NCBI GenBank assembly: GCA_031276875.1
Contig: JAISMG010000037.1
Location: 35,770-99,769, forward strand
Reading direction: 5' to 3'
From: Candidatus Peribacteria bacterium
GTDB taxonomy: Bacteria; Patescibacteriota; Gracilibacteria; Absconditabacterales; Absconditicoccaceae
DNA length: 64,000 nucleotides
Shown here: one piece after another, positions 1-64,000 of the stretch
How positions within the stretch are numbered: position 1 is the stretch's first letter
Layout: every line of letters begins with the position of its first letter
Program-made: the position numbers and the translations under genes
The notes under the pieces: model-generated
Told to the model about the DNA's origin: nothing
Seen by the model: the letters and a program-made list of their open reading frames with translations, nothing else
The model's database searches: none

Positions 1-656
1 AGCCCTTTGGAGTCAGCGAATATAATATTGGTCGCTCCAGCTTGATGAAGCAATTTCCCGATAGCAATCGCCGCAGCTCCTGCACCACTAATCACGATAT
101 GTTGGTCGGACAAAGAAGCCGTTTTGAGCTGTAAAGCATTCATCAGTCCCGCAAGAACGACAATCGCCGTCCCGTGTTGGTCATCGTGAAAAACGGGAAT
201 ATTCAGCCTTTTTTTCAGTTCTGTTTCGATATAGAAGCAGTTGGGAGCAGCAATATCTTCGAGGTTAATCCCGCCAAAAGTCGGAGCAATCGCTTCAACC
301 GTGCGAATAATTTCATCGGGGTCTTGGGTCGAAAGCACCAACGGAACAGCGTCAACGCCTCCAAATTCCTTGAACAAAATCGCTTTCCCTTCCATCACGG
401 GAAGCCCCGCCAATCCGCCAATATTTCCCAGTCCAAGTACCGCAGAACCATCACTAACAATCGCAATGGTATTGTGTTTTCGAGTGAGAGAAAAAGCTGA
501 CTCTTTATTTTTGGCTATCTCCAAACAAGGTGCGGCTACTCCGGGCGAGTAATACGTCGCCAAATCATCGTTAGTTTGAAGGGGAACTTTTGTGTGCATT
601 TCAAGTTTTCCTTGGTATTTCTGATGCTCTTGCAGAGCAAGTTGTGCGTAATCCAT
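1..656 (-). CDS. Malic enzyme (NAD-type), runs off the left edge of the window
   Basis: Reverse-strand translation MDYAQLALQEHQKYQGKLEMHTKVPLQTNDDLATYYSPGVAAPCLEI...VSDGSAVLGLGNIGGLAGLPVMEGKAILFKEFGGVDAVPLVL...FHDDQHGTAIVVLAGLMNAL...ISGAGAAAIAIGKLL has malic enzyme N-terminal and NAD-binding motifs; absent from the ORF track because it is open at the edge. Confidence 0.93.
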   Translation of the reverse strand, partial: MDYAQLALQEHQKYQGKLEMHTKVPLQTNDDLATYYSPGVAAPCLEIAKNKESAFSLTRKHNTIAIVSDGSAVLGLGNIGGLAGLPVMEGKAILFKEFGGVDAVPLVLSTQDPDEIIRTVEAIAPTFGGINLEDIAAPNCFYIETELKKRLNIPVFHDDQHGTAIVVLAGLMNALQLKTASLSDQHIVISGAGAAAIAIGKLLHQAGATNIIFADSKG

Positions 657-679
657 ATGCAAATCAATAGAGTAATAAA

Positions 680-1051
680 TTAGGCAACTGCAACTTTACG
701 GCGCTTATTTCAGTTAAAAGACGCAAGAGATAAAGCATATAATTTTTCTTTTATTTGCTGTATTCTTTCTCTTTCCTTTTTGTCCTCATTAAGAAGCCAA
801 AGATTATAGCCATTCTGAAGATGAAGCCGTACATCTACGGAAGTCCCAAAAGAAGTGGCAATACGGACAGCCAATCTTGGAGTAATATTTTTTCTTCCTT
901 TAATAATATTATTTACTTCAGCAGTTGTAATACCTAATAATTCTGCAAAGTATTTCTGCGACCATCCTCTTTCTTCAATTTCTCTTCAAATCAATTTCCC
1001 TGGATGGCTTACTTTTGGTACAAAGTTTGGGTCAATAGTGAGATTAGTCAT
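680..1051 (-). CDS. higA: HigA-family antitoxin (XRE/HTH)
   Basis: Code-25 translation MTNLTIDPNFVPKVSHPGKLI(G)REIEERGWSQKYFAELLGITTAEVNNIIKGRKNITPRLAVRIATSFGTSVDVRLHLQNGYNLWLL; HigA-type HTH, directly downstream of a HigB-like gene. Confidence 0.85.
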
Positions 1052-1102
1052 AGTAATTATACATAAAAATATAAATCAAATTGTTATCAGAAGAAAAGAC
1101 AG

Positions 1103-1408
1103 CTAATGAGGGTCAACCACCTCTTCAAGAATTAGGATAAGTTCAGGATTTGTCTCAATATCCATAATAAGTCTAAATTGCCTATCACATCTTATGGAAT
1201 GTTTTCCTTTATACTTTCCTACTTTGTACTTTTCAAAATGATAAGATTTCACTTGATAAATGTCCTCTAGGCTTTTGATACCTTTCAAAAAGTATACAGC
1301 ATCACGAAACCCTTGTTCTGTGTTTTTGGGGAACTTTGCAATTTTTCTATACTCATAAATATCAAGAAGTTCTCTTCATTTGCTGTTATTTTTGAATTCA
1401 ACACGCAT
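1103..1408 (-). CDS. higB: HigB/RelE-superfamily toxin
   Basis: Code-25 translation MRVEFKNNSK(G)RELLDIYEYRKIAKFPKNTEQGFRDAVYFLKGIKSLEDIYQVKSYHFEKYKVGKYKGKHSIRCDRQFRLIMDIETNPELILILEEVVDPH; RQFRLIM..., EVVD typical of HigB; toxin-first order. Confidence 0.8.
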
Positions 1409-1574
1409 GAGTAAAAGAAGTAAGTAAAGCTGTAAGATATTCCTCTTATCTATTTTACAATATCCATTGTACATAATTTTTTATGAATTGCAAGAAAAAA
1501 ATTATATATTTTGGAAGTCTTTATGAGAACAAAAACCATTCACGTTTGTAAAGAATATAATAATATACAACTCT

Positions 1575-2657
1575 TTAAAGGGTAGAAAAATCAATATCGA
1601 AACAATACGGAAATCCATGTTTTGCTAAATGACAAGGCTTAATAATATCATCTGTACAATTACCCACAAAATCATTAGTAGTGGCATCATACGTACAATT
1701 AGGATTATTATCAGCATTACACGCTGCAGCACCAGCTTCCAAATCTCCTTCTATAGCATTTATCCAATATCCTTTAGGTGAACATACACATAAATATCCA
1801 CTTTTATATCTCATCAAGCCTACATTATCTGCAGTACATTTTGTACCTGTCGGAACTCCTCCAAATTTTACTGCACCTTTGGAATCAAAAACCACTTGTG
1901 GAGCATTAGTATTTATTCCTACTCCAGAAGTATTAACATAAAATGCATTTCCTATCGTAGGAGAAAAGCCATTGGGAGTTGTTGACCACACGAACGTATT
2001 GGAAATAGTATTTGGAATAGTCACATTTGCTCCAATAATCAGATTATTTTTTCCTCCTGCAATAGTATTATTTTTCATCCCCAAAATAATTCCTCCATAA
2101 TTGGTATTTCCTTCTCCTCAGAGAATGAGACTCGCCTCCCCCGAAAGCGTATTTCACGAACCTCCCGCCAATAAACTATGAGTAGTAGTAGACATCAGGC
2201 GATTTCCATACCCTCCAAAAATAACTCCATTCGTTGCATTGGTTCAGATTTGATTGCCTTGCCCTCCTACAATTACGGCATTCTCAGCACGTACGATATT
2301 TCCACTTCCTCCTCCAACAAAGCTGGTAGCCTTATCTACCTGATTGGTTGTTCCTACTTGTACAGTACCTGAAGCAACCAATGTCCCTTCCAAAGTACCT
2401 GTAGAAGCATATCGTGAAGTTCCTCCTTTTTGTGTTCCCGACAAAAAGTTCAATTTCTCAATGTATTCAACAGTATTATCTACACCGACTATTGCCATAT
2501 CAGGAATAGGACTTTGTGCCTGGGTTCCTAACGGCTGAAGTAAAAGTATTCCCCCTGCTCCTGCAAGCAAAAGAGATAAAAACAGAAAACACAAACTTGG
2601 TACACTACACCAAGAAGCTGTTTTTGTAGCAGAACGCTTTTGTTTTGAAGGTTTCAT
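1575..2657 (-). CDS. Secreted/membrane-anchored protein with trimeric-adhesin-like (YadA-head type) repeats
   Basis: N-terminal TM segment (FLFLSLLLAGAGGILLL), then repeats FVGGGSGNIV / VIVGGQGNQIG / VIFGGYGNRLM / LLAGGSGNTLSGEASLILGGEGN / TIAGGKNNLIIG; three TGA in frame read as Gly complete the GG-GN repeats. Confidence 0.7.
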
Positions 2658-2817
2658 CTACAACACTCAGTAAAGATAAAAAAATTTTCGATTTCACTAT
2701 ACGAATATGCTACCCATTGTCAATTTTTTTTCAACTTTTTTTCCCCGTCGGAAAATTGTAATTCAAAATATACCACTAAGGCTAATCCTCCAGCAAACTA
2801 CATCAACAAAACACATC

Positions 2818-4017
2818 CTATCCTACAAACGGCAACTTCACTCCCCAAAACATCACTAAATCTTTGAGAATAATCACCACTCCCAATAGTAACAACAAGT
2901 AAAAGAAAAACGCATTTACATATCCTTCATACTGAAAATACTTTTCTGGTTTCCAGCGAAAGAGAGCTTGTAAAATCACGCCAATTCCCCTCCCTCCATC
3001 CAAAGCAGGAATAGGAAGCAGATTGAAAATCGCTAATGCGAGAGAAATAATCCCCGCAAACGCCAAATACGCAATTCGTCCTCCACTCTGATAAAATAAT
3101 GCTCCCATTTTTACCGCTCCCACCGGTCCTGCAAGTGAATTGAAGGCACTTTTTACCTTCTCTCTATTGAAGGAAAAGAGCGATGCTCATAAGGTTCCTA
3201 GAGCGTTAAATGTCAAATTTCGTTCAGCTTTTATCTCGTGAAGAGAAGCCAACATTGCTTGAGGGAGTCAAAATTGAATATCGTTTATTTCCAAGGTAGA
3301 ATTTGGGGTCATCGCTATTCAGAGTTTGCAATCCGTATCAGGACAGGTAAAAGAAATTGTCTTACTTCCTGTGGTAGTATTGACAGTTAAGGTGGAGGCA
3401 GTAGAAGCAGTTCCCGCTTGGGTAAGAAGCGAAGAAAGATTTTCCATACTTACAGAGGCAACATTGACTTGCATAATCACATCCCCTGTCTGTAATCCGA
3501 TACGTTCTGCTAAACTTTCAGGTAGGATTTTTTCTATCGCAACTCCTGGCTTGATTTCTCCGGTAGCAAATCCTGCTGATTGGAGGAAAGTGAGATGGGG
3601 AATGAGATAACTTTCAGAAGTCGGTTCATTGCTCAGTCCTAGCGGTTGCGTTCCGTGTCGAAACAGTAGCGTAAAAATTACTCGTGCCGTCAATACATTC
3701 ATAGCTACTCCTCCCACAATAATAATCAGCTTTTTCCACAGTTTAGCAGTAATAAAACTATTTTTTGCATAAAATACTTCCGGATTGGCAGGGTCTTCAC
3801 CTTCTAACGCACAAAATCCCCCGAGCGGAATTCGATTGAGCGTATAATTGGTTCCGGAGGCGTCTTTTCGAAAGGTGCAAATTTTGGGAGGCAATCCAAT
3901 CCCAAATTCGTTGACTTTTACGCCGGTTTTTTTCGCTACTCGAAAATGTCCCAATTCGTGTAAAATAATCAGAAGCATAAAGAGGAGTATTCCTATAATG
4001 ATAAGTAGAATTCACAT
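2818..4017 (-). CDS. rseP: Site-2/RseP-type M50 zinc metalloprotease
   Basis: HELGHFRVAKKTGVKVNEFGIGLPP near the N-terminus, PDZ-like middle, GPVGAVKMGALF and FNLLPIPALDGGRG near the C-terminus; joined across TGA. Confidence 0.9.
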
Positions 4018-4089
4018 TTTGTTAGAACAAGAGAATAAAAAAGCTGAATATGTTCAGAGCATACACATCAGCAAGGGAAAAACAAGGGA

Positions 4090-4572
4090 TTATCCTGTAC
4101 TTCCAATGCCTCCTTTCCCTCTTTCACTAGGAAATAAGATGTCAAACTGTTCATACATCACGCTATCCACCTGCATTTCCAGTCAAGGGACATCTCCACA
4201 TCAGTACTGATGTTCTGCTCGCAAATAGGGGAAAAATTCCAATTGTGCCAATCTGGTATACGCAGGGATTTCAACCGTTTCGGCAGTGTAATTGTACAGC
4301 TGCATTAGATATTCTCCTCTGAAATCCGCATCAAATACCGCAACACTATTTGCCAACATCAAATGTGCTTTGGTAGGCAGGGAACTTCTGGCATACATTC
4401 TGCTTCCTCGTCCTTGAGGAAGAAACGTTTTGATACCTGTTCAGACTTTAGCTATTTGTCCAGCAGGCACCGTAAATGCTTCTTTACAGACGACGTCCCG
4501 ACAAACCGAACCGGGCGTTCCTTTCGTAGGGAGCAGCTTTTCATCAAATGTACAAATCAAAATATTTTGCAT
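4090..4572 (-). CDS. dut: dUTP diphosphatase
   Basis: KV(G)TGIKTFLPQGRGSRMYARSSLPTKAHLMLANSVAVFDADFRGEYLMQLYNYTAETVEI...ERGKGGIGSTG; dUTPase motifs including the C-terminal GGxGSTG. Confidence 0.88.
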
Positions 4573-4575
4573 AGA

Positions 4576-5160
4576 TTAGGAAACAAGAGATAAATCCATA
4601 TCGTTTCGAGAAACAACTTTGATAATACCGGGATAATGTTCCGCAGTATAGTCTTGGTTTCGTGGTTGGTCAAGAAGGAAACAGGGAATATGATGACGAG
4701 CAATATCACTCGCAAATTCCAAATTATCTTCCACCATTACTTGAATACCCTTTTGCATACAAAGCTGAGATTTGGGAATTTCGTGGTCAGTCAGATGATT
4801 GGAAAAGAGAATATCATCAAAAAGATTGGGAAAATGCTGATGAAGCCATTGCTTGGTTCTTTCTTTGAATACGGATACTCTTCCCGTTATCACTACTAAC
4901 GTATGTCCTTGTGATTTCCACGTTTGTAAGGTTTCTTTTGCTCCGGGAAGAGGTGGAATATTCCGAAAATCATCAGAAGCAAACAGTTCATAAAATATTT
5001 GAAATGCAGCTTCTTTTGTTAATCCTAGTTTGGAAATTTGCCACAAATCATATGCTGTAATATCTTTCCTTTGGATATTTTTGGCAGTGAAGAAAGGCAA
5101 TTGAAGGAGTTGTTTCATCGTATCACTAAGCACTTCATCACAATCTATTCCAATGAGCAT
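4576..5160 (-). CDS. HAD-superfamily / 5'-nucleotidase-like phosphatase
   Basis: MLIGIDCDEVLSDT...VVITGR...MVEDNLEFASDI; HAD motif I DxDxV and late acidic motif. Confidence 0.75.
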   Translation of the reverse strand: MLIGIDCDEVLSDTMKQLLQLPFFTAKNIQRKDITAYDLWQISKLGLTKEAAFQIFYELFASDDFRNIPPLPGAKETLQTWKSQGHTLVVITGRVSVFKERTKQWLHQHFPNLFDDILFSNHLTDHEIPKSQLCMQKGIQVMVEDNLEFASDIARHHIPCFLLDQPRNQDYTAEHYPGIIKVVSRNDMDLSLVS

Positions 5161-5406
5161 TGATAAAAAATTTTATAAGTAAACAGAAAGGGAGTATAAG
5201 ACTTTTTGATAGATTTACAAGGAGAAAAAGATTAGAGAAAATTATACTTCAAAATGCAATTGCTGATAAGTTGTTTTTTTGTTATTTACAAGGATACTTT
5301 GAAGTTTTTATAGAAACGTTACATATTATTTTATAAATGTGTTGACTTTCATAGGTAAATGTGTATTATGTTATTTCAGAAAAATGTTTTATTTATGATA
5401 ATGTAG

Positions 5407-7155
5407 ATGATGAGTCTGAATAGTTTGGCATATAATCTTATGGATGATATAGAATCAAATGATAATGGTGAAACTGAATTTTCTTTAGAAGATATTTTTG
5501 TGAATCCTGATGATAAAGAACGTTTAGAGAAGTTGTTAAAATCCAAACAAATTTTTTTAGCATATCAGCTTTTTTATAAAATATATACATCTTTTGAGAA
5601 AAATTTTATTAAACAAAATTTAACTAAAGGAGAAAAATTAGCTCCTAAAACAGATGAAGAATTACATACTATTTTTTCAGAAAATTTTTCGGATTTTCTT
5701 TTTGGACATGAGGGGATATTTTCACGATTGGAACAGACTATTGAGATGTATTTCCCAGAAATTGATCCGTTTGAAAAAGCATATCTTCAAGAAAAATTTA
5801 AGATGATTTATATTCCAACATCTGTAGAAGCATTTAATGAAAGTGTTTTGATAGTTAATGCTCCTAGTATTAATGAGTTAGCTACTTATTTGAAAAATAA
5901 TCGACATTTATGGGGAATTCCTTCTATTATTTCCCATTTTATACAGCAATATGATGGAATAGCGAAAACAGCATTAGAAACATCTGTAGAGTCACATTTT
6001 AAACATCAGAAAGAGTCTTTGGAGAAAGAACATTCTACTACGAATATTAAAGTATATTTTAATAAAAATCATTATTGTACCAAAGAAAAGGTGAGACAAT
6101 ATTGTAGGGAATGTATTACGTATTCTTTTATTTATAGTGCTTGAGAGAAAATTTATAAAATAATACATAACCAGGGTACTCAAACTTTTTCTCGTAATGA
6201 TGTTTTACTTTTTTATTTTCATTACCTTTATGAATTTGAACATTCAGATATAGAGATTCAAAAAGAGATTATATACTGATATATATATCAATATATTAAT
6301 GATGTATTGTCTAATGCATTGGAAAACACAACAAAAAAATTGAATAAAAAAGCTGAATGAGTACCACCGTCAGTATTATGAAAAAAAGAACATCCTTTAC
6401 CGGAAAATCAATGATTATCAGATGAAAGTTGATTATTGAAAACTTCTGATAGAAAATATCCAGACATACTTTTTACTATTGCAAATGGAGATGAGAAGTT
6501 TTTAAAGGAATTGAAGTATGATTATAAGAAAAAAAATGGAATATCTTATTTTACTTTACATAATAACTTTTCCACTAATGAAAAAATAGAAGAAATCATC
6601 AAACAATTATGGGAAGCTAGAATTCCTGTAATTCAAAGTCAAGAAGCAATTAAAAAGAATACTTCTGATGCATTAGTTCCTACTATAAAATGACCAATTG
6701 AACCACAAAAATTATCCTCTGAGCAATCCAATAAAGATGTGAGTCAATTTGATCAGTTTAAAAGAGCTCTCGATAATAAGCATAAAAATGCTGAAGAATT
6801 GGCTTCTATGCTTTATGAATTATGTACATTAACTGGAATAGATGTTCAAGATGATAGTACTAAACAGAAAGTTATTAGTAATTTTAAAGAATATGTGATA
6901 TATTATTCTCATATTGTGAACATATTTGTGTCTAAATTGGATGCTTATTATAAACAATGATGTCCTTCGATATGCAAAGGAATAATAATAAAATTAAAAA
7001 AAGGTGCAAATTATAGTAAGATAGAATTAGGAAGATCCCATAGAATACTTTTAAAAGACTGAGAACAAGGAAGATACTTTGAAGGAGGTGGTATTCTCTC
7101 TCATTCTGAATATGAAAAATGCTTAATTGGATTGGGATTTACTATTAAAACCTAA
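5407..7155 (+). CDS. Hypothetical protein, 582 aa in code 25, many in-frame UGA
   Basis: ORFs 5407-6144, 6436-6693 and 6739-6960 share one frame; gaps read by hand contain only TGA, terminating at TAA 7153-7155. Confidence 0.7.
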
Positions 7156-7157
7156 CT

Positions 7158-8213
7158 CTAAATAATCGTATCAGCTTCTCGGTTAATTTTGAAGCCTTTC
7201 GCATTCAAATGTAATTTGGTATACACAACATCCATAAAGTTTCTGACTTCTTTTCCTTTTAAAATAATGTTATATCTGTATTTCCCAAACATTTTATAAA
7301 TCAGTGGTGGCGTGGAATAAATTTCCAATTCCTTCATTTGATATTTCTGAGCGAGATAGAGCAATTCTTTGTACAAGGTATCAACTTTAGCAAACACTTT
7401 CCCTTCAATCTCATTTTTGTACAAAATGACGCAAAGGTCACTATAAGGTGGATAATTATACGTTTTCCTAAAAGCATATTCTGTGTCATAAAATCCTTGT
7501 TTATCGAGTTTACAAGCATTTCTGATAGAATATTGATGAGGATTAAAAGACTGAACAATAAAATTTGGCGTAGTGTGTTTCTGAAACGTTTCGTACAGTA
7601 GCTGGAAGTTGCGTTCATTAGCATTATAATCTGGGATATTCAATCCAATATCAGCATTGAGAAAAATAATCAGGTCAAGCGGATAATTGATAAGAGGCTG
7701 AGAAAGCAAACTGGTTCAGATAAGCAGAGGTTTGGAAGATTGAGAAGCGGGAGGAAGTGAAGCGAGAAATTTCTGGATTTTGTTTGGAGAATTGACCGTT
7801 TCACTTTCAATAATGAGAGAAGAAGCTCAAAAAGCTGATTGCAACTTTTCTGCTACTTGTTGTGTTCCAATTCCAAAAGGAGCAATACGAGAACTTCAAC
7901 ATTTTTCGCAGGTGCGAGGCAATGTGTATTGAGTTTTACAAATATGACAAAGTCCTATCATTTCACCATTGAGCTGTTTATGGTAAGAAATAGCAACGGA
8001 GCATTTTTTACATTGAGGGACGTGCCCACAATCATAGCAAATCATCCCTGGGGAGTAGCCTTTTTTATTCACGATAATTCAGATTTTTTTTCCTTGTTTG
8101 AGGTAGGTAGTGATGGCTTGATTGGTCAATTCGGAAAAGTAATGGTCCAATTCTTTGGTCATATTTACTAGAAAGATGTTTTTATGGGGGTGGGAAAATT
8201 GTTCGTAGTTCAT
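7158..8213 (-). CDS. priA: PriA-like primosomal protein N', C-terminal portion only (351 aa)
   Basis: GKKI(G)IIVNKKGYSPGMICYDCGHVPQCKKCSVAISYH...GLCHICKTQYTLPRTCEKC(G)SSRIAPFGIGTQQVAEKL...LLI(G)TSLLSQPLINYP...PDYNANERNFQLL...YPPYSDLCVIL; zinc-binding and C-terminal PriA motifs; in-frame TAG just upstream of the ATG. Confidence 0.88.
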
Positions 8214-8372
8214 AGGATATTTCTATATGTAATTTTTCGTTACTCATCTTCAAGAGAAATTTCACTGCAAAATATTCACCTTGTTTTTCATCCAGAAACC
8301 TGTATCATATGGTAATCAATGTGATTTGACCTTTTCTTGTTAGAATTATTTTTTATTCTTTAATTACTTGAT

Positions 8373-9005
8373 ATGATAGGAGATTATTCATCCAAAAGTC
8401 GCCGTGAAATATGGGAACAACAACACCGTCCTGATACATATAGACCACGATTGTATCTTGATAATACAGAAATACTTGATAAATTTATTAATATATTGCC
8501 TCCTGAAAGTACAGTGTTAGATTATGGTTGCAGTGAGTGAAAAATTGCTGAATATCTATTTCAACATAGATTAAAGCTTACTTGTGCTGATATAGCAGAA
8601 AATGCATTAGAACTTACAAAACAGAGGATAAACTCTCCTCTACTAACAACACTTCAAGCTAATAGTCCTAATGATATATTAGACAGACAATTTGATGGAA
8701 TTTTTTGCTGATGAGTATTACATCACATTTCGCCAGAAGAACGACCAAATTATATCCACACTTTTTATAGTATGCTCAAGCCTCACGGTGTATTACTTCT
8801 TACTTGACACAGCACTAAAACAGAAGATTTTGCAAATTGAACTCGCATTTCTCCAGCTACTTGATTTATTTCTCACGCTATTGATGAAATAGAACCATTG
8901 TTAACGCAAGAAGGATTTAGCATTAAAGAGAACTGATATATTGAAGGTAAAGAACCTAAAAGTCCTATGCAAAGATATTTAAAATATTTTCTTGCGACAA
9001 AATAA
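8373..9005 (+). CDS. Class I SAM-dependent methyltransferase
   Basis: Code-25 translation MIGDYSSKSRREIWEQQHRPDTYRPRLYLDNTEILDKFINILPPESTVLDYGCSE(G)KIAEYLFQHRLKLTCADIAENALELTKQRI...FDGIFC(GG)VLHHISPEERPNYIHTFYSMLKPHGVLLLT; motif I and post-I present; hidden by UGA in the ORF track. Confidence 0.85.
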
Positions 9006-9079
9006 TTGGTAAACAATCTATTATAGTGTCACATTTTGAAATAAACTACATTTTACAATATCAGAACAAGCAACATTTT

Positions 9080-9544
9080 CTATGCTACCTGTCTATTTTG
9101 CCTGATAAATAACGGCAAATGAATAGCTCACAGTACCAAAAAGAGGATAACCCACGTACAAAATGAAATCAGGTTATCGCGATAACGATACTCCCTTTGG
9201 TCAGCTACAGTATCTATCGCTTTTTTCTCACAAACCTGAATTTCAGCCTCCGTTTTGGGAGCGTCTACGTCCTCTTTATAGGTATATCCTTCTTGTGAAC
9301 ATTGAAGATACTGCCATTGCTGTTGGGCATAGGTTTGTGTATCCATCAACTGATACTGCAAAAGTTCATTTACCAACAATCCCGCAGAAATCGTAAATCC
9401 CAGCGTTGCCACCAACGAAATCACCAGCAAATACAAATTGAAAAAGTTTTTATGAGGCATAGCAAAGAGTAAAAAGATAAAAAATCCACCTAAAATAAGC
9501 ACCGTACCACCAATAATCACTGTAATTGACATTTTGTACATCAA
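9080..9544 (-). CDS. Small membrane protein, hypothetical
   Basis: ORF 9128-9544 extended through one TGA to TAG at 9080-9082; several hydrophobic segments. Confidence 0.6.
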
Positions 9545-9571
9545 AAGAAATAAAAATCTATATCCAAAAAT

Positions 9572-9811
9572 TTATTCAGCTTTTTTATTGAGTTTGAGAA
9601 AGTACGGAAAATGTGTCAAAAACAAAATAAGAAAGAGTACTAACCACGTCAATTGTGCAATCAAATCACTTGTGGAAAAGTACGCATAATCCAACAGCAA
9701 ACATTCCAGCAAATGATGTACACAAAACCCAAACGCAATTGTCATTCCCAGCAGAGCCACCAGAGAAACAATAAGTAAATACAGCTTAAGTGGTGCATTT
9801 TCAGTTTTCAT
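9572..9811 (-). CDS. Small membrane protein, hypothetical
   Basis: MKTENAPLKLYLLIVSLVALLGMTIAFGFCVHHLLECLLL...LTWLVLFLILFLTHFPYFLKLNKKAE; start set at 9809-9811 because the longer track ORF crosses the tRNA; similar hydrophobic plan to the neighbouring 9080-9544 gene. Confidence 0.6.
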   Translation of the reverse strand: MKTENAPLKLYLLIVSLVALLGMTIAFGFCVHHLLECLLLDYAYFSTSDLIAQLTWLVLFLILFLTHFPYFLKLNKKAE

Positions 9812-9837
9812 AGAGAAAGCAATAAGAGATAAACATT

Positions 9838-9909
9838 TGACTCGTCCCGGAGTCGAACCGGGATTACAGTCTTCGCAGGACTGTGTCCTATCCATTAAAC
9901 GAACGAATC
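9838..9909 (-). tRNA. tRNA-Arg(GCG)
   Basis: Cloverleaf: acceptor GATTCGT/ACGAGTC, D stem GTTT/GGAC, anticodon arm CAGTC-CTGCGAA-GACTG, T arm CCCGG-TTCGACT-CCGGG, discriminator A; CCA not encoded. Confidence 0.92.
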
Positions 9910-10060
9910 TTTGCTGAAAATATCCTATACAACATAATGTATCATAGTAAAAAGTGACCCAAAAAGCAAGTAAAAAATAAAAAAACTCCTCAAAAATTTG
10001 CATATTTTTTTTTTCTGAGTATACTTAGAGTATCAACTTTTTAGCTCTTATAACACAAAG

Positions 10061-11023
10061 ATGAAAAAATTAGTTCTTTCCTTGAGTCTTTTCCTTGCTG
10101 GAACGGTAGGGATTTCCTCCGCAGTAAATATGGCAGGAATTGCAGAACTTCGAACAAATGCCTCTTTTGGGTACACTACACAAGATGTGATTACGGTACC
10201 TCTCATTACTCCTTCTTCCATCGGAATTGCGTCGCCCATACTCAAAGACATTGGCGGAGATGATATGACAATTTACAAATTGACTTACGGTCCTTATTTA
10301 ATGGAAGATTTGGTAAATGCATCAGAAACTCTTTTAAAAGAAATCCAAGTTAAAACAGGAGTTGTCCAAGATGGACAAGTACATTTTTCTCTTGGACTTT
10401 CTGATGGACTCACAGGAGACAAAACTTATTACGCAATGATTACTCCTTTAGGTATTTATGATGAACCCGGGACTTCTTCAGCACAGATTTGTTTTAATCT
10501 TGCTCAAGAACGCTATGAAATAGGAAATGCCTGTCAAAACTTTGATAAACCACAAGAAGTAGAACATCCAGTTGCCACAACTTCCACAGAACCACTAACC
10601 GAAACAGCTCATACCGCAGCAAGTGCTCCTGTAAATATGTCGCTTGCCAATATTACGCATACTATAGACGGAAACACGATTAGCTTGAAATGGACAGCGT
10701 TAGAAGGAGGGGGAACAATTGATATTTTTGTCTTTGATTTCCGTCAAGAGAAATATATTCTTGCGGGGACTGTAAGAATGACCGATGAAAAATTTGACTA
10801 CAAAATGACGTGGGACAATGAACATCTCTTTAGATTTGTACCACAAGCAGGAACAGAATTTACTTATACAGTAAACGCAGTCAGAGGGCCAGAACCGACT
10901 CCTCCAGCCCCTGTTATCGTGAAACCTCCCGTTACAGGACCTGTAGAAAATATGCTTGCAGTGTTGCTACTTTCTTTGCTGGTATACGGTGGATATAGAT
11001 ATTATACTAGGAAGTCTCGATAA
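10061..11023 (+). CDS. Secreted protein with signal peptide and C-terminal TM anchor
   Basis: MKKLVLSLSLFLAGTVGISSAV signal-like start; C-terminus PPVTGPVENMLAVLLLSLLVYGGYRYYTRKSR. Confidence 0.75.
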   Translation: MKKLVLSLSLFLAGTVGISSAVNMAGIAELRTNASFGYTTQDVITVPLITPSSIGIASPILKDIGGDDMTIYKLTYGPYLMEDLVNASETLLKEIQVKTGVVQDGQVHFSLGLSDGLTGDKTYYAMITPLGIYDEPGTSSAQICFNLAQERYEIGNACQNFDKPQEVEHPVATTSTEPLTETAHTAASAPVNMSLANITHTIDGNTISLKWTALEGGGTIDIFVFDFRQEKYILAGTVRMTDEKFDYKMTWDNEHLFRFVPQAGTEFTYTVNAVRGPEPTPPAPVIVKPPVTGPVENMLAVLLLSLLVYGGYRYYTRKSR

Positions 11024-11157
11024 GAAGTATTTACAATATTTGATGAGTTCTTTGCTACATTTTGAATTATAATTTTCCTTTCTGAAAAAAGTATTGCATA
11101 AAAAAATGAATTATATAGTATAGAATAAAATATTTTATTTATTTAAAAGAAGAAATA

Positions 11158-11799
11158 ATGGTAGATGTATTTGATTATAAGAAAAAATATAAGGACTTAT
11201 ATTTCCCAAAAAATCAACCTATGCTGATTGAAGTTCCTGAAATAACCTTTGTCGCGGTTGAGGGAAAAGGAAATCCAAATGATGAAAATGGAGAATATCG
11301 TAAAGCTCTTGAATTATTGTATGGAATACAATATACCATAAAAATGAGCAAAAAAGGAAACAATATTCCCAACGGTTATTTTGATTATGTTGTACCACCG
11401 CTTGAAGGGTTGTGGTGGTTTGAAGACAATGTAAAAACCCGAACAAAAGATAAATCAAAATATAACTGGCTTTCAATAATCAGATTGCCGGAATATGTTA
11501 CAAAGGACGTATTTCTATGGGCCTGTGATGAAGTAAAAAATAAAAAGAACATTGAAACGGGAAAAGCAAAATATATGAAAATAAAAGAAGGATTGTGTGT
11601 GCAGTGTATGCATATCGGATCATTTGATGAAGAAGCAAAGACATTAAAATTAATAGAAAAATATATCAAAGAAAATGACTTGATAAATGATTTGGCAAAC
11701 GAAAAAAGGAAACATCACGAAATATATTTATCAGACCCAAGGAAAACAGAAAAAACAAAAATGAAAACGGTATTAAGAATACCCGTAAAAAGAAAATAG
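11158..11799 (+). CDS. GyrI-like small-molecule-binding domain protein
   Basis: MVDVFDYKKKYKDLYFPKNQPMLIEVPEITFVAVEGKGNPNDENGEYRKALELLYGIQYTIKM...YDYVVPPLEGLWWF...; typical stand-alone GyrI-like family pattern. Confidence 0.8.
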   Translation: MVDVFDYKKKYKDLYFPKNQPMLIEVPEITFVAVEGKGNPNDENGEYRKALELLYGIQYTIKMSKKGNNIPNGYFDYVVPPLEGLWWFEDNVKTRTKDKSKYNWLSIIRLPEYVTKDVFLWACDEVKNKKNIETGKAKYMKIKEGLCVQCMHIGSFDEEAKTLKLIEKYIKENDLINDLANEKRKHHEIYLSDPRKTEKTKMKTVLRIPVKRK

Positions 11800-12011
11800 T
11801 TATTCCCATATCATTACTCTGACACCTTTTGTCTATCGTTATTGTTTAGTCACAGATATTATTCACGAAAATGTTTCTTCATTTAGTTTAAGATAAAAGG
11901 AAATCTTCAGATAACATTTTATATCAAACTATAACGTTCATTATTTGCTTTTTACATTATTTGATTATCTCTGGGGCATTTTGCTTGAAGATTAACCAAT
12001 ATAAGATTTTT

Positions 12012-12896
12012 CTAAAAACAATATTTAGGTGGAAGTAGGGTATCTTCCATAAACAGCCAATTATCCCAAAAAAGAGATCAAGATAATCCTAGATATTCTA
12101 AATCTATTTCTTTATATGCAGTGTCATAACATCATTGAAAGACTCGACCTTCCTCCATTCTTTCTCATTTAAATGTCTCCAAAGTATATATTGCACCATA
12201 CCACTCAATTGCACCAAGATATTCTCCTTCTGGGATAATACGCATTGCTAAAAATAATTTTCCATTCTTTATCCACAAACTTACTGGTCAGTCTCCTACT
12301 GGAGGAAGAAGGAGATGATGTCGTTGTTGTTCTCCTATTTTCCTGATGAGTGCACCCGTGAAAATATTAACACTTCCTTGTTCTACGATTTGAAATGGTT
12401 TTTCCTTATCATTATTAATGCAAGGAATTCACGCTCAAAAATATCGCCCACATAATGCAAGCTGAAATGCTCCAAAACGATATATTTTTCTTCTCTTCAT
12501 CGCTACCACATCATCTCCAAAGTGATAGGTTGTATTAGTATTGCTGGTATCTAATATCTCTATTTTTTCTTCAGTAGAAAGTTCATAAAATTGAGTTTCT
12601 TTAATGTTAGAGAACAAATCTTTCTGATGTAAGGTATCCGTAATATACGATGTTATTATTTCTTTCTGTAGATATTCCCTTTTTATGTCCTCTATATTTT
12701 TTATAAATTCCGTCTCATAATCAAATATTCTTTGTCTCCCATCGGTAATCATAAATGGAGTAAATAAATATGCTTCTTGGTTTGTTTGAAGTATTTCAGT
12801 TTGGCAACTATTATTTGAATATAGGTTTTTTATCATCATAAAAACTATTATTACAAGCAGAAACAGTGAAAAAATAAGGTAATTTTTCTTTTTCAT
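12012..12896 (-). CDS. Hypothetical secreted/membrane-anchored protein
   Basis: ORF 12435-12896 extended by UGA=Gly (...GRYF(G)A(G)IPCINNDKEKPF...LPPVGD(G)PVSLWIKNGKLFLAM...) to TAG; N-terminal TM. Confidence 0.65.
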
Positions 12897-13223
12897 TGAG
12901 TAGTTAGTTTAATAAAAAGTATCTGGGATTAGGGGTACGGTTTTAGTTTAGAAAATCAAGGTAAAATCGGATGAGAACCATCATACTACAAAATGCTGAT
13001 TTCTTTTACATTGGTGGTAGGTTGCATTGTGATGTGGCAATATCGGTTATCTTTGTAAAATATTAATGCATCCACATCTCAACGCAAAGCTCTACAGTGG
13101 GAGGTGTCAGATTTTTCTATACTATGGGCAAAAACATAGTCTTTCTTCTTTTCATTTGCAAATCAGCTTTATTTCACTATGTATAACATATATTTAATGA
13201 TATTTTTATTTTTTCACACGTTG

Positions 13224-15467
13224 ATGGAAGACCTCAAAGCTTTTGAAAAATTCTTTGCCTATGAACTTACCTTTGAAGAAGACCCTGTGGATATCTTGAA
13301 TGACATTTTGTTAAAAGCAAAAAAATATCTCGCTAGCGAAGAAATAGAAGCTATCGTCCAAGCCTATGAATTCACCAAAGAAGCCCATAAAGGAGTGCTG
13401 AGAAAATCCTGAGAACCCTATATCGTCCATCCACTCAAAGCCACCCAATTTTTGATGGAAATCAATCCCGACGCCATTTCTATCCAAGCTTGCATTTTGC
13501 ACGACGTCATAGAAGATACCCAATATACCTATGCAGATATTGAACAACGCTTTGGAAAAGAAATCGCAGACATTTGCGAAGGACTCGTCAAAGTCTCGAA
13601 AGTAAGATATAAAGGAGAAGATAGAGGGTTGGAAACCATCAAAAAAACCTTCCTCGCAATGGCACAAGATTTGAGAGTAATTTTCATCAAATTGGCAGAC
13701 CGTATCCACAATATCCAAACTCTCCAGTACCTTCCGGAAGAAAAGAAAACTAAAATCGCCCAAGAAACCCTCAAAGTGTATGCTCCTGTAGCTAAAAGAT
13801 TAGGACTGTACGCCTATCAATTATATTTGGAAAATGGCTCATTTAGGATATTGTACCCAGAACGCTTTGAAGAAATTATGGAACATATCAGAAAATATTT
13901 TGGAGGAGGAGAAAAGTTTATTGATAAAGGGATAAAAATGCTGACTTCCATTCTCAAAAAAGAAGGACTTTCAGGCTTTACTATCCAAGGAAGAATTAAA
14001 AGCCCTTTCAGAATTTTTGAAAAAATGGAAAAGAAATACCATACTGATGACGTGGCAATGATTATGGATTTACTCGCTTTTAGAGTGATTACCGATAGTG
14101 TATCAGACTGTTATATGATTTTGGGAATTATCCATAAATATTACACCCCTCTTATCAAAAAGATTAAGGACTACATCGCTCTCCCCAAATTTAATGGTTA
14201 CAAAAGTATTCATACCACCATCCTTGGAATGTTTCGCTTCCCGATAGAAATCCAAATCAGAACCCGAGCAATGGACAATATCGCAGAATATGGAGTGGCT
14301 GCTCATTATGCCTATGCAGAACACAATGCCTCTGTCAAAGCTTCTTCTACCCAAAATGACTGGATAAAAAGACTCCAATCCATCGTTGCAGAATACACCG
14401 AATCCTCAAACAAAGAAAACTTCAAAGACTCACTCAATATCGAGATTTTGGACAAAGCAATCTTTGTCTACACTCCCAAAGGAGACATCAAAGAACTCCC
14501 CCAAGGTTCTTCCATTTTGGACTTTGCGTTTAGTATCCATTCAGAAATCTGACTCAGATTTAAAAACGCTTTAGTCAACGGACAAATTAAACCACTCTCG
14601 TATATTCTCAAAACAGGAGATATCGTAAATATCAACACGTTTAAAAATAGATATTCTGCTGTAAAACACCGACTGGATTATCTCCATACTCCTTCCGCCA
14701 AAGGACAATTGGTAAAATACGTGAGAATTCAGGAAAGGGAAGCTCGTTTGGATGAAGCCATTGAAGGATTGAATGCCTATCTCAAAGCTCTAGGACTTCC
14801 TCAATTTCGTGGGGAAAAAGACCAAATCCAAAAACTTGGCGATGCTTTGGAAGTAGAAAAAAGAATTCTCTTGGTACTTGATAAACAAGAAACCTATGGA
14901 AACATCGTCAGAACTGCTTATCCAGAATTAACTAAAAATCTGCAAGACAAAACCGTAGTTTCTGACATTAGCACCCAACAGAAAGAGCTCCAAAAAAGCA
15001 TTCAGACTTCTCTTTCTGTTCCGTGAGAAGAAGTTATTGTCGACAATGATAAATCGCTTCATTGTATCTTTTGTCCTGAATGCACGCCTCACGTGGGCGA
15101 GAAAATTATCGCCAAATCCAGCAAAGAAGGCATCAAAATTCACACTATGTTCTGTAAAGCACTCAAAACCATTTCCTATAGTTCTCTTTTGGAAGCCCAT
15201 CGAAAATCCGAACCCCAAAGCAACACCTACACACTGCATATCCAGCTCCAATTTTTCAAAAACAAAATCACGATAGTAGATATTATTGCCTTATTTTCCA
15301 CCTTTTCTATTCCGATTTTCAAATTTGAACTGAATAATGTAGATGAGGAAAAAATGCTGGCTACCATTGAAGGCGAGGTTTCCAATCCTGCAAAGCTTGC
15401 TTTTCTTTTCGCTGATTTACATAAAAATCATGCCTTTTTAGAAGTAATTTCCAAATCTATTACATAA
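13224..15467 (+). CDS. rel: Bifunctional (p)ppGpp synthetase/hydrolase, RelA/SpoT family
   Basis: RKS(G)EPYIVHPLKAT, ILHDVIEDT (HD), LADRIHNIQTL, LLAFRVITDSVSDCY, LPKFNGYKSIHTT, IEIQIRTRAMDNIAEYGVAAHYAY, TGS region FAFSIHSEI(G)LRFKNALVNGQIKPLSYILKTGDIVNI; possible earlier ATG at 13179. Confidence 0.95.
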
Positions 15468-15578
15468 AACCAAAACCTTGTTACCAAATATTAGGAAATT
15501 TCTGCAAAACAACCATTACTTCTTTAAAGGTATATAACTCTCCACATACACGGACTACAGCCAAAAATCCTATAAACA

Positions 15579-17573
15579 TTACTCCCCCTTTCAGAGCAAA
15601 ACTTGCAAATGCTGAAGTATCGCAAAGACATTTTTTCTGATTTCACGGTTGAGAGGAGCTGTATCATCTATCATAATGCCTGCTTTTTTTAGTGCAAGGA
15701 GATGGGAATGATACCAAAATTCCTCCGTTCCCGCATAGGTAGTTCCTCGCAAGAGTCTAGAAATAACCGTAGCTACTTCTGCCTTGGTAATCAATGCATT
15801 GGGAGAAAAAGCTGACTTTTCATCTCTTCCATTTGCCCAATAGCCCATCAATGCACGTTGACAAGACTGCATAATGGAGGTTTGGAGTTCAGGAATAGCT
15901 TGCTTGAGGTCGGAGAAAGCGGTACAGTCTCATTCCGTAAGTGGTCGACGAGAAGCATTTGTGAGCTGAATGAATGCAATAATAATATTTGCCATTTCTG
16001 CTCTGGAAAGATATTCATCAAGAGCGGAAGAAGTAGGAAGAAAAGGCTGAGGTGGTTCATTATCCGTCAGTTCAGGAGAAGAAGATGTCGCTCCTCATCC
16101 AAATGCAGAAGTCTCAGAAGAACTTGCAGATGGCGTGAATGATGGTGATGGTGTCGGTTGTACTGACGGTGTTGTATCTGTTGACGATGTTGGGTTTGTT
16201 GGTGGTATATTTGTCGTCTCTGTTGTGTCTGTTGGACTAGGAGCAATATTTGGAGTTGGAATGGTGGTATTATAATAGTCTAAACTCTCTACAAAGAGTG
16301 CGTCATCTACTTTGTTGATATAGGCAGTTGAAGTTGAAAGTGCGTCATCTACCTTGTTAACGTATGCAGTTGACGTTGAAAGTGGGTCTCCCGTAGCAAA
16401 TTTTTCTCCTGTTGAAGTAATTGCTCCTGTTGAAGTAGTTGCTCCTGTAGAAACATTAGCTCCCGTTGAAATACTAGCTCCTGTTGAAGTAGTTGTTCCT
16501 GTTGAAACAGTTGCTCCTGTTGAAATAATCGTCCCTGTCGAAGCAGGAAGTTCGGGAAATGTTTTTCAGCTTTTTTCTGTTCAATTATCCTCTGCATATA
16601 TCCAATTTACTTCTCCCACAAGTTGAGTTTTGGTTAAGTTCCACGCTCATGGAATAGCTGAAAGGTCAAACGTCCACGTTCCATTTCCTGTCCGAGTATG
16701 GGTCAAAAGATTACTGACGTCAATCTGCTCTCTTTTCTCTTCGCTCCCTCCTGTAAGCACTACCGTTCCCACTACATTACCTGTCGTCGGGGAAGAAGGG
16801 CTATAGCTAATGATTGCACAAACATTTTGATTGTATTTTCGGCTACTATTGACGCGAGAAGTAGTGAAGGTGGTGGAAGTATCCAAACAATTTCCCCATA
16901 AATCCACTCCAAAACTCTGAGAAGTCTGATAGTCAAAGAGGTCAGCATCTAGTGAAAAAAGGTTATTTCTATCCAATCCTAAATAGGTCAGATTTGGCAT
17001 TCCTTGGAGATGTTCTTTGGTGATGGTGGTCAAACTATTTGCTTCCAAATGAAGATTTCCCAGTTTGGTTTGATGGATAAATGCATTGGGAGCAATCGTT
17101 CTGATTTGATTTCGGCTGACATTGAGTTCAGAAAGCTGAACAAGTCCAGAAAACATTGTTTCATCGATGCTCGTGAGTTGGTTAGTATTGAGTTCTAATG
17201 CTTGTAAATTACGAGCATTCCCTCCCTGAAATGCAATAATATTTGCAGTACTCAGTCCTTGGATGGTTTGGAGAGCTTCAGGATTAGCGAGGATGACTTC
17301 ATAGGTTCCGCCTGTTGCATACACACAACTAAACGAATTTACAGTATGACAAACGAGCGTTCCTCCTCCACAGTCCACCAATAACGGAGTATCCGTATTA
17401 TTTGTAGTAAACGTAATCGTTTTGGAAGTCTGAGCTGGCACGGTTCGTGTCCATTTCATTGCAGTTTCTGCTGAATGAGGAAGAAGAGGTGGAGTAGCAG
17501 CAAAGCTAACAGAAAGGGAGAGTATCCCCACTATCCCTGCAACTTTACTGATGGTCGTAAAAAAGTGATGCAT
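15579..17573 (-). CDS. Surface protein: leucine-rich repeats, STG-repeat linker, SLH-like C-terminal domain
   Basis: Signal-like start MHHFFTTISKVAGIVGILSLSVSFA; LRRs LQALELNTNQLTSIDETMFSGLVQLSELNVSRNQIRTIAPNAF...; ISTGATVSTGTTTSTGASISTG...; C-terminal YLSRAEMANIIIAFIQL...ALMGYWANGRDEKSAFSPNALITKAEVATVISRLL; frames joined through TGA. Confidence 0.85.
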
Positions 17574-17758
17574 TGTAGTAAATAAATGGTAATAAATAAA
17601 AAGCAAAAATACTTTACTTCTATTATACTGGGATGTCCTTTTTTTGCAAATTTATGAAGACTTTTTCTCTCTTGTGTTGTGAAGAGAATATAAGGGAAAG
17701 AAGGAAGAAAAAGCTGAAAGAAAAGGATGAAACATCAATAAAGAAGCAGTGAATAACA

Positions 17759-18841
17759 TTATGAAGTAGGAGAAATGAGATGTAAGGCCTGTAATGCTTC
17801 CATCAGCTTTTTATTTTCTTTTCGAGCTGCTATCCCTTCGGGAGTATTGATAAGAATGGGAAGTGTCGCAAGCGTTATGTTTCCGTACTGGATATGGACT
17901 AAAGCAAGCCCGGTGGAAGCAGTACTTTGAAGAAAAAGTGTTCTTTCACCGTCCAATACTTGCATTTTTTCAGGGCTTAGCGTCAAAAGGCGTTCATCGC
18001 TCGTAAAAGTAAGAGGAGCAGAAAGAAATATTCATCAGCTTTTTTCTGCTATTTTTCTGAGAAAAAGCTGTTGAAAACTCTGTGTCTCCATAAATCCTCC
18101 CAAAAATCCCGTTAAAAGAATATCGTTTGCTAAAATATATACACGTTCTGTAGGAGAAAACGTAGCATATTCAGCCAAAGGCACCGTCGTTTCCAGAAAG
18201 ACAATCGGGTCAATTGTTGCTGCTCTCACCTGTGCAAAACAGTTTCCTTCATTCACAATTTCATCAATACTTCCCTGACATCCCACCGGAAAAAATGGAT
18301 GATTGGTATCCTGATTTTTTTCTATTTGAAAATGCAAATGGGGACCGGTAGCATTTCCTGTAGCTCCCACTTTTCCAATCGTTTCGCCTTCCTTGACCTG
18401 TTGTCCTACCTTTACGTCAATCTCAGAAAGATGGGCATAAGTGGTATACAACGTACTGCCATTTCGTTGATGTTTGATAACGATAACCTTTCCCCACTCC
18501 CCTCTCTGTTCTGCCACAATGACTTCACCATCCGCACTCACAACGACGGGAGTTCCTGTCGCTGTAGCAATATCTATCCCTTGATGAGAACCTCTCCCCA
18601 CATCTCGCCTTTCAAAATACGTCCCCAACCGAAGCATAGAATAAATCTGGCGATAAAGCGGAATATTTTTGTAGGAAAAGTAATCAGCATTGCTAATTTT
18701 GGGCAGAGAAAACGTACAATCATGGTCTGTACAATTGGTGAGGGTGATAGTATGCAATGGATACGACCAAGCAAGCACTCCTTCAGAGCAGAGAAAGCCA
18801 AGCAATAACGCTCCAGCTACAGCAGAAAAAAAATGTTTCAT
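17759..18841 (-). CDS. M23-family peptidase (LytM/NlpD-like), secreted
   Basis: GSHQGIDIATATGTPVVVSADGEVIVAEQRGEWGKVIVIKH...YAHLSEIDVKVGQQVKEGETIGKVGATGNATGPHLHFQIE; two track ORFs joined through one TGA. Confidence 0.93.
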
Positions 18842-18933
18842 TACTTCAAAGAAAAGAAATAAACAATGCTGAGTATAGAGGTTTTCCTTGAAAATGAAAG
18901 AGGAAATGTGTCTTTCTATTATTTACAATTCTT

Positions 18934-20097
18934 TTAATTTAAGAGTAAAGGATTATCTATTCATAGATATATCCTAATTGCTCATGTATCTGCATTTTTA
19001 CGAGTAACCATTTTATAACGAGATTGTGTAGCGGTATTCCATCGATGAATAAAGAGTCATCTCTCGCGGTCAGATTTTCCTTCTCTAATACTTCAGAAGA
19101 AATGTAATTCATTAAACAAAGTTTCAAATCTTTTTTGCTCTGTAGAAGAAATCAAATTACCATACAATAGTTTCCTGCTAATCTCAGTAAGTTCTCTGTA
19201 TTGAGCATTAGCATTTTCTTTGGTAAAAAGTGGTACAGTCTGCCGTTCCTTTTGCTGGATAAAACACTTTTTGCCATATTTATCATTTTCTCGTTGATTG
19301 ACCATATACTGCCCCCTACGAGGATCAACATAAACTTTTCTTGGAAAATGATGGCCTTTAATTCAAAGAGCTTGTAAATCTGAACCTAATTGAAGGTCTT
19401 CACCAGCTATCAAAGTTCTATTAAATCCTCCTGCCCTTTTGTAATCTGATAACTTTACACCAAAAGAAGCTCCTGCAAAATAGAGATTATTATTTTTCTT
19501 TCTTCATTCCAACATAGCAAAAACAAACACTCTTTCAACAAGAAAAGCCCATTCATCTCCTTTCGCCTGTTTCTCATCATATCGTCTAATGTCTCAGCAG
19601 AGCCATCCATTGATGGTAGCTAATTTTTTCGCCATACCAATAATATAATGCTTATCTAATTTATAGGTGTCTGCATCTAAGCCAATAAGTTTGGGATTAG
19701 AAAGTTTTGTATAATCAATGCTATCAACAATAGCATCTATCATATCTGCTCTAATGGCTCAAAGTGTAGGTTTTTTATCATACAGATGACTAATTACCAG
19801 TATTCTTTTATCTTTTTTAGCATATGCTTTTACAGTAGTCAAGATTTCTTTATACGTTGTTTCTGAAAATACTTCACGAGGACCGTTGAGATAAATTATG
19901 GAAATGAAGTCTCCTTTTTGGTTAGCAATTGCATCAATGAGTTCTTTTCGTCTTTCTTCTCCTAGATAACAGGGAATACTAACGATAGCATCGGTGATAA
20001 GTAGTCAATTATTAGCAGAAATAATCTCTTCAGCTAGAGTGTATATTCTAATTTTATCTTCTATTGAAAGTGATGGTTTTAGTGATAATACATCCAT
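18934..20097 (-). CDS. GT2-like (GT-A fold) glycosyltransferase, paralogue 2
   Basis: Code-25 translation ...GDFISIIYLNGPREVFSETTYKEIL...IRADMIDAIVDSIDYTKLSNPKLIGLDADTYKLDKHYIIGM...ASFGVKLSDYKRAGGFNR...AGEDLQLGSDL...; parallels the next gene along its length. Confidence 0.7.
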
Positions 20098-20119
20098 TTC
20101 TTATGATAAGTGGGATAAA

Positions 20120-21580
20120 TTATGGTTTCTTTTCAAGTTTAAATTTTGTTCTGTCTCCTTGCCATACATAAGACATTTTATACCTTGACTTTGTATTTAT
20201 ATTTCGCCACTTAGTGAAAAATTGAGAAGCAGTTTCTTCTTGAGTGGTAAATGGATATATATATCAATTTAATGAAGTTTCAAACTTTTGCTGTTCTATA
20301 GAAGAAATAAATTCTCCATTCAAAAGTTTTTTGCTTATTTCAGTAAGTTGTTTATATTCTGGCGTTGCCTGAGTTTTTACATCAAATAAAGGAATTGCTT
20401 TAAATTCTTTTGCTCCCCATTGACCGTGAAATCCAAATCCTTGATTCGTTGCATCTTGTCCTCTGCGAGGATCAACATAAATCTTTCTATGAAATCATTG
20501 TCATGTAATTCAGATATTTCAAAATGCTTCTTCCAATGCAGAATCTTCACCACCAGAAAAATTACCTTCATACATTTTTCCCTTGTTCGGATCTCTTTGA
20601 AATCCTCCTGTCCTATTGTAATCTGATAATTTAAAACCAAAAGTTGCTCCTGTTAAAGTTTTACTCCCTTCACTATGCATCCACGGTGTAATCTGAGATA
20701 ACCATGCTCTTTCCAAAATAAAAGCCCATTCATCTCCTTTACTCTCTGCCACATCATATCGTCTTACGGACGAATGTAAAAATTTATTTGAAGTAATATC
20801 TAACTGTTTTTTCATTCCCATAATATAATTTTCATCCATTTTATAGGTATCTGCGTCTATCCCGATAAGTTTAGGGTCTGCTACTTTGGTATAATCAATG
20901 GTCTTTTTAATAGCATCTATCATATCTGCTCTAATGGTTCCCATTGGTATCACTTTTTCTTTTGTAGCTGTTCTTTTATTACTATATCCTTCTTCATCAT
21001 TATAAAGATGGTCAATCACAATAATTCTCTTATCTTTCTTTGCTAGATTTTTTAACTTTGCAAGTTGTGTTTTATATTCTTTCTCAGAAAAAGTAGCATC
21101 TAGCCTATTACGAGGTCCATTAAAATAAATTATGGAAATAAAATTTCCTTTTTGATTTGAAATCGCATTTACCAAATCCTCCAATCTTTCTTCTTTCATA
21201 TAACAAGGAGTAGTCGTAATTGCATCAGTAGCAATTTTCTCAAAATTATTTGCAGCTAAAATCTGAGCTGAAAGTTCTTGTACCCTTTTTTCAATAATAT
21301 CATTTTTTCCCTCTACTTCTTCTTTGTATTTTCTCTTAGACTCATCAGGATGTCCAATCCATTGCCCATCTTTAAAAGCCCAACCATTTTCATCATAATC
21401 AGTATCTGTTAAACCATTAATATCTTTAACATTATCTGAGATTTCACCGAAAATAAAACCAGGCTGTTGCATAGCATTTTTCAACTCTGAAACTGTTTGC
21501 TGAGTTTGTCTAACGAACCGTTCTAAAGCTTTTCTTCTAGGAGTAGCTCCATAGTCAACTCCTTTTTTGTTTCGTCGCAT
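20120..21580 (-). CDS. GT2-like (GT-A fold) glycosyltransferase, paralogue 1
   Basis: FISIIYFNGPRNRLDATFSEKEY...IRADMIDAIKKTIDYTKVADPKLIGIDADTYKMDENYIMGM...GATFGFKLSDYNRTGGFQRDP...GGEDSALEEAF(G)NI(G)ITG...; DAD and GGED motifs suggest a GT2-type enzyme. Confidence 0.7.
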
Positions 21581-21603
21581 AGGTATAAGGATTGGTGATA
21601 AAA

Positions 21604-24600
21604 CTATGGTCTGGGAGACGGCATAGGACTTGGACTTGGTGAAGAATGGGGAGTTGCAGCAGCATCTAATTTGGAAGTATTGGAGAAGGTTGGAATAATT
21701 CGCGTTAATAATTTATTTCCAGCTTTCTGTCCTGCTTCTCCTGCAAGTTCACTCTTAATGGTAATCGTAGACTCCAAAAATCTTTGAGACTGGTCTCTAA
21801 CAAGGTCTCCGGCAATACTCTGTGCTAAATCAGGTTTGATTGTAATAGTTCCCTGTCCTGCAATACTGGATACATCATAAGCTTTCAGACTTTGTTCTGT
21901 TGCTTCCAAAACTCTCATAATCTCCAAGTTTCCATTTTGAAACTTAGAAAAATCTGGATGTTTAGCAAGTTCTGCTGGAATTTGTTTGATTTGGTCGATT
22001 ACACTAGATTGATCTGAAATATGCTGAAGTCTACTAACTTCTGAAATGACATCATTCATTTTATCTTGCCAATTAGTGAAGTTTCCAGGTCTCACTAATG
22101 TTGCATCGGTTCCACTCGCAGGATTGATGATAACTTCTTTAATCTGTCCCTGAATATTAGCAGTATCCAAACCATCTTTGGCTGTCGTAAAGATATTGTT
22201 GCTACCATCAGTCAGATTATGTCCTCCAAGACCTACTGTTTCTTTTCCTCCATCTACAGTCTGTGCCAAATGTTGTGCTTCGGTTCATTGAACTGCTTCT
22301 TTGGCGAACATTCCTGTTCCGAGAACTTTCTGTAATGCAGCACTAGTTGCAAAACTGATAGCTGCCGTAGTTAATCCTGATTTTACAGCTAATCTTTCTC
22401 TTTTGTTTCTAAAATTCCTCAATCTTTCATTATATTCCTGTTCTAATGCTCTGGTTGTAGTATCCACGCTTATCGTTTCTCCATTTAAAATGGCAGTAAA
22501 AGCAGGGTTTGCAATAGCTGCCCTATTTGCCAAGCCAACTCTGCCAGCTCATAAATCAATTGCTTTTTCCAAGCGACGCATCTCTTGTTCAGCCTGTGCT
22601 TCTGTTTGAGAAGAAAGAAAGTTTCTACCGTGTTGTCTAAACATCTCTGTCATTGCATAAGCTTGTATTAACAGAACATTGAGTTGATTTCTTTGCAATG
22701 GGGTGAAATTTTGAGTCAGTAATGCAGAAAGATTTGTCAATTCAGTAGCCAAGATATTTGTATCTTGTAAATCTTGTATGGTAGTTGCTTCATACTTACT
22801 GAGTTGACGTCTTGCTCTCATCCTCTGAAATCGATTTCATGTTCTAGCAACATCTCTCCAGTGTTGCATAGTAGCTTCTTCTGCTTGATGGTTCATTGCA
22901 TTTCTTTTTTCATATTCGTCAACTTCTTTGGTATAGTGAGCTTTTTTCTTGAAGTAATTGGCACCTCCTATGAGTCCAGCGGAAGTTCCTGTGGAAATGA
23001 GTCCCCCTACACTAGCTCCCATTACCACTCCTCCAATTCCTGCGGTAGCAATTGCAGTTAATGCTGATGCTCCAATTATTCCCCCCATTGTCAATCGGCG
23101 ATGTCTATCCATCCATTCCCCTACTCTAGTAGTCCGTGAATGATGACGACCAGTATTTTCTGGTCTGATTTCATATGCTCCTCTTCCTGTAGTAATCATA
23201 TCAATCTGTAATCTAGCATTATTGATACAAAGTCTAGCACAACCATTGACATGACGAAGATATGTATCTAATCTTCCACGGTCTAATCTTTGTCCATCGC
23301 TTACCCCTGCTAAAAGCGTATCTAGTTGTGCTCTGAATACCGGGTCTCTACCAAAATTTCTTACATAAGCAGAAACTTGCTGATAAAGCTGAGTATAGCT
23401 AGTCTCAATAGGAGGAGTAGGATTAGGCTCATTATAATGATCAAACTGATATTGAAATGCATTATTCAAAGCACTATTAAGTTGTCTTTCTGCTCTTCGT
23501 GCATCTAACACTCTGAGAACATTAGTAGAAAAAAATCTTTCATCCATATTTCTTCCTCTGAAAGCAGGGTCTTGGGAAACGATATGATTAAATTGCTGTC
23601 TAAGTTCATCCTCTGTCATTGGAGGAACTCTATTTATATCAATATATTCACTTGCTATTCTATCTACTTCAGCCTGAAAAACCGGAGCTAAAGTAATGGT
23701 TTCTGTTACTAACGTTGCATCTCCTGCGTGACGATCAGCTGCCGCTGTCAATTCTTCATCATCAATTCCCATTGTAAATGGTCTAGGATTATTTCTCTCT
23801 GCTTCTAGTCTTCTCTGAACTTCCCTCCTGACTCTTCTATCTCTAGAAAAGAAATATCCTGCTCTACTAAAGACATTCCATTTGGAAGTAGCATTAAAGT
23901 TTCTTCTCATTTCACTCGCCACCTGAGTATAAATTTGATGTTCACGAAGACTCGTTACATCGGAAAGAACAACTCTTTCTGGAGCAATTGTTGGATTTGA
24001 TGAATATGAGGGATTTGGTGAAAACGATGGTGACGGTGAAAACGATGGTGATGGTGAGAGTGATGGTGATGGCGAAAATGATGGTGATGGTGAGAGTGAT
24101 GGTGATGGCGAAAATGATGGTGATGGTGAGAGTGATGGTGATGGTGAGAGTGATGGTGATGGTGAGAGTGATGGTGATGGTGAGAGTGATGGTGATGGTG
24201 AAAGTGATGGTGATGGTGAGAGTGATGGTGATGGTGAGAGTGATGGTGATGGTGAGAGTGATGGTGATGGTGAGAGTGATGGTGATGGTGAGAGTGATGG
24301 TGATATCCCCAATCCTATCATAAATACCTTCGTCAAGGCAACACTTGCTCCTGAAATTCAGCCTTTTACTCCTTTTAGCGCAGTAATCGGCAATGAAAAA
24401 TCTATATCTTTAATTGCGTCTACCACATCAGATGAAAGTCCATCTTTTAAAGTAATCTGACATTTTACTTCTCCTCATGAATACATAAAAGTAAAAGTTC
24501 CAATAGTTGTGGGAATACCTGCAACATCCAGTACCATTGTTAAAGGTGCAGGAGTATCTCCTGATTTGATGATATATGATGGATCAGATTTTCCTGTTGC

Positions 24601-25563
24601 ATCTACTAATTTGAGAGAAGATGGCTCTATATCTCTCGTTTGAAGAGTATAACTTTTATAATCTGTGGTAGTAGCTGTTTCAAATTCATTTTTCAAATCA
24701 TATGTTTGATCAACTTTGGCACCAGTATAATTTAGATTTCCTTTGTTAATATCCCCTAATTTAGTATTCATATCTGCCAAAAGTTCATATTCTGGTGTAA
24801 CCGCCTCTAATTCTTTCTTTACATTATAAATTCCTTTAAAACGATAAATTTCTTTCTCTTGAACTTCTTTTTTTATCTTCTGAGTTAAATCAGTAGCTTG
24901 TGCAGAATTAATCAATCCTTTTTCTGCTAAATCATAAATACGATATAAATATAATGCAATACGAATTGCTATTTCTCTCTGAGTATCAGGTTGAGTATAC
25001 AATTTACTACTTTGAATAAGAAAAGGATTATTATTTTTACGAACATTTTTTACGAAACCAGAAAGTTCAGTATCAATATTCATTGTAGTAGCATTCAACA
25101 CTTTTGAAATATCGGTAGTTCCAATATTTTTCTTCACATCTGACATATCTAAACTTTTTCCTCCAAAAAGTGTCCAAGTTTTCTTTACTACATCTAAATG
25201 CTGAAAGTCTTTTAATGTATCTAAGACAAGCGTTTGCAGAGTATCCTTTTCAGTAGTAGGCAAAGCAGGTACTACCTTTTTATAAAAAGTTGTATTCCAT
25301 AGTTCCTTTATGCCATCATTCGTTGTAAAATCTATCACCCCTTTTCCCAAATTCTTCTCAAAAAGTTGCTTTTTCTCTATAAGTTTTATTTTTAATGCTA
25401 AAAGTTTTGTTTCATCATCATTTCCCTCTGCAATTTCTGTTTTTAGTAGATTAAAAATTTCTTGCTTTTTCTCAGCAACCACATCAGCACTATTACGAAG
25501 ACCAGTTTTAGCATTAATATCTGAAATAATTCAATCTAAACTGGGATTTGGTTTGTTTAACAT
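21604..25563 (-). CDS. Very large hypothetical protein (1319 aa) with (SPSP/SLSP)n linker
   Basis: Track ORFs 24475-25482, 22837-24336, 22549-22821, 22285-22533 and 21604-22269 are in one frame; all gaps hand-checked, only TGA; ends TAG. Confidence 0.85.
24017..24304. repeat. 18-bp-period tandem repeat (ggtgagagtgatggtgat), coding for SPSLSP repeats
   Basis: Directly visible tandem array with two main variants (gagagt / gaaaat, gaaagt). Confidence 0.95.
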
Positions 25564-25689
25564 CTTATTTATATAAATCATCTAAAAATGGTGTGTGAAT
25601 TTTCCTACTTAATTATATCCTAAACTTCCAAAATAAGCAAAAATCTGATACAAAATCAGACTTTTCATACTTGACTTATTTTAAAAATA

Positions 25690-28620
25690 TTATACAGAAA
25701 ATCAAAAATTTGTTGTTAATAAAGACCTTGTTGATTCAAAAGGAGACATCCTTTTTTTGGCTGAACTAAGAAATTGTTGCGTAATCGTTTCATTCTGCAA
25801 TAACGCACGTCTTTCTCTTATATCTGTAATAATTACTCTATGAGTATCATTAATATTTGTTTCATTCATTATTACACCACCTTTCTGTTGATAAGGACCC
25901 TGTCCCCATCTAGATCTTCTTCTATTACGACCTCAAATCTTTCCTGCTTGCCTGCCTGCTAACGCAGTAGCTCCTATTGCTCCTGTTGCACTACCAACAT
26001 TTCCCCAATTCAAAGACCAAGGTAAAGCTCCTAGTGCACCACCTACTGCCGCACCTCACAAAGCAGCTGTTCCTACACTATTGGCTACTATTTTTCCTGT
26101 TCTTACACGCCTCAATTCTCTATCATAAGGTGCTCTATCGTGTGCTTCCACATAAGAGAATTCTTGAGTTGACCCATCAAAGAAATAGAGTCTTCCCGTC
26201 TGTCGGTCAGTTGCAGAAAGGAGTGAATTATCATTAGCAATTTTTCTATTTTGGGTAATTCAACTAGCTCCCGTCAACATTTGTTCATTTACTGTAGCTA
26301 GAATATCTAGACTAATGCCATCAAAAATTCTTCCCTTTCTGCGTTTTCTTTTATTGATAATACTTGGTAATGAAGAAGGACCATATGTTTTCCCTTCATA
26401 CGTTAGCGTAAATTTATTGTTTGCATATGCAATACTAGCTCATGTATTGCCTCCAGTAGCAGTAGTGACAGGTACAGGACCCCAAGCAAATTTTCTTGTA
26501 GTTCCAAGATTTGCTAAAAAGTTCATTGGGTCTTTCCAGAGATGAATATTCAAGTTTGCTTTGAATTTATCACTACTAAATCGTCTATTGGTCATCACTC
26601 TCCTATAACTCTGATACTTTTGGTTCATAGCTTGCGTAAAATGGTTCATTACATCAGTCAAATTATGTTCTAGACTATATCCATTGGTATTTCGATTGGT
26701 AGTAGGAGCAAAATGCTGATTATAATCAAAAATCGTTTCAATATGTTGCCTTCTAGCTCCCGTATGTATATCTATTTCTAATTCATTTGTAGCTAATGTA
26801 ATATTTCCATTGTCCGCTATCTGTAAAGTGTGGGTAATATCAGCATTATGATGATTCTGATAAGAAAGAGGGATATTTTTATCTTTAGCCATCTGCACTA
26901 CTGACCTAATAACATTATAAGCAATATGAAGTCTTTCTTTTCCAAAAGGGATTTGTTGATTTTGAAGGACTGCTTGTATCAATTCCATTGGACTTGCTGC
27001 AGACATTTTTAAAGGATATTGCTGTGACCCAGGGATATTAGTTCACCATACTTCTAATGTCATTTTTTTGGCTGAAACTACATTTACTTTCATATTATAG
27101 GTTATAGATTGCGGTGTTTCATTTTCTCCACGTAACGTAAGAGTTTGGTCTTGTGGGAGCGTTGTGGTATCTTTTGCAAAAAAACTTAAGTAATTATAAT
27201 CATTTGCACCAAAACGAACCCATCATCTTCCTGGACCTATTTTAAATCTCCTCTGATTTTCTTTAGCCAGTCCGCGATTGTTCATATCTTGATTGACTCT
27301 TCCATCACCAAAATCATCAACCTGACTTCTATTTATAGTATCTATAAAATTATCAAAATTTGCCATCAAAAATCTACGATTATGATAATTATTATCTGGA
27401 CGATCAATGACTTCTGAAAATCTATGACGCATTCGTTGACCAATTTCTTCTCTATGAATTGCATGAATAGCAGTAGTAAAATCAGCTACACTTCTATTAG
27501 CTCTAGGATGAGTTCTCAATATTTCATCTCTACGAGCATCTGAAGCAAACCAACATGTAAATCTATTGAAATCTACAAAATGTGCTTCACGATTAAAATT
27601 ATTCCAATGTGGTTGTCCAATATATCTCGCTCTCAAAAAATCAAAACAAGCTTGTCTTTTTTCTGGAGTATCCAATAAAGCAGCTTTCGTAGGACTAAGT
27701 CTTTGCAATGTAGCAAAAATCATCTCTTGTTCTATACTTTCGTGGTCATTAGTCCATTGATGTTGTATTTCATGATGCAACACTCCAGCTCCCATATTGT
27801 TATAATCTATGATAGCTTGTTCACGTTGATTAACATTTAATGCTCCAATTCATGGAAGATTGATGGTAATATTTTTATCTTTGTAAAGATTTAACCCGTG
27901 AATTTGTGTAGTAGCTCTTACTGCTAAATCTAATGTTGTAAAATCAGTATCTGGCGGATTGATGACAAAACCTGCAATAATTAATTGTCCTGTGTCTCTA
28001 TTAAAGGTTATTCCTGTCAACGTATGAGTTACTCCATTATGCGTATACGTATAACGACCTGTTCCATCAGGTCTCAAAACAGTAGTACCATCTCTCATCA
28101 CTAAATCATACGACCTCGTTCAAAATCCCACAACATCAAAATTTGTACTCAAATCTCTGTTAGCATTGCTGGTATCAAACGTATGCACTGCTCCTACAGG
28201 TGTAGTTTCCAAATTAGTTGCTACGGTATAAATTTGATTGTATTCACTATAACGATGTACACGATGTAAGGTATTATGTAATCTTACTCCAGGTAAAGTA
28301 CTAGCAATCTGTCCTCTTCTTAAATTAACATTAGGATTTTGAGGACCAGCTGCCAACCTAGCTTCTTCATCAGTAAGCCCCGTAATTTCTGCATCTATTA
28401 CTTGCTCTGCAATATTTCCTCCTCCTCATCATCAAGACACTAACTTATTACGAATAGTTCCTAATGCTGCCATTACTTCCGTATCTACAGGAATAATGTC
28501 ATTTACTACAGAAGCTAATTTAAGATTGGTCTCTATAATAATATTTTTTAATTGTGCAAAACTTTCCAAATTTTGAGAGATGGTATCTGCTCTACGAATA
28601 ATTTCTTCTTTAGTAGCCAT
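25690..28620 (-). CDS. Large hypothetical protein (976 aa) with an HExxH motif
   Basis: Track ORFs 28432-28758, 28120-28356, 27850-28101, 27223-27795 and 26440-27006 in one frame; gaps hand-checked, only TGA; ends TAA; contains GAGVLHHEIQHQWTNDHESIEQEM. Confidence 0.82.
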
Positions 28621-29035
28621 TTCAACAAATTTATCCAAATAAAATATTTTCCTCACTCCATTATACTCCAAACCCTCCCAAAAGTCAAAAAAAAGCAGAC
28701 TTTTTTTCTGATGAGTATCATAAACTACAATGAAGATACTTTCCATTTTCCTCTTCATCTGGATGTTCTAACCTTTTAAAAGATATTTTTTGATAGCATC
28801 TGTGTGCATATGATACTTGAGTATGGAAATGGAAGTAGACAATACAATGAAGTATGGAAAGGCTTATCAGAATACTGATGATTTCATCAATGACCTCGTA
28901 GCTGATGAAAAAATTTTCTCTAATCAATCTTCCTTTGAAAAACTTTTTCATTTCCGTATACCTACTCACGATAAACAATACAAATCTCCTGTAATCTTCT
29001 GAAATCTTTTTACCTCTCCTGAAATCATCTGTACT

Positions 29036-31345
29036 ATGGACATCAAAGGCTACATCTCCTCACAGCTCAATGAAGAACAAACCAAAGCAGCTCTACATAC
29101 TGATACTGCTTCGCTCATTATCGCGGGAGCAGGAAGTGGGAAAACGAGAGTACTTACCTACAAAATCGCTTATCTCCTTCGAGGACTCAATGTCCCTGTT
29201 TCTCGTATTCTCGCCGTTACGTTCACCAATAAAGCAGCCAATGAGATGAAAGAAAGACTGATACAAATTAGCGAGGAAATCCCTTCCGCCGTGGGACAAA
29301 CCACCTTATCAGGGGAAAACACCACACAAGCACACATTGTGTCCTCCTCTGATAATGCTACCGATGACCTCTCCGACTTCATTTCTGCGATGGAACAGTC
29401 CAAACCAGCTTCACCTTCAGCTTTTTCTCTCCGTACTTCTGACCTTAAATGGATTGGAACGTTTCATTCCATTTTCCTCAAAATCCTCAAAGAAGACATT
29501 GATAAACTCGGGATGAAATACAACAAAAATTTCTGAATTCTGGATATGGGAGATAGTGCAACCCTTATGAGAGAACTGCTCAAAAGGCTGAATTTAAGTG
29601 ACGTTTTCAAACCAAACGAAGTTAAAGGCTTTATCTCTAAACAAAAAAATAACGGAATGTTGCCTTCAGATTTTTTAAAAGGTGTAGAAAGCAGTTATGA
29701 CGCTTCAATGGGGAAAGTCTATGAAGAATACCAAAAGACTTTGGAAACAACCAATTCACTAGATTTCGATGATTTGCTCTTGCTTCCGTATTTACTGTTC
29801 ACCAAACAGCAAGATGTGTTACGTAAACGGCAAAACCATTTTGATTACGTGCTGGTGGATGAGGCACAAGACACCAATCGAATTCAGTTTGAATTGATGA
29901 AGCTGATGACTGGTGGCGGTGCGAATATCACCTTGATTGGTGATGATTTTCAGAGTATTTATGGGCGACGTGGAGCGTTGATGGAAAATTTCCTCAATGT
30001 GAAGAGATACCGACCCGATATCCAGATGTTCAAATTGCAAATCAATTACCGTTCCAAACCCCACATTGTGCAGGCAGGAAATGCGGTGATTAAGCATAAT
30101 GTAAACCAATACGAAAAAAACATTGTCGCTCATAGAGAAGGAAACGACAAAATCACTATTTTTTCTCACAATAGCGATATTGACGAGGCAGCAAATACTG
30201 TTGAACTAATAAAGAAAATGAAGAATGCTGGAAAGCTGACTTCTCGAGGACAGGTAGCGATTTTATATAGGACGAATTCCCAATCCAGCATTTTTGAAAA
30301 TATGTTTATCCAAGAAGGTATTCCTTACAAAATTTGGGGAGCATTTAAGTTCTTTGAGAGAAAAGAAATCAAAGATATTTTGGCGTATTTAAAGTATTTT
30401 CTTAATCCTCTGGACAATGTCGCTCTCAAAAGGATTATCAATACCCCCAATAGAAAAATCTGAGAAACCACCTTTGAAAAAATCGCTGAATATTCCCTGC
30501 AACACAATGTTTCTATTTATGAAACCATTGCACAAATGCGAAAAGGAGAAATCCCTCCAGAAGAGCTAAAAATCACGCCTCAAGCGATGAGCGGAGTCAA
30601 AACGTTTATGTTGCTCGTAGAAGCTCTCAATAACGAGCTACCCAATGCTACTCCCTCAGATTTTATTGAACTGTTGGTAAAACAAATTCATTACCGCGAC
30701 CACCTCGTCAAAGAAGAAGGAGGCGAACAGCAAGCAGACGAGAAATACGAAAACATTGGACAACTTATCAATATGGCAAGTAAATATATCGAAAAAGGAG
30801 AAGAAACGCTGAGACAATTTATGGAGGAAGTATCGTTGCTTTCAGATGTCGCGGAAAATGAGCAGGGAGATATTGATGCAGTGAAATTGATGACGGTACA
30901 TTCCAGTAAGGGACTAGAATTTCCGATGGTGTTTGTGGTGGGTTTGGAAGATAATATGTTTCCGCTTTCCAATGCAATGTTGGAGCCACAGCTTTTGGAA
31001 GAGGAAAGAAGGCTGATGTATGTTGCCGTTACGAGAGCAAAGGATGCTTTATTTCTTTCTTGTGCTGCATCCAGAATGACGCGAGGACAAACGAAAATGA
31101 ACCCTCCTAGCAGATTTTTGGCTGAACTTCCCCCAGAGCTGGTAAAAAGTTATGATTTAGCAGGAGGAACAGAAAAAGAAAGCTGACCTTCGATTTCGGA
31201 AGGCGATACGGTGAAGCATAAGTTATTTGGAACGGGATATGTTTTGGAAGTGTGGAGCAATATGGCGATTGTGAAGTTTCATAATCCAAAGTTTGGACTC
31301 AGAAAAGTGGAATTGAGGTTTTTGGAAGAGTTTCAATACAAATAA
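29036..31345 (+). CDS. uvrD: UvrD/PcrA-type superfamily 1 DNA helicase
   Basis: [62 protein letters not shown](G)[64 protein letters not shown](G)[49 protein letters not shown]; frame also open upstream to ATG 28823. Confidence 0.97.
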
Positions 31346-31491
31346 AAAACACTTAAATGTTATTAAAATCATATATTTATTATTATTCTAACAATAAGTC
31401 AAAGGGAAAAAGAGGGAGAAACGTATAAAAAGTTTGCAAATATAAAAAAAATTCTTATTATAAAGGTAATTTTATTTACTACATTATTTCA

Positions 31492-32604
31492 ATGACACAA
31501 CCACAAGATCCTGTATCAACGCAAAATCCTCAGTGAACAGGACAACCAATGATGAATACTGTTCCTCCTACTTCTGTTCCCACAGTGCAATTAGTTCCAG
31601 AGAATACAGTTTCAGAAGTTCCCGTGCAACCAGTTCCAGAAAATGCTCCAGCTGTTTCTGCTCAAACTGTCTCTGTACAGCCCACTGCTTCACAAGAAAA
31701 AGGATTTCTAGATACGATGATTGATAAAGGAGCAAGTACCATTGCTTCTATGACGGGGCAACCTGACCCTTTTACAGGACAAGGAGGGACACCGTCTGCT
31801 ACTTTGTCAGCTACAGAGGCTCAACCTGCACCTTCTGCATCAGGTTTTTTTGGAAAATTGCGATGAGGAGCTAAAAATTTATTTTCTACAGCAGCAAATA
31901 TAGCAGGAAAAGGTATCCAAACCTGAGCAAATGTTGTGGGAGGAGTAGCTCAAACAGCGGTACAAACCGGTTCTGCTTTAGGACAAGGAATGGGAAATGC
32001 TATTCAAAATAATCAGGATGGAAATTTTTTGCAAAATGCAATGGGGGCAATAACTGATGTTGCTAAAACTACCGTTTCTGCTGGTACGCAAGCTGTTAGC
32101 GGAGTAGTAGATGCAGGAAAAACCACCGTGAGTGGAGTAGTAGACGCAGGGAAAGATACTATGGGAGCAGTAGCTTCAAATATTCCAGGACAATTGGGAG
32201 GTAATATGCTTCAATGAGCTGTGAATACTATTGGCGGGCTTGCAGACCAAGCAGTAAATGTTACGCAAACTTTCACAGACCAAGCAGTAAATGTAGGAAC
32301 TGGAGCTTTGGGAACTGTAGAAAAATTGGGAACATCTGCTGTAGGAAAAGTAAGTAATGTGGTAGGGACAGCTACAGACAAAATTAGTGAAGTGGGAGGG
32401 AATGTTTTTGGGCAAGCAACAGATTTAGTACAAAATATTCAAAAACCTGAAGAAGGAGTACAAGAAGGTGAAATGCAACAACCGGTATACGCTGAAGGAC
32501 AAATTGTTCCACCCGTTGAACCATCTGTTGCTACTGTTCCTCCTGCTTCTGATGCCTCTGTTGCTTCTGATATTCCTTGAGAACCAGTAAACCCAGCTAT
32601 ATAA
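31492..32604 (+). CDS. Low-complexity Ala/Val/Gly/Thr-rich hypothetical protein with amphipathic repeats
   Basis: One frame across TGAs; VSAGTQAVSGVVDAGKTTVSGVVDAGKDTMGAVAS...GLADQAVNVTQTFTDQAVNVGTGALGTVEKLG. Confidence 0.7.
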
Positions 32605-32648
32605 TAGTGATTAAACGTTACATATTTATTCCTTTATAGGCAAAAAGA

Positions 32649-34082
32649 ATGCGAAAAAAGCTGATTGTGATGTTTCTTTCTCTAGTGCTTGTCTTTCAGC
32701 ATTCTTTTTCTTTTGCTCAATCAACGTCATCAAGTCCAGAAAATGATGTCTGTGGTGCTCCGGCTCCTATGATGTTATTGTATCAGCAGTTTCAAAGTGA
32801 AATGGCATCTGCCCTGTTGGGGGGAGGTTTGGGAGAAAAAATTTTTGAGGCTACGGTGAGTCCTTGGGGACTATTTACTTCTAAGGTGCTTCGTTTGCCT
32901 ACTACTGATAATAGTGTAGCGGATTCTCTGCTCACTTCTCTGTGGAATAATGTAAGAAGATTGGGACAGGCAAGCCTAACTACAGTTGCTCTTTTGACGT
33001 TGTCAGCATTGTCGGTCGGCTCTTCCAATTTAGAAGGATTAAGTATTTTGTGGCAGGATAGAGTGATTGTGCGTGAATGGAAAACCCTTTTGCAGATAGA
33101 AACTAAACTTTCACAAATTGCTTATCATTTGGGGAAACAGGCAAATATTGTAGCTCAGTTGGAGAATACTAATAATTTAAAACGCATTCTGGAAAAATAT
33201 CAGGAAGCGGGATTATTTACAGGAGTGGCAGGAAGTTCTAATGCTTCGTATTTTGATATTCTCTCTCAACTGGCGATAATGAATAGTGCAATGAAGATTT
33301 TTATTTCTACAACTGCTACAGCAGGATTATCTGCTTATCATTCAGAAAAACTCTTTAATGTGCAATTTGCATCAGGAGCATATACTCAGCTAAAAAATGA
33401 TTATCGTTCTGTGAGAACACCGTATTCTGCGTGTAGTGAAGTTTTTGATAATTTAGCTTCTAATGCAAAAAAAGCAGTGGGTGGAGTTGGTACTGCGACA
33501 AAGGACTCGTGAAAAATTATTACAGACGCTTCTAATAAATTAAAACAAGCATTTGGGGACACGATGACCCATATTATTAGAAAAGGGAAAGCAGAAGAAT
33601 ATTTTTCTCCTGAAGAATTAGCACAAGTGGGAAGTATTTGTGGAATAGACAATATTGCGACTATGACACAAAAACAGATGCTAGGATGTGAGGTTAAACT
33701 AAAATTAGCGTCTGCTAAATCGTCTCTGAAAAAAACTTGGAATGACACTAAAAAAGCCTTTCAAAGCACAAGAATGGTAAAAAAAGTTGATGAAGATACT
33801 AACATACCTGAGCCACCACAACAATCACAAAAAACTGTAGGAGAAATGTATGTTGATGCCTCCTTAGAAGAAGCGTTTGGAAATTCTTTTAGTACGGTTT
33901 CAACGGTGTATGAAGAGATGCAAGGAGATTTGATAGCTATGGAATTTTCGGTTTCTCTTTTTAGCAGTTTGCTCCAACAAATTGATGAATTGGAAGGTAA
34001 AGTAATTGGAGCAAATGGTAGTGGACTTATCAAGGTACTTAATGATATTTGTACCTATCAGTGTGCCAATAAATGAAAATAA
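32649..34082 (+). CDS. Hypothetical secreted protein
   Basis: Signal-like MRKKLIVMFLSLVLVFQHSFSFAQS; track ORFs joined through TGA. Confidence 0.7.
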
Positions 34083-34115
34083 TGCTGATAATAGAGCTTT
34101 TTATTTCTCTTGATT

Positions 34116-35240
34116 ATGTGAATGTGGAAAAAATTACTTTGTGTAGGAATATGTATCTGTTGTGGTGGAACGGTGCGAGGAGCAGACGATATTTCTTCTC
34201 CAAAGACAAATTTGGCAACTATGTATAGCTTCCCTATCACAAGTCCTGATAAAACTACCATCATCAGGAGATATTGTTGGGGAATGCTTTCCACTACTCC
34301 TTCGGAAGGTCAACTGGTTTGGAACTTGGGAAGTAGTTCTTTTAGTTCCAGAAATGCTCTTTTTGTGCGTGCATTGTGTCACGCTTGGAACCCAGAACCT
34401 TTGACGGAAAGCTTAGTAGATAAGGTGTTTCAAAAAGATTTTGTAAAAAAACTGTCCTTACAGCAGTATCAAGATAAAGACGATGTGTGTATAGTAGGTG
34501 CAAAACAATATTTATGTGATATTTCTCGTTATAGTTTTGCTATTTTTCGTGCATTGATGAGTGATATTTTTAAAATTAAATGGGCACACGCAGTGTTTGT
34601 GGATGCTGATAGTAAGTTTCAGGAAAAAAATAAAAGGATTGCGAATATTTTTAAGACATATTTTCTTCTAAATGAGTCAGATGAGTCTGTATATCAAAAG
34701 AAATTCCCCAAAACCTCGGCAATGATTGATAATCAACAAAAACAATTTCGTAAATATCTACAGTCTTTAACGATGTTGGACAATGAAGCCTTGTTGAAAG
34801 CATCAGCCTTTTGCACTTCCGAAACTCCGATTTGAAATGGGGCTCAATGGTGTGGTTTACATATGTCGGGTGATAAAGGAATGAATGAACATTTTTTGTT
34901 TCTTTTGGCAAATGAATATCTCAATTATCGTATCTTTATTGATTATTATACTCATCAACTTAGGAAAGGGATTACCTCTTCTTATCCTGATGATGGCGAA
35001 AAACAAGCACCATATTTAAATGAACTGCAGTCGTTAGCTTTTCAGAGAGAGTTATTTGAGTCATCTCTTCAGACGGCACTCAAGGATTTTCAAGACTTTG
35101 TGACAACGTATCCCTTACATATTGGATTGGTTGTATACCAAGAAAGACTGCTACAATTTAGAGATACGATAGTGAAAGTAGTTCCTTATTTTTATAATTT
35201 ATATGAAAAACTTAGAAATGTCCAAAATGCCAAAAACTAA
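34116..35240 (+). CDS. Hypothetical secreted protein
   Basis: M(G)MWKKLLCVGICICCGGTVRGADD signal/lipoprotein-like start; two track ORFs joined through TGA. Confidence 0.68.
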
Positions 35241-37575
35241 AAAAAAGCTGATGTTCTTTGTTCTTGTAGGATTACTGATGATGGTAAGTCAGACTTTTGC
35301 TGGTTTTTTTAAAGGAGATATCAATTGGTGAGGAGCAGATGTTGATATAGGATTGTGAATTTCTAATGCATTGACCAATTATTTAGCTACCAAAGAACAA
35401 AATGCTTACCTCAAACAAGCATATAGTGCAGACTTTAGTAAAAATCCCTTTGAAACTGCGATGGAAAGTGTCTCACTCTTGAGGAATGAACCGGTAGTAG
35501 CAGGCATTCAATACATTAAAGCTCAATTACAAAAGCAAAGTTGCTCTTTATCACAGAGAAATATTGTGACTATTGTATCATATTTTCGTCCAGATTTTTC
35601 TGCTCTTTTTTCTTCACAATTGATACAAAATACCAATAAAACTCCTTCTCTGGTGATAGATAAAGCCACAGCATTTAAAGCTTGTCAGAAATTTAATGAA
35701 TGTTTCCCTCCAAATACTTATAAAGCTGATGGTGACATATGGAATATGTGTGAAAAATTTTTTACCAATTGGTACGCAGAAGGACTCAAAGAAAAAACTC
35801 GTAGTCAGGCAATTGACACGGTACAAATGGGAGAAGATAAATATTGGAATAGTTCATTGGAAGACTCTCCTTATGATGTGATGTATGATATTAGTGCCGT
35901 ATCCAAGGTCTTATTTGAAAGTGTGCAAGCACCGGTAGAGATGGCGTTTTATCATTATCCCAATTTCTCTGCTTCACAAGGAGGAAAGGGAGTTGCGGGG
36001 GGACAATGAGGCTCTTCTGCTTCTCCTTCTTCTCAAACGAAACAGACAACTACAACTAGTACTAGTACGTTATGAACAGGTATTGTGATAACGGGAGCTA
36101 TGGAGTGAGCTATTAAAGGAATGTTTGTAGGAAAACAAACAGCTTTTTCTGGCTTTTTTACTGTAGTATTGACGGGAGGAGAAGTTAGTGCTAGAACCAC
36201 CTTTCCTTTCATTACAGGATATTTAAATGGACCGTTATCAGGTATATTTACGGGAAAAATTGTAGAACATACACTTGTAATTACCGGGACATTTGTGGGA
36301 AGCTTTACAGGGTTTGGAACAGAGTTTACGGGAGATTTCTTGGGGACACTCACCGGAAATGTAAAAGCTCTTCCTTCTCGTTCTGCATTAAGTTTTACGT
36401 GGTCATTTGTTTCTTCATATTCCAAGGTAGCTGAACCTTCTACCAGTCAAGAGCCAACTCCTCCTAGAACCGTTGAACCAGGGAATGAAGGAGCATTTGA
36501 TGAAGAAATAGAAGATTTTTTGAATGGCATTTCTTATAATTCGGAAACTACGTTATTTGGAGGAAATATGTGTATAGGAACGGCAGATGAACCTTGAAAT
36601 ATAGATGATACAACGCCGCCTTCATCTGATGCTCCTACGTCTAATGAGATTACTGATGAAGAATTAGAAGCATATATAGAAGAGTTATCGGATGCAATAG
36701 ATGATTATTTAGAAGTTCCTGAAGAGATAAAAAAGCCTAATGAGCCACAAACTTCCGATGAAGCTACTTCAATATTTACTGATACAGGTGCACTTCAGCA
36801 GGCAGTAGAAAAAGTAAAAAGTTGTTTCTCTGATTGTGATGGATTGGTATTGGATAAAAGATTAGCTTGTAAAGTAATGTGTGCCTGTGGTAATCGGGAC
36901 TCTAAAGTATTTGACCCTCAGAAAACTCCAGGGTTATGACCTATTCTAAGAGTGAAATTTTGTACGGTTCCGGTGACGGCGAAAGATTTTTCGCCTAAAG
37001 GAAAAGTTGTCTATAGTATTGAGGAAAGCCTAAAAGAAATTTATGGGGTAGTAGATACCTTGGAAAAAGGAGGAGAATTGGGTACCTATGAAAAGCAGAA
37101 AGAATTTATGGATAGTTCTACCAAAGGTATGGATTTTGGTAAAATGATAGCGTTTACCTTTAGTCAGTCTACCAAGACGCATGTTTCTAAATCATCTGCA
37201 TATTTTCGTAAACAAGTAGCTGAAGAGTATAATACAAAACTCAAAGAAACATTAGGAGTTGCTGCTCCTTTAAATAATCCCGTAAGTCGTAATAGGTACA
37301 CGGTAGCTGTTGACCGTCAAGCAGAGGCATTAAAAAGAAATGTTGCAGCTCAAGGAGCGTGATATGATAAGGAAAAACAAAAGCAGGATGCATTGGATAT
37401 AACACCTATTCTTTTAGGTGCTTTGGAAAAGGTATTGAAAAATGATAAGTATATCAATTTATGATATGAAGTTGAAACGTTTTTGTCTCAACAATTGACC
37501 TTCTGGTTAGATGTTATTAGTGAGATGCAGCAAATAACGAACAGTCTTGAAAATTTATCGAGGAAAAAATCCTAA
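35227..37575 (+). CDS. Hypothetical secreted protein (782 aa) with Gly/Phe-rich beta-like repeats
   Basis: MPKTKKKLMFFVLVGLLMMVSQTFAGFF signal-like; frame-consistent ORFs 35371-36009, 36121-36597, 36952-37362 linked by TGA; ends TAA. Confidence 0.7.
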
Positions 37576-37664
37576 TATTATTTCAAATACATTTATTCTT
37601 GAAAAGTGAAAGTATTTTTTTAGACTAAGGAAGGTAAGTTTTTTATTCTTTCACGTTTGATACA

Positions 37665-39203
37665 ATGACAGAAAAAAATGATTTTTTCCAGAGAAAGCTT
37701 GCGAATACGAGGTCTTTTGCCAAAAAACGTCGCAGTTCTTCCAACTGGATTTGGATAGTGATAGCGGTAATTCTCCTAGGATTGGGGGGATATAGCGTCT
37801 ATCGTTTATTCTTTGCTCCATCAAATATTTCTCCTACTGAGGGAGAGGAGCTTTCTAGATTCTCTTTGGGACAAGAAGTGGTCTTACACGGAACCTTAAA
37901 AGCGGATGGAGATATTATTACCCATACACACACCTTGAACGATGCAACGTATGGAGTATTGGCAGTAAAAAGTAAATTTGTTAACTTGTGAGAATATACT
38001 GATACGGTGGACGCTACAGGAATGGTTGAGAAATTTTATCAGGGAGCACCTATTATTGAAATCACTGCATTATCAGGTAAAAAACTCAGTGAAGGAGCCA
38101 AGGAACAAGAGACAGAGATAGTATTGGATAAAACGTCGTGAGTATATTTGCCAGAGGCGGGAATTCATTTTCTGCCAGCGTTTTTTGAAGAATATCTTTT
38201 GCTCAACGAAGGAGAAAATGGACAAATCTTGCTTCAAGACTTGGAAACAGGAACGGGAATTATTATCAATTATTTTAGATGTAATGCAGCAAATCCCAAT
38301 AGAAACTGTAAAGGATTAGTGGAAATGTTTTCTCAAACGGCTGCTCACAGCTTTGTCACCGCAAATGGAGATACGTATTACAAACAAAGTGAAGTGAATT
38401 CTTGGTTTGTGGCAAATGGAGACTGGTGGGGAATTTTTATCAATGATGTGCCTGAAGAAAGCGTGATGAAGCTCAAAGATTTGATTGTTTTCGCCAATGG
38501 GAAAGTGATGAAAAATTGGTTAGACTTTTCCGCTCCTCGTATTTGTCAGAATGCTGAAGAAAAATTACAAAAAATAGTCAAATCTTCCTTTACCCTCAAA
38601 CAAGAAGGATTGGTGGCTCTCATCCAAGGACAAGGATTGACGCATTCCGTGGAATGTAGCGTGCAAGTGGACTTTAGTTTACCTCAGAAAGGAGTATTAC
38701 TTTCATTAACGCTAGGAAATGTTTCTTCACTGACAGGAACAGTAACTAGTGGAGAAAAAAAAGCTGACAATACCCCAACTTCTCCTGTTTCATCTTCAGG
38801 TGAAGTATTGGTTCCCACAGCACCTTTAGTGCGAGACCCTACCGTAGCTCAATTCCCTTTGAATATCGAAAAAGGATTGACGTATACGTCGTCTAGATGA
38901 GGATATGCATTGAAATTCCCGTCTGCGAATGTTTCTTATGCGGTGAGTGCAGTCAAAGAAAACTTTAATCAAGCTAGTCTTTCCTGTGCGTATGTTATCA
39001 ATGTTATCAAATATGCTGACAAAGAAGCGTTGGAAATTGCTCCAGCGATTAGGATTTATGAATGTGAGGCAAAAGGCAATATTGTTGCTCCGTGAGAAAA
39101 TTATGTGGTAGTAGAAGGAGCAGGAAAAGTCTTTGTTATCCAAATCAATGACCCCGCGTGGATAGCATTTGCCAATGCGTTATCGTTTACGGTGGCAGGA
39201 TAA
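37665..39203 (+). CDS. Hypothetical membrane-anchored protein (512 aa)
   Basis: N-terminal TM NWIWIVIAVILLGLGGYSVYRLFF; ORFs 37665-37991, 38148-38900, 38910-39095 in one frame through TGA. Confidence 0.72.
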
Positions 39204-39206
39204 TCA

Positions 39207-39266
39207 GTCATTCTGAACGAAAGCCAAAGGCTGAAGTTCTGGATTCTTCGCTTCGCTCAGAATGAC
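39207..39266. repeat. Palindromic intergenic element (GTCATTCTGAACGA...TTCGCTCAGAATGAC)
   Basis: Inverted termini visible; lies between convergent genes. Confidence 0.65.
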
Positions 39267-39270
39267 CTCC

Positions 39271-40149
39271 TTATTCATTCAGCTTTTTTTCTGCTTCTTG
39301 GAATAATTGGTATCGATAATTGGTAAAGAACGCTTCAAAAATTCCATTCAAGTAAGAAATCACTAGGAGCATTGCAACAGCTGAAATTCGGATAATTCCT
39401 TCTACCAATGCATTATTGATAATATTAAAAAAGATGGCAATATAAATCAGTCCGAGTGGGAGGGCAATCGCAATAAATGCGTTGAGAAAAAACCTTCCCA
39501 TCAGCATTATCTCAAAGAGAAATCCTTTGACAGTGAGACTAAAATTAGTCATCGTTAAATAGATACTTTTTTTGATGGCGTCAAATACTCCGAGGTCTTG
39601 GCTGATGATATAGTATTTCGTATAAGGTCGAAAAATATTGGCGAGAATGACGATAATCCCCCGAATAAGAAGAATAATTTGCAACATAATATTGTCCAAA
39701 ATTCCCATCATTCGTATTCTGATAATAATGGTAATCACGGTATAAAACCCAAAAGCAAATCCCAATCCGTTAAATTCCAACATTACAAAGAATTTTTTTA
39801 TTCCTTTGGTAATAGCTCCGGCAAGTTTATTTCCTTTGTCTTGGACAGCGTAAGTAATGGCAGCTTCTCCTATGGGATAGATAAGAAAATTTCCTATAAT
39901 AACGATAATGAGCAGAGAAATGATAAATCCTCGCATATTGAGCTCTTGCACTTTGGTAATCAGGTAGACAAAAGCATTAGAAAGCTGAATACCAGCCTCA
40001 TATCTCTGATTGAGAATATAATTAAAAAAATAGGCAACAAGATAACTGCGATAAATCGTATGTCCAAAGGTCGTAAAAAAGGAAATCCTAATGAGTTTAG
40101 GTTTGGAGAGGAGCAGAAGAATGCTGTCTTTGACAATGGATTTTATCAT
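39271..40149 (-). CDS. Multi-pass membrane protein, hypothetical
   Basis: Continuous ORF with several hydrophobic segments (FIISLLIIVIIGNFLIYPIG, IILLIRGIIVILANIF, IAIALPLGLIYIAIFF, AVAMLLVISYLNGIFEAFF). Confidence 0.75.
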   Translation of the reverse strand: MIKSIVKDSILLLLSKPKLIRISFFTTFGHTIYRSYLVAYFFNYILNQRYEAGIQLSNAFVYLITKVQELNMRGFIISLLIIVIIGNFLIYPIGEAAITYAVQDKGNKLAGAITKGIKKFFVMLEFNGLGFAFGFYTVITIIIRIRMMGILDNIMLQIILLIRGIIVILANIFRPYTKYYIISQDLGVFDAIKKSIYLTMTNFSLTVKGFLFEIMLMGRFFLNAFIAIALPLGLIYIAIFFNIINNALVEGIIRISAVAMLLVISYLNGIFEAFFTNYRYQLFQEAEKKLNE

Positions 40150-40162
40150 CTGGTAAGTAGAA

Positions 40163-40669
40163 TTAGGAGCCTAAAAATACAGCAGTAAAGAATTTCATAA
40201 TAGCATATGAGAAGCTGATGACCAGCACTCCAATAATAGCATTTTTAATGGCACTATTTCCGGTATTTGTTTTCCCTCCAAAAACACTACTCGCGTAGAG
40301 ATACCCTGCATAGATAATCATCAATGCTCCTATCAGCAATCCAATCTGAGAAAGAAATTTGACTACATAGACGAGATAATTGAGGATGGTATCCCAATTC
40401 ATAATTCCAGTCGCCATTTGTTCTTTGAGAGAAAGTTTTTCTGCTTCTTTTCTATAGGTATCCATTACTTCGCCTCCTACAGCTCAGATTTTTTGTATGG
40501 ATGTTTGACCTGTTGCCATTTCATCTGATTTGAGTTCAGGAATAATTTCAAATCCCATATCATCTTGGGCAGTCAAAAATCCTCCAAACGTACAACAGCA
40601 GAAGATGCATACTGTTATTACGTGGTAAAGAAAGGTGGTTTTTTGTGTAGTGTGAAGTGAAGTGTTCAT
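40163..40669 (-). CDS. TrbC/VirB2-like pilin family protein (168 aa)
   Basis: Signal-like N-terminus, then NYLVYVVKFLSQIGLLIGALMIIYAGYLYASSVFGGKTNTGNSAIKNAIIGVLVISFSYAIMKFFTAVFLGS: two TM helices with a polar turn as in VirB2/TrbC; two ORFs joined through TGA. Confidence 0.6.
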
Positions 40670-40740
40670 TGGGAAGCATAGAGGAATAAATAAAAGGTAT
40701 GTATGCTGAGTGATATTGTTGATATAATAAAATATTGAGT

Positions 40741-41769
40741 TTAACTACAGATATTAGTTAATTTTTCTACTCCTTTTACTACTCTCAGGGTGCTAGTATT
40801 GATATTTTGGAGGAGAGATTGGAAGTCAAGAAGTCTTTTATTGAGGTATACATTGAGATATTCGTTTATATTCTTGACGAGGAATTTGGTACTTTGTTGG
40901 GTAATGATATTTTGTACATAAGTATTTTCGGCACCAATTCTATTTTCTACAAGGCAGGTACAAGCATTTTTACATCAAGGTTTGGAAAGAAGCTTGGGGT
41001 CTGTCATTCTGCCTTTTGTAATTTCTATAGAGGAATTAGGGTCATTACTATTTGCCATTCTATTGAGCCGAAAATAGATGTATCCTGCAATATCACACGT
41101 ATTTCTGTATTTTTCGCCGAGTGTCCATCAGGGATAATTTCTGATAATATTAGCATTCTTTCCTGTCCGCATTGTAGCGAGATAATAAGCTCTATCTTCT
41201 GTAGTGACTTGAGAAAATCCGCCTTGGAAGAGATGGTCTGCTTTCACAGTTCGGAACGTCTCATATGGTTTTTTAATCGCGTCAGGAATAGTTCCTGTAA
41301 TGTTTCCTCCTATTTCATCCATAAGTTTTCTTCGTTCTGCTCCTGAGCCGTCGGGAATAGTACCATCATACAAATTTTCTCCATCAAGTCTTCTCAACAT
41401 CACATCCAAGAGATGGTCAAATAAAAAGGTAGAGTCGGGAACATTAAGATTGAAATATTGTGCATCATTTTTACATCGTATTGGGTTCATTGTTGTGTTG
41501 ACCTCGCAACATTTTTTTCTCTGATTGAGTAATGCAGTAGTCAGTGAAGCTGTATCTATGACGGTGTTATGCATTGTGATAACATCATCGGGAGTTACGG
41601 TGCTATTTTTTAGAGTTTCGTCGGTATTATCTTTTCGCAAGTCGACAAGTTTAAATCCTTGTCCTGCGTATTCAGTATTCACCAATGAACAGTCATCATA
41701 GCCAAAACTGCTCCCTACGCAGAGGACATTGAGCACAAAGAGAAGTAAGGAGCAGAGGAAACGTTTCAT
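40741..41769 (-). CDS. Hypothetical secreted protein (342 aa)
   Basis: MKRFLCSLLLFVLNVLCVGSSFGYDD signal; extended through TGA to TAA. Confidence 0.68.
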
Positions 41770-41894
41770 TGCTAATCAAGAGAATAAAGGGAGAAAAAAA
41801 GGCTGATGAATATTTCGAAAGAGAGTATACAGATTTTTAGATACTTTTGCAATACTTCTCTTGTTTTTTTTGTTCTTTGTTTTTGTTTCAAGTA

Positions 41895-44800
41895 TTATTT
41901 TTTAAAAGGTGCTATTTTTATGGTAATCGTTATAGTGTCGCTCTCTGGAGAAAGTGCACTTTCTTTGAAAAGATAGGAAATAGTCTGTTGGTCAGGATGA
42001 TATGCATAGGTTCCATACAGATTTTTATCACTATAGATTTGTCCAGTAGGAGCAACAAAGAGCATATTTTCACCGTTTCTGTGAATAGCTTTTCCTCCTT
42101 GGAAAATTCCAAAAGAGCTATCGTCAATCGTGGTACTGGTATATGCTGGAGCCTCTACAGCTACAAGTTGTTGGGTAGGAAGCGTAATAGTAAACATCAA
42201 CGTACCTTCTAAATTGTAGACTTGAATAATGGGAATATGAGCAGAAAGGCTGACTCTGAGGGACATTTTATCTTTCCGTTTATCTTTGAAAGTGATTGCT
42301 CCAGTGTTGGGGTCGATTTCTGCGATGAGTTCGTGAGAGGAAGAATAGAGTCAGATTTTGTCATTGAGACTATAGTATTGCCCTGTAATGGTAGTAATAC
42401 GCGATGAAAGAGGATAATCTTCAATCGTTAGAGCTGGCTGTTCACTGCTTCCCCACTCCGAAAGTAAGGAAGGATTTGCAGCGAGTCCTACCCAATATCC
42501 GTTTCTGTTTTTCTGGAAACTGACGGTTCCGGTGTCTACATCTTGAGAAAGTTCTGCGGTGATAGTGGCAGCTTTTTCACTATTTTTTTCAATATTGGTA
42601 ATAGTAATGTCGGGTATCGTTATCGCAAGGACAATGTCTTTGGTGGTGGTATTCCCTTCGTGGTCGGTAGCGTGGAAGCGGTAATTGAGACTGTCTGCTC
42701 CCGTGAAGAAGAGATTTTCGATGATAATATCTCCACTAGCGTTGGTCGTATGGAGCGTTTGTACCATCGTGCCGTTAACTTCCTGTTGCATTGTAGCCAG
42801 TGCGACATTGTCTGTTCGGTGCATTATCAGATTGTAATACGTTCCTACTACGCCTTCCAAAGCGTCTCCTTCACTAACAACTTCTTGAGTAGCAATTCTG
42901 TATAATTGAGCTTCTCCTTGTGGTCATTCATCGTCTCCCAAAATTTGTTTTCCAGCAACGACTTGATTTGACCGAGGAGCACTGATTTGTAGGGTATTGT
43001 TCTCGTTTCTCAGGGTAGTAATTCTGGCATATTGTCGTTTTCTTTCGATATTTTCCAAGATGACGCTGATAGCAGATTGGTTGGGGTCATAGTATCTGAT
43101 TTCTGCAATGAGTTTATTTTTGGTGGCTTCTTTGAGTGCTGGAGTGGCTCGATTTTGGACTTCATCATTGATGAGAAGTTCATTGGTGACGAGGCGTTTC
43201 TGTGTAGGGAAGGTGGTAAGTTTCATTCCTGTAGTATCGGTTCCTTTGGGAAGGACGAGGATGTAAGTTTCAATCAGCTTTTTATTTGTGTCTTCTTTTT
43301 CTGGAGAGTAATCAATTCTATCGGTAAGTTTGATAAGGTAGCCTGCTACGCTTGCTTCTCGGTTGGGTCTTCGTCCCAGAGAAATAGCGTCAAAACTCTG
43401 ACCTCTCACCGCAAAATTTCTGACTTCTTCGTGATAATCAGAAACTTTGAGTTTCGTATTGTCATCAAAGTTAATAATTCTTTTTTCTGAAGGAAGTGTA
43501 GAGATAGCTTTCATAAAATACGTTTTGGTAGTATTGTGAGGTCCATTGAAGTTGTCGTTTTGGTTTCCGTATTTGATATAGACGTTGTGGTCATCCCAAA
43601 GGATGATGTCGTCTGCATTATCAGTATTGAGTGGGGTGGTGTAATAGTTTGTACCGATACTCTCTGCATTACGTTCAGAATAAACGACTTTCGTCAAGGA
43701 AGATTTGGTGGCGGTAGAAGAGTTTGTCTTCACGAAAATCCCGTTCACATAGGCAGCAGGGTCGATACTCATACTTTGGCTAGATGAAGCTGCCGTCGTT
43801 CCTTTACTTTGAGCAGTAAGGGTTTTGGTGGTGGAGCTACCTTGTTTGGTTTGCAAGGACGTTTGATAGGTAGGTTGGAGTCTCTGATAAAATCCCGCAA
43901 GTTGGTTTTTGAGCGTGGAAAGGGTTTGTTTATTTCTTTGGTACTCTGGAAGTGTCATATTGAGGAGTTCTGGAGATGTCGTATTGATTTCATTCAAAAA
44001 GTTATCAATAATAGGAGCTTTATTGTCCAATAAGATTTTATAAGGATTTTCCATGGTAGTGAGGAGTTTTTCTGTTCCTTGGTCTACATTGAAAAAGTTG
44101 AGGTTAAACGCCAGATTTTTTTCCTCTTTGGCTTGCGTGAGTGAAGTTTCCTTTTCCAAAGCTCTAATAAGCTGGTCATAATCGGACGAAAGGGTTGCTT
44201 GCGTGAGCTGAATTTTGCTTTGTTCGTCAGTAATGAGTTTGCTGATTTGCTGTTGCATTTCTTCTACTCCTTGTTGGTTGGCTTCAATGGTTCTTGGCGT
44301 GGTGAGAGTAGATTGAATGGCTTTGAGTTCGCGAAGGGTAGTTTCATCTTGGCTGGCTTGTGTATTGAAGTAGGCAAGTACGTTTTCTAGTCTGCTTTTT
44401 GCTTGTGGATAGTCAACGTAATTGATTTCATCAGTTGTTAATCCATTAAACATACTTACTTCAGTTTTACATTGTTCAGGGTTATTGATACAATTTTCTA
44501 CAATATCTGCACCATCTTGTGCAACTTTAGAAATGCTATTCATTCCATCACTTATGTTATAACTTACAGCAGTTGAAAGATTATTGATAGCCGTTGTTAG
44601 ATTATCCAAGAAACCGTAAATAGTTCCAAAATTGAACTGGAGATTGGCTTGAGCGTCAATTTCATAATCAAATCCATTGAGTTCAGGTTTTGGAAATTTT
44701 AACTTATTTGTCAAATCTACAATGGTATCAAATCGAGGAACTTCATAGGTTCTTTGGGTTAATTGTTCGATTTTTGCTTTGACTTCACCTTCTCCTACCA

Positions 44801-47800
44801 ATCCAATACCCTGTTTTACGATACAGTAAATACGTCAGATTTTTTCTGCTAGTTTTAAGGTAGCTTCAAATTCGTGAGGGATTTGTGGTAATTGAGGAGC
44901 AGGGGGAAGGACAGGAAGTTCTAGTTTGATATTGGGAATAAATGATGGTAATTCTGGTAAATGGGGAGGTGCTGGAAGTTCAGGAATTTCTGGAGCAGAA
45001 GGAAGGCTAATATTTGGTAAGGTGAAATTAATATCTATTATAGGAGGAGTAGGGAGATTGGGGATAGTTGGTAAATCAACTTTGATAGGCTGAAAATTAA
45101 ACGTAGGTAAAAGGATATTCATATTGAGATTAAGCTCTGAAAAATCTATGATAATATCAGGAATTTTGATATTAGGAATTTGAATAATCGGAAGTTTTAT
45201 GCCTTGACAGAGGAGAGAAAGGGTACAAGAATGCTGATCATAAGTATCATTAGTACAAGTAGCACATTTATTTCCCCAATTCACCGAAAAATCTATGAGG
45301 ACTTGGTAGGTTTTAATAACATCCATAATGAGAATAATCGCATCTACATAGGATGAAAATCTATTGGCATTAGTCGTCATCCAATAAGAAATATATCCAA
45401 AGAAGTTTCTCATAATCGCTGAGATTTCTGCTACGTATCTATCAATGGCATGTACTCGTTCATAGAGTTCAAAAGGAAGATTTCTATATTCTTGGAGTAT
45501 GAGAATATTTTCATTAATTCTATCCAAAATATTTTCATAATCATTACTTAAATCTACCATTTCTTTCACTTTTTGTTCCACGGTTTCTTCACAGGTAATC
45601 ATATCACAGTAGTGTTGTTTACAAGCTTCTTTATCTTTATTTTCACCATCGCACTGATTATTATTACATCGTGTTTTATATTCATTTCTTTTCTCGCTTT
45701 TTGCTTTTTGTCCTTCTTCCTCTCTTCGAGGAGGATTTTTTTCTCCTTTTCCGATAGCATTAAAACATATTCCTATCAAACTTTCTGTTCGTTCTGTTCG
45801 TTCTTTTATGATTTCTCCGTTAGTGTCAGCTCGTTGCCTAAGATAGATTTCATAAGAATTGATATCTTCTCGGTAAATCATCGGAATTTTTACGGTCATA
45901 TTTTTGGTTTGGATATTGATGAGTTTATTTTGATTAAAAAGTTTCGTTAGCTTTTCAAAAGGATTTGCGAGGTTATCGTTCACTTTTTCTACTTGGGCAG
46001 AAAGATTACGATAAGAAGTATCTGCTAAAATTTCTTTCATACTAGGTTTATCATCAGCAACAGCATTCTTGATTTTACCAACAATCTCTCCTATTTTTTT
46101 TATTTCAGCTCAAAAATCTTTGAGGTCAGGTCGTTTGAGAGAGATGTGCATTTTGGTAAGATTATTTGCAAGATATCTAATTTGAGGGTCAAGTCGGTTA
46201 TCAATCAGAATTTTTCTTAGTCCTTGTTGCAGTCAGGATTTTATTCTATTTTTGGCGGCAGTTCCTCATTGTATTTTTACACCATTGATGGTGATAGTGT
46301 TTTCGATAGAGTTAATACTAGGTTCTCTGTTCAAGTTGATAATTCCTCCGAGACTACTAGGAATATAAGCACCGTAAGCGTCGTTTTGATTTGCGGTGAG
46401 ACAGTTTAGGCCTTGACAGTTATTTAGATTTATGGTGCTATTTACAGCTTGAAAAGCAGACCTGCTATATCATTGTTGACTACTTGCTGCTCCTTGTGCA
46501 GTGGTATTACAAGCATTTGCATTGCTCAGATTATTGATGAGTGTTGGGTCATAGGTTTCTGCTGGATTATCGCTATTACCTTTATTTCCACAAGGGAGTT
46601 TGATGGCTGTGACGATACAGTTTCCTCAGAGTTCTCTAAAAGGACTAGGGAGAGCTTTCCCTATACTATAGGGTCAGAAGCACATTGCAATTCCGAGCTG
46701 AAGAGTGAGAGTAGGTGCTACATAAATTCTAAATTGAGAAGAGCTTCCTCCAAAAATTCCTCCTGCTCCTTGAAAGTTAATTGGTCGAAAAGGAGGGATA
46801 GGAACTCCCATAACGTTTAAAGGACCTAGTGTTGGGAAGGAAAAAACAGGCAGTCCTTTATCCAACGGAGTGAGAGGAAGTTTAATACATCACAAAATAT
46901 GATACGCTCCGGGAGCGAGGAAGGCTTGATTGAAAGGGACGGGTAATCCTTTACACGTATTGCTTCCCCCAAAGGTAAAGCCATTACAAAGTCCTGCGGC
47001 AACTTTTTCTAATTCTTGTTGTACTTTTCCAAGTTCTTCATCGAAAATATTTATGTCCAAATTAATTCCCCCTTGAAATCCTTCAGAAATGAGGTCTTTG
47101 AGATTGATAGTGTCAGAAAGTCAAGGGACATTAGGTATCATACTTCCGGAAATAGTGGTCAATGCTTGTTTCTGTTGCTCAGCATTTTCATTTGATGTTG
47201 CATCTGTGGCATTTGTGTGTTCATCAATAATTTCTTGAAAATTTATTCCTTTGATTGTATAGGTTCTCTTTTTACTGGTTCCTTCGTTGATAAAGGTTTG
47301 CAAATATCTCACACATCCATCTATCGGTTGTGATTTAATGTCCAAAAGCCCATCTGCACGAATACTTTGGTATCCTGTTCCATATGCACTACCGTTAATG
47401 TCTTCTAAACTAATCGTTTGACTAGGAATATCATCTTGATAGATGAGTTGATAAGTATAGGTAAAAGGTCTTCCATTAACTGAGAGATTGATATTTTCAA
47501 TAAGATACGAGAAATTACTGTCTTGAGGGTGAATAAGGTAAGTAGGATTATGTTTGATACTCAAGGAGTCGATAATATTATTTTCATCTACTTTAATTTC
47601 TCGAGGTCATTGAATGATGTCTCCAAATGCTCCTTGTTGAAGGGGTTGGTTAGCGGTAATATAGACAGTCACTTTTACAATATCACCTTTTTCCAAAATG
47701 CCACCGTTGAGGTCTTCATAAATTTTATGTACTTTTACTTTATCAGTTCCTGTAAGGTAGCTTATAGGAATAAAAATTCCCGTGGTTGTTTTGGTGGTAT

Positions 47801-50800
47801 GTAAGGGATACGGAGTGGTAATTTCTTGGTATTTCATTGCATATTCTAGTCCTGCATTAGCCATTGCATCAGTATCAAAATTTTTAGCTCAAAGCATTTC
47901 AGAAAGCTGATTAATATCAGTATCTTCAGGGTTATTATTGAGGTCTTCTATCATTTGATTGATAGCATCTTCAGAAAGATTAGACATATCAACTCCTACA
48001 TTCTCAGGGTCATCAATGTTCATATCTTCCATATTTGGCATCTCAGCTTCAATGTTTTTCCAATGCACCATACTATTGTCGATGATTTTTGAACTTTCAT
48101 CGATTTTTATTCCAAATCTCGTGATAATAGTAGTATCAGCTTTTTGTCTCTCATATCGTTGTGGGTCACATTGCACGTTATTTGTGCTGAGATAGGTAGG
48201 TCGTGCATTACGTTCTCCTCCATAAAAGATTTTTACAAACCCTTTATGGTCATTGGTGAGAATGTCTATAGCTCCGTCTTTATCCATATCTTCCAAAAAA
48301 GTCTGATGTACCGATGAAAGCAGATGAGGCGTGGTGCTGATTTCTCCGGGATTGACATTCGTATTGAGACAGACGGGATAGCCATCTACATCAAATTTAC
48401 CATCCTTGTTTAGATAAACTCTGAGTTGGTTAGTTGTCGTACGAATGATAATATCTTCATAGTGATTATTATCAATATCTCCCACAAACACTTCATCAAT
48501 TCCCACCGCAATCAAGAGCAAATTTTCCAAAGATTGAAAATTCTGTCCAACTCCGTGTCCATAATTTTTGGCAAGTTTCACCGTTCCATCAGTGTACACG
48601 ATGAGTAAATCTTTCAGTTTGTCATTATTAAAGTCGATAGGTTTGACGGTGAAAATGGTTTTGGTGGGGTCATTGAAACTTTCTACTCCTAGTCCGCCAT
48701 CATAATTGGTGTCATAGACATTAGGATTAGTATCGTAATTTCTCAAGAGCGGGTCTCCGAGATTTATCAAGAGTTCAGAACCGTATTTTCTAGTAGCATC
48801 TCCTACATTTTCTCCCTGTGCAAAGAGCGTCATATTTTTGAAATCCCCTCTAAATCCAATAGCGTTATCAGTCACATAACTATCTTGAATAGACAAATAT
48901 CCCCCTTCCAACGCAAAGCTTGTCGTAGTATCAAAAATTCCTATGGTACCTGTATTATTGGAAGAACCATTAGAAAACGTAGGCTGAACGAGATATTTTG
49001 TGTTGGTTGTGGTGAAATTATTTGCTGATATTTGATAGTTGGGGAGGTGAAGAAATAAGGTTCCGGAGATGGTGTTTCCATTTCTTACTTCCCGAGCTTG
49101 ATATCCTTCTATAACATAGTCGGTAAGATAAGCAGTGATGTTCGTACTTCCATTTCGTTGGAAGTCAGCTTCTTCTGTCTCTTCTGATGAGAGAAAAAAT
49201 GCTGTATTTTTAGTGAGCTGTTTCGCTCCGCTTAATGTGGTTTCGAGCGTGTCAAGGTCAAGTAGTGTTCGTTCCAAACTATTAAGTCTTCCTTGTGCAG
49301 TAGCAATGTTTTCAATCTGGAGCTGGAAACCTGTCGTTCATAGCGTAAGCTGAGTAGTGCCTCCTCCATACGTCTTAATCACAAAATTGGGAGCAATTCC
49401 CCGTAGCATTGCGTTGATTTTGGAAGGTTGGACCAGTTGTGTAGTGGTAGTGATGAGTTTATTTGACTGTTTCATCAGATGTTCAATGTATTTATTATGT
49501 TGTGAGAAGTATCATCGTTGATTTCCTCGGTCACTTCCAAAGTAATTGAGGTACATAATATTTAGTCCGCTGGTACTCGGAAAGAGCGGTTCTTGAAAGG
49601 TTATTTCTGCAATGCCCGGAACGACATTCGTGTTATTTTTTGCATTGGCAATGAGATAGCCCATTCCTCCTACTTTTCCAGAGAGCGTAAATGCACGTTG
49701 CCCTTGTCCGGCAGGTACCGTAAGCGTATTATTCAGCGGAAAGCTGGTAGCGAGTCCAGAATTGTAAGTGAAGATAATATCTGTCTCATTCAAGATACGA
49801 TTGCCTCGAATGTCCGTGAGAAAAATAGTTCCCTTTACGGTTTCACCAATTTTTGCTTGCGTGGCAGAAAGTTCTATGTCAATATTGTGAAGCGGAGCAG
49901 GCTTGATAGTGATGGGAATTAGAAGCGGTTCCAATCACGGAATTTCTACTTTAAGCGTGTCGTTACCAGCTTTTTTATTGGAATAAAAATAGAAAGAAAG
50001 CTGACCGGTGGTGAGTGTAAATAGTCCTTGTTGTTTGAAAATAAGTTGATTGCTTTTGGGAGTAGTAGCAGTAATGACTTTGGTTCCTGTGGTTCCTATG
50101 GTGATAAGCTTGTTGGCAGAACTTACGCGAATGTCACTATCAACTGCTACGGGTTGATTGGTAGCACTGTTTAGTATTTTCAAATTGACAGTTTGTAATT
50201 GAGAACTTCTGAGATTAAACTGTTTGAGATTATTAGTTCCTGTAGTATACAAGTCGTCTTTTTCTGGTAAGGTAAATGTGAGACCACTAGAGGATACAGC
50301 TTTTGCATTGATGGTGAGATGAGGTTTTGCGTTGATGATAGGTTGAATAAGTTGACCAGTTGCACTTGTCGTATCATTAGTATCAGCAGGAGTGATGATA
50401 ATAGTAGCGTTTCCATTTTGAGCATTTCCTTCTAACGGAGCTGCTTGATAGTAGAAGTTCAGATTTTTGAAACTATTGGTAGTAAACGAGGTTTTGTAGC
50501 CTCCTTCGTGGAGAAATTTCCCTGAAGAAACACTCACGAGGTAGGATACAGGCGTTCGAGTCACAGGATTTTGATAAGCGTCTTGGGCAGTAATACGAAT
50601 AGGGGTCAACATTCCTACAATGCTTGTCTTGGGAGCTTGTATGTTGAATTGAGCGAGTGCTCCCTCTTGAACGGTAATTCTTTGAGTTTTGCTTACGCAA
50701 TTTGCACTATTGGGAATACACATTTTGATAATGAGTAAACTGATTCCTGCTTTGTGATTGCTAGGAGTGAGTGTGAGAGTTTGAGGGGTGGTATTGGGAT

Positions 50801-53800
50801 TGAAAGATTTTGTTCGTTCTCATTTGCAGAGGTCAGTATTATCAATTTTAAGGCAACTTTGACTTCCTGTTAAGATGATGTTGATGTCTACGAGTCCTAC
50901 ATTTTCTATGGAAGAAATGCTGAGTTGGGCAGTTGGATTTTTCTCATTGATGGTAGTGGTATTGAGGTAAGTTTTTATTTTACTATAAAAAGTAGAGAGA
51001 CGTTTGCTCGCGTCTGCTTGTATGGCGGTAGTGTTGGTACTTTCTATGCTGTTTTCTTTATTATAAAGAAGCGTTTCAGGAGTATCATCGGTAGAAATGA
51101 GGTCTTTTCGCTCTTGTCCAAAGTCTTCCATTGATTCTGCTCGTGGTTCTAGGGTATTTTCTTTTTCTTTGGTGAAATATTCACCAAAGCTTCCGTCTGC
51201 TAAGCTAGGTCAGAGACTTGCACTAAAATCAAGCGTAAGTTTTCCAGGAGTCGCGAGGGTTTGTTTTAGTCGACATCCAAATGCTGTAAATCGTGGTCGA
51301 CGATCTGGTCATTCAAAGTCAAAAAGTAACACACTTCCATCAGTAGGAATTCAGCATTCATCTGCTAATTCTTGAACACTAGAAAGCAGACTATCATCGG
51401 AAGAAGTAGTGGAAGGTTTAGTGGCAACTGCTGTAGCTTTCTTTGCTTTTGCCTCTGCAAGCTCTGTAGGGAAAATAGGAGCAGCAATGATACGGTCTTT
51501 TTCATCAGAATTGATGTAGGCCACTTCGTATCCTTTGGGTTTGTAAGTAGGGAGTACGAGGGGGCTTTTGTTGTTTCCTTCTGTAAGGTATTCTTTGAGG
51601 GTGTATTGTACTTTATTACTAATGTCAAAGGAGCTTCTCGTATTGATAATATCTTTTTCAATGAGGTTATCGCTTTGTTTTTCGGTATTGGTGAGATTTT
51701 GGTAGTAAAGCATTTCTGTGATGGTGTCGAGTTGTCCAGTTCCTCCTAATGCAGTGAGAAGGTCATCGTAGGTGAAGAGATTGTAAGGACGAACACTAGT
51801 ATCTATATCAGGAGTAGCTCATTTGAAGTTAAGACTTTTTAATTTGTTGTAGGCTGCATTCATTGATTGTTTAGCGTTTTGTGCCCCAGTGAGGAATATG
51901 TTATATTCGTTGACTTTATTTTTGAGATAACTTTCTAAAGCTGATTTGATTTCAGGGATAGTTTTTAGGATTTGGTGTCCATTGGAGTCAGCTTTGTAGA
52001 TTTCTACTTTGTAAAGGTTAGGGTAGATAAATTTGACTTCTTGAGCGTTAATTCCTTGAAAAGTGACGTATCTTGGGGAGTCGATAGGACGGTCAGGAGT
52101 AAGCATATTGAGTCAAGGGATATCTAATTGTTCATCTATATTTTTTCCAGTAAAAAGTTCTTGAATTTTTGAACTAATATCTTGAGTTAAGCTTGTATTA
52201 GTAAAATCATTTGCTGTGAGTTTTCCAAATTTTATATTTGTATCACTACAGGTATTTTCATCACTGCAGTTTATATCTATATCTTTAATATGAAAGAAAC
52301 TACGCATATCATTAGGTATTTTGTTTTTTATAGCTGTACTTATTTGATCATCATCTCAATTAAAATCAATACCATCTGTATTAATAATGATATTATTATT
52401 GTTGGATGTTCCTATGAGTGATAAAATTTCACTAAGGTCATCACTACATTTATTTTGACACATTGTGATTATGCGTGTTTGGAAATTTGTAAGAAGAGTA
52501 TTGATATTTTGATATTGGGTTTTATAAGTTTGAATAAGATTGTTAGTATACATATTTTGGAGATTTTTTAGTTCTGTATTGATGGTAGATATTCGTCCAC
52601 TAGCGAATTCAATTTGCTGCTTTTTTATATACAAAGTTTCGTACTCTACATCTTCAATATTTTTTAAGGTATTTAATAACGAATTCACTTGTACTGTTTG
52701 TAGAAGATTGTATAAGTCTTCTAGAGATTGGGAAGTATTTCAATTTGAAAATTTGTTATCTCTTAAAATCTTTTTAATATTATCAATATAGGTACTGATA
52801 TTTCATTGGTGAGTAGTGATAGTAGTTAAGTTTCTCTCTTCCTCTTCTTTTGCTAATTCTGTAGCAATAATGAATAAAGAAGTCTCAATATTAGAAAGTT
52901 CTGTGTTGATAGTTGAAAGATTTGTGACAATTGTTGTTCCTATATTTTTGATTTCATCTAAAGTTCCGCCAGTATTAAATCGAGTTCATAATAAAGAGTT
53001 TATGTCATTGATAATTCTTTGATAATAATTAGTCAGATAAGAACCCGTTCAAAATTTTGTGGTTTTAATTCCATTGAGTTGATTAGACAGGGTACTAATA
53101 TTTTTAACGATAGAAGAAATAACTTTAAAAGTATGGCTTTCTTTTCGTTTTCCCATTCTATTAGTTTCTCGATACAAATCGAAGGTAGGAGAATTTGGCT
53201 TTATTTTCCACGTATCATGATAATCATTATTATCCTTTCCATTATTATAAATAGTGAAAAAGTCTAATTCGTTAAACGTAAGATGTTCATCAGGTAGTCT
53301 TTTATTGATAGTTGTAAACTTTCCTGCAAGGTCTCCATCAGTAGTATCAGTAGGGTTGATTGCTTTTCTAGCAATTTGTAAAGCAGTAGGAGATGCATAT
53401 TCTGAAGCTGCTACATAGCTATTTGCTTTAAACTGTGGAGTAGTAAGAGCTTTACTTCCTCCAATATCAAAAATATCATTAAGAGCATTTTTTCCATTGA
53501 AGTTTTCGAGGATATATATTCATTCATTTATTTTTTCAAAATCTAAATTAATAGGAGAGCCACCTCATCGTCGTCTTTGAGTAAATTCTGGTATTGTTTC
53601 ACAGTCTCCATCATTAGTTGTATTAGTATCTTCTGGATGACACGATCAGATAGGTTCGCTAATAACTTTGGTACATACCATTTTCCACCAACTAAATGGT
53701 CGTCGAGAGGCACACTTTAGTGTTCGTCAAGCATACGTTTTATTTTTTTCGTAGTGATTGTATTCATCTTGAGTATTCAAAATATTATATCCTCTGTTTG

Positions 53801-55334
53801 CTTCTACTTGGGTTGAAAAAATATCATAAGATGCTCCTAGAGATTTTAATGAAAGGTTTGTTTTATCTTGTGGTGTGATTGCAGGGTTAATGCTTGCTTG
53901 TATTGTATTGGAATTGATACCATCTAGTCAAGTAAGATTTCTATAACTTCCTCTATATATGCTTAATTCTTGTGCATTAGAAATGAGATTAGCACTTTTC
54001 CCAAAATAAAATACTTCATACTTGCTTTCTAAATATTTGTTGGTTTTATTTTTACATATTTTAATTCACAAGACTCTTTTACATCATCCTACTTTTTCTG
54101 CTTGTATAGTTGTATATGATACTGGCAATACAATATCCATATCATACTTTTCACTTTCAATCTTCTCATCTACCGCTCTTTCCAATGCATTATTGAAACT
54201 AATCAATGCCCCCTGCACACTCGTATTCCCCCCATTCACCACATCTTTCAGATTTATTTTATCTGTTGAACTGTCAGCTCTGGTGATCAGTTGGGCTCCA
54301 TCATCATCTGTATATCCCGTCAACCATCTTCCTCCAGCCATCACATTATCCCTCAAGATAACTGCATTCTGCGTCGAATAGACTTTAGGATAATCCAATA
54401 AAAAGCTTTCTTTTATCGTTTTTTCTACTACTTTGGTGGAAAGTCCTTTATCAGTGCTACTTCCTGCATTACTCACCATTGCTGCAATATCAATAGCATT
54501 TCCGTTTTCGTCTGTCAGACTACCACCCAATTCTTTCATCGTGGCGGCAAGGTCGGTAGCAATTTCTTCAGCTCCTTCATTTTGTTTTCCTTGAAACATT
54601 TTCAGCATTAAGGGAGTGAACCTTTGATACCCAATATCCTCACTAAAGAGGATTTTATTTTGGTAAAACTGGAGATTGTCTTCCAAAAATCCGTTTCTAT
54701 TGGCAATAAAATCCTCATACCAAATGTCTTTCCCGATAAAGCTTTGAGGATTATTTCTGTAGGTTTTGATTTTGTTGAAAAACTTTTTGTAGTCGGCAAT
54801 CTCTCCGTCATAATCAATCAATCCGTGTCGAATTTCAGCTTGACCTTTACTATTTCCATTAGGGACAAAATACTGGTCATCAGGATTTCGTACGTATTTC
54901 TGTTCTAGAAAGTCTACATACGGATAAATGCTTGGGAACAGGTAGCCTGCTTGATTGATGACCGGAAGCGGGATATTCCCTATCAAAATCACTCCCAATA
55001 GCGTAGAATTGACTCCTGATAACCCATCAAAATACATATTTTCCAGCATATGAGAAATCTGGGGAGCATCAATAGTTTGAAGATTGAGTGGCATTACCAA
55101 GGCTTTACTTTCGGGGATTTCTTGTTGGATGTATTGCGTGGCGTATCGTTGAATATCTTCTGCAAGTGGCGTATAAATGCTATCATCTACAAAAACTGCT
55201 ACCATATTGACGTGAGGGATATTGGTGTTTTGTGCTCGCACTTCAAACAGCTCAGAAAGCTGTTGAATACAGAGTGAAGCAATATAAATCGCGAGGGTAG
55301 TAAAGACAAACGTTTTTTTCCCTTGATTTCGCAT
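41895..55334 (-). CDS. Giant multidomain secreted/surface protein, 4479 aa in code 25
   Basis: All large minus-strand track ORFs from 54084-55334 down to 41895-42266 are in one frame; every gap was read for TTA/CTA on the plus strand and none was found, only TCA (UGA); true TAA at 41895-41897; N-terminal TM/signal MRNQGKKTFVFTTLAIYIASLCI. Confidence 0.9.
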
Positions 55335-55578
55335 CAGTTTTTTTAGAGAGAGTAAAAGAAAAAATCTATTCCTTTTTCAGAGTTCTTTATATCTATTGTT
55401 TTGCTGAGAAAAAAAAAGAAGATATCTGTTTGTGTATGTATTTCGGCTTGTTTTTTTTTAATAATGTGATGTAGATAGTAATCACTACAGCTGGTATCGT
55501 TTTTTTGTACTTTTTTTATTGTCACATTTTGATTTTTTTTTCGTTCTACTAATAGTTTTATTCTCTATTCTTATTGCT

Positions 55579-56322
55579 ATGAAAACTATTGACAGGATTT
55601 TATGAAGTCTTGGACTTATTATCTTGTGTGTTGTTATTGTTTACACTTTTAAACCTAATCCTTCTGTGGAAGGCAACGTTGGTGTGGAAGTCACAGGAAA
55701 AGGCATTGTAAAAGTCCAACCCGACACGCTTACTTTAACGTTTAATGTGCAAGAAAGAGCCGCCACCACCAAAGAAGCTCAAACAAAGATTGATACTATC
55801 AGCGAAAAATTTATGCTTACAACACAAGAATTAGGTGTGGAAAAAAGAAGCATTCAGACTTCTAATTACTCTGTTCATCCTAATTATCACTGGGATAATG
55901 AAACCAATAAACAGACGATTGATGGATATAATGCCAGTCAAACTATCGTCATTACGTTGAATGGAAGCGGATTTGTAGAACTGGGACAACAGGTACTGAG
56001 TGTTGCTCCCAATGTAGGAAATATCAGCATCAATGGAAGTTCCTTTTCTGTGACCGATAAATCCAAAGGAGAACAGGAAGCTAGAACTTTAGCGGTACAG
56101 CACGCATATCTGAAAGCTCAACAGCTTGCCAAAGTTGCAAAAGCAAAACTTGGAAAACCTGTACGTATTTCTGAAACGGTGAGTGTAGGAGGATTTTATC
56201 CTACCTATGCAAATGCCAAAGTAATGAATGATGCTGTAGCAGAAAGAGAAGAGACAGCAACATTAGAAATGGGAGAAAATGAAATTAGTGTAAATGTAAA
56301 TATTACCTATGCTATCAAATAA
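55579..56322 (+). CDS. SIMPL (DUF541) domain protein
   Basis: MKTIDRIL(G)SLGLIILCVVIVYTF...VEVTGKGIVKVQPDTLTLTFNVQERAATTKEAQTKIDTISEKFMLTTQELGVEKRSIQTSNYSVHPNYHWDN...YNASQTIVITLNG. Confidence 0.9.
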
Positions 56323-56417
56323 TAAGGTGTATTGTTTCTAAACCATCCTTAGGTTGCAGAAAACTATTTTGTTGATTTTAAGATAGATTTAAGCTATCTC
56401 CATAGTATACCACTATA

Positions 56418-57809
56418 ATGCAGCTCAAAACTTCTACCAAAATTTCTCTCAAATTTACCTTCTTTACGATGGTAGTGCTTATGGTTTTTTCGCAAATTAT
56501 TTTGGTGTTGTTTTTTGAAACTCGATACACAAAACAGCAAGCAAGACTTTACGTGAATACTACCTACCAGCCACCTTTCCTTCTAGACCTTTTGCATAAT
56601 ACTTTCTGGGACAAAAATGCTCTTTTCAAAAAGAACATCCTAAAAAGAATGAAAACTGATATCAAAAACTTACGCTTGTCCAATGTTCATACGTTTACAC
56701 CTCTTTTTCCTCGTCCTCAGGTAGACGTAATAGCTGAATTCCCTTTAGAAGAATTTACGGAAGCTAATGGATATTATAAAGTCAGTATTTTTTTCTTCTC
56801 TACCAAAGGGTATGTTCAGATTTTTTACAAAGAAGGAGCATTTTTTGTTTATCGTATCCATAATGATAAGGTCACTTATCTGGATGTTACGGAATTTATC
56901 TATGCTCAAATCGAACTTGTGCAATTACTGTCGCTTTGGGGAATTGGGTTTTCTATTTTAGTTTATCTAATTTCTCTGTATTTTGTCAAGTCTTCTTTTA
57001 AAAATTTAAAAAAGCTGACAAGTTTTGCACAGCATTTAGATTTTGATAGACTTTCCGTTCCTTTAAAAATATCAGGACATAAACACGATGAAATTAAAGT
57101 AATTTCCGACGCTCTCAATGCTTCGTTGGAAAGAATTCATACCCAAATTATCGCTCTCCAAGATTTTATTGCCAATGCTTCCCACGAGCTTAAAACCCCG
57201 CTTATGATGATAAACAGTGAAATTGATATTGCCATAAAACAAAAGGAATATCCCCAACATTTACTCACCATTAAGGATAATGTGAAAAGACTTTCAAATA
57301 TTTTGGAAATTTTTACACTTATTACACGTTTAGAAAGCTCCAAACAACTTACTCCCCAGAAAGAAGTCAAACTTTTTCCTCTCATCCAAAATCTCATCAA
57401 AACCTTAAAAACTAAATATCCAAATCGTAGCATTATTCTGCATTTGGATAAGCAATCTAGCGTAGTAGCTCATCCTATGCTTTTGGAAATTGTTATCAAA
57501 AATCTGCTGGAAAATGCTTATAAACATTCTGGGGCAGAAGCAGAAATTACTGTAATAGGTACTGCTCATAGTTTATCTGTAAGTGATACAGGAAAATGAA
57601 TTCCTCCTGCTTATCAGGAAAAGATTTTTGAAAGATTTCGACAACTAGAAAATACAGAACATACTGAATATAGTTTTGGATTGGGATTGTATTTGGTAAA
57701 AAGAATTGTTCAGTTGCACGGACGAACGATTAGCTTGCACAGTGAAGTAGGAAAAGGAACGACGTTTACGATTACCTTTTCTCCCAAATTATTTCCTTGA
57801 AAAGAATAA
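56418..57809 (+). CDS. Sensor histidine kinase
   Basis: Two TM segments, HELKTPLMMINSEID (H-box), NLLENAYKHSG (N-box), VSDTGK(G)IPPAYQEKIFERF (G1), FGLGLYLVKRIVQLHG, GKGTTFTITF. Confidence 0.95.
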
Positions 57810-57852
57810 AAAAAGTTTGACCTCCAGTATTGAGAGTATCAAACTTTTTTTT
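57808..57852. terminator. Bidirectional Rho-independent-type terminator between convergent genes
   Basis: AAAAAGTTTGA ... TCAAACTTTTTTTT inverted repeat with flanking A/T tracts. Confidence 0.8.
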
Positions 57853-57889
57853 ACTTTCTTCCATTCATTACACTTTCGTAATGGTATTT

Positions 57890-60076
57890 TTACATTTTCG
57901 TATGAAAGGTTCTTTCAATCACTTCCAGTTGATGAGCTTTGGATAAGCGGACAAAGTTTACTGCATATCCTGATACTCTAATCGTCAATTGAGGATAGTT
58001 TTCTGGGTGCTCGTAAGCGTCCATTAGTACTTCTCTATTGAGGACATTAACGTTGAGATGGAAAGCGTTCTTTTTGAAGTAGCCATCCATCATTCCGGTC
58101 AGATTTTCTACCTGTTCTGCTTTCGTAGCACCTAGCGACATTGGAACGATAGAAAAGGTATTGGAAACTCCATCCTGTGCAAAACGGTAATCAAGTTTCG
58201 CTACAGAATTGAGGGAGGCAATCGCTCCACTGCTATCTCTTCCGTGCATAGGATTGGCTCCCGGTGCAAATGGTTCTCCGGCTTTTCTTCCATCAGGAGT
58301 AGCTCCGGTATTTTTTCCATACATTACATTGGAAGTAATCGTCAATACAGATAACGTTGGATTAGCATTTTTGTAGGTTTTGTGCTTTTTGAGCTCAGTG
58401 AAGAAGTATTCCAAGATTTCCTGTGCAATACTATCTACTCTATCGTCATCATTTCCATACTTTGGAAAGTCTCCCTCAATTTGAAAGTCTTTCGCAATGC
58501 CATTTTCATCTCTTACTGCAGTTACTTTAGCATATTTAATAGCTGAAAGGCTGTCTGCAATGATGGAAATTCCTACCATTCCATAGGCGATATCTATTCC
58601 ATAGTTGGTATCAACAAATGCCATTTGAGCTTTTTCATAATAATATTTATCGTGCATATAGTGGATGAGATACATTGCTTTGGCGTATACTCTCGCAGTT
58701 TCTGCCATTGCGAGTTTAAAATTTGCCAACACTTCCTCATATTGCAAAGGTCCCTCAGACAATTTCGCAATGCCAGACATTACTTGCACGCCTTCATCTT
58801 CTTCTTTTCCTTCATTTACTGCCAAGAGAAGCGTCTTTGGCAAATTGGCTCTCGCTCCAAAATGCTGAATTCTTTTCCCGATTTCCTGATACGAAACACA
58901 ACACGCAATTCCATAATCATCTCCTCCACGTACCGTTTGCATTAGGGTATCATTTTCATATTGGATAGAGGAAGTATCAATCGAAACCTGTGCACAAAAC
59001 GCTTTAAATCCTTCAGGCAATTCAGGCGACCAAAGCACCGTCAAATTTGGTTCTGGAGAAGCTCCAAGATTGTATAAGGTTTGGAGAAATCTGAATGAAG
59101 TTTTGGTCACTTTGCTTTTCCCGTCTTGAAAATGTCCTCCAATACTTTCGGTGACTCGTGTTGGGTCTCCTCCAAAGATTTCATCATAAGAAGCGGGTCT
59201 CAAATGACGCACCAAACGTAATTTCATCACGAAATGGTCAATCATTTCTTGAGCTTCTACTTCTGTAAGCGTTCCTGCTTGCAATTCTTTTTCCAGATAC
59301 ACATCTAAAAAAGAAGAAACATTTCCAAGTGACATTGCGGCTCCATCTTGTTCTTTCACTCCTGCGAGATAAGCAAAGTACACAAATTGGATGGCTTCTT
59401 TTGCGGTTTGAGCAGGTTTAGATACATCATATCCATATTTTTGTGCCATCGTTTTGATGTCATTCAATGCGGAGATTTGGAGGAAAACTTCTTCTCTCAG
59501 ACGAACTTTATCGTCGTTCATCTCTCCAGCAATGGCTTCAAAATCAGCCTTTTTTTCTGCTATCAATTGGTCTGCTCCATAAAGTGCTAGCCTTCTGTAA
59601 TCTCCGATAATTCTTCCTCTAGCGTAATTGTCAGGGAGTCCCGTTACAATATGTTTGGATCTGTACAGTCTACATTCTTTGTCATAGACAGAAAAGACTG
59701 CATCATTGTGGTTTTTTGCATAGGTGAAAATGTCTTTTACTCTGGGAGACAAATCAAGTTCTCTTTCATTGAGAGCACTTTCTACGACTCTGACTCCTCA
59801 GAAGGGTTTAATCCCTCTTTTGAGAGGAGCGTCGGTTTGGAGTCCTACAATGACTTCCAGATTTTTATCAATGTATCCTGCGTCGTGAGCCGTGATACTA
59901 GAAATAGTATCAGTATCTGCATCCAAAAGCCCATTATGAGCTCTTTCTTGTTGGAGCAAATCGCGAACTTTATTTCGCAAAGTAGTTGTCCTCTCTGTTG
60001 GTCATTGGAGAAAAGAGGCATCTCCATCGTATGGCGTAATATTGTCATACACAAATGTTCTTACATCAATCGTCAT
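57890..60076 (-). CDS. pflB: Formate C-acetyltransferase (pyruvate formate-lyase)
   Basis: YDGDASFLQ(G)[17 protein letters not shown](G)[81 protein letters not shown]-terminal [29 protein letters not shown]. Confidence 0.96.
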
Positions 60077-60231
60077 TATTATAGTATAGTATGAATTAAA
60101 AAGGGTATTTCAAATTCCCTCAACGTGAGGAGAATATTTGTAGCTGGTTTTCGAACTTTAAAAGGGATTTCAAGTGCGAGGATTAATTATAATCAACCGA
60201 GGAAAAATTGCAAGAGAAAATTGCAAGGACA

Positions 60232-62382
60232 TTAAAACAAACGCTCCTGCACATTCCTCACTGAAGCAACAACCTTTGGAGCATTCACTTCTAAACTTTT
60301 TAAAAACGGAAATTCACGGAGCAACGTCTCTCGTCCCTCATACATCGTCAACCCTTCTGCTTGTTGGAGCTTTTTAGCACCAGCTTTTTCTCCTACTAAT
60401 AAGAAATCTGTACGTTCCGTGGGCTTCCCGTGAAAACCATATCCCTGTTGTACCATCAGTTCTTTGATTTTGTCTCTAGAAAATGGGAAGGTTCCCGTGA
60501 TAGCAAAGGTTGCACGTTTCTCTTTTTTTTCTTTGACTTCACGTACCGCCGAAAAACGTATCCCCACGCGTTCCAATTGACGCAGCAATTCCAGAGTATG
60601 AGAAGCAGAAAAAAAATTCTGAAGCGTAAACACGGTTTTTTCTCCAATTCACGGAAGCATAATCACCTTTTCACTATCGGTTAAAATCGCCTGCATTTTG
60701 TCCAAACTATCCGCCTGTTCTTTGGCAAGCAATTTGCAAATATCTTGAGAGGTCTTTTCTCCCACGTGAGGAATGCCCAAAGCATTGATAATTCTCCACA
60801 ACGGCTGCTTTTTGGAAGCTTTTACCTGTTTGGTAATCTCATAAATTTTTCTATCTCCAAAGCCGGGAAATTTTCTGAGCATAATCCGCAATGCAGCATC
60901 TTCTAATTTGTACATATCTGCTACATTGTGCATAATCCCTTTATCTACCAGCACATCTACGACACCTTCACCAATTCCCTGAATATTCATCGCATTTTTA
61001 CTCACAAAATGCAAAATCTTTTCTTTCACTTGGGCAGGACAATTGGGATTGGTGCAATAATAATGCATTCCACTATTGATAACGGGGTCATTACACGACG
61101 GACAAAATAACGGAGCTTGAATAAGCTGTTCCTCACCGGTTCTACGCTCTTTGATAACGCCCATAATATGCGGAATTACTTCTCCACTTCTCTGTATCCA
61201 TACCACATCAAGTTGTCTAATATCTTTGTGCCTGATAAAATCAAAATTATGCAAACTCGCTCTCGAAATCTCTACTCCACTTACTTTCACAGGACGCAAA
61301 TTGGCGACCGGCGTAATAATTCCGCTTCTCCCCACCTGAAAATCCACAGAAAGAATTTGTGTGCTCATCTGTTCAGCAGGGAATTTGTAGGCAATCCCCC
61401 ATCTAGGATGGTGCATGGTGCTTCCCAATAGTTGACGATAACCAGTATCTGCTACTTTGATAACCAATCCATCAAAATCAAAATCCTGACTATCCAAAAA
61501 CGCTTTTATCGCTGGATTGAGGCAGATTTCTTCAATCGTATATCCTTGCGTAAGGGAAGCAGGAAAACTCATCATAGGCAGAGCAGAAGACCCAATATCA
61601 TAGCCAACGCTTTCTCCTTCAGCATTTTCTGCATACAGTACATCATAGACAAAACAAAACAAATTTCTTTTGGCAACTTCTCCACTATCCAGCAATTTGA
61701 TACTGCCTGCTGTAGCATTTCTCGTATTGGCAAAGAGTTCTTTTCCTTGCTGTTCTCTCTGAAGGTTTAAGGATTTCCAGACCGATTTCGACATCATAAT
61801 TTCTCCTCTAATACTCAGCAATGCTGGTACATCGTACAATTTTTTGGGCAGATTTTTAATCGTTTTTACATTAGTAGTAATATCTTCTCCCGTATAGCCA
61901 TCTCCACGCGTAATTGCTTGGACAAATTCGCCTTCTTGGTAAATCAATTCCACCGAAATGCCATCATATTTGGGTTCAATAGTATACTGATACTCCACAA
62001 TCTCCTGTTTCGCCAACAGCTTTTTTATCCTTTCATCAAAATTTGCCAAATCTGCGGGATTGTAGCTATTTTCGAGAGAAAGCAGAGGAACTTTATGGTC
62101 AGCTTTGGAAAACCCTTCAGCAATCTGTCCCACTAACGACTGTGTAGGACTATTATTGGAAATGAGATGAGGAAATTCCGCTTCTATCCTCAGTAAAAAA
62201 TCAAAAAGTTCATCATATTGCGTATCGGAAATGATGGGGCTATTTTGTACGTAATAGAGATGATTATGTTCGGTTAGCGTATCCACCAACGACTGGTAAA
62301 GTGTAGCAATGTCTGAAAGTGTCGTAAGGTCAGTAGTAGAAGCAAGCTCTTGAAGCATTTGAGTTTGAGCAGAAAGAGACAT
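60232..62382 (-). CDS. ligA: NAD-dependent DNA ligase
   Basis: HNHLYYVQNSPIISDTQYDELF, EPKYDGISVELIY, TRGDGYTGEDITTNVKTI, LSIRGEIMM, FANTRNATAGSIKLLDSGEVAKRNL, zinc CPSCNDPV...YYCTNPNCPAQ, HhH LP(G)IGEKTV, BRCT ATFAITGTFPFSRDKIKELM. Confidence 0.97.
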
Positions 62383-62392
62383 TCGTATAACT

Positions 62393-63286
62393 CTAAAATA
62401 AAAGATGTTCCCACAAAGTCGTAATCAGCTTTTTGTGTTCTTGGAGATGAAACATATTGGAAAAAAGGCTGGCTACGGTCAAGGGTCCTACTCCTCCTGG
62501 CACGGGAGTAATCGCTTTCACGAGCGGCTCGACTTCATCAAATTTCACATCTCCTACCGCTTTTCCATCGAGAAATCCATATCCCACATCTATCACGATT
62601 TGTGTTCCATTGGGATTGATGAACTGTTTGTCTATGAGATGAATTTCTCCCGTACAGGAAATAATCACATCAGCATTTTTTGTCCACATTGCAATGGTTG
62701 CTTTGGTGTCTACTGCGGTAAATGTCGCTACATTTGCTCCTCTCAGCACACATTCAATCGCCAAGGGTTTACCTACCACATTACTCTGCCCGATGATAGC
62801 AATCTTCATCCCTTTCATTTCCCCCAACTGATAAAAATCCCAAAGTTCAAACACCGCTTTGGCGGTAGCCGGCTGAAAGGAAAGTAGTCCCATTTGATTT
62901 CGCCCATTGATAACTCCACCCAATCCATCAATGTCTTTTAAGGGATGCACTGCTGCACAGATTTCATCCTTATCTTGTTGTAAATCATCAGGTAAAGGAA
63001 GCTGACAAATAATGCCAATACACTGAGGGTCAGCATTAAGTTGGGCGATAAGCGTAAGAATGGTAGCTTTGGTCGTGAGTAAGGGTGCCTCTTGTCCGAA
63101 AATTTTGCATTCCATTCACAGGTCTTCTGCGTATTTCTTTTTTAACTTTACGTACACGTGAGAAGGATTATCTACCCCAATGAAAATAATAGCCAGATAG
63201 ACTTTGGAGTTGCCAAAAAGACGTTGCTTGTGAGCAAGTAAACGCGGTTTTATTTGCAGAGCTAAAGGTTTTCAGGAAAGAAGCAT
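62393..63286 (-). CDS. folD: Bifunctional methylene-THF dehydrogenase/cyclohydrolase
   Basis: Code-25 translation MLLS(G)KPLALQIKPRLL...VYLAIIFIGVDNPSHVYVKLKKKYAEDL(G)MECKIF...CQLPLPDDL...PLKDIDGLGGVIN...IIGQSNVVGKPLAIECVLRGANVATF...ITPVPGGVGPLTVASLFSNM. Confidence 0.92.
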
Positions 63287-63326
63287 TAACGACGTATCCA
63301 GACAAGTAAAACTGTAAGCAGTATAT

Positions 63327-63425
63327 AAAAAAGGCTCCTTATCTCAAGGGAATTATTACAAAAAAACTCCTCTCATCTTGTATCACCCATTTTGTAGGAC
63401 AGCAAATCAGGGCTGGAGCCTCTTT
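63327..63425. other. Intergenic long-range hairpin (AAAAAAGGCTCC / GGAGCCTCTTT)
   Basis: Visible complementary arms; could be a terminator or structured RNA. Confidence 0.35.
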
Positions 63426-63458
63426 AAACATTTCACGATAGGACCTCAACACCACATC

Positions 63459-63530
63459 GTCATTCTAAGGAGCAAATGCAGTGAGCGAGGAAGAATCCAA
63501 AATAAACGTTTCTGATACTGGATTCTTCCC
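63459..63530. repeat. Palindromic intergenic element related to the 39.2 kb element (GTCATTCT...GGAAGAATCCA...TGGATTCTTCC)
   Basis: Shares GTCATTCT and GGATTCTTC with 39207-39266; inverted repeat GGAAGAATCCA/TGGATTCTTCC. Confidence 0.5.
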
Positions 63531-63623
63531 CCGTCCCGCAAGTACTGCGGAAGCATAGAAGGGCAAAGCCCTGAGACAACTGAGCGAAGGGCACCGCCCT
63601 TCGGCTCTAATATGCCCATACAG

Positions 63624-64000
63624 TTAAGAATTCTGGAAACAACGCAGAGAGAAGCCGTACGCACGATAGTTACTGCCGTACGTGTTCAGGTTGGACGAAA
63701 GCAAGTTCAGGCTATAAGCACTGGTGCCATCTGGACTGGATGACCAGTAGCGGCCGTAACTGCCCTGACTGCTGACCGACGCGGCGGACGAATTGAGGCG
63801 GCGCCCTGCAAGCGGTAAACGGAAGTCATTCCTAAATTGAGTAACGTTAGCCTCAGCAGAGAAGCCTTTATAACCACCATTATCATTGAGAGAAACCCCC
63901 TTGATACTCGCTCGTGTGATGAGTAATTGATTCCACTCTCCCATACTTGGTACATGATAACCATCTGGACACGGTCATTGTCTATCTAATGCGTCTTGTC
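63624..64000 (-). CDS. FISUMP-domain (Fib_succ_major, C-type-lectin-like) protein, C-terminal part; 5' end beyond the window
   Basis: DALDRQ(G)PCPDGYHVPSMGEWNQLL...NDFRLPLAGRRLNSSAASVSSQGSYGRYWSSSPDGTSAYSLNLLSSNLNTYGSNYRAYGFSLRCFQNS; CPxGYHVPS..EW, FRLPLAG, YWSSS, RAxGFSxRC signature. Confidence 0.9.

Follow-up and report, generated by a model that had tools for sequence, protein, structure and literature searches.

What does a bacterial genome encode in an interval that standard gene callers break into many short frames? The question is raised by the reverse strand of the window, the whole 64,000-nucleotide stretch of DNA analysed here (Table 1). Translation of the interval with table 11 yields many short ORFs. 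Under table 25, the same interval is a single ORF with an ATG start and a single terminal TAA, containing 34 in-frame TGA codons and no internal TAA or TAG; at the base composition of the window, the chance of 4479 codons free of TAA and TAG is ~2e-98. An earlier sequence-only reading had proposed a single giant gene hidden by standard-code calling, with more than 25 UGA codons and no other stop codon in the frame, and this is borne out.

Relatives give the same picture. All 40 relatives fetched around the gene have one continuous giant frame each, 3615–5082 aa long where complete; four of the frames are truncated by the fetched stretch or the contig, including that of L068 (genome G050), which is reported as an open frame of 7874 aa, nearly double the usual length. 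In 16 loci (L052–L067) of genomes using TGA as a stop codon, the gene is one frame of 3754–5082 aa, or an open stretch of a longer frame, and holds no TGA at all; recoding is therefore unnecessary to read them. Furthermore, closed or single-contig genomes also harbor the gene, including a complete chromosome (CP006913.1, L091), so that it is no assembly artefact. Consistently split homologues, which by the sequence-only reading would have refuted a single gene, were looked for and did not turn up: broken giant frames, consisting of overlapping frames, are found only in G429 (L131) and G078 (L133), and look like frameshifts, for which sequencing error, programmed frameshifting or decay may account. 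Short frames in G418, G415, G145, G117, G146 and G439 turned out to be ends of stretches or contigs and no true breaks, and in several f1 relatives the N-terminal ~550 aa only seemed to be split off, an effect of local frame reporting; the fetched stretches there hold one frame. The two broken relatives and the fragmentation under the standard code might suggest read-through of neighbouring genes, an assembly artefact or a pseudogene. Among same-family relatives, an identity of ~30–45% extends through long parts of a single frame, which argues against this, and the explanation is refuted because standard-code relatives have single frames with zero TGA; its probability is practically negligible. 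The giant frame is a true single gene, masked from standard gene callers by UGA read as glycine.

The genetic code has a further peculiarity. Summed over the recoded relatives, 462 of 515 TGA codons on conserved columns (~90%) correspond to glycine in standard-code relatives, and TGA = Gly in the earlier table-25 translation is right; what it overlooked is the reading of CGA and, probably, CGG as Trp. In the giant gene, CGA is found at seven conserved Trp columns (TGG at two) and at only one conserved Arg column; examples at Trp positions are residues 169, 1348 and 3047. In 16 of the 21 columns that are most often Trp in the family, the giant protein has Arg when translated with table 25. Similarly, both CGA codons of the pyruvate formate-lyase gene (57890–60076), codons 34 and 307, correspond to Trp residues in the solved structure of the enzyme. 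The window contains a single tRNA, tRNA-Arg(GCG). A code with CGA and CGG as Trp has been published for Absconditabacteria (PMC8629427). The earlier assignment of the DNA to an Absconditabacteria-type genome is supported. By these alignments, CGA is read as Trp, a second recoding on top of TGA = Gly. The evidence concerns CGA, CGG being rare in the giant gene (four codons), and CGG is probably also Trp here; about 49 Arg residues in the table-25 translation of the giant protein are then probably Trp.

The gene is a feature of one class of Patescibacteria, tiny bacteria that live as parasites or predators. A profile of the N-terminal part (residues 38–420) matches 146 of 192 class genomes, about three quarters, with approximately one copy in each (121 of 161 among good-quality genomes). 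It finds no match in two families of the class, f5 and f8, nor in ~260 genomes of the phylum outside the class, and when 286 genomes were sampled across the phylum, all 13 matches fell within the class. A pattern search through 84,980 species yielded 37 confirmed loci, every one of them in a record called Absconditabacteria, SR1, Gracilibacteria, Patescibacteria or plain “bacterium.” No match was found in viral contigs or plasmids, and a phage or plasmid origin was discarded. In the protein tree, f1, f7, f14, f16 and f18 are each monophyletic with support 1.0 while f2 and f15 are mixed, a topology broadly consistent with vertical inheritance. In one locus (L108, isolate WB-IL-23), the N-terminus of the gene lies at a contig end; a VCBS-repeat protein is reported from the proteome of “WB Gracilibacteria” (PMC11452946).

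Table 1. Features of the giant gene and its neighbourhood (positions in the window; residues of the giant protein).
Feature	Residues	Position	Strand	Basis or remark
Giant gene		41895..55334	(-)	4479 aa, 34 TGA (Gly), stop TAA
Signal peptide	1-35	55230..55334	(-)	Sequence inspection
Gingipain/caspase-like alpha/beta domain (pseudo-C25 subdomain A)	42-203	54726..55211	(-)	AlphaFold, RgpB match
Remaining conserved N-terminal module	204-665	53340..54725	(-)	Conservation
Variable helix-prone segment	666-1050	52185..53339	(-)	Ile/Leu/Asn/Thr-rich, Gly/Pro-poor
Region earlier called Ig-like	1550-1900	49635..50687	(-)	No family match
G-x-x-x-G-(n)-GDP motif	2170-2196	48747..48827	(-)	Family alignment; invariant class-wide
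FG-GAP/VCBS region	2207-2714	47193..48716	(-)	Pfam FG-GAP_3; modelled as beta-propeller
Conserved Cys module	2780-2920	46575..46997	(-)	Invariant Cys 2885, 2906; near-invariant 2794, 2915
Conserved helical segment	3250-3600	44535..45587	(-)	CxxC (3357/3360), Pro-rich ~3377-3490, Cys 3504
P0002, secreted Cys-containing protein, 342 aa		40741..41769	(-)	Directly downstream in 14 loci including window
P0003, signal peptide and two TM helices, T4SS_pilin-like		40163..40669	(-)	PF18895 below cut-off
P0004, polytopic membrane protein, next gene		39271..40149	(-)	Counterpart only in close relative L032
P0006, secreted protein		35203..37575	(+)	Family downstream of giant in standard-code relatives
Possible D2 homologue		34110..35240	(+)	Weak C-terminal profile match and gene order

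What kind of protein is encoded? Like giant surface proteins of the CPR, it is very long, begins with a signal segment and belongs to Absconditabacteria/Gracilibacteria records. The signal segment, anticipated in the sequence-only reading, is present in the protein of the window and in relatives: it has a basic start and a hydrophobic core, and an A-x-A-like cleavage region is seen in relatives. Structures were modelled for the protein outside residues 666–1884 and 2951–4479. The domain following the signal peptide was predicted by AlphaFold with pLDDT of ~90 over most of its length, and the predicted model has the gingipain-like fold that characterizes the first half of the C25 catalytic domain. 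In VIA-align, its best match is RgpB (4ief_D; Z 10.6, rmsd 2.6, 129 aa aligned, 18% identity), followed by Kgp (Z 7.8), PorU (Z 7.0) and then caspases. Foldseek alone gave no significant match, so the likeness to gingipains is that seen by VIA-align and by weak Pfam matches: PF01364 has no match in the protein of the window and matches two of 35 family members (best 6.6e-4); the relative G018 scores 23.5 bits, over the cut-off of 23, and G010 scores 17.1.

Gingipains and PorU being the best structural matches, the giant could be an active surface protease or a PorU-like sortase, with a catalytic gingipain-like domain acting on surface or host proteins. But the catalytic half lies beyond the end of the match, and the family alignment contains no conserved His-Cys pair within the N-terminal 1300 residues, where H170 is the only conserved His; the first family-wide Cys is at 1327. 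For these two reasons the giant protein is not classed as a peptidase. In favour of a protease, the invariant GDP at 2193–2195 may mark the distal part of a C25 domain that a very long insert has interrupted. Such a split, with residues 42–203 and the GDP near 2193 on either side of a 1700-aa insert, is suggestive and was rejected: the A2 region has no C25 match in Pfam or PDB. An active protease or sortase is thus very improbable.

The second recognizable fold lies in the middle of the protein. Pfam FG-GAP_3 matches there with an E-value of 1.5e-5 and 26.0 bits, just below the curated cut-off of 26.9, and invariant D-x-N/D-x-D-x-x-x-D loops are found at 2234–2242 and 2349–2357, in agreement with the FG-GAP/VCBS-like repeats recognized earlier. 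The model (pLDDT ~90 over residues 2224–2429) matches fungal PVL-type GlcNAc lectins with Z of 12.4–14.2, PVL itself being best (14.2), and integrin heads with Z of ~9.3–9.8; in the PVL alignment ~214 of 399 lectin residues are aligned, indicating a partial propeller in the predicted model. The predicted fold of the region is a beta-propeller with calcium loops that most resembles the fungal GlcNAc lectins and integrins. Conservation is strongest in the N-terminus, the propeller and the Pro-rich part, whose earlier description is confirmed; the Cys module and the helical/CxxC/Pro-rich module also rank among the best-conserved parts, and residues 1051–1400 form a further conserved stretch. The Ig-like regions noted earlier found no confirmation: no Ig family of Pfam matches the giant protein. 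Neither tandem repeats in the gene nor, as a recognized wall anchor, a C-terminal TM segment or sorting motif was seen.

The giant gene heads a run of genes for secreted proteins. Three or four such genes come after it in standard-code relatives, one of them homologous to P0006 of the window; D2 is the short secreted gene preceding the P0006 family there, and D1, the first downstream gene, shows a weak profile match to P0002, with which it may be homologous. A P0003-type gene is the third gene in eight loci including the window. The small genome to which P0003 belongs has 15 PF18895 matches, P0003 included (contigs C5, C7, C8, C13, C26 and C21), and the name “T4SS pilin” is therefore not to be over-read; a Pfam scan of 20 neighbouring proteins found no other T4SS family, and a T4SS reading of P0003 as the main explanation was dropped. 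Elsewhere on the reverse strand of the window, a 1325-aa protein (21604–25581) has a Ser-Pro-rich stretch arising from 15.5 copies of an 18-nt repeat at 24026–24304, reminiscent of a gracilibacterial surface protein with hypervariable PTD repeats (PMC6851277). A 675-aa protein (15579–17606) with leucine-rich repeats, Ser/Thr/Pro-rich linkers and a signal-like start is likely another surface protein, and a 1022-aa protein (25690–28758) has no Pfam family.

With moderate confidence, we propose that the product is an exported, envelope-associated giant in which a lectin-like propeller is combined with a pseudo-peptidase base, and that it probably mediates cell contact. The protein, single-copy, vertically inherited and ancestral to most of the class, would be exported through its cleavable signal peptide and retained on the cell envelope. 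Its N-terminal module would be related to the gingipain/C25 caspase-like fold but catalytically silent, serving as a structural or binding domain, and the Ca2+-binding FG-GAP propeller would be held out from the surface, where, like GlcNAc lectins or integrin heads, it may bind a ligand, either on other cells or within the envelope. Rigidity stabilised by disulfides may come from the Cys-rich and Pro-rich modules, and the small secreted Cys proteins of the adjacent genes may form or anchor a complex. The analysis establishes the gene, its conservation, its linkage to the secreted genes and, as predicted models, the N-terminal and propeller-type folds; surface retention, ligand binding and cell contact are what we infer from these features. 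Considering the lifestyle of cultured relatives (PMC8080830), cell contact would be the most economical function. That no recognized wall anchor was seen, and that the propeller model is partial, count against this reading.

A structural role in the envelope would explain the strong conservation in single copy nearly as well. The giant may be a scaffold, i.e., a backbone linked to the cell wall or S-layer and needed by all of these cells, whose propeller binds glycans of its own envelope, with host contact not involved. Consistent with this are the single-copy, class-wide, vertical occurrence and the presence of the N-terminus and the Cys and Pro modules among the most conserved parts; moreover, many variable adhesins typically have tandem repeats, which the giant lacks. 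On the other side, the propeller is of the lectin/integrin type, two families of the class live without the giant, and in a predatory relative, the cultured Vampirococcus lugosii, giant surface proteins are held responsible for the fibrous surface and host fixation (PMC8080830). The scaffold is thus quite possible, without being the reading that we prefer. Under the preferred one, cell contact, a bolder version can be put forward, which we regard as possible but less likely than not: a giant pseudo-peptidase/lectin-propeller protein and its small secreted partners could be an undescribed hallmark of the class, an ancestral host-contact structure that predates UGA recoding.

Attachment of ultrasmall Patescibacteria to other cells is poorly understood, and the giant gene is a concrete candidate for it. 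In recoded lineages such a gene can be missed, while the intact standard-code orthologues offer cleaner sequences for structure work. No earlier description of the family, its architecture, its class-wide distribution or the linked secreted genes was found in a literature that excluded most subscription journals; the gingipain-like N-terminal fold, the distribution, the linked genes and CGA/CGG as Trp were likewise no part of the sequence-only reading.

Several known systems resemble parts of the giant. SiiE-type giant repeat adhesins (PMC5466336) are similar in size and presumed extracellular extension, whereas the giant of the window has neither tandem repeats nor an Ig family match. Gingipains and PorU (C25) share the N-terminal alpha/beta fold (Z 7–10.6) and the weak PF01364 matches; in contrast to them, the present family is without a conserved catalytic dyad, and the domain resides in a protein of 4–5 kilo-residues. 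PVL-type lectins and integrin alpha heads have the Ca-loop motif and propeller blades in common with it, although its propeller, a partial predicted model, is embedded in a giant protein. Comparable too are the giant membrane/surface proteins of V. lugosii: they come from the same larger group, measure 1392–4163 aa, are exported and have domains of cell-contact type, but by the description of the paper these are WD40, TRP, PKD, saposin, DUF11, integrin and fibronectin, with no gingipain-like N-terminus (PMC8080830). Giant surface proteins of the group are thus known in general, and what appears new here is the family, its architecture, its distribution and the secreted genes linked to it.

Follow-up and report, generated by a model that had tools for sequence, protein, structure and literature searches.

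The archetype of the diversity-generating retroelements (DGRs) is that of the Bordetella phage BPP-1. DGRs of CPR bacteria are already on record (PMC8144416), as are DGR targets with FISUMP domains (PMC4159848) and genomes with many targets (PMC10907252). Here, we describe a further DGR with a target set that is large for a 1.2-Mb genome; the number of scattered targets is its most interesting aspect. The locus at which the analysis began lies at one end of a 64,000-nucleotide stretch of DNA (referred to here as the window), which comprises bases 35770-99769 of contig C21 in a Candidatus Peribacteria assembly of 1.23 Mb (38 contigs, 67.8% complete). A first-pass annotation of the window had proposed that the end of a FISUMP (Fib_succ_major) gene is a DGR variable region (VR). 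Taken as a whole, this proposal is supported by a DGR cassette on contig C13 of the same genome, by a family of related VRs, and by variation linked to template adenines. We consider it very probable, on the strength of these sequence comparisons, that the window gene end is the VR of a gene targeted by a DGR in a bacterium using genetic code 25.

The system resembles the BPP-1 DGR in having a related reverse transcriptase (RT; E = 1.8e-29) with an IG.LTSQ motif in common, an Avd-family protein, and a C-terminally placed target VR whose variation is adenine linked. Unlike BPP-1, which is a phage with Mtd as the target, the setting here is cellular and code 25 is used; the targets are FISUMP proteins, many and scattered, and a MutS-I-like protein (MSL) is present. 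Fib_succ_major DGR targets are known as well from the human microbiome, where exported proteins carry the FISUMP domain at the C terminus (PMC4159848, Table 2). Those targets are on human-microbiome contigs and include an Mfa2-linked lipoprotein, whereas a code-25 bacterium is not described there. Many targets in one genome, some apparently diversified in trans, are found in Thiohalocapsa PB-PSB1, but that organism has nine loci and 15 targets associated with NACHT/STAND conflict systems (PMC10907252). In the present genome, one cassette was found, the targets carry FISUMP domains, and no NACHT/STAND domains were seen. The analysis links a gene end that has no RT close by to a retroelement elsewhere in its own genome, and a small code-25 genome devotes about eleven gene ends to DGR-type variation.

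The FISUMP gene end in the window

Contig C21 terminates at window position 64000, and the 5' part of the FISUMP gene falls beyond it. The 3' part (63624-64000, minus strand) is read in a frame running from 63998 to 63624, which encodes the C-terminal 124 amino acids of a Fib_succ_major protein (PF09603; E = 4.6e-11) and stays open as far as the stop codon at 63624-63626. Support for code 25 (TGA = Gly) comes from the adjoining genes, which carry in-frame TGA codons and are full length under this code, and from in-frame TGA within the C13 RT. These neighbors look like pflB, ligA, and folD. They appear to be ordinary cellular genes, and the context of the window is therefore not that of a phage. 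No relatives of the window fragment were found in IMG/VR.

The gene end had been described as GC rich in AT-rich DNA and dominated by C-ending codons, and both descriptions were borne out. The GC content is 0.542 at 63624-63835 compared with 0.368 for the whole window, a level reached by just 0.13% of 212-base windows, and C-ending codons increase from 15.5% in the 58 codons upstream to 42% in the last 66 codons. The rise in GC is not confined to the VR: values of ~50% also were obtained for positions 63400-63600, directly downstream of it. The VR occupies the last ~62 codons of the gene (63627-63812, minus strand). Its variable codons fall within about 63659-63812 and are followed by a near-constant tail (63627-63658) and the stop codon, which agrees well both with the limits first given for the variable region and with its placement at the extreme C terminus of the FISUMP gene. 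A codon table of seven paralogues was aligned with the template repeats (TRs) of two independent cassettes. The residues varying most fall mainly on AAC or AAT codons of the TRs, and the hypervariable codons at 63659-63812 (minus strand) align in the same way; in these variable AAY codons, the third base is mostly fixed as C or T. With regard to the C-type-lectin-like fold predicted for the VR domain, a sequence search of the PDB revealed no relative, and AlphaFold models of a related FISUMP domain (L050; see below) and of L093 had mean pLDDT values of 34 and 39, too low for a fold search.

A DGR cassette and eleven related gene ends in one genome

We looked for an RT and a template repeat in the genome, on which the proposal depended, and both were present on contig C13 (L014), together with Avd and MSL. 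The gene order of this cassette is MSL, TR, Avd, RT, an LRR gene, and the 5' end of a FISUMP-like target gene. MSL (5091-5516) is a small MutS-domain-I protein (MutS_I, PF01624; E = 8.6e-11) of a kind recorded as a DGR accessory (PMC10053308). It is followed by an AAC-rich TR (about 5664-5860), Avd (5910-6311; bAvd, PF22296, E = 5e-13; phrog_3206), the RT (6322-7536), and the LRR protein (7679-12013); the target that comes after the LRR gene is truncated by the contig end. The RT matches phrog_1423 (E = 4e-92) and contains the motif IGNLTSQ. Its closest solved structure is PDB 8ub7 (E = 1.8e-29), which we take to be the RT of the BPP-1 DGR, with group II RTs far behind; an IG(N/S)LTSQ motif is common to the two proteins.

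The RVT_1 search of the genome that returned the C13 RT returned one other RT, on contig C22 (L013 5933-8707), where it follows a 415-amino-acid ORF of unknown family. The C22 protein was rejected as a DGR RT. It is nearest to the retron St85 RT (profile NF038233; E = 9e-36, a match under the cut-off of the profile), and neither Avd nor a TR was noted alongside.

Three queries (the window VR, the C13 TR, and an inferred template) together identified eleven related FISUMP gene ends in the genome, on eleven contigs. The window gene end is one of these, and the proposal that it belongs to a DGR target is strengthened by the ten further VR-like gene ends. Eight form family A (C21 [the window], C9, C29, C20, C15, C31, C28, and C2), within which shared fixed differences define the subgroups A1 and A2. 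Two, on C19 and C10, make up the C13 family and match the C13 TR at 90% and 84%, respectively, and C37 carries one distant VR. The C15 gene end is frameshifted and the tail of C20 is slightly altered; the other FISUMP ends are open. For genes that are complete at the 5' end, the N terminus resembles a signal peptide or membrane anchor, as judged by eye, and for this reason the targets probably are exported binding proteins with a varied contact face.

Contig C13 ends with exactly the 119 nt with which C10 begins, and it is therefore likely that C10, with its VR of the C13 family, holds the continuation of the cassette's own target. C20 and the window contig also are identical over exactly 119 nt from their contig ends (window 63880-64000), after which the two sequences part abruptly, within the VR and immediately ahead of it. 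Such shared ends, each of 119 nt, have the appearance of branch points in the assembly graph where target genes are repeated. The C13 TR was rejected as the template of the window VR, to which it is only ~65% identical and from which its 3' tail differs. No family A template was detected in the assembly, which is 67.8% complete.

Adenine-linked variation and its possible origins

The missing family A template meant that variation had to be placed on independent templates, namely, the C13 TR and that of G016, a member of another genus of the host's family. Subgroup A1 comprises the window, C9, C29, C20, and C15, a grouping made after the alignment had been viewed. On the G016 TR, A1 columns with three or more bases made up 17 of the 44 adenine columns and none of the 122 others; on the C13 TR, the counts were 16/40 and 1/126. 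For all eight family A copies on the G016 TR, such columns occupied 23/44 adenines and 8/122 other positions. This concentration in A1 is in line with the earlier claim of adenine-directed change at AAC codons. As a substitute for its own template, which the incomplete assembly lacks, a template was derived for the window VR by leave-one-out from its sister copies; against this, the window VR had mismatches at 24 of 47 adenines and 21 of 124 other sites (P = 2.5e-5), a comparison that is partly circular; about 17% of the non-adenine sites differ from the sisters. Direct comparison of the window VR with the G016 TR was not significant (P = 0.21) because there are many non-adenine differences between them. 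Within the C13 family, the TR had mismatches at 11/43 adenine and 9/149 non-adenine sites with the C19 VR and at 14/43 and 16/149 with the C10 VR, several of the non-adenine mismatches being in the 3' tail.

Five cassettes of relatives (G016, L050, L051, L053, and L055), the last four found as RT relatives among genome contigs, have TRs and VRs that disagree predominantly or exclusively at adenines of the template. G016 has a TR-Avd-RT cassette, in which the TR and its own VR are mismatched at 21/53 adenines compared with 5/152 other bases (P = 3.5e-10). The corresponding counts were 32/70 versus 1/125 for L051, 19/56 versus 1/90 for L053, and 25/56 versus 0/89 for L055, and adenines are the sole mismatch sites in the L050 VR core. 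L050 shares with the C13 cassette a FISUMP target, MSL, TR, Avd, an RT that is 64% identical and has in-frame TGA, and an LRR gene, and its template is closer to the C13 kind than to family A. It differs in its gene order (target-MSL-TR-Avd-RT-LRR), with the target upstream of the TR, and in the single VR seen on its short contig. That contig (JAIRSX010000044.1) is labelled Rickettsiales; its RT has five in-frame TGA codons and no TAA or TAG, and the sequence suggests a mis-binned contig of a code-25 organism. The gene after the DGR RT encodes a large LRR protein in both cassettes (L014 7679-12013 and L050 4343-6580). On contig C4 of G016 (L057 5831-16001), a protein of >3,390 amino acids, cut by the fetched stretch, contains two VR-bearing FISUMP domains that face a DGR cassette. 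A DGR RT was present in 10 of the 50 genomes searched within the host's family, and among these 50 it was found in no other member of the host's genus.

Surface proteins commonly diverge fast, and the FISUMP genes are a paralogous family in this genome, as would be anticipated if diversifying selection were driving duplicated surface genes apart and no retroelement were involved at the window gene. However, selection on the protein would not cause columns holding at least three bases to fall only on template adenines, as seen in A1 (17/44 versus 0/122), nor would it keep the third bases of variable AAY codons mostly C or T, and such an origin is highly improbable. Gene conversion or recombination among the paralogous ends would shuffle existing variants and yield a mosaic. 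The identical upstream stretch of C20 and C21 and the shared fixed differences of A1 and A2 are consistent with this, but conversion copies old variants, and alone it yields no columns of three or four bases mainly at template-adenine sites. As the sole cause it is very unlikely; it may well act in addition to a DGR.

It also is conceivable, if on balance unlikely, that the window VR is a fossil, i.e., the product of a past DGR whose template or machine has been lost, leaving the gene end to drift as ordinary sequence. The absence of a family A template from the assembly, the mismatches at ~17% of non-adenine sites, the frameshift in the sister C15, and the failure to find the RT in any other genome of the genus within the searched set all point this way. 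Set against them are the window frame, which is open to the stop codon, and the complete cassette in the same genome, while the absence of the template is weak evidence because the assembly is only 67.8% complete.

Proposed mechanism and sequences downstream of the VR

For a window gene end that is the VR of a DGR target, a mechanism can be modelled on DGRs that have been studied (PMC3240598, PMC12875486). An error-prone RT, acting with Avd, would copy an AAC-rich template RNA and insert random bases wherever the template has an adenine. The mutated cDNA then would swap in for the 3' end of the FISUMP gene, starting at the fixed 3' tail, and the C-terminal codons would be reshuffled on an unchanged protein scaffold. 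Homing of this kind into the window VR and ligand binding by its protein are inferred. The window VR would be served by a family A template outside the assembly, with either the C13 RT or a second RT. We tentatively raise the possibility, to which we give somewhat less than even weight, that a single RT-Avd-MSL machine acts in trans, with two or more different templates, to diversify at least 10 exported proteins encoded at scattered loci, providing a changeable repertoire of surface binders. If one machine does serve all of these targets, the genome would be a compact system in which to study how an RT selects its template and its distant target and which ligands the variable FISUMP proteins bind.

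The near-constant 3' tail of the VR and the stop codon (63624-63658, minus strand) are conserved among the family A copies and occupy the position expected of an initiation-of-mutagenic-homing (IMH) site. In the 3' tail of the C13 family, the TR differs from both VRs at identical positions, like an IMH*/IMH pair, and by analogy the window tail may have an IMH role. Directly downstream of the VR is an inverted repeat of 8 bp with a 3-nt loop (63585-63603). Target-site hairpins of phage DGRs have stems of 7 to 10 bp and 4-nt loops (PMC3240598), and the inverted repeat is a possible, if weak, candidate for such an element. It was set aside as proof of a DGR target site: a comparable hairpin with a different stem sequence is found behind C29, and most sister VRs have none. 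Farther downstream, at 63459-63529, the window contains a dispersed repeat (GTCATTCTGAGGAGCGAA...GAGGAAGAATCC), the end of which also is present as an inverted copy. The genome has four copies of this repeat, and two of these, on C9 and in the window, lie directly after VR genes.
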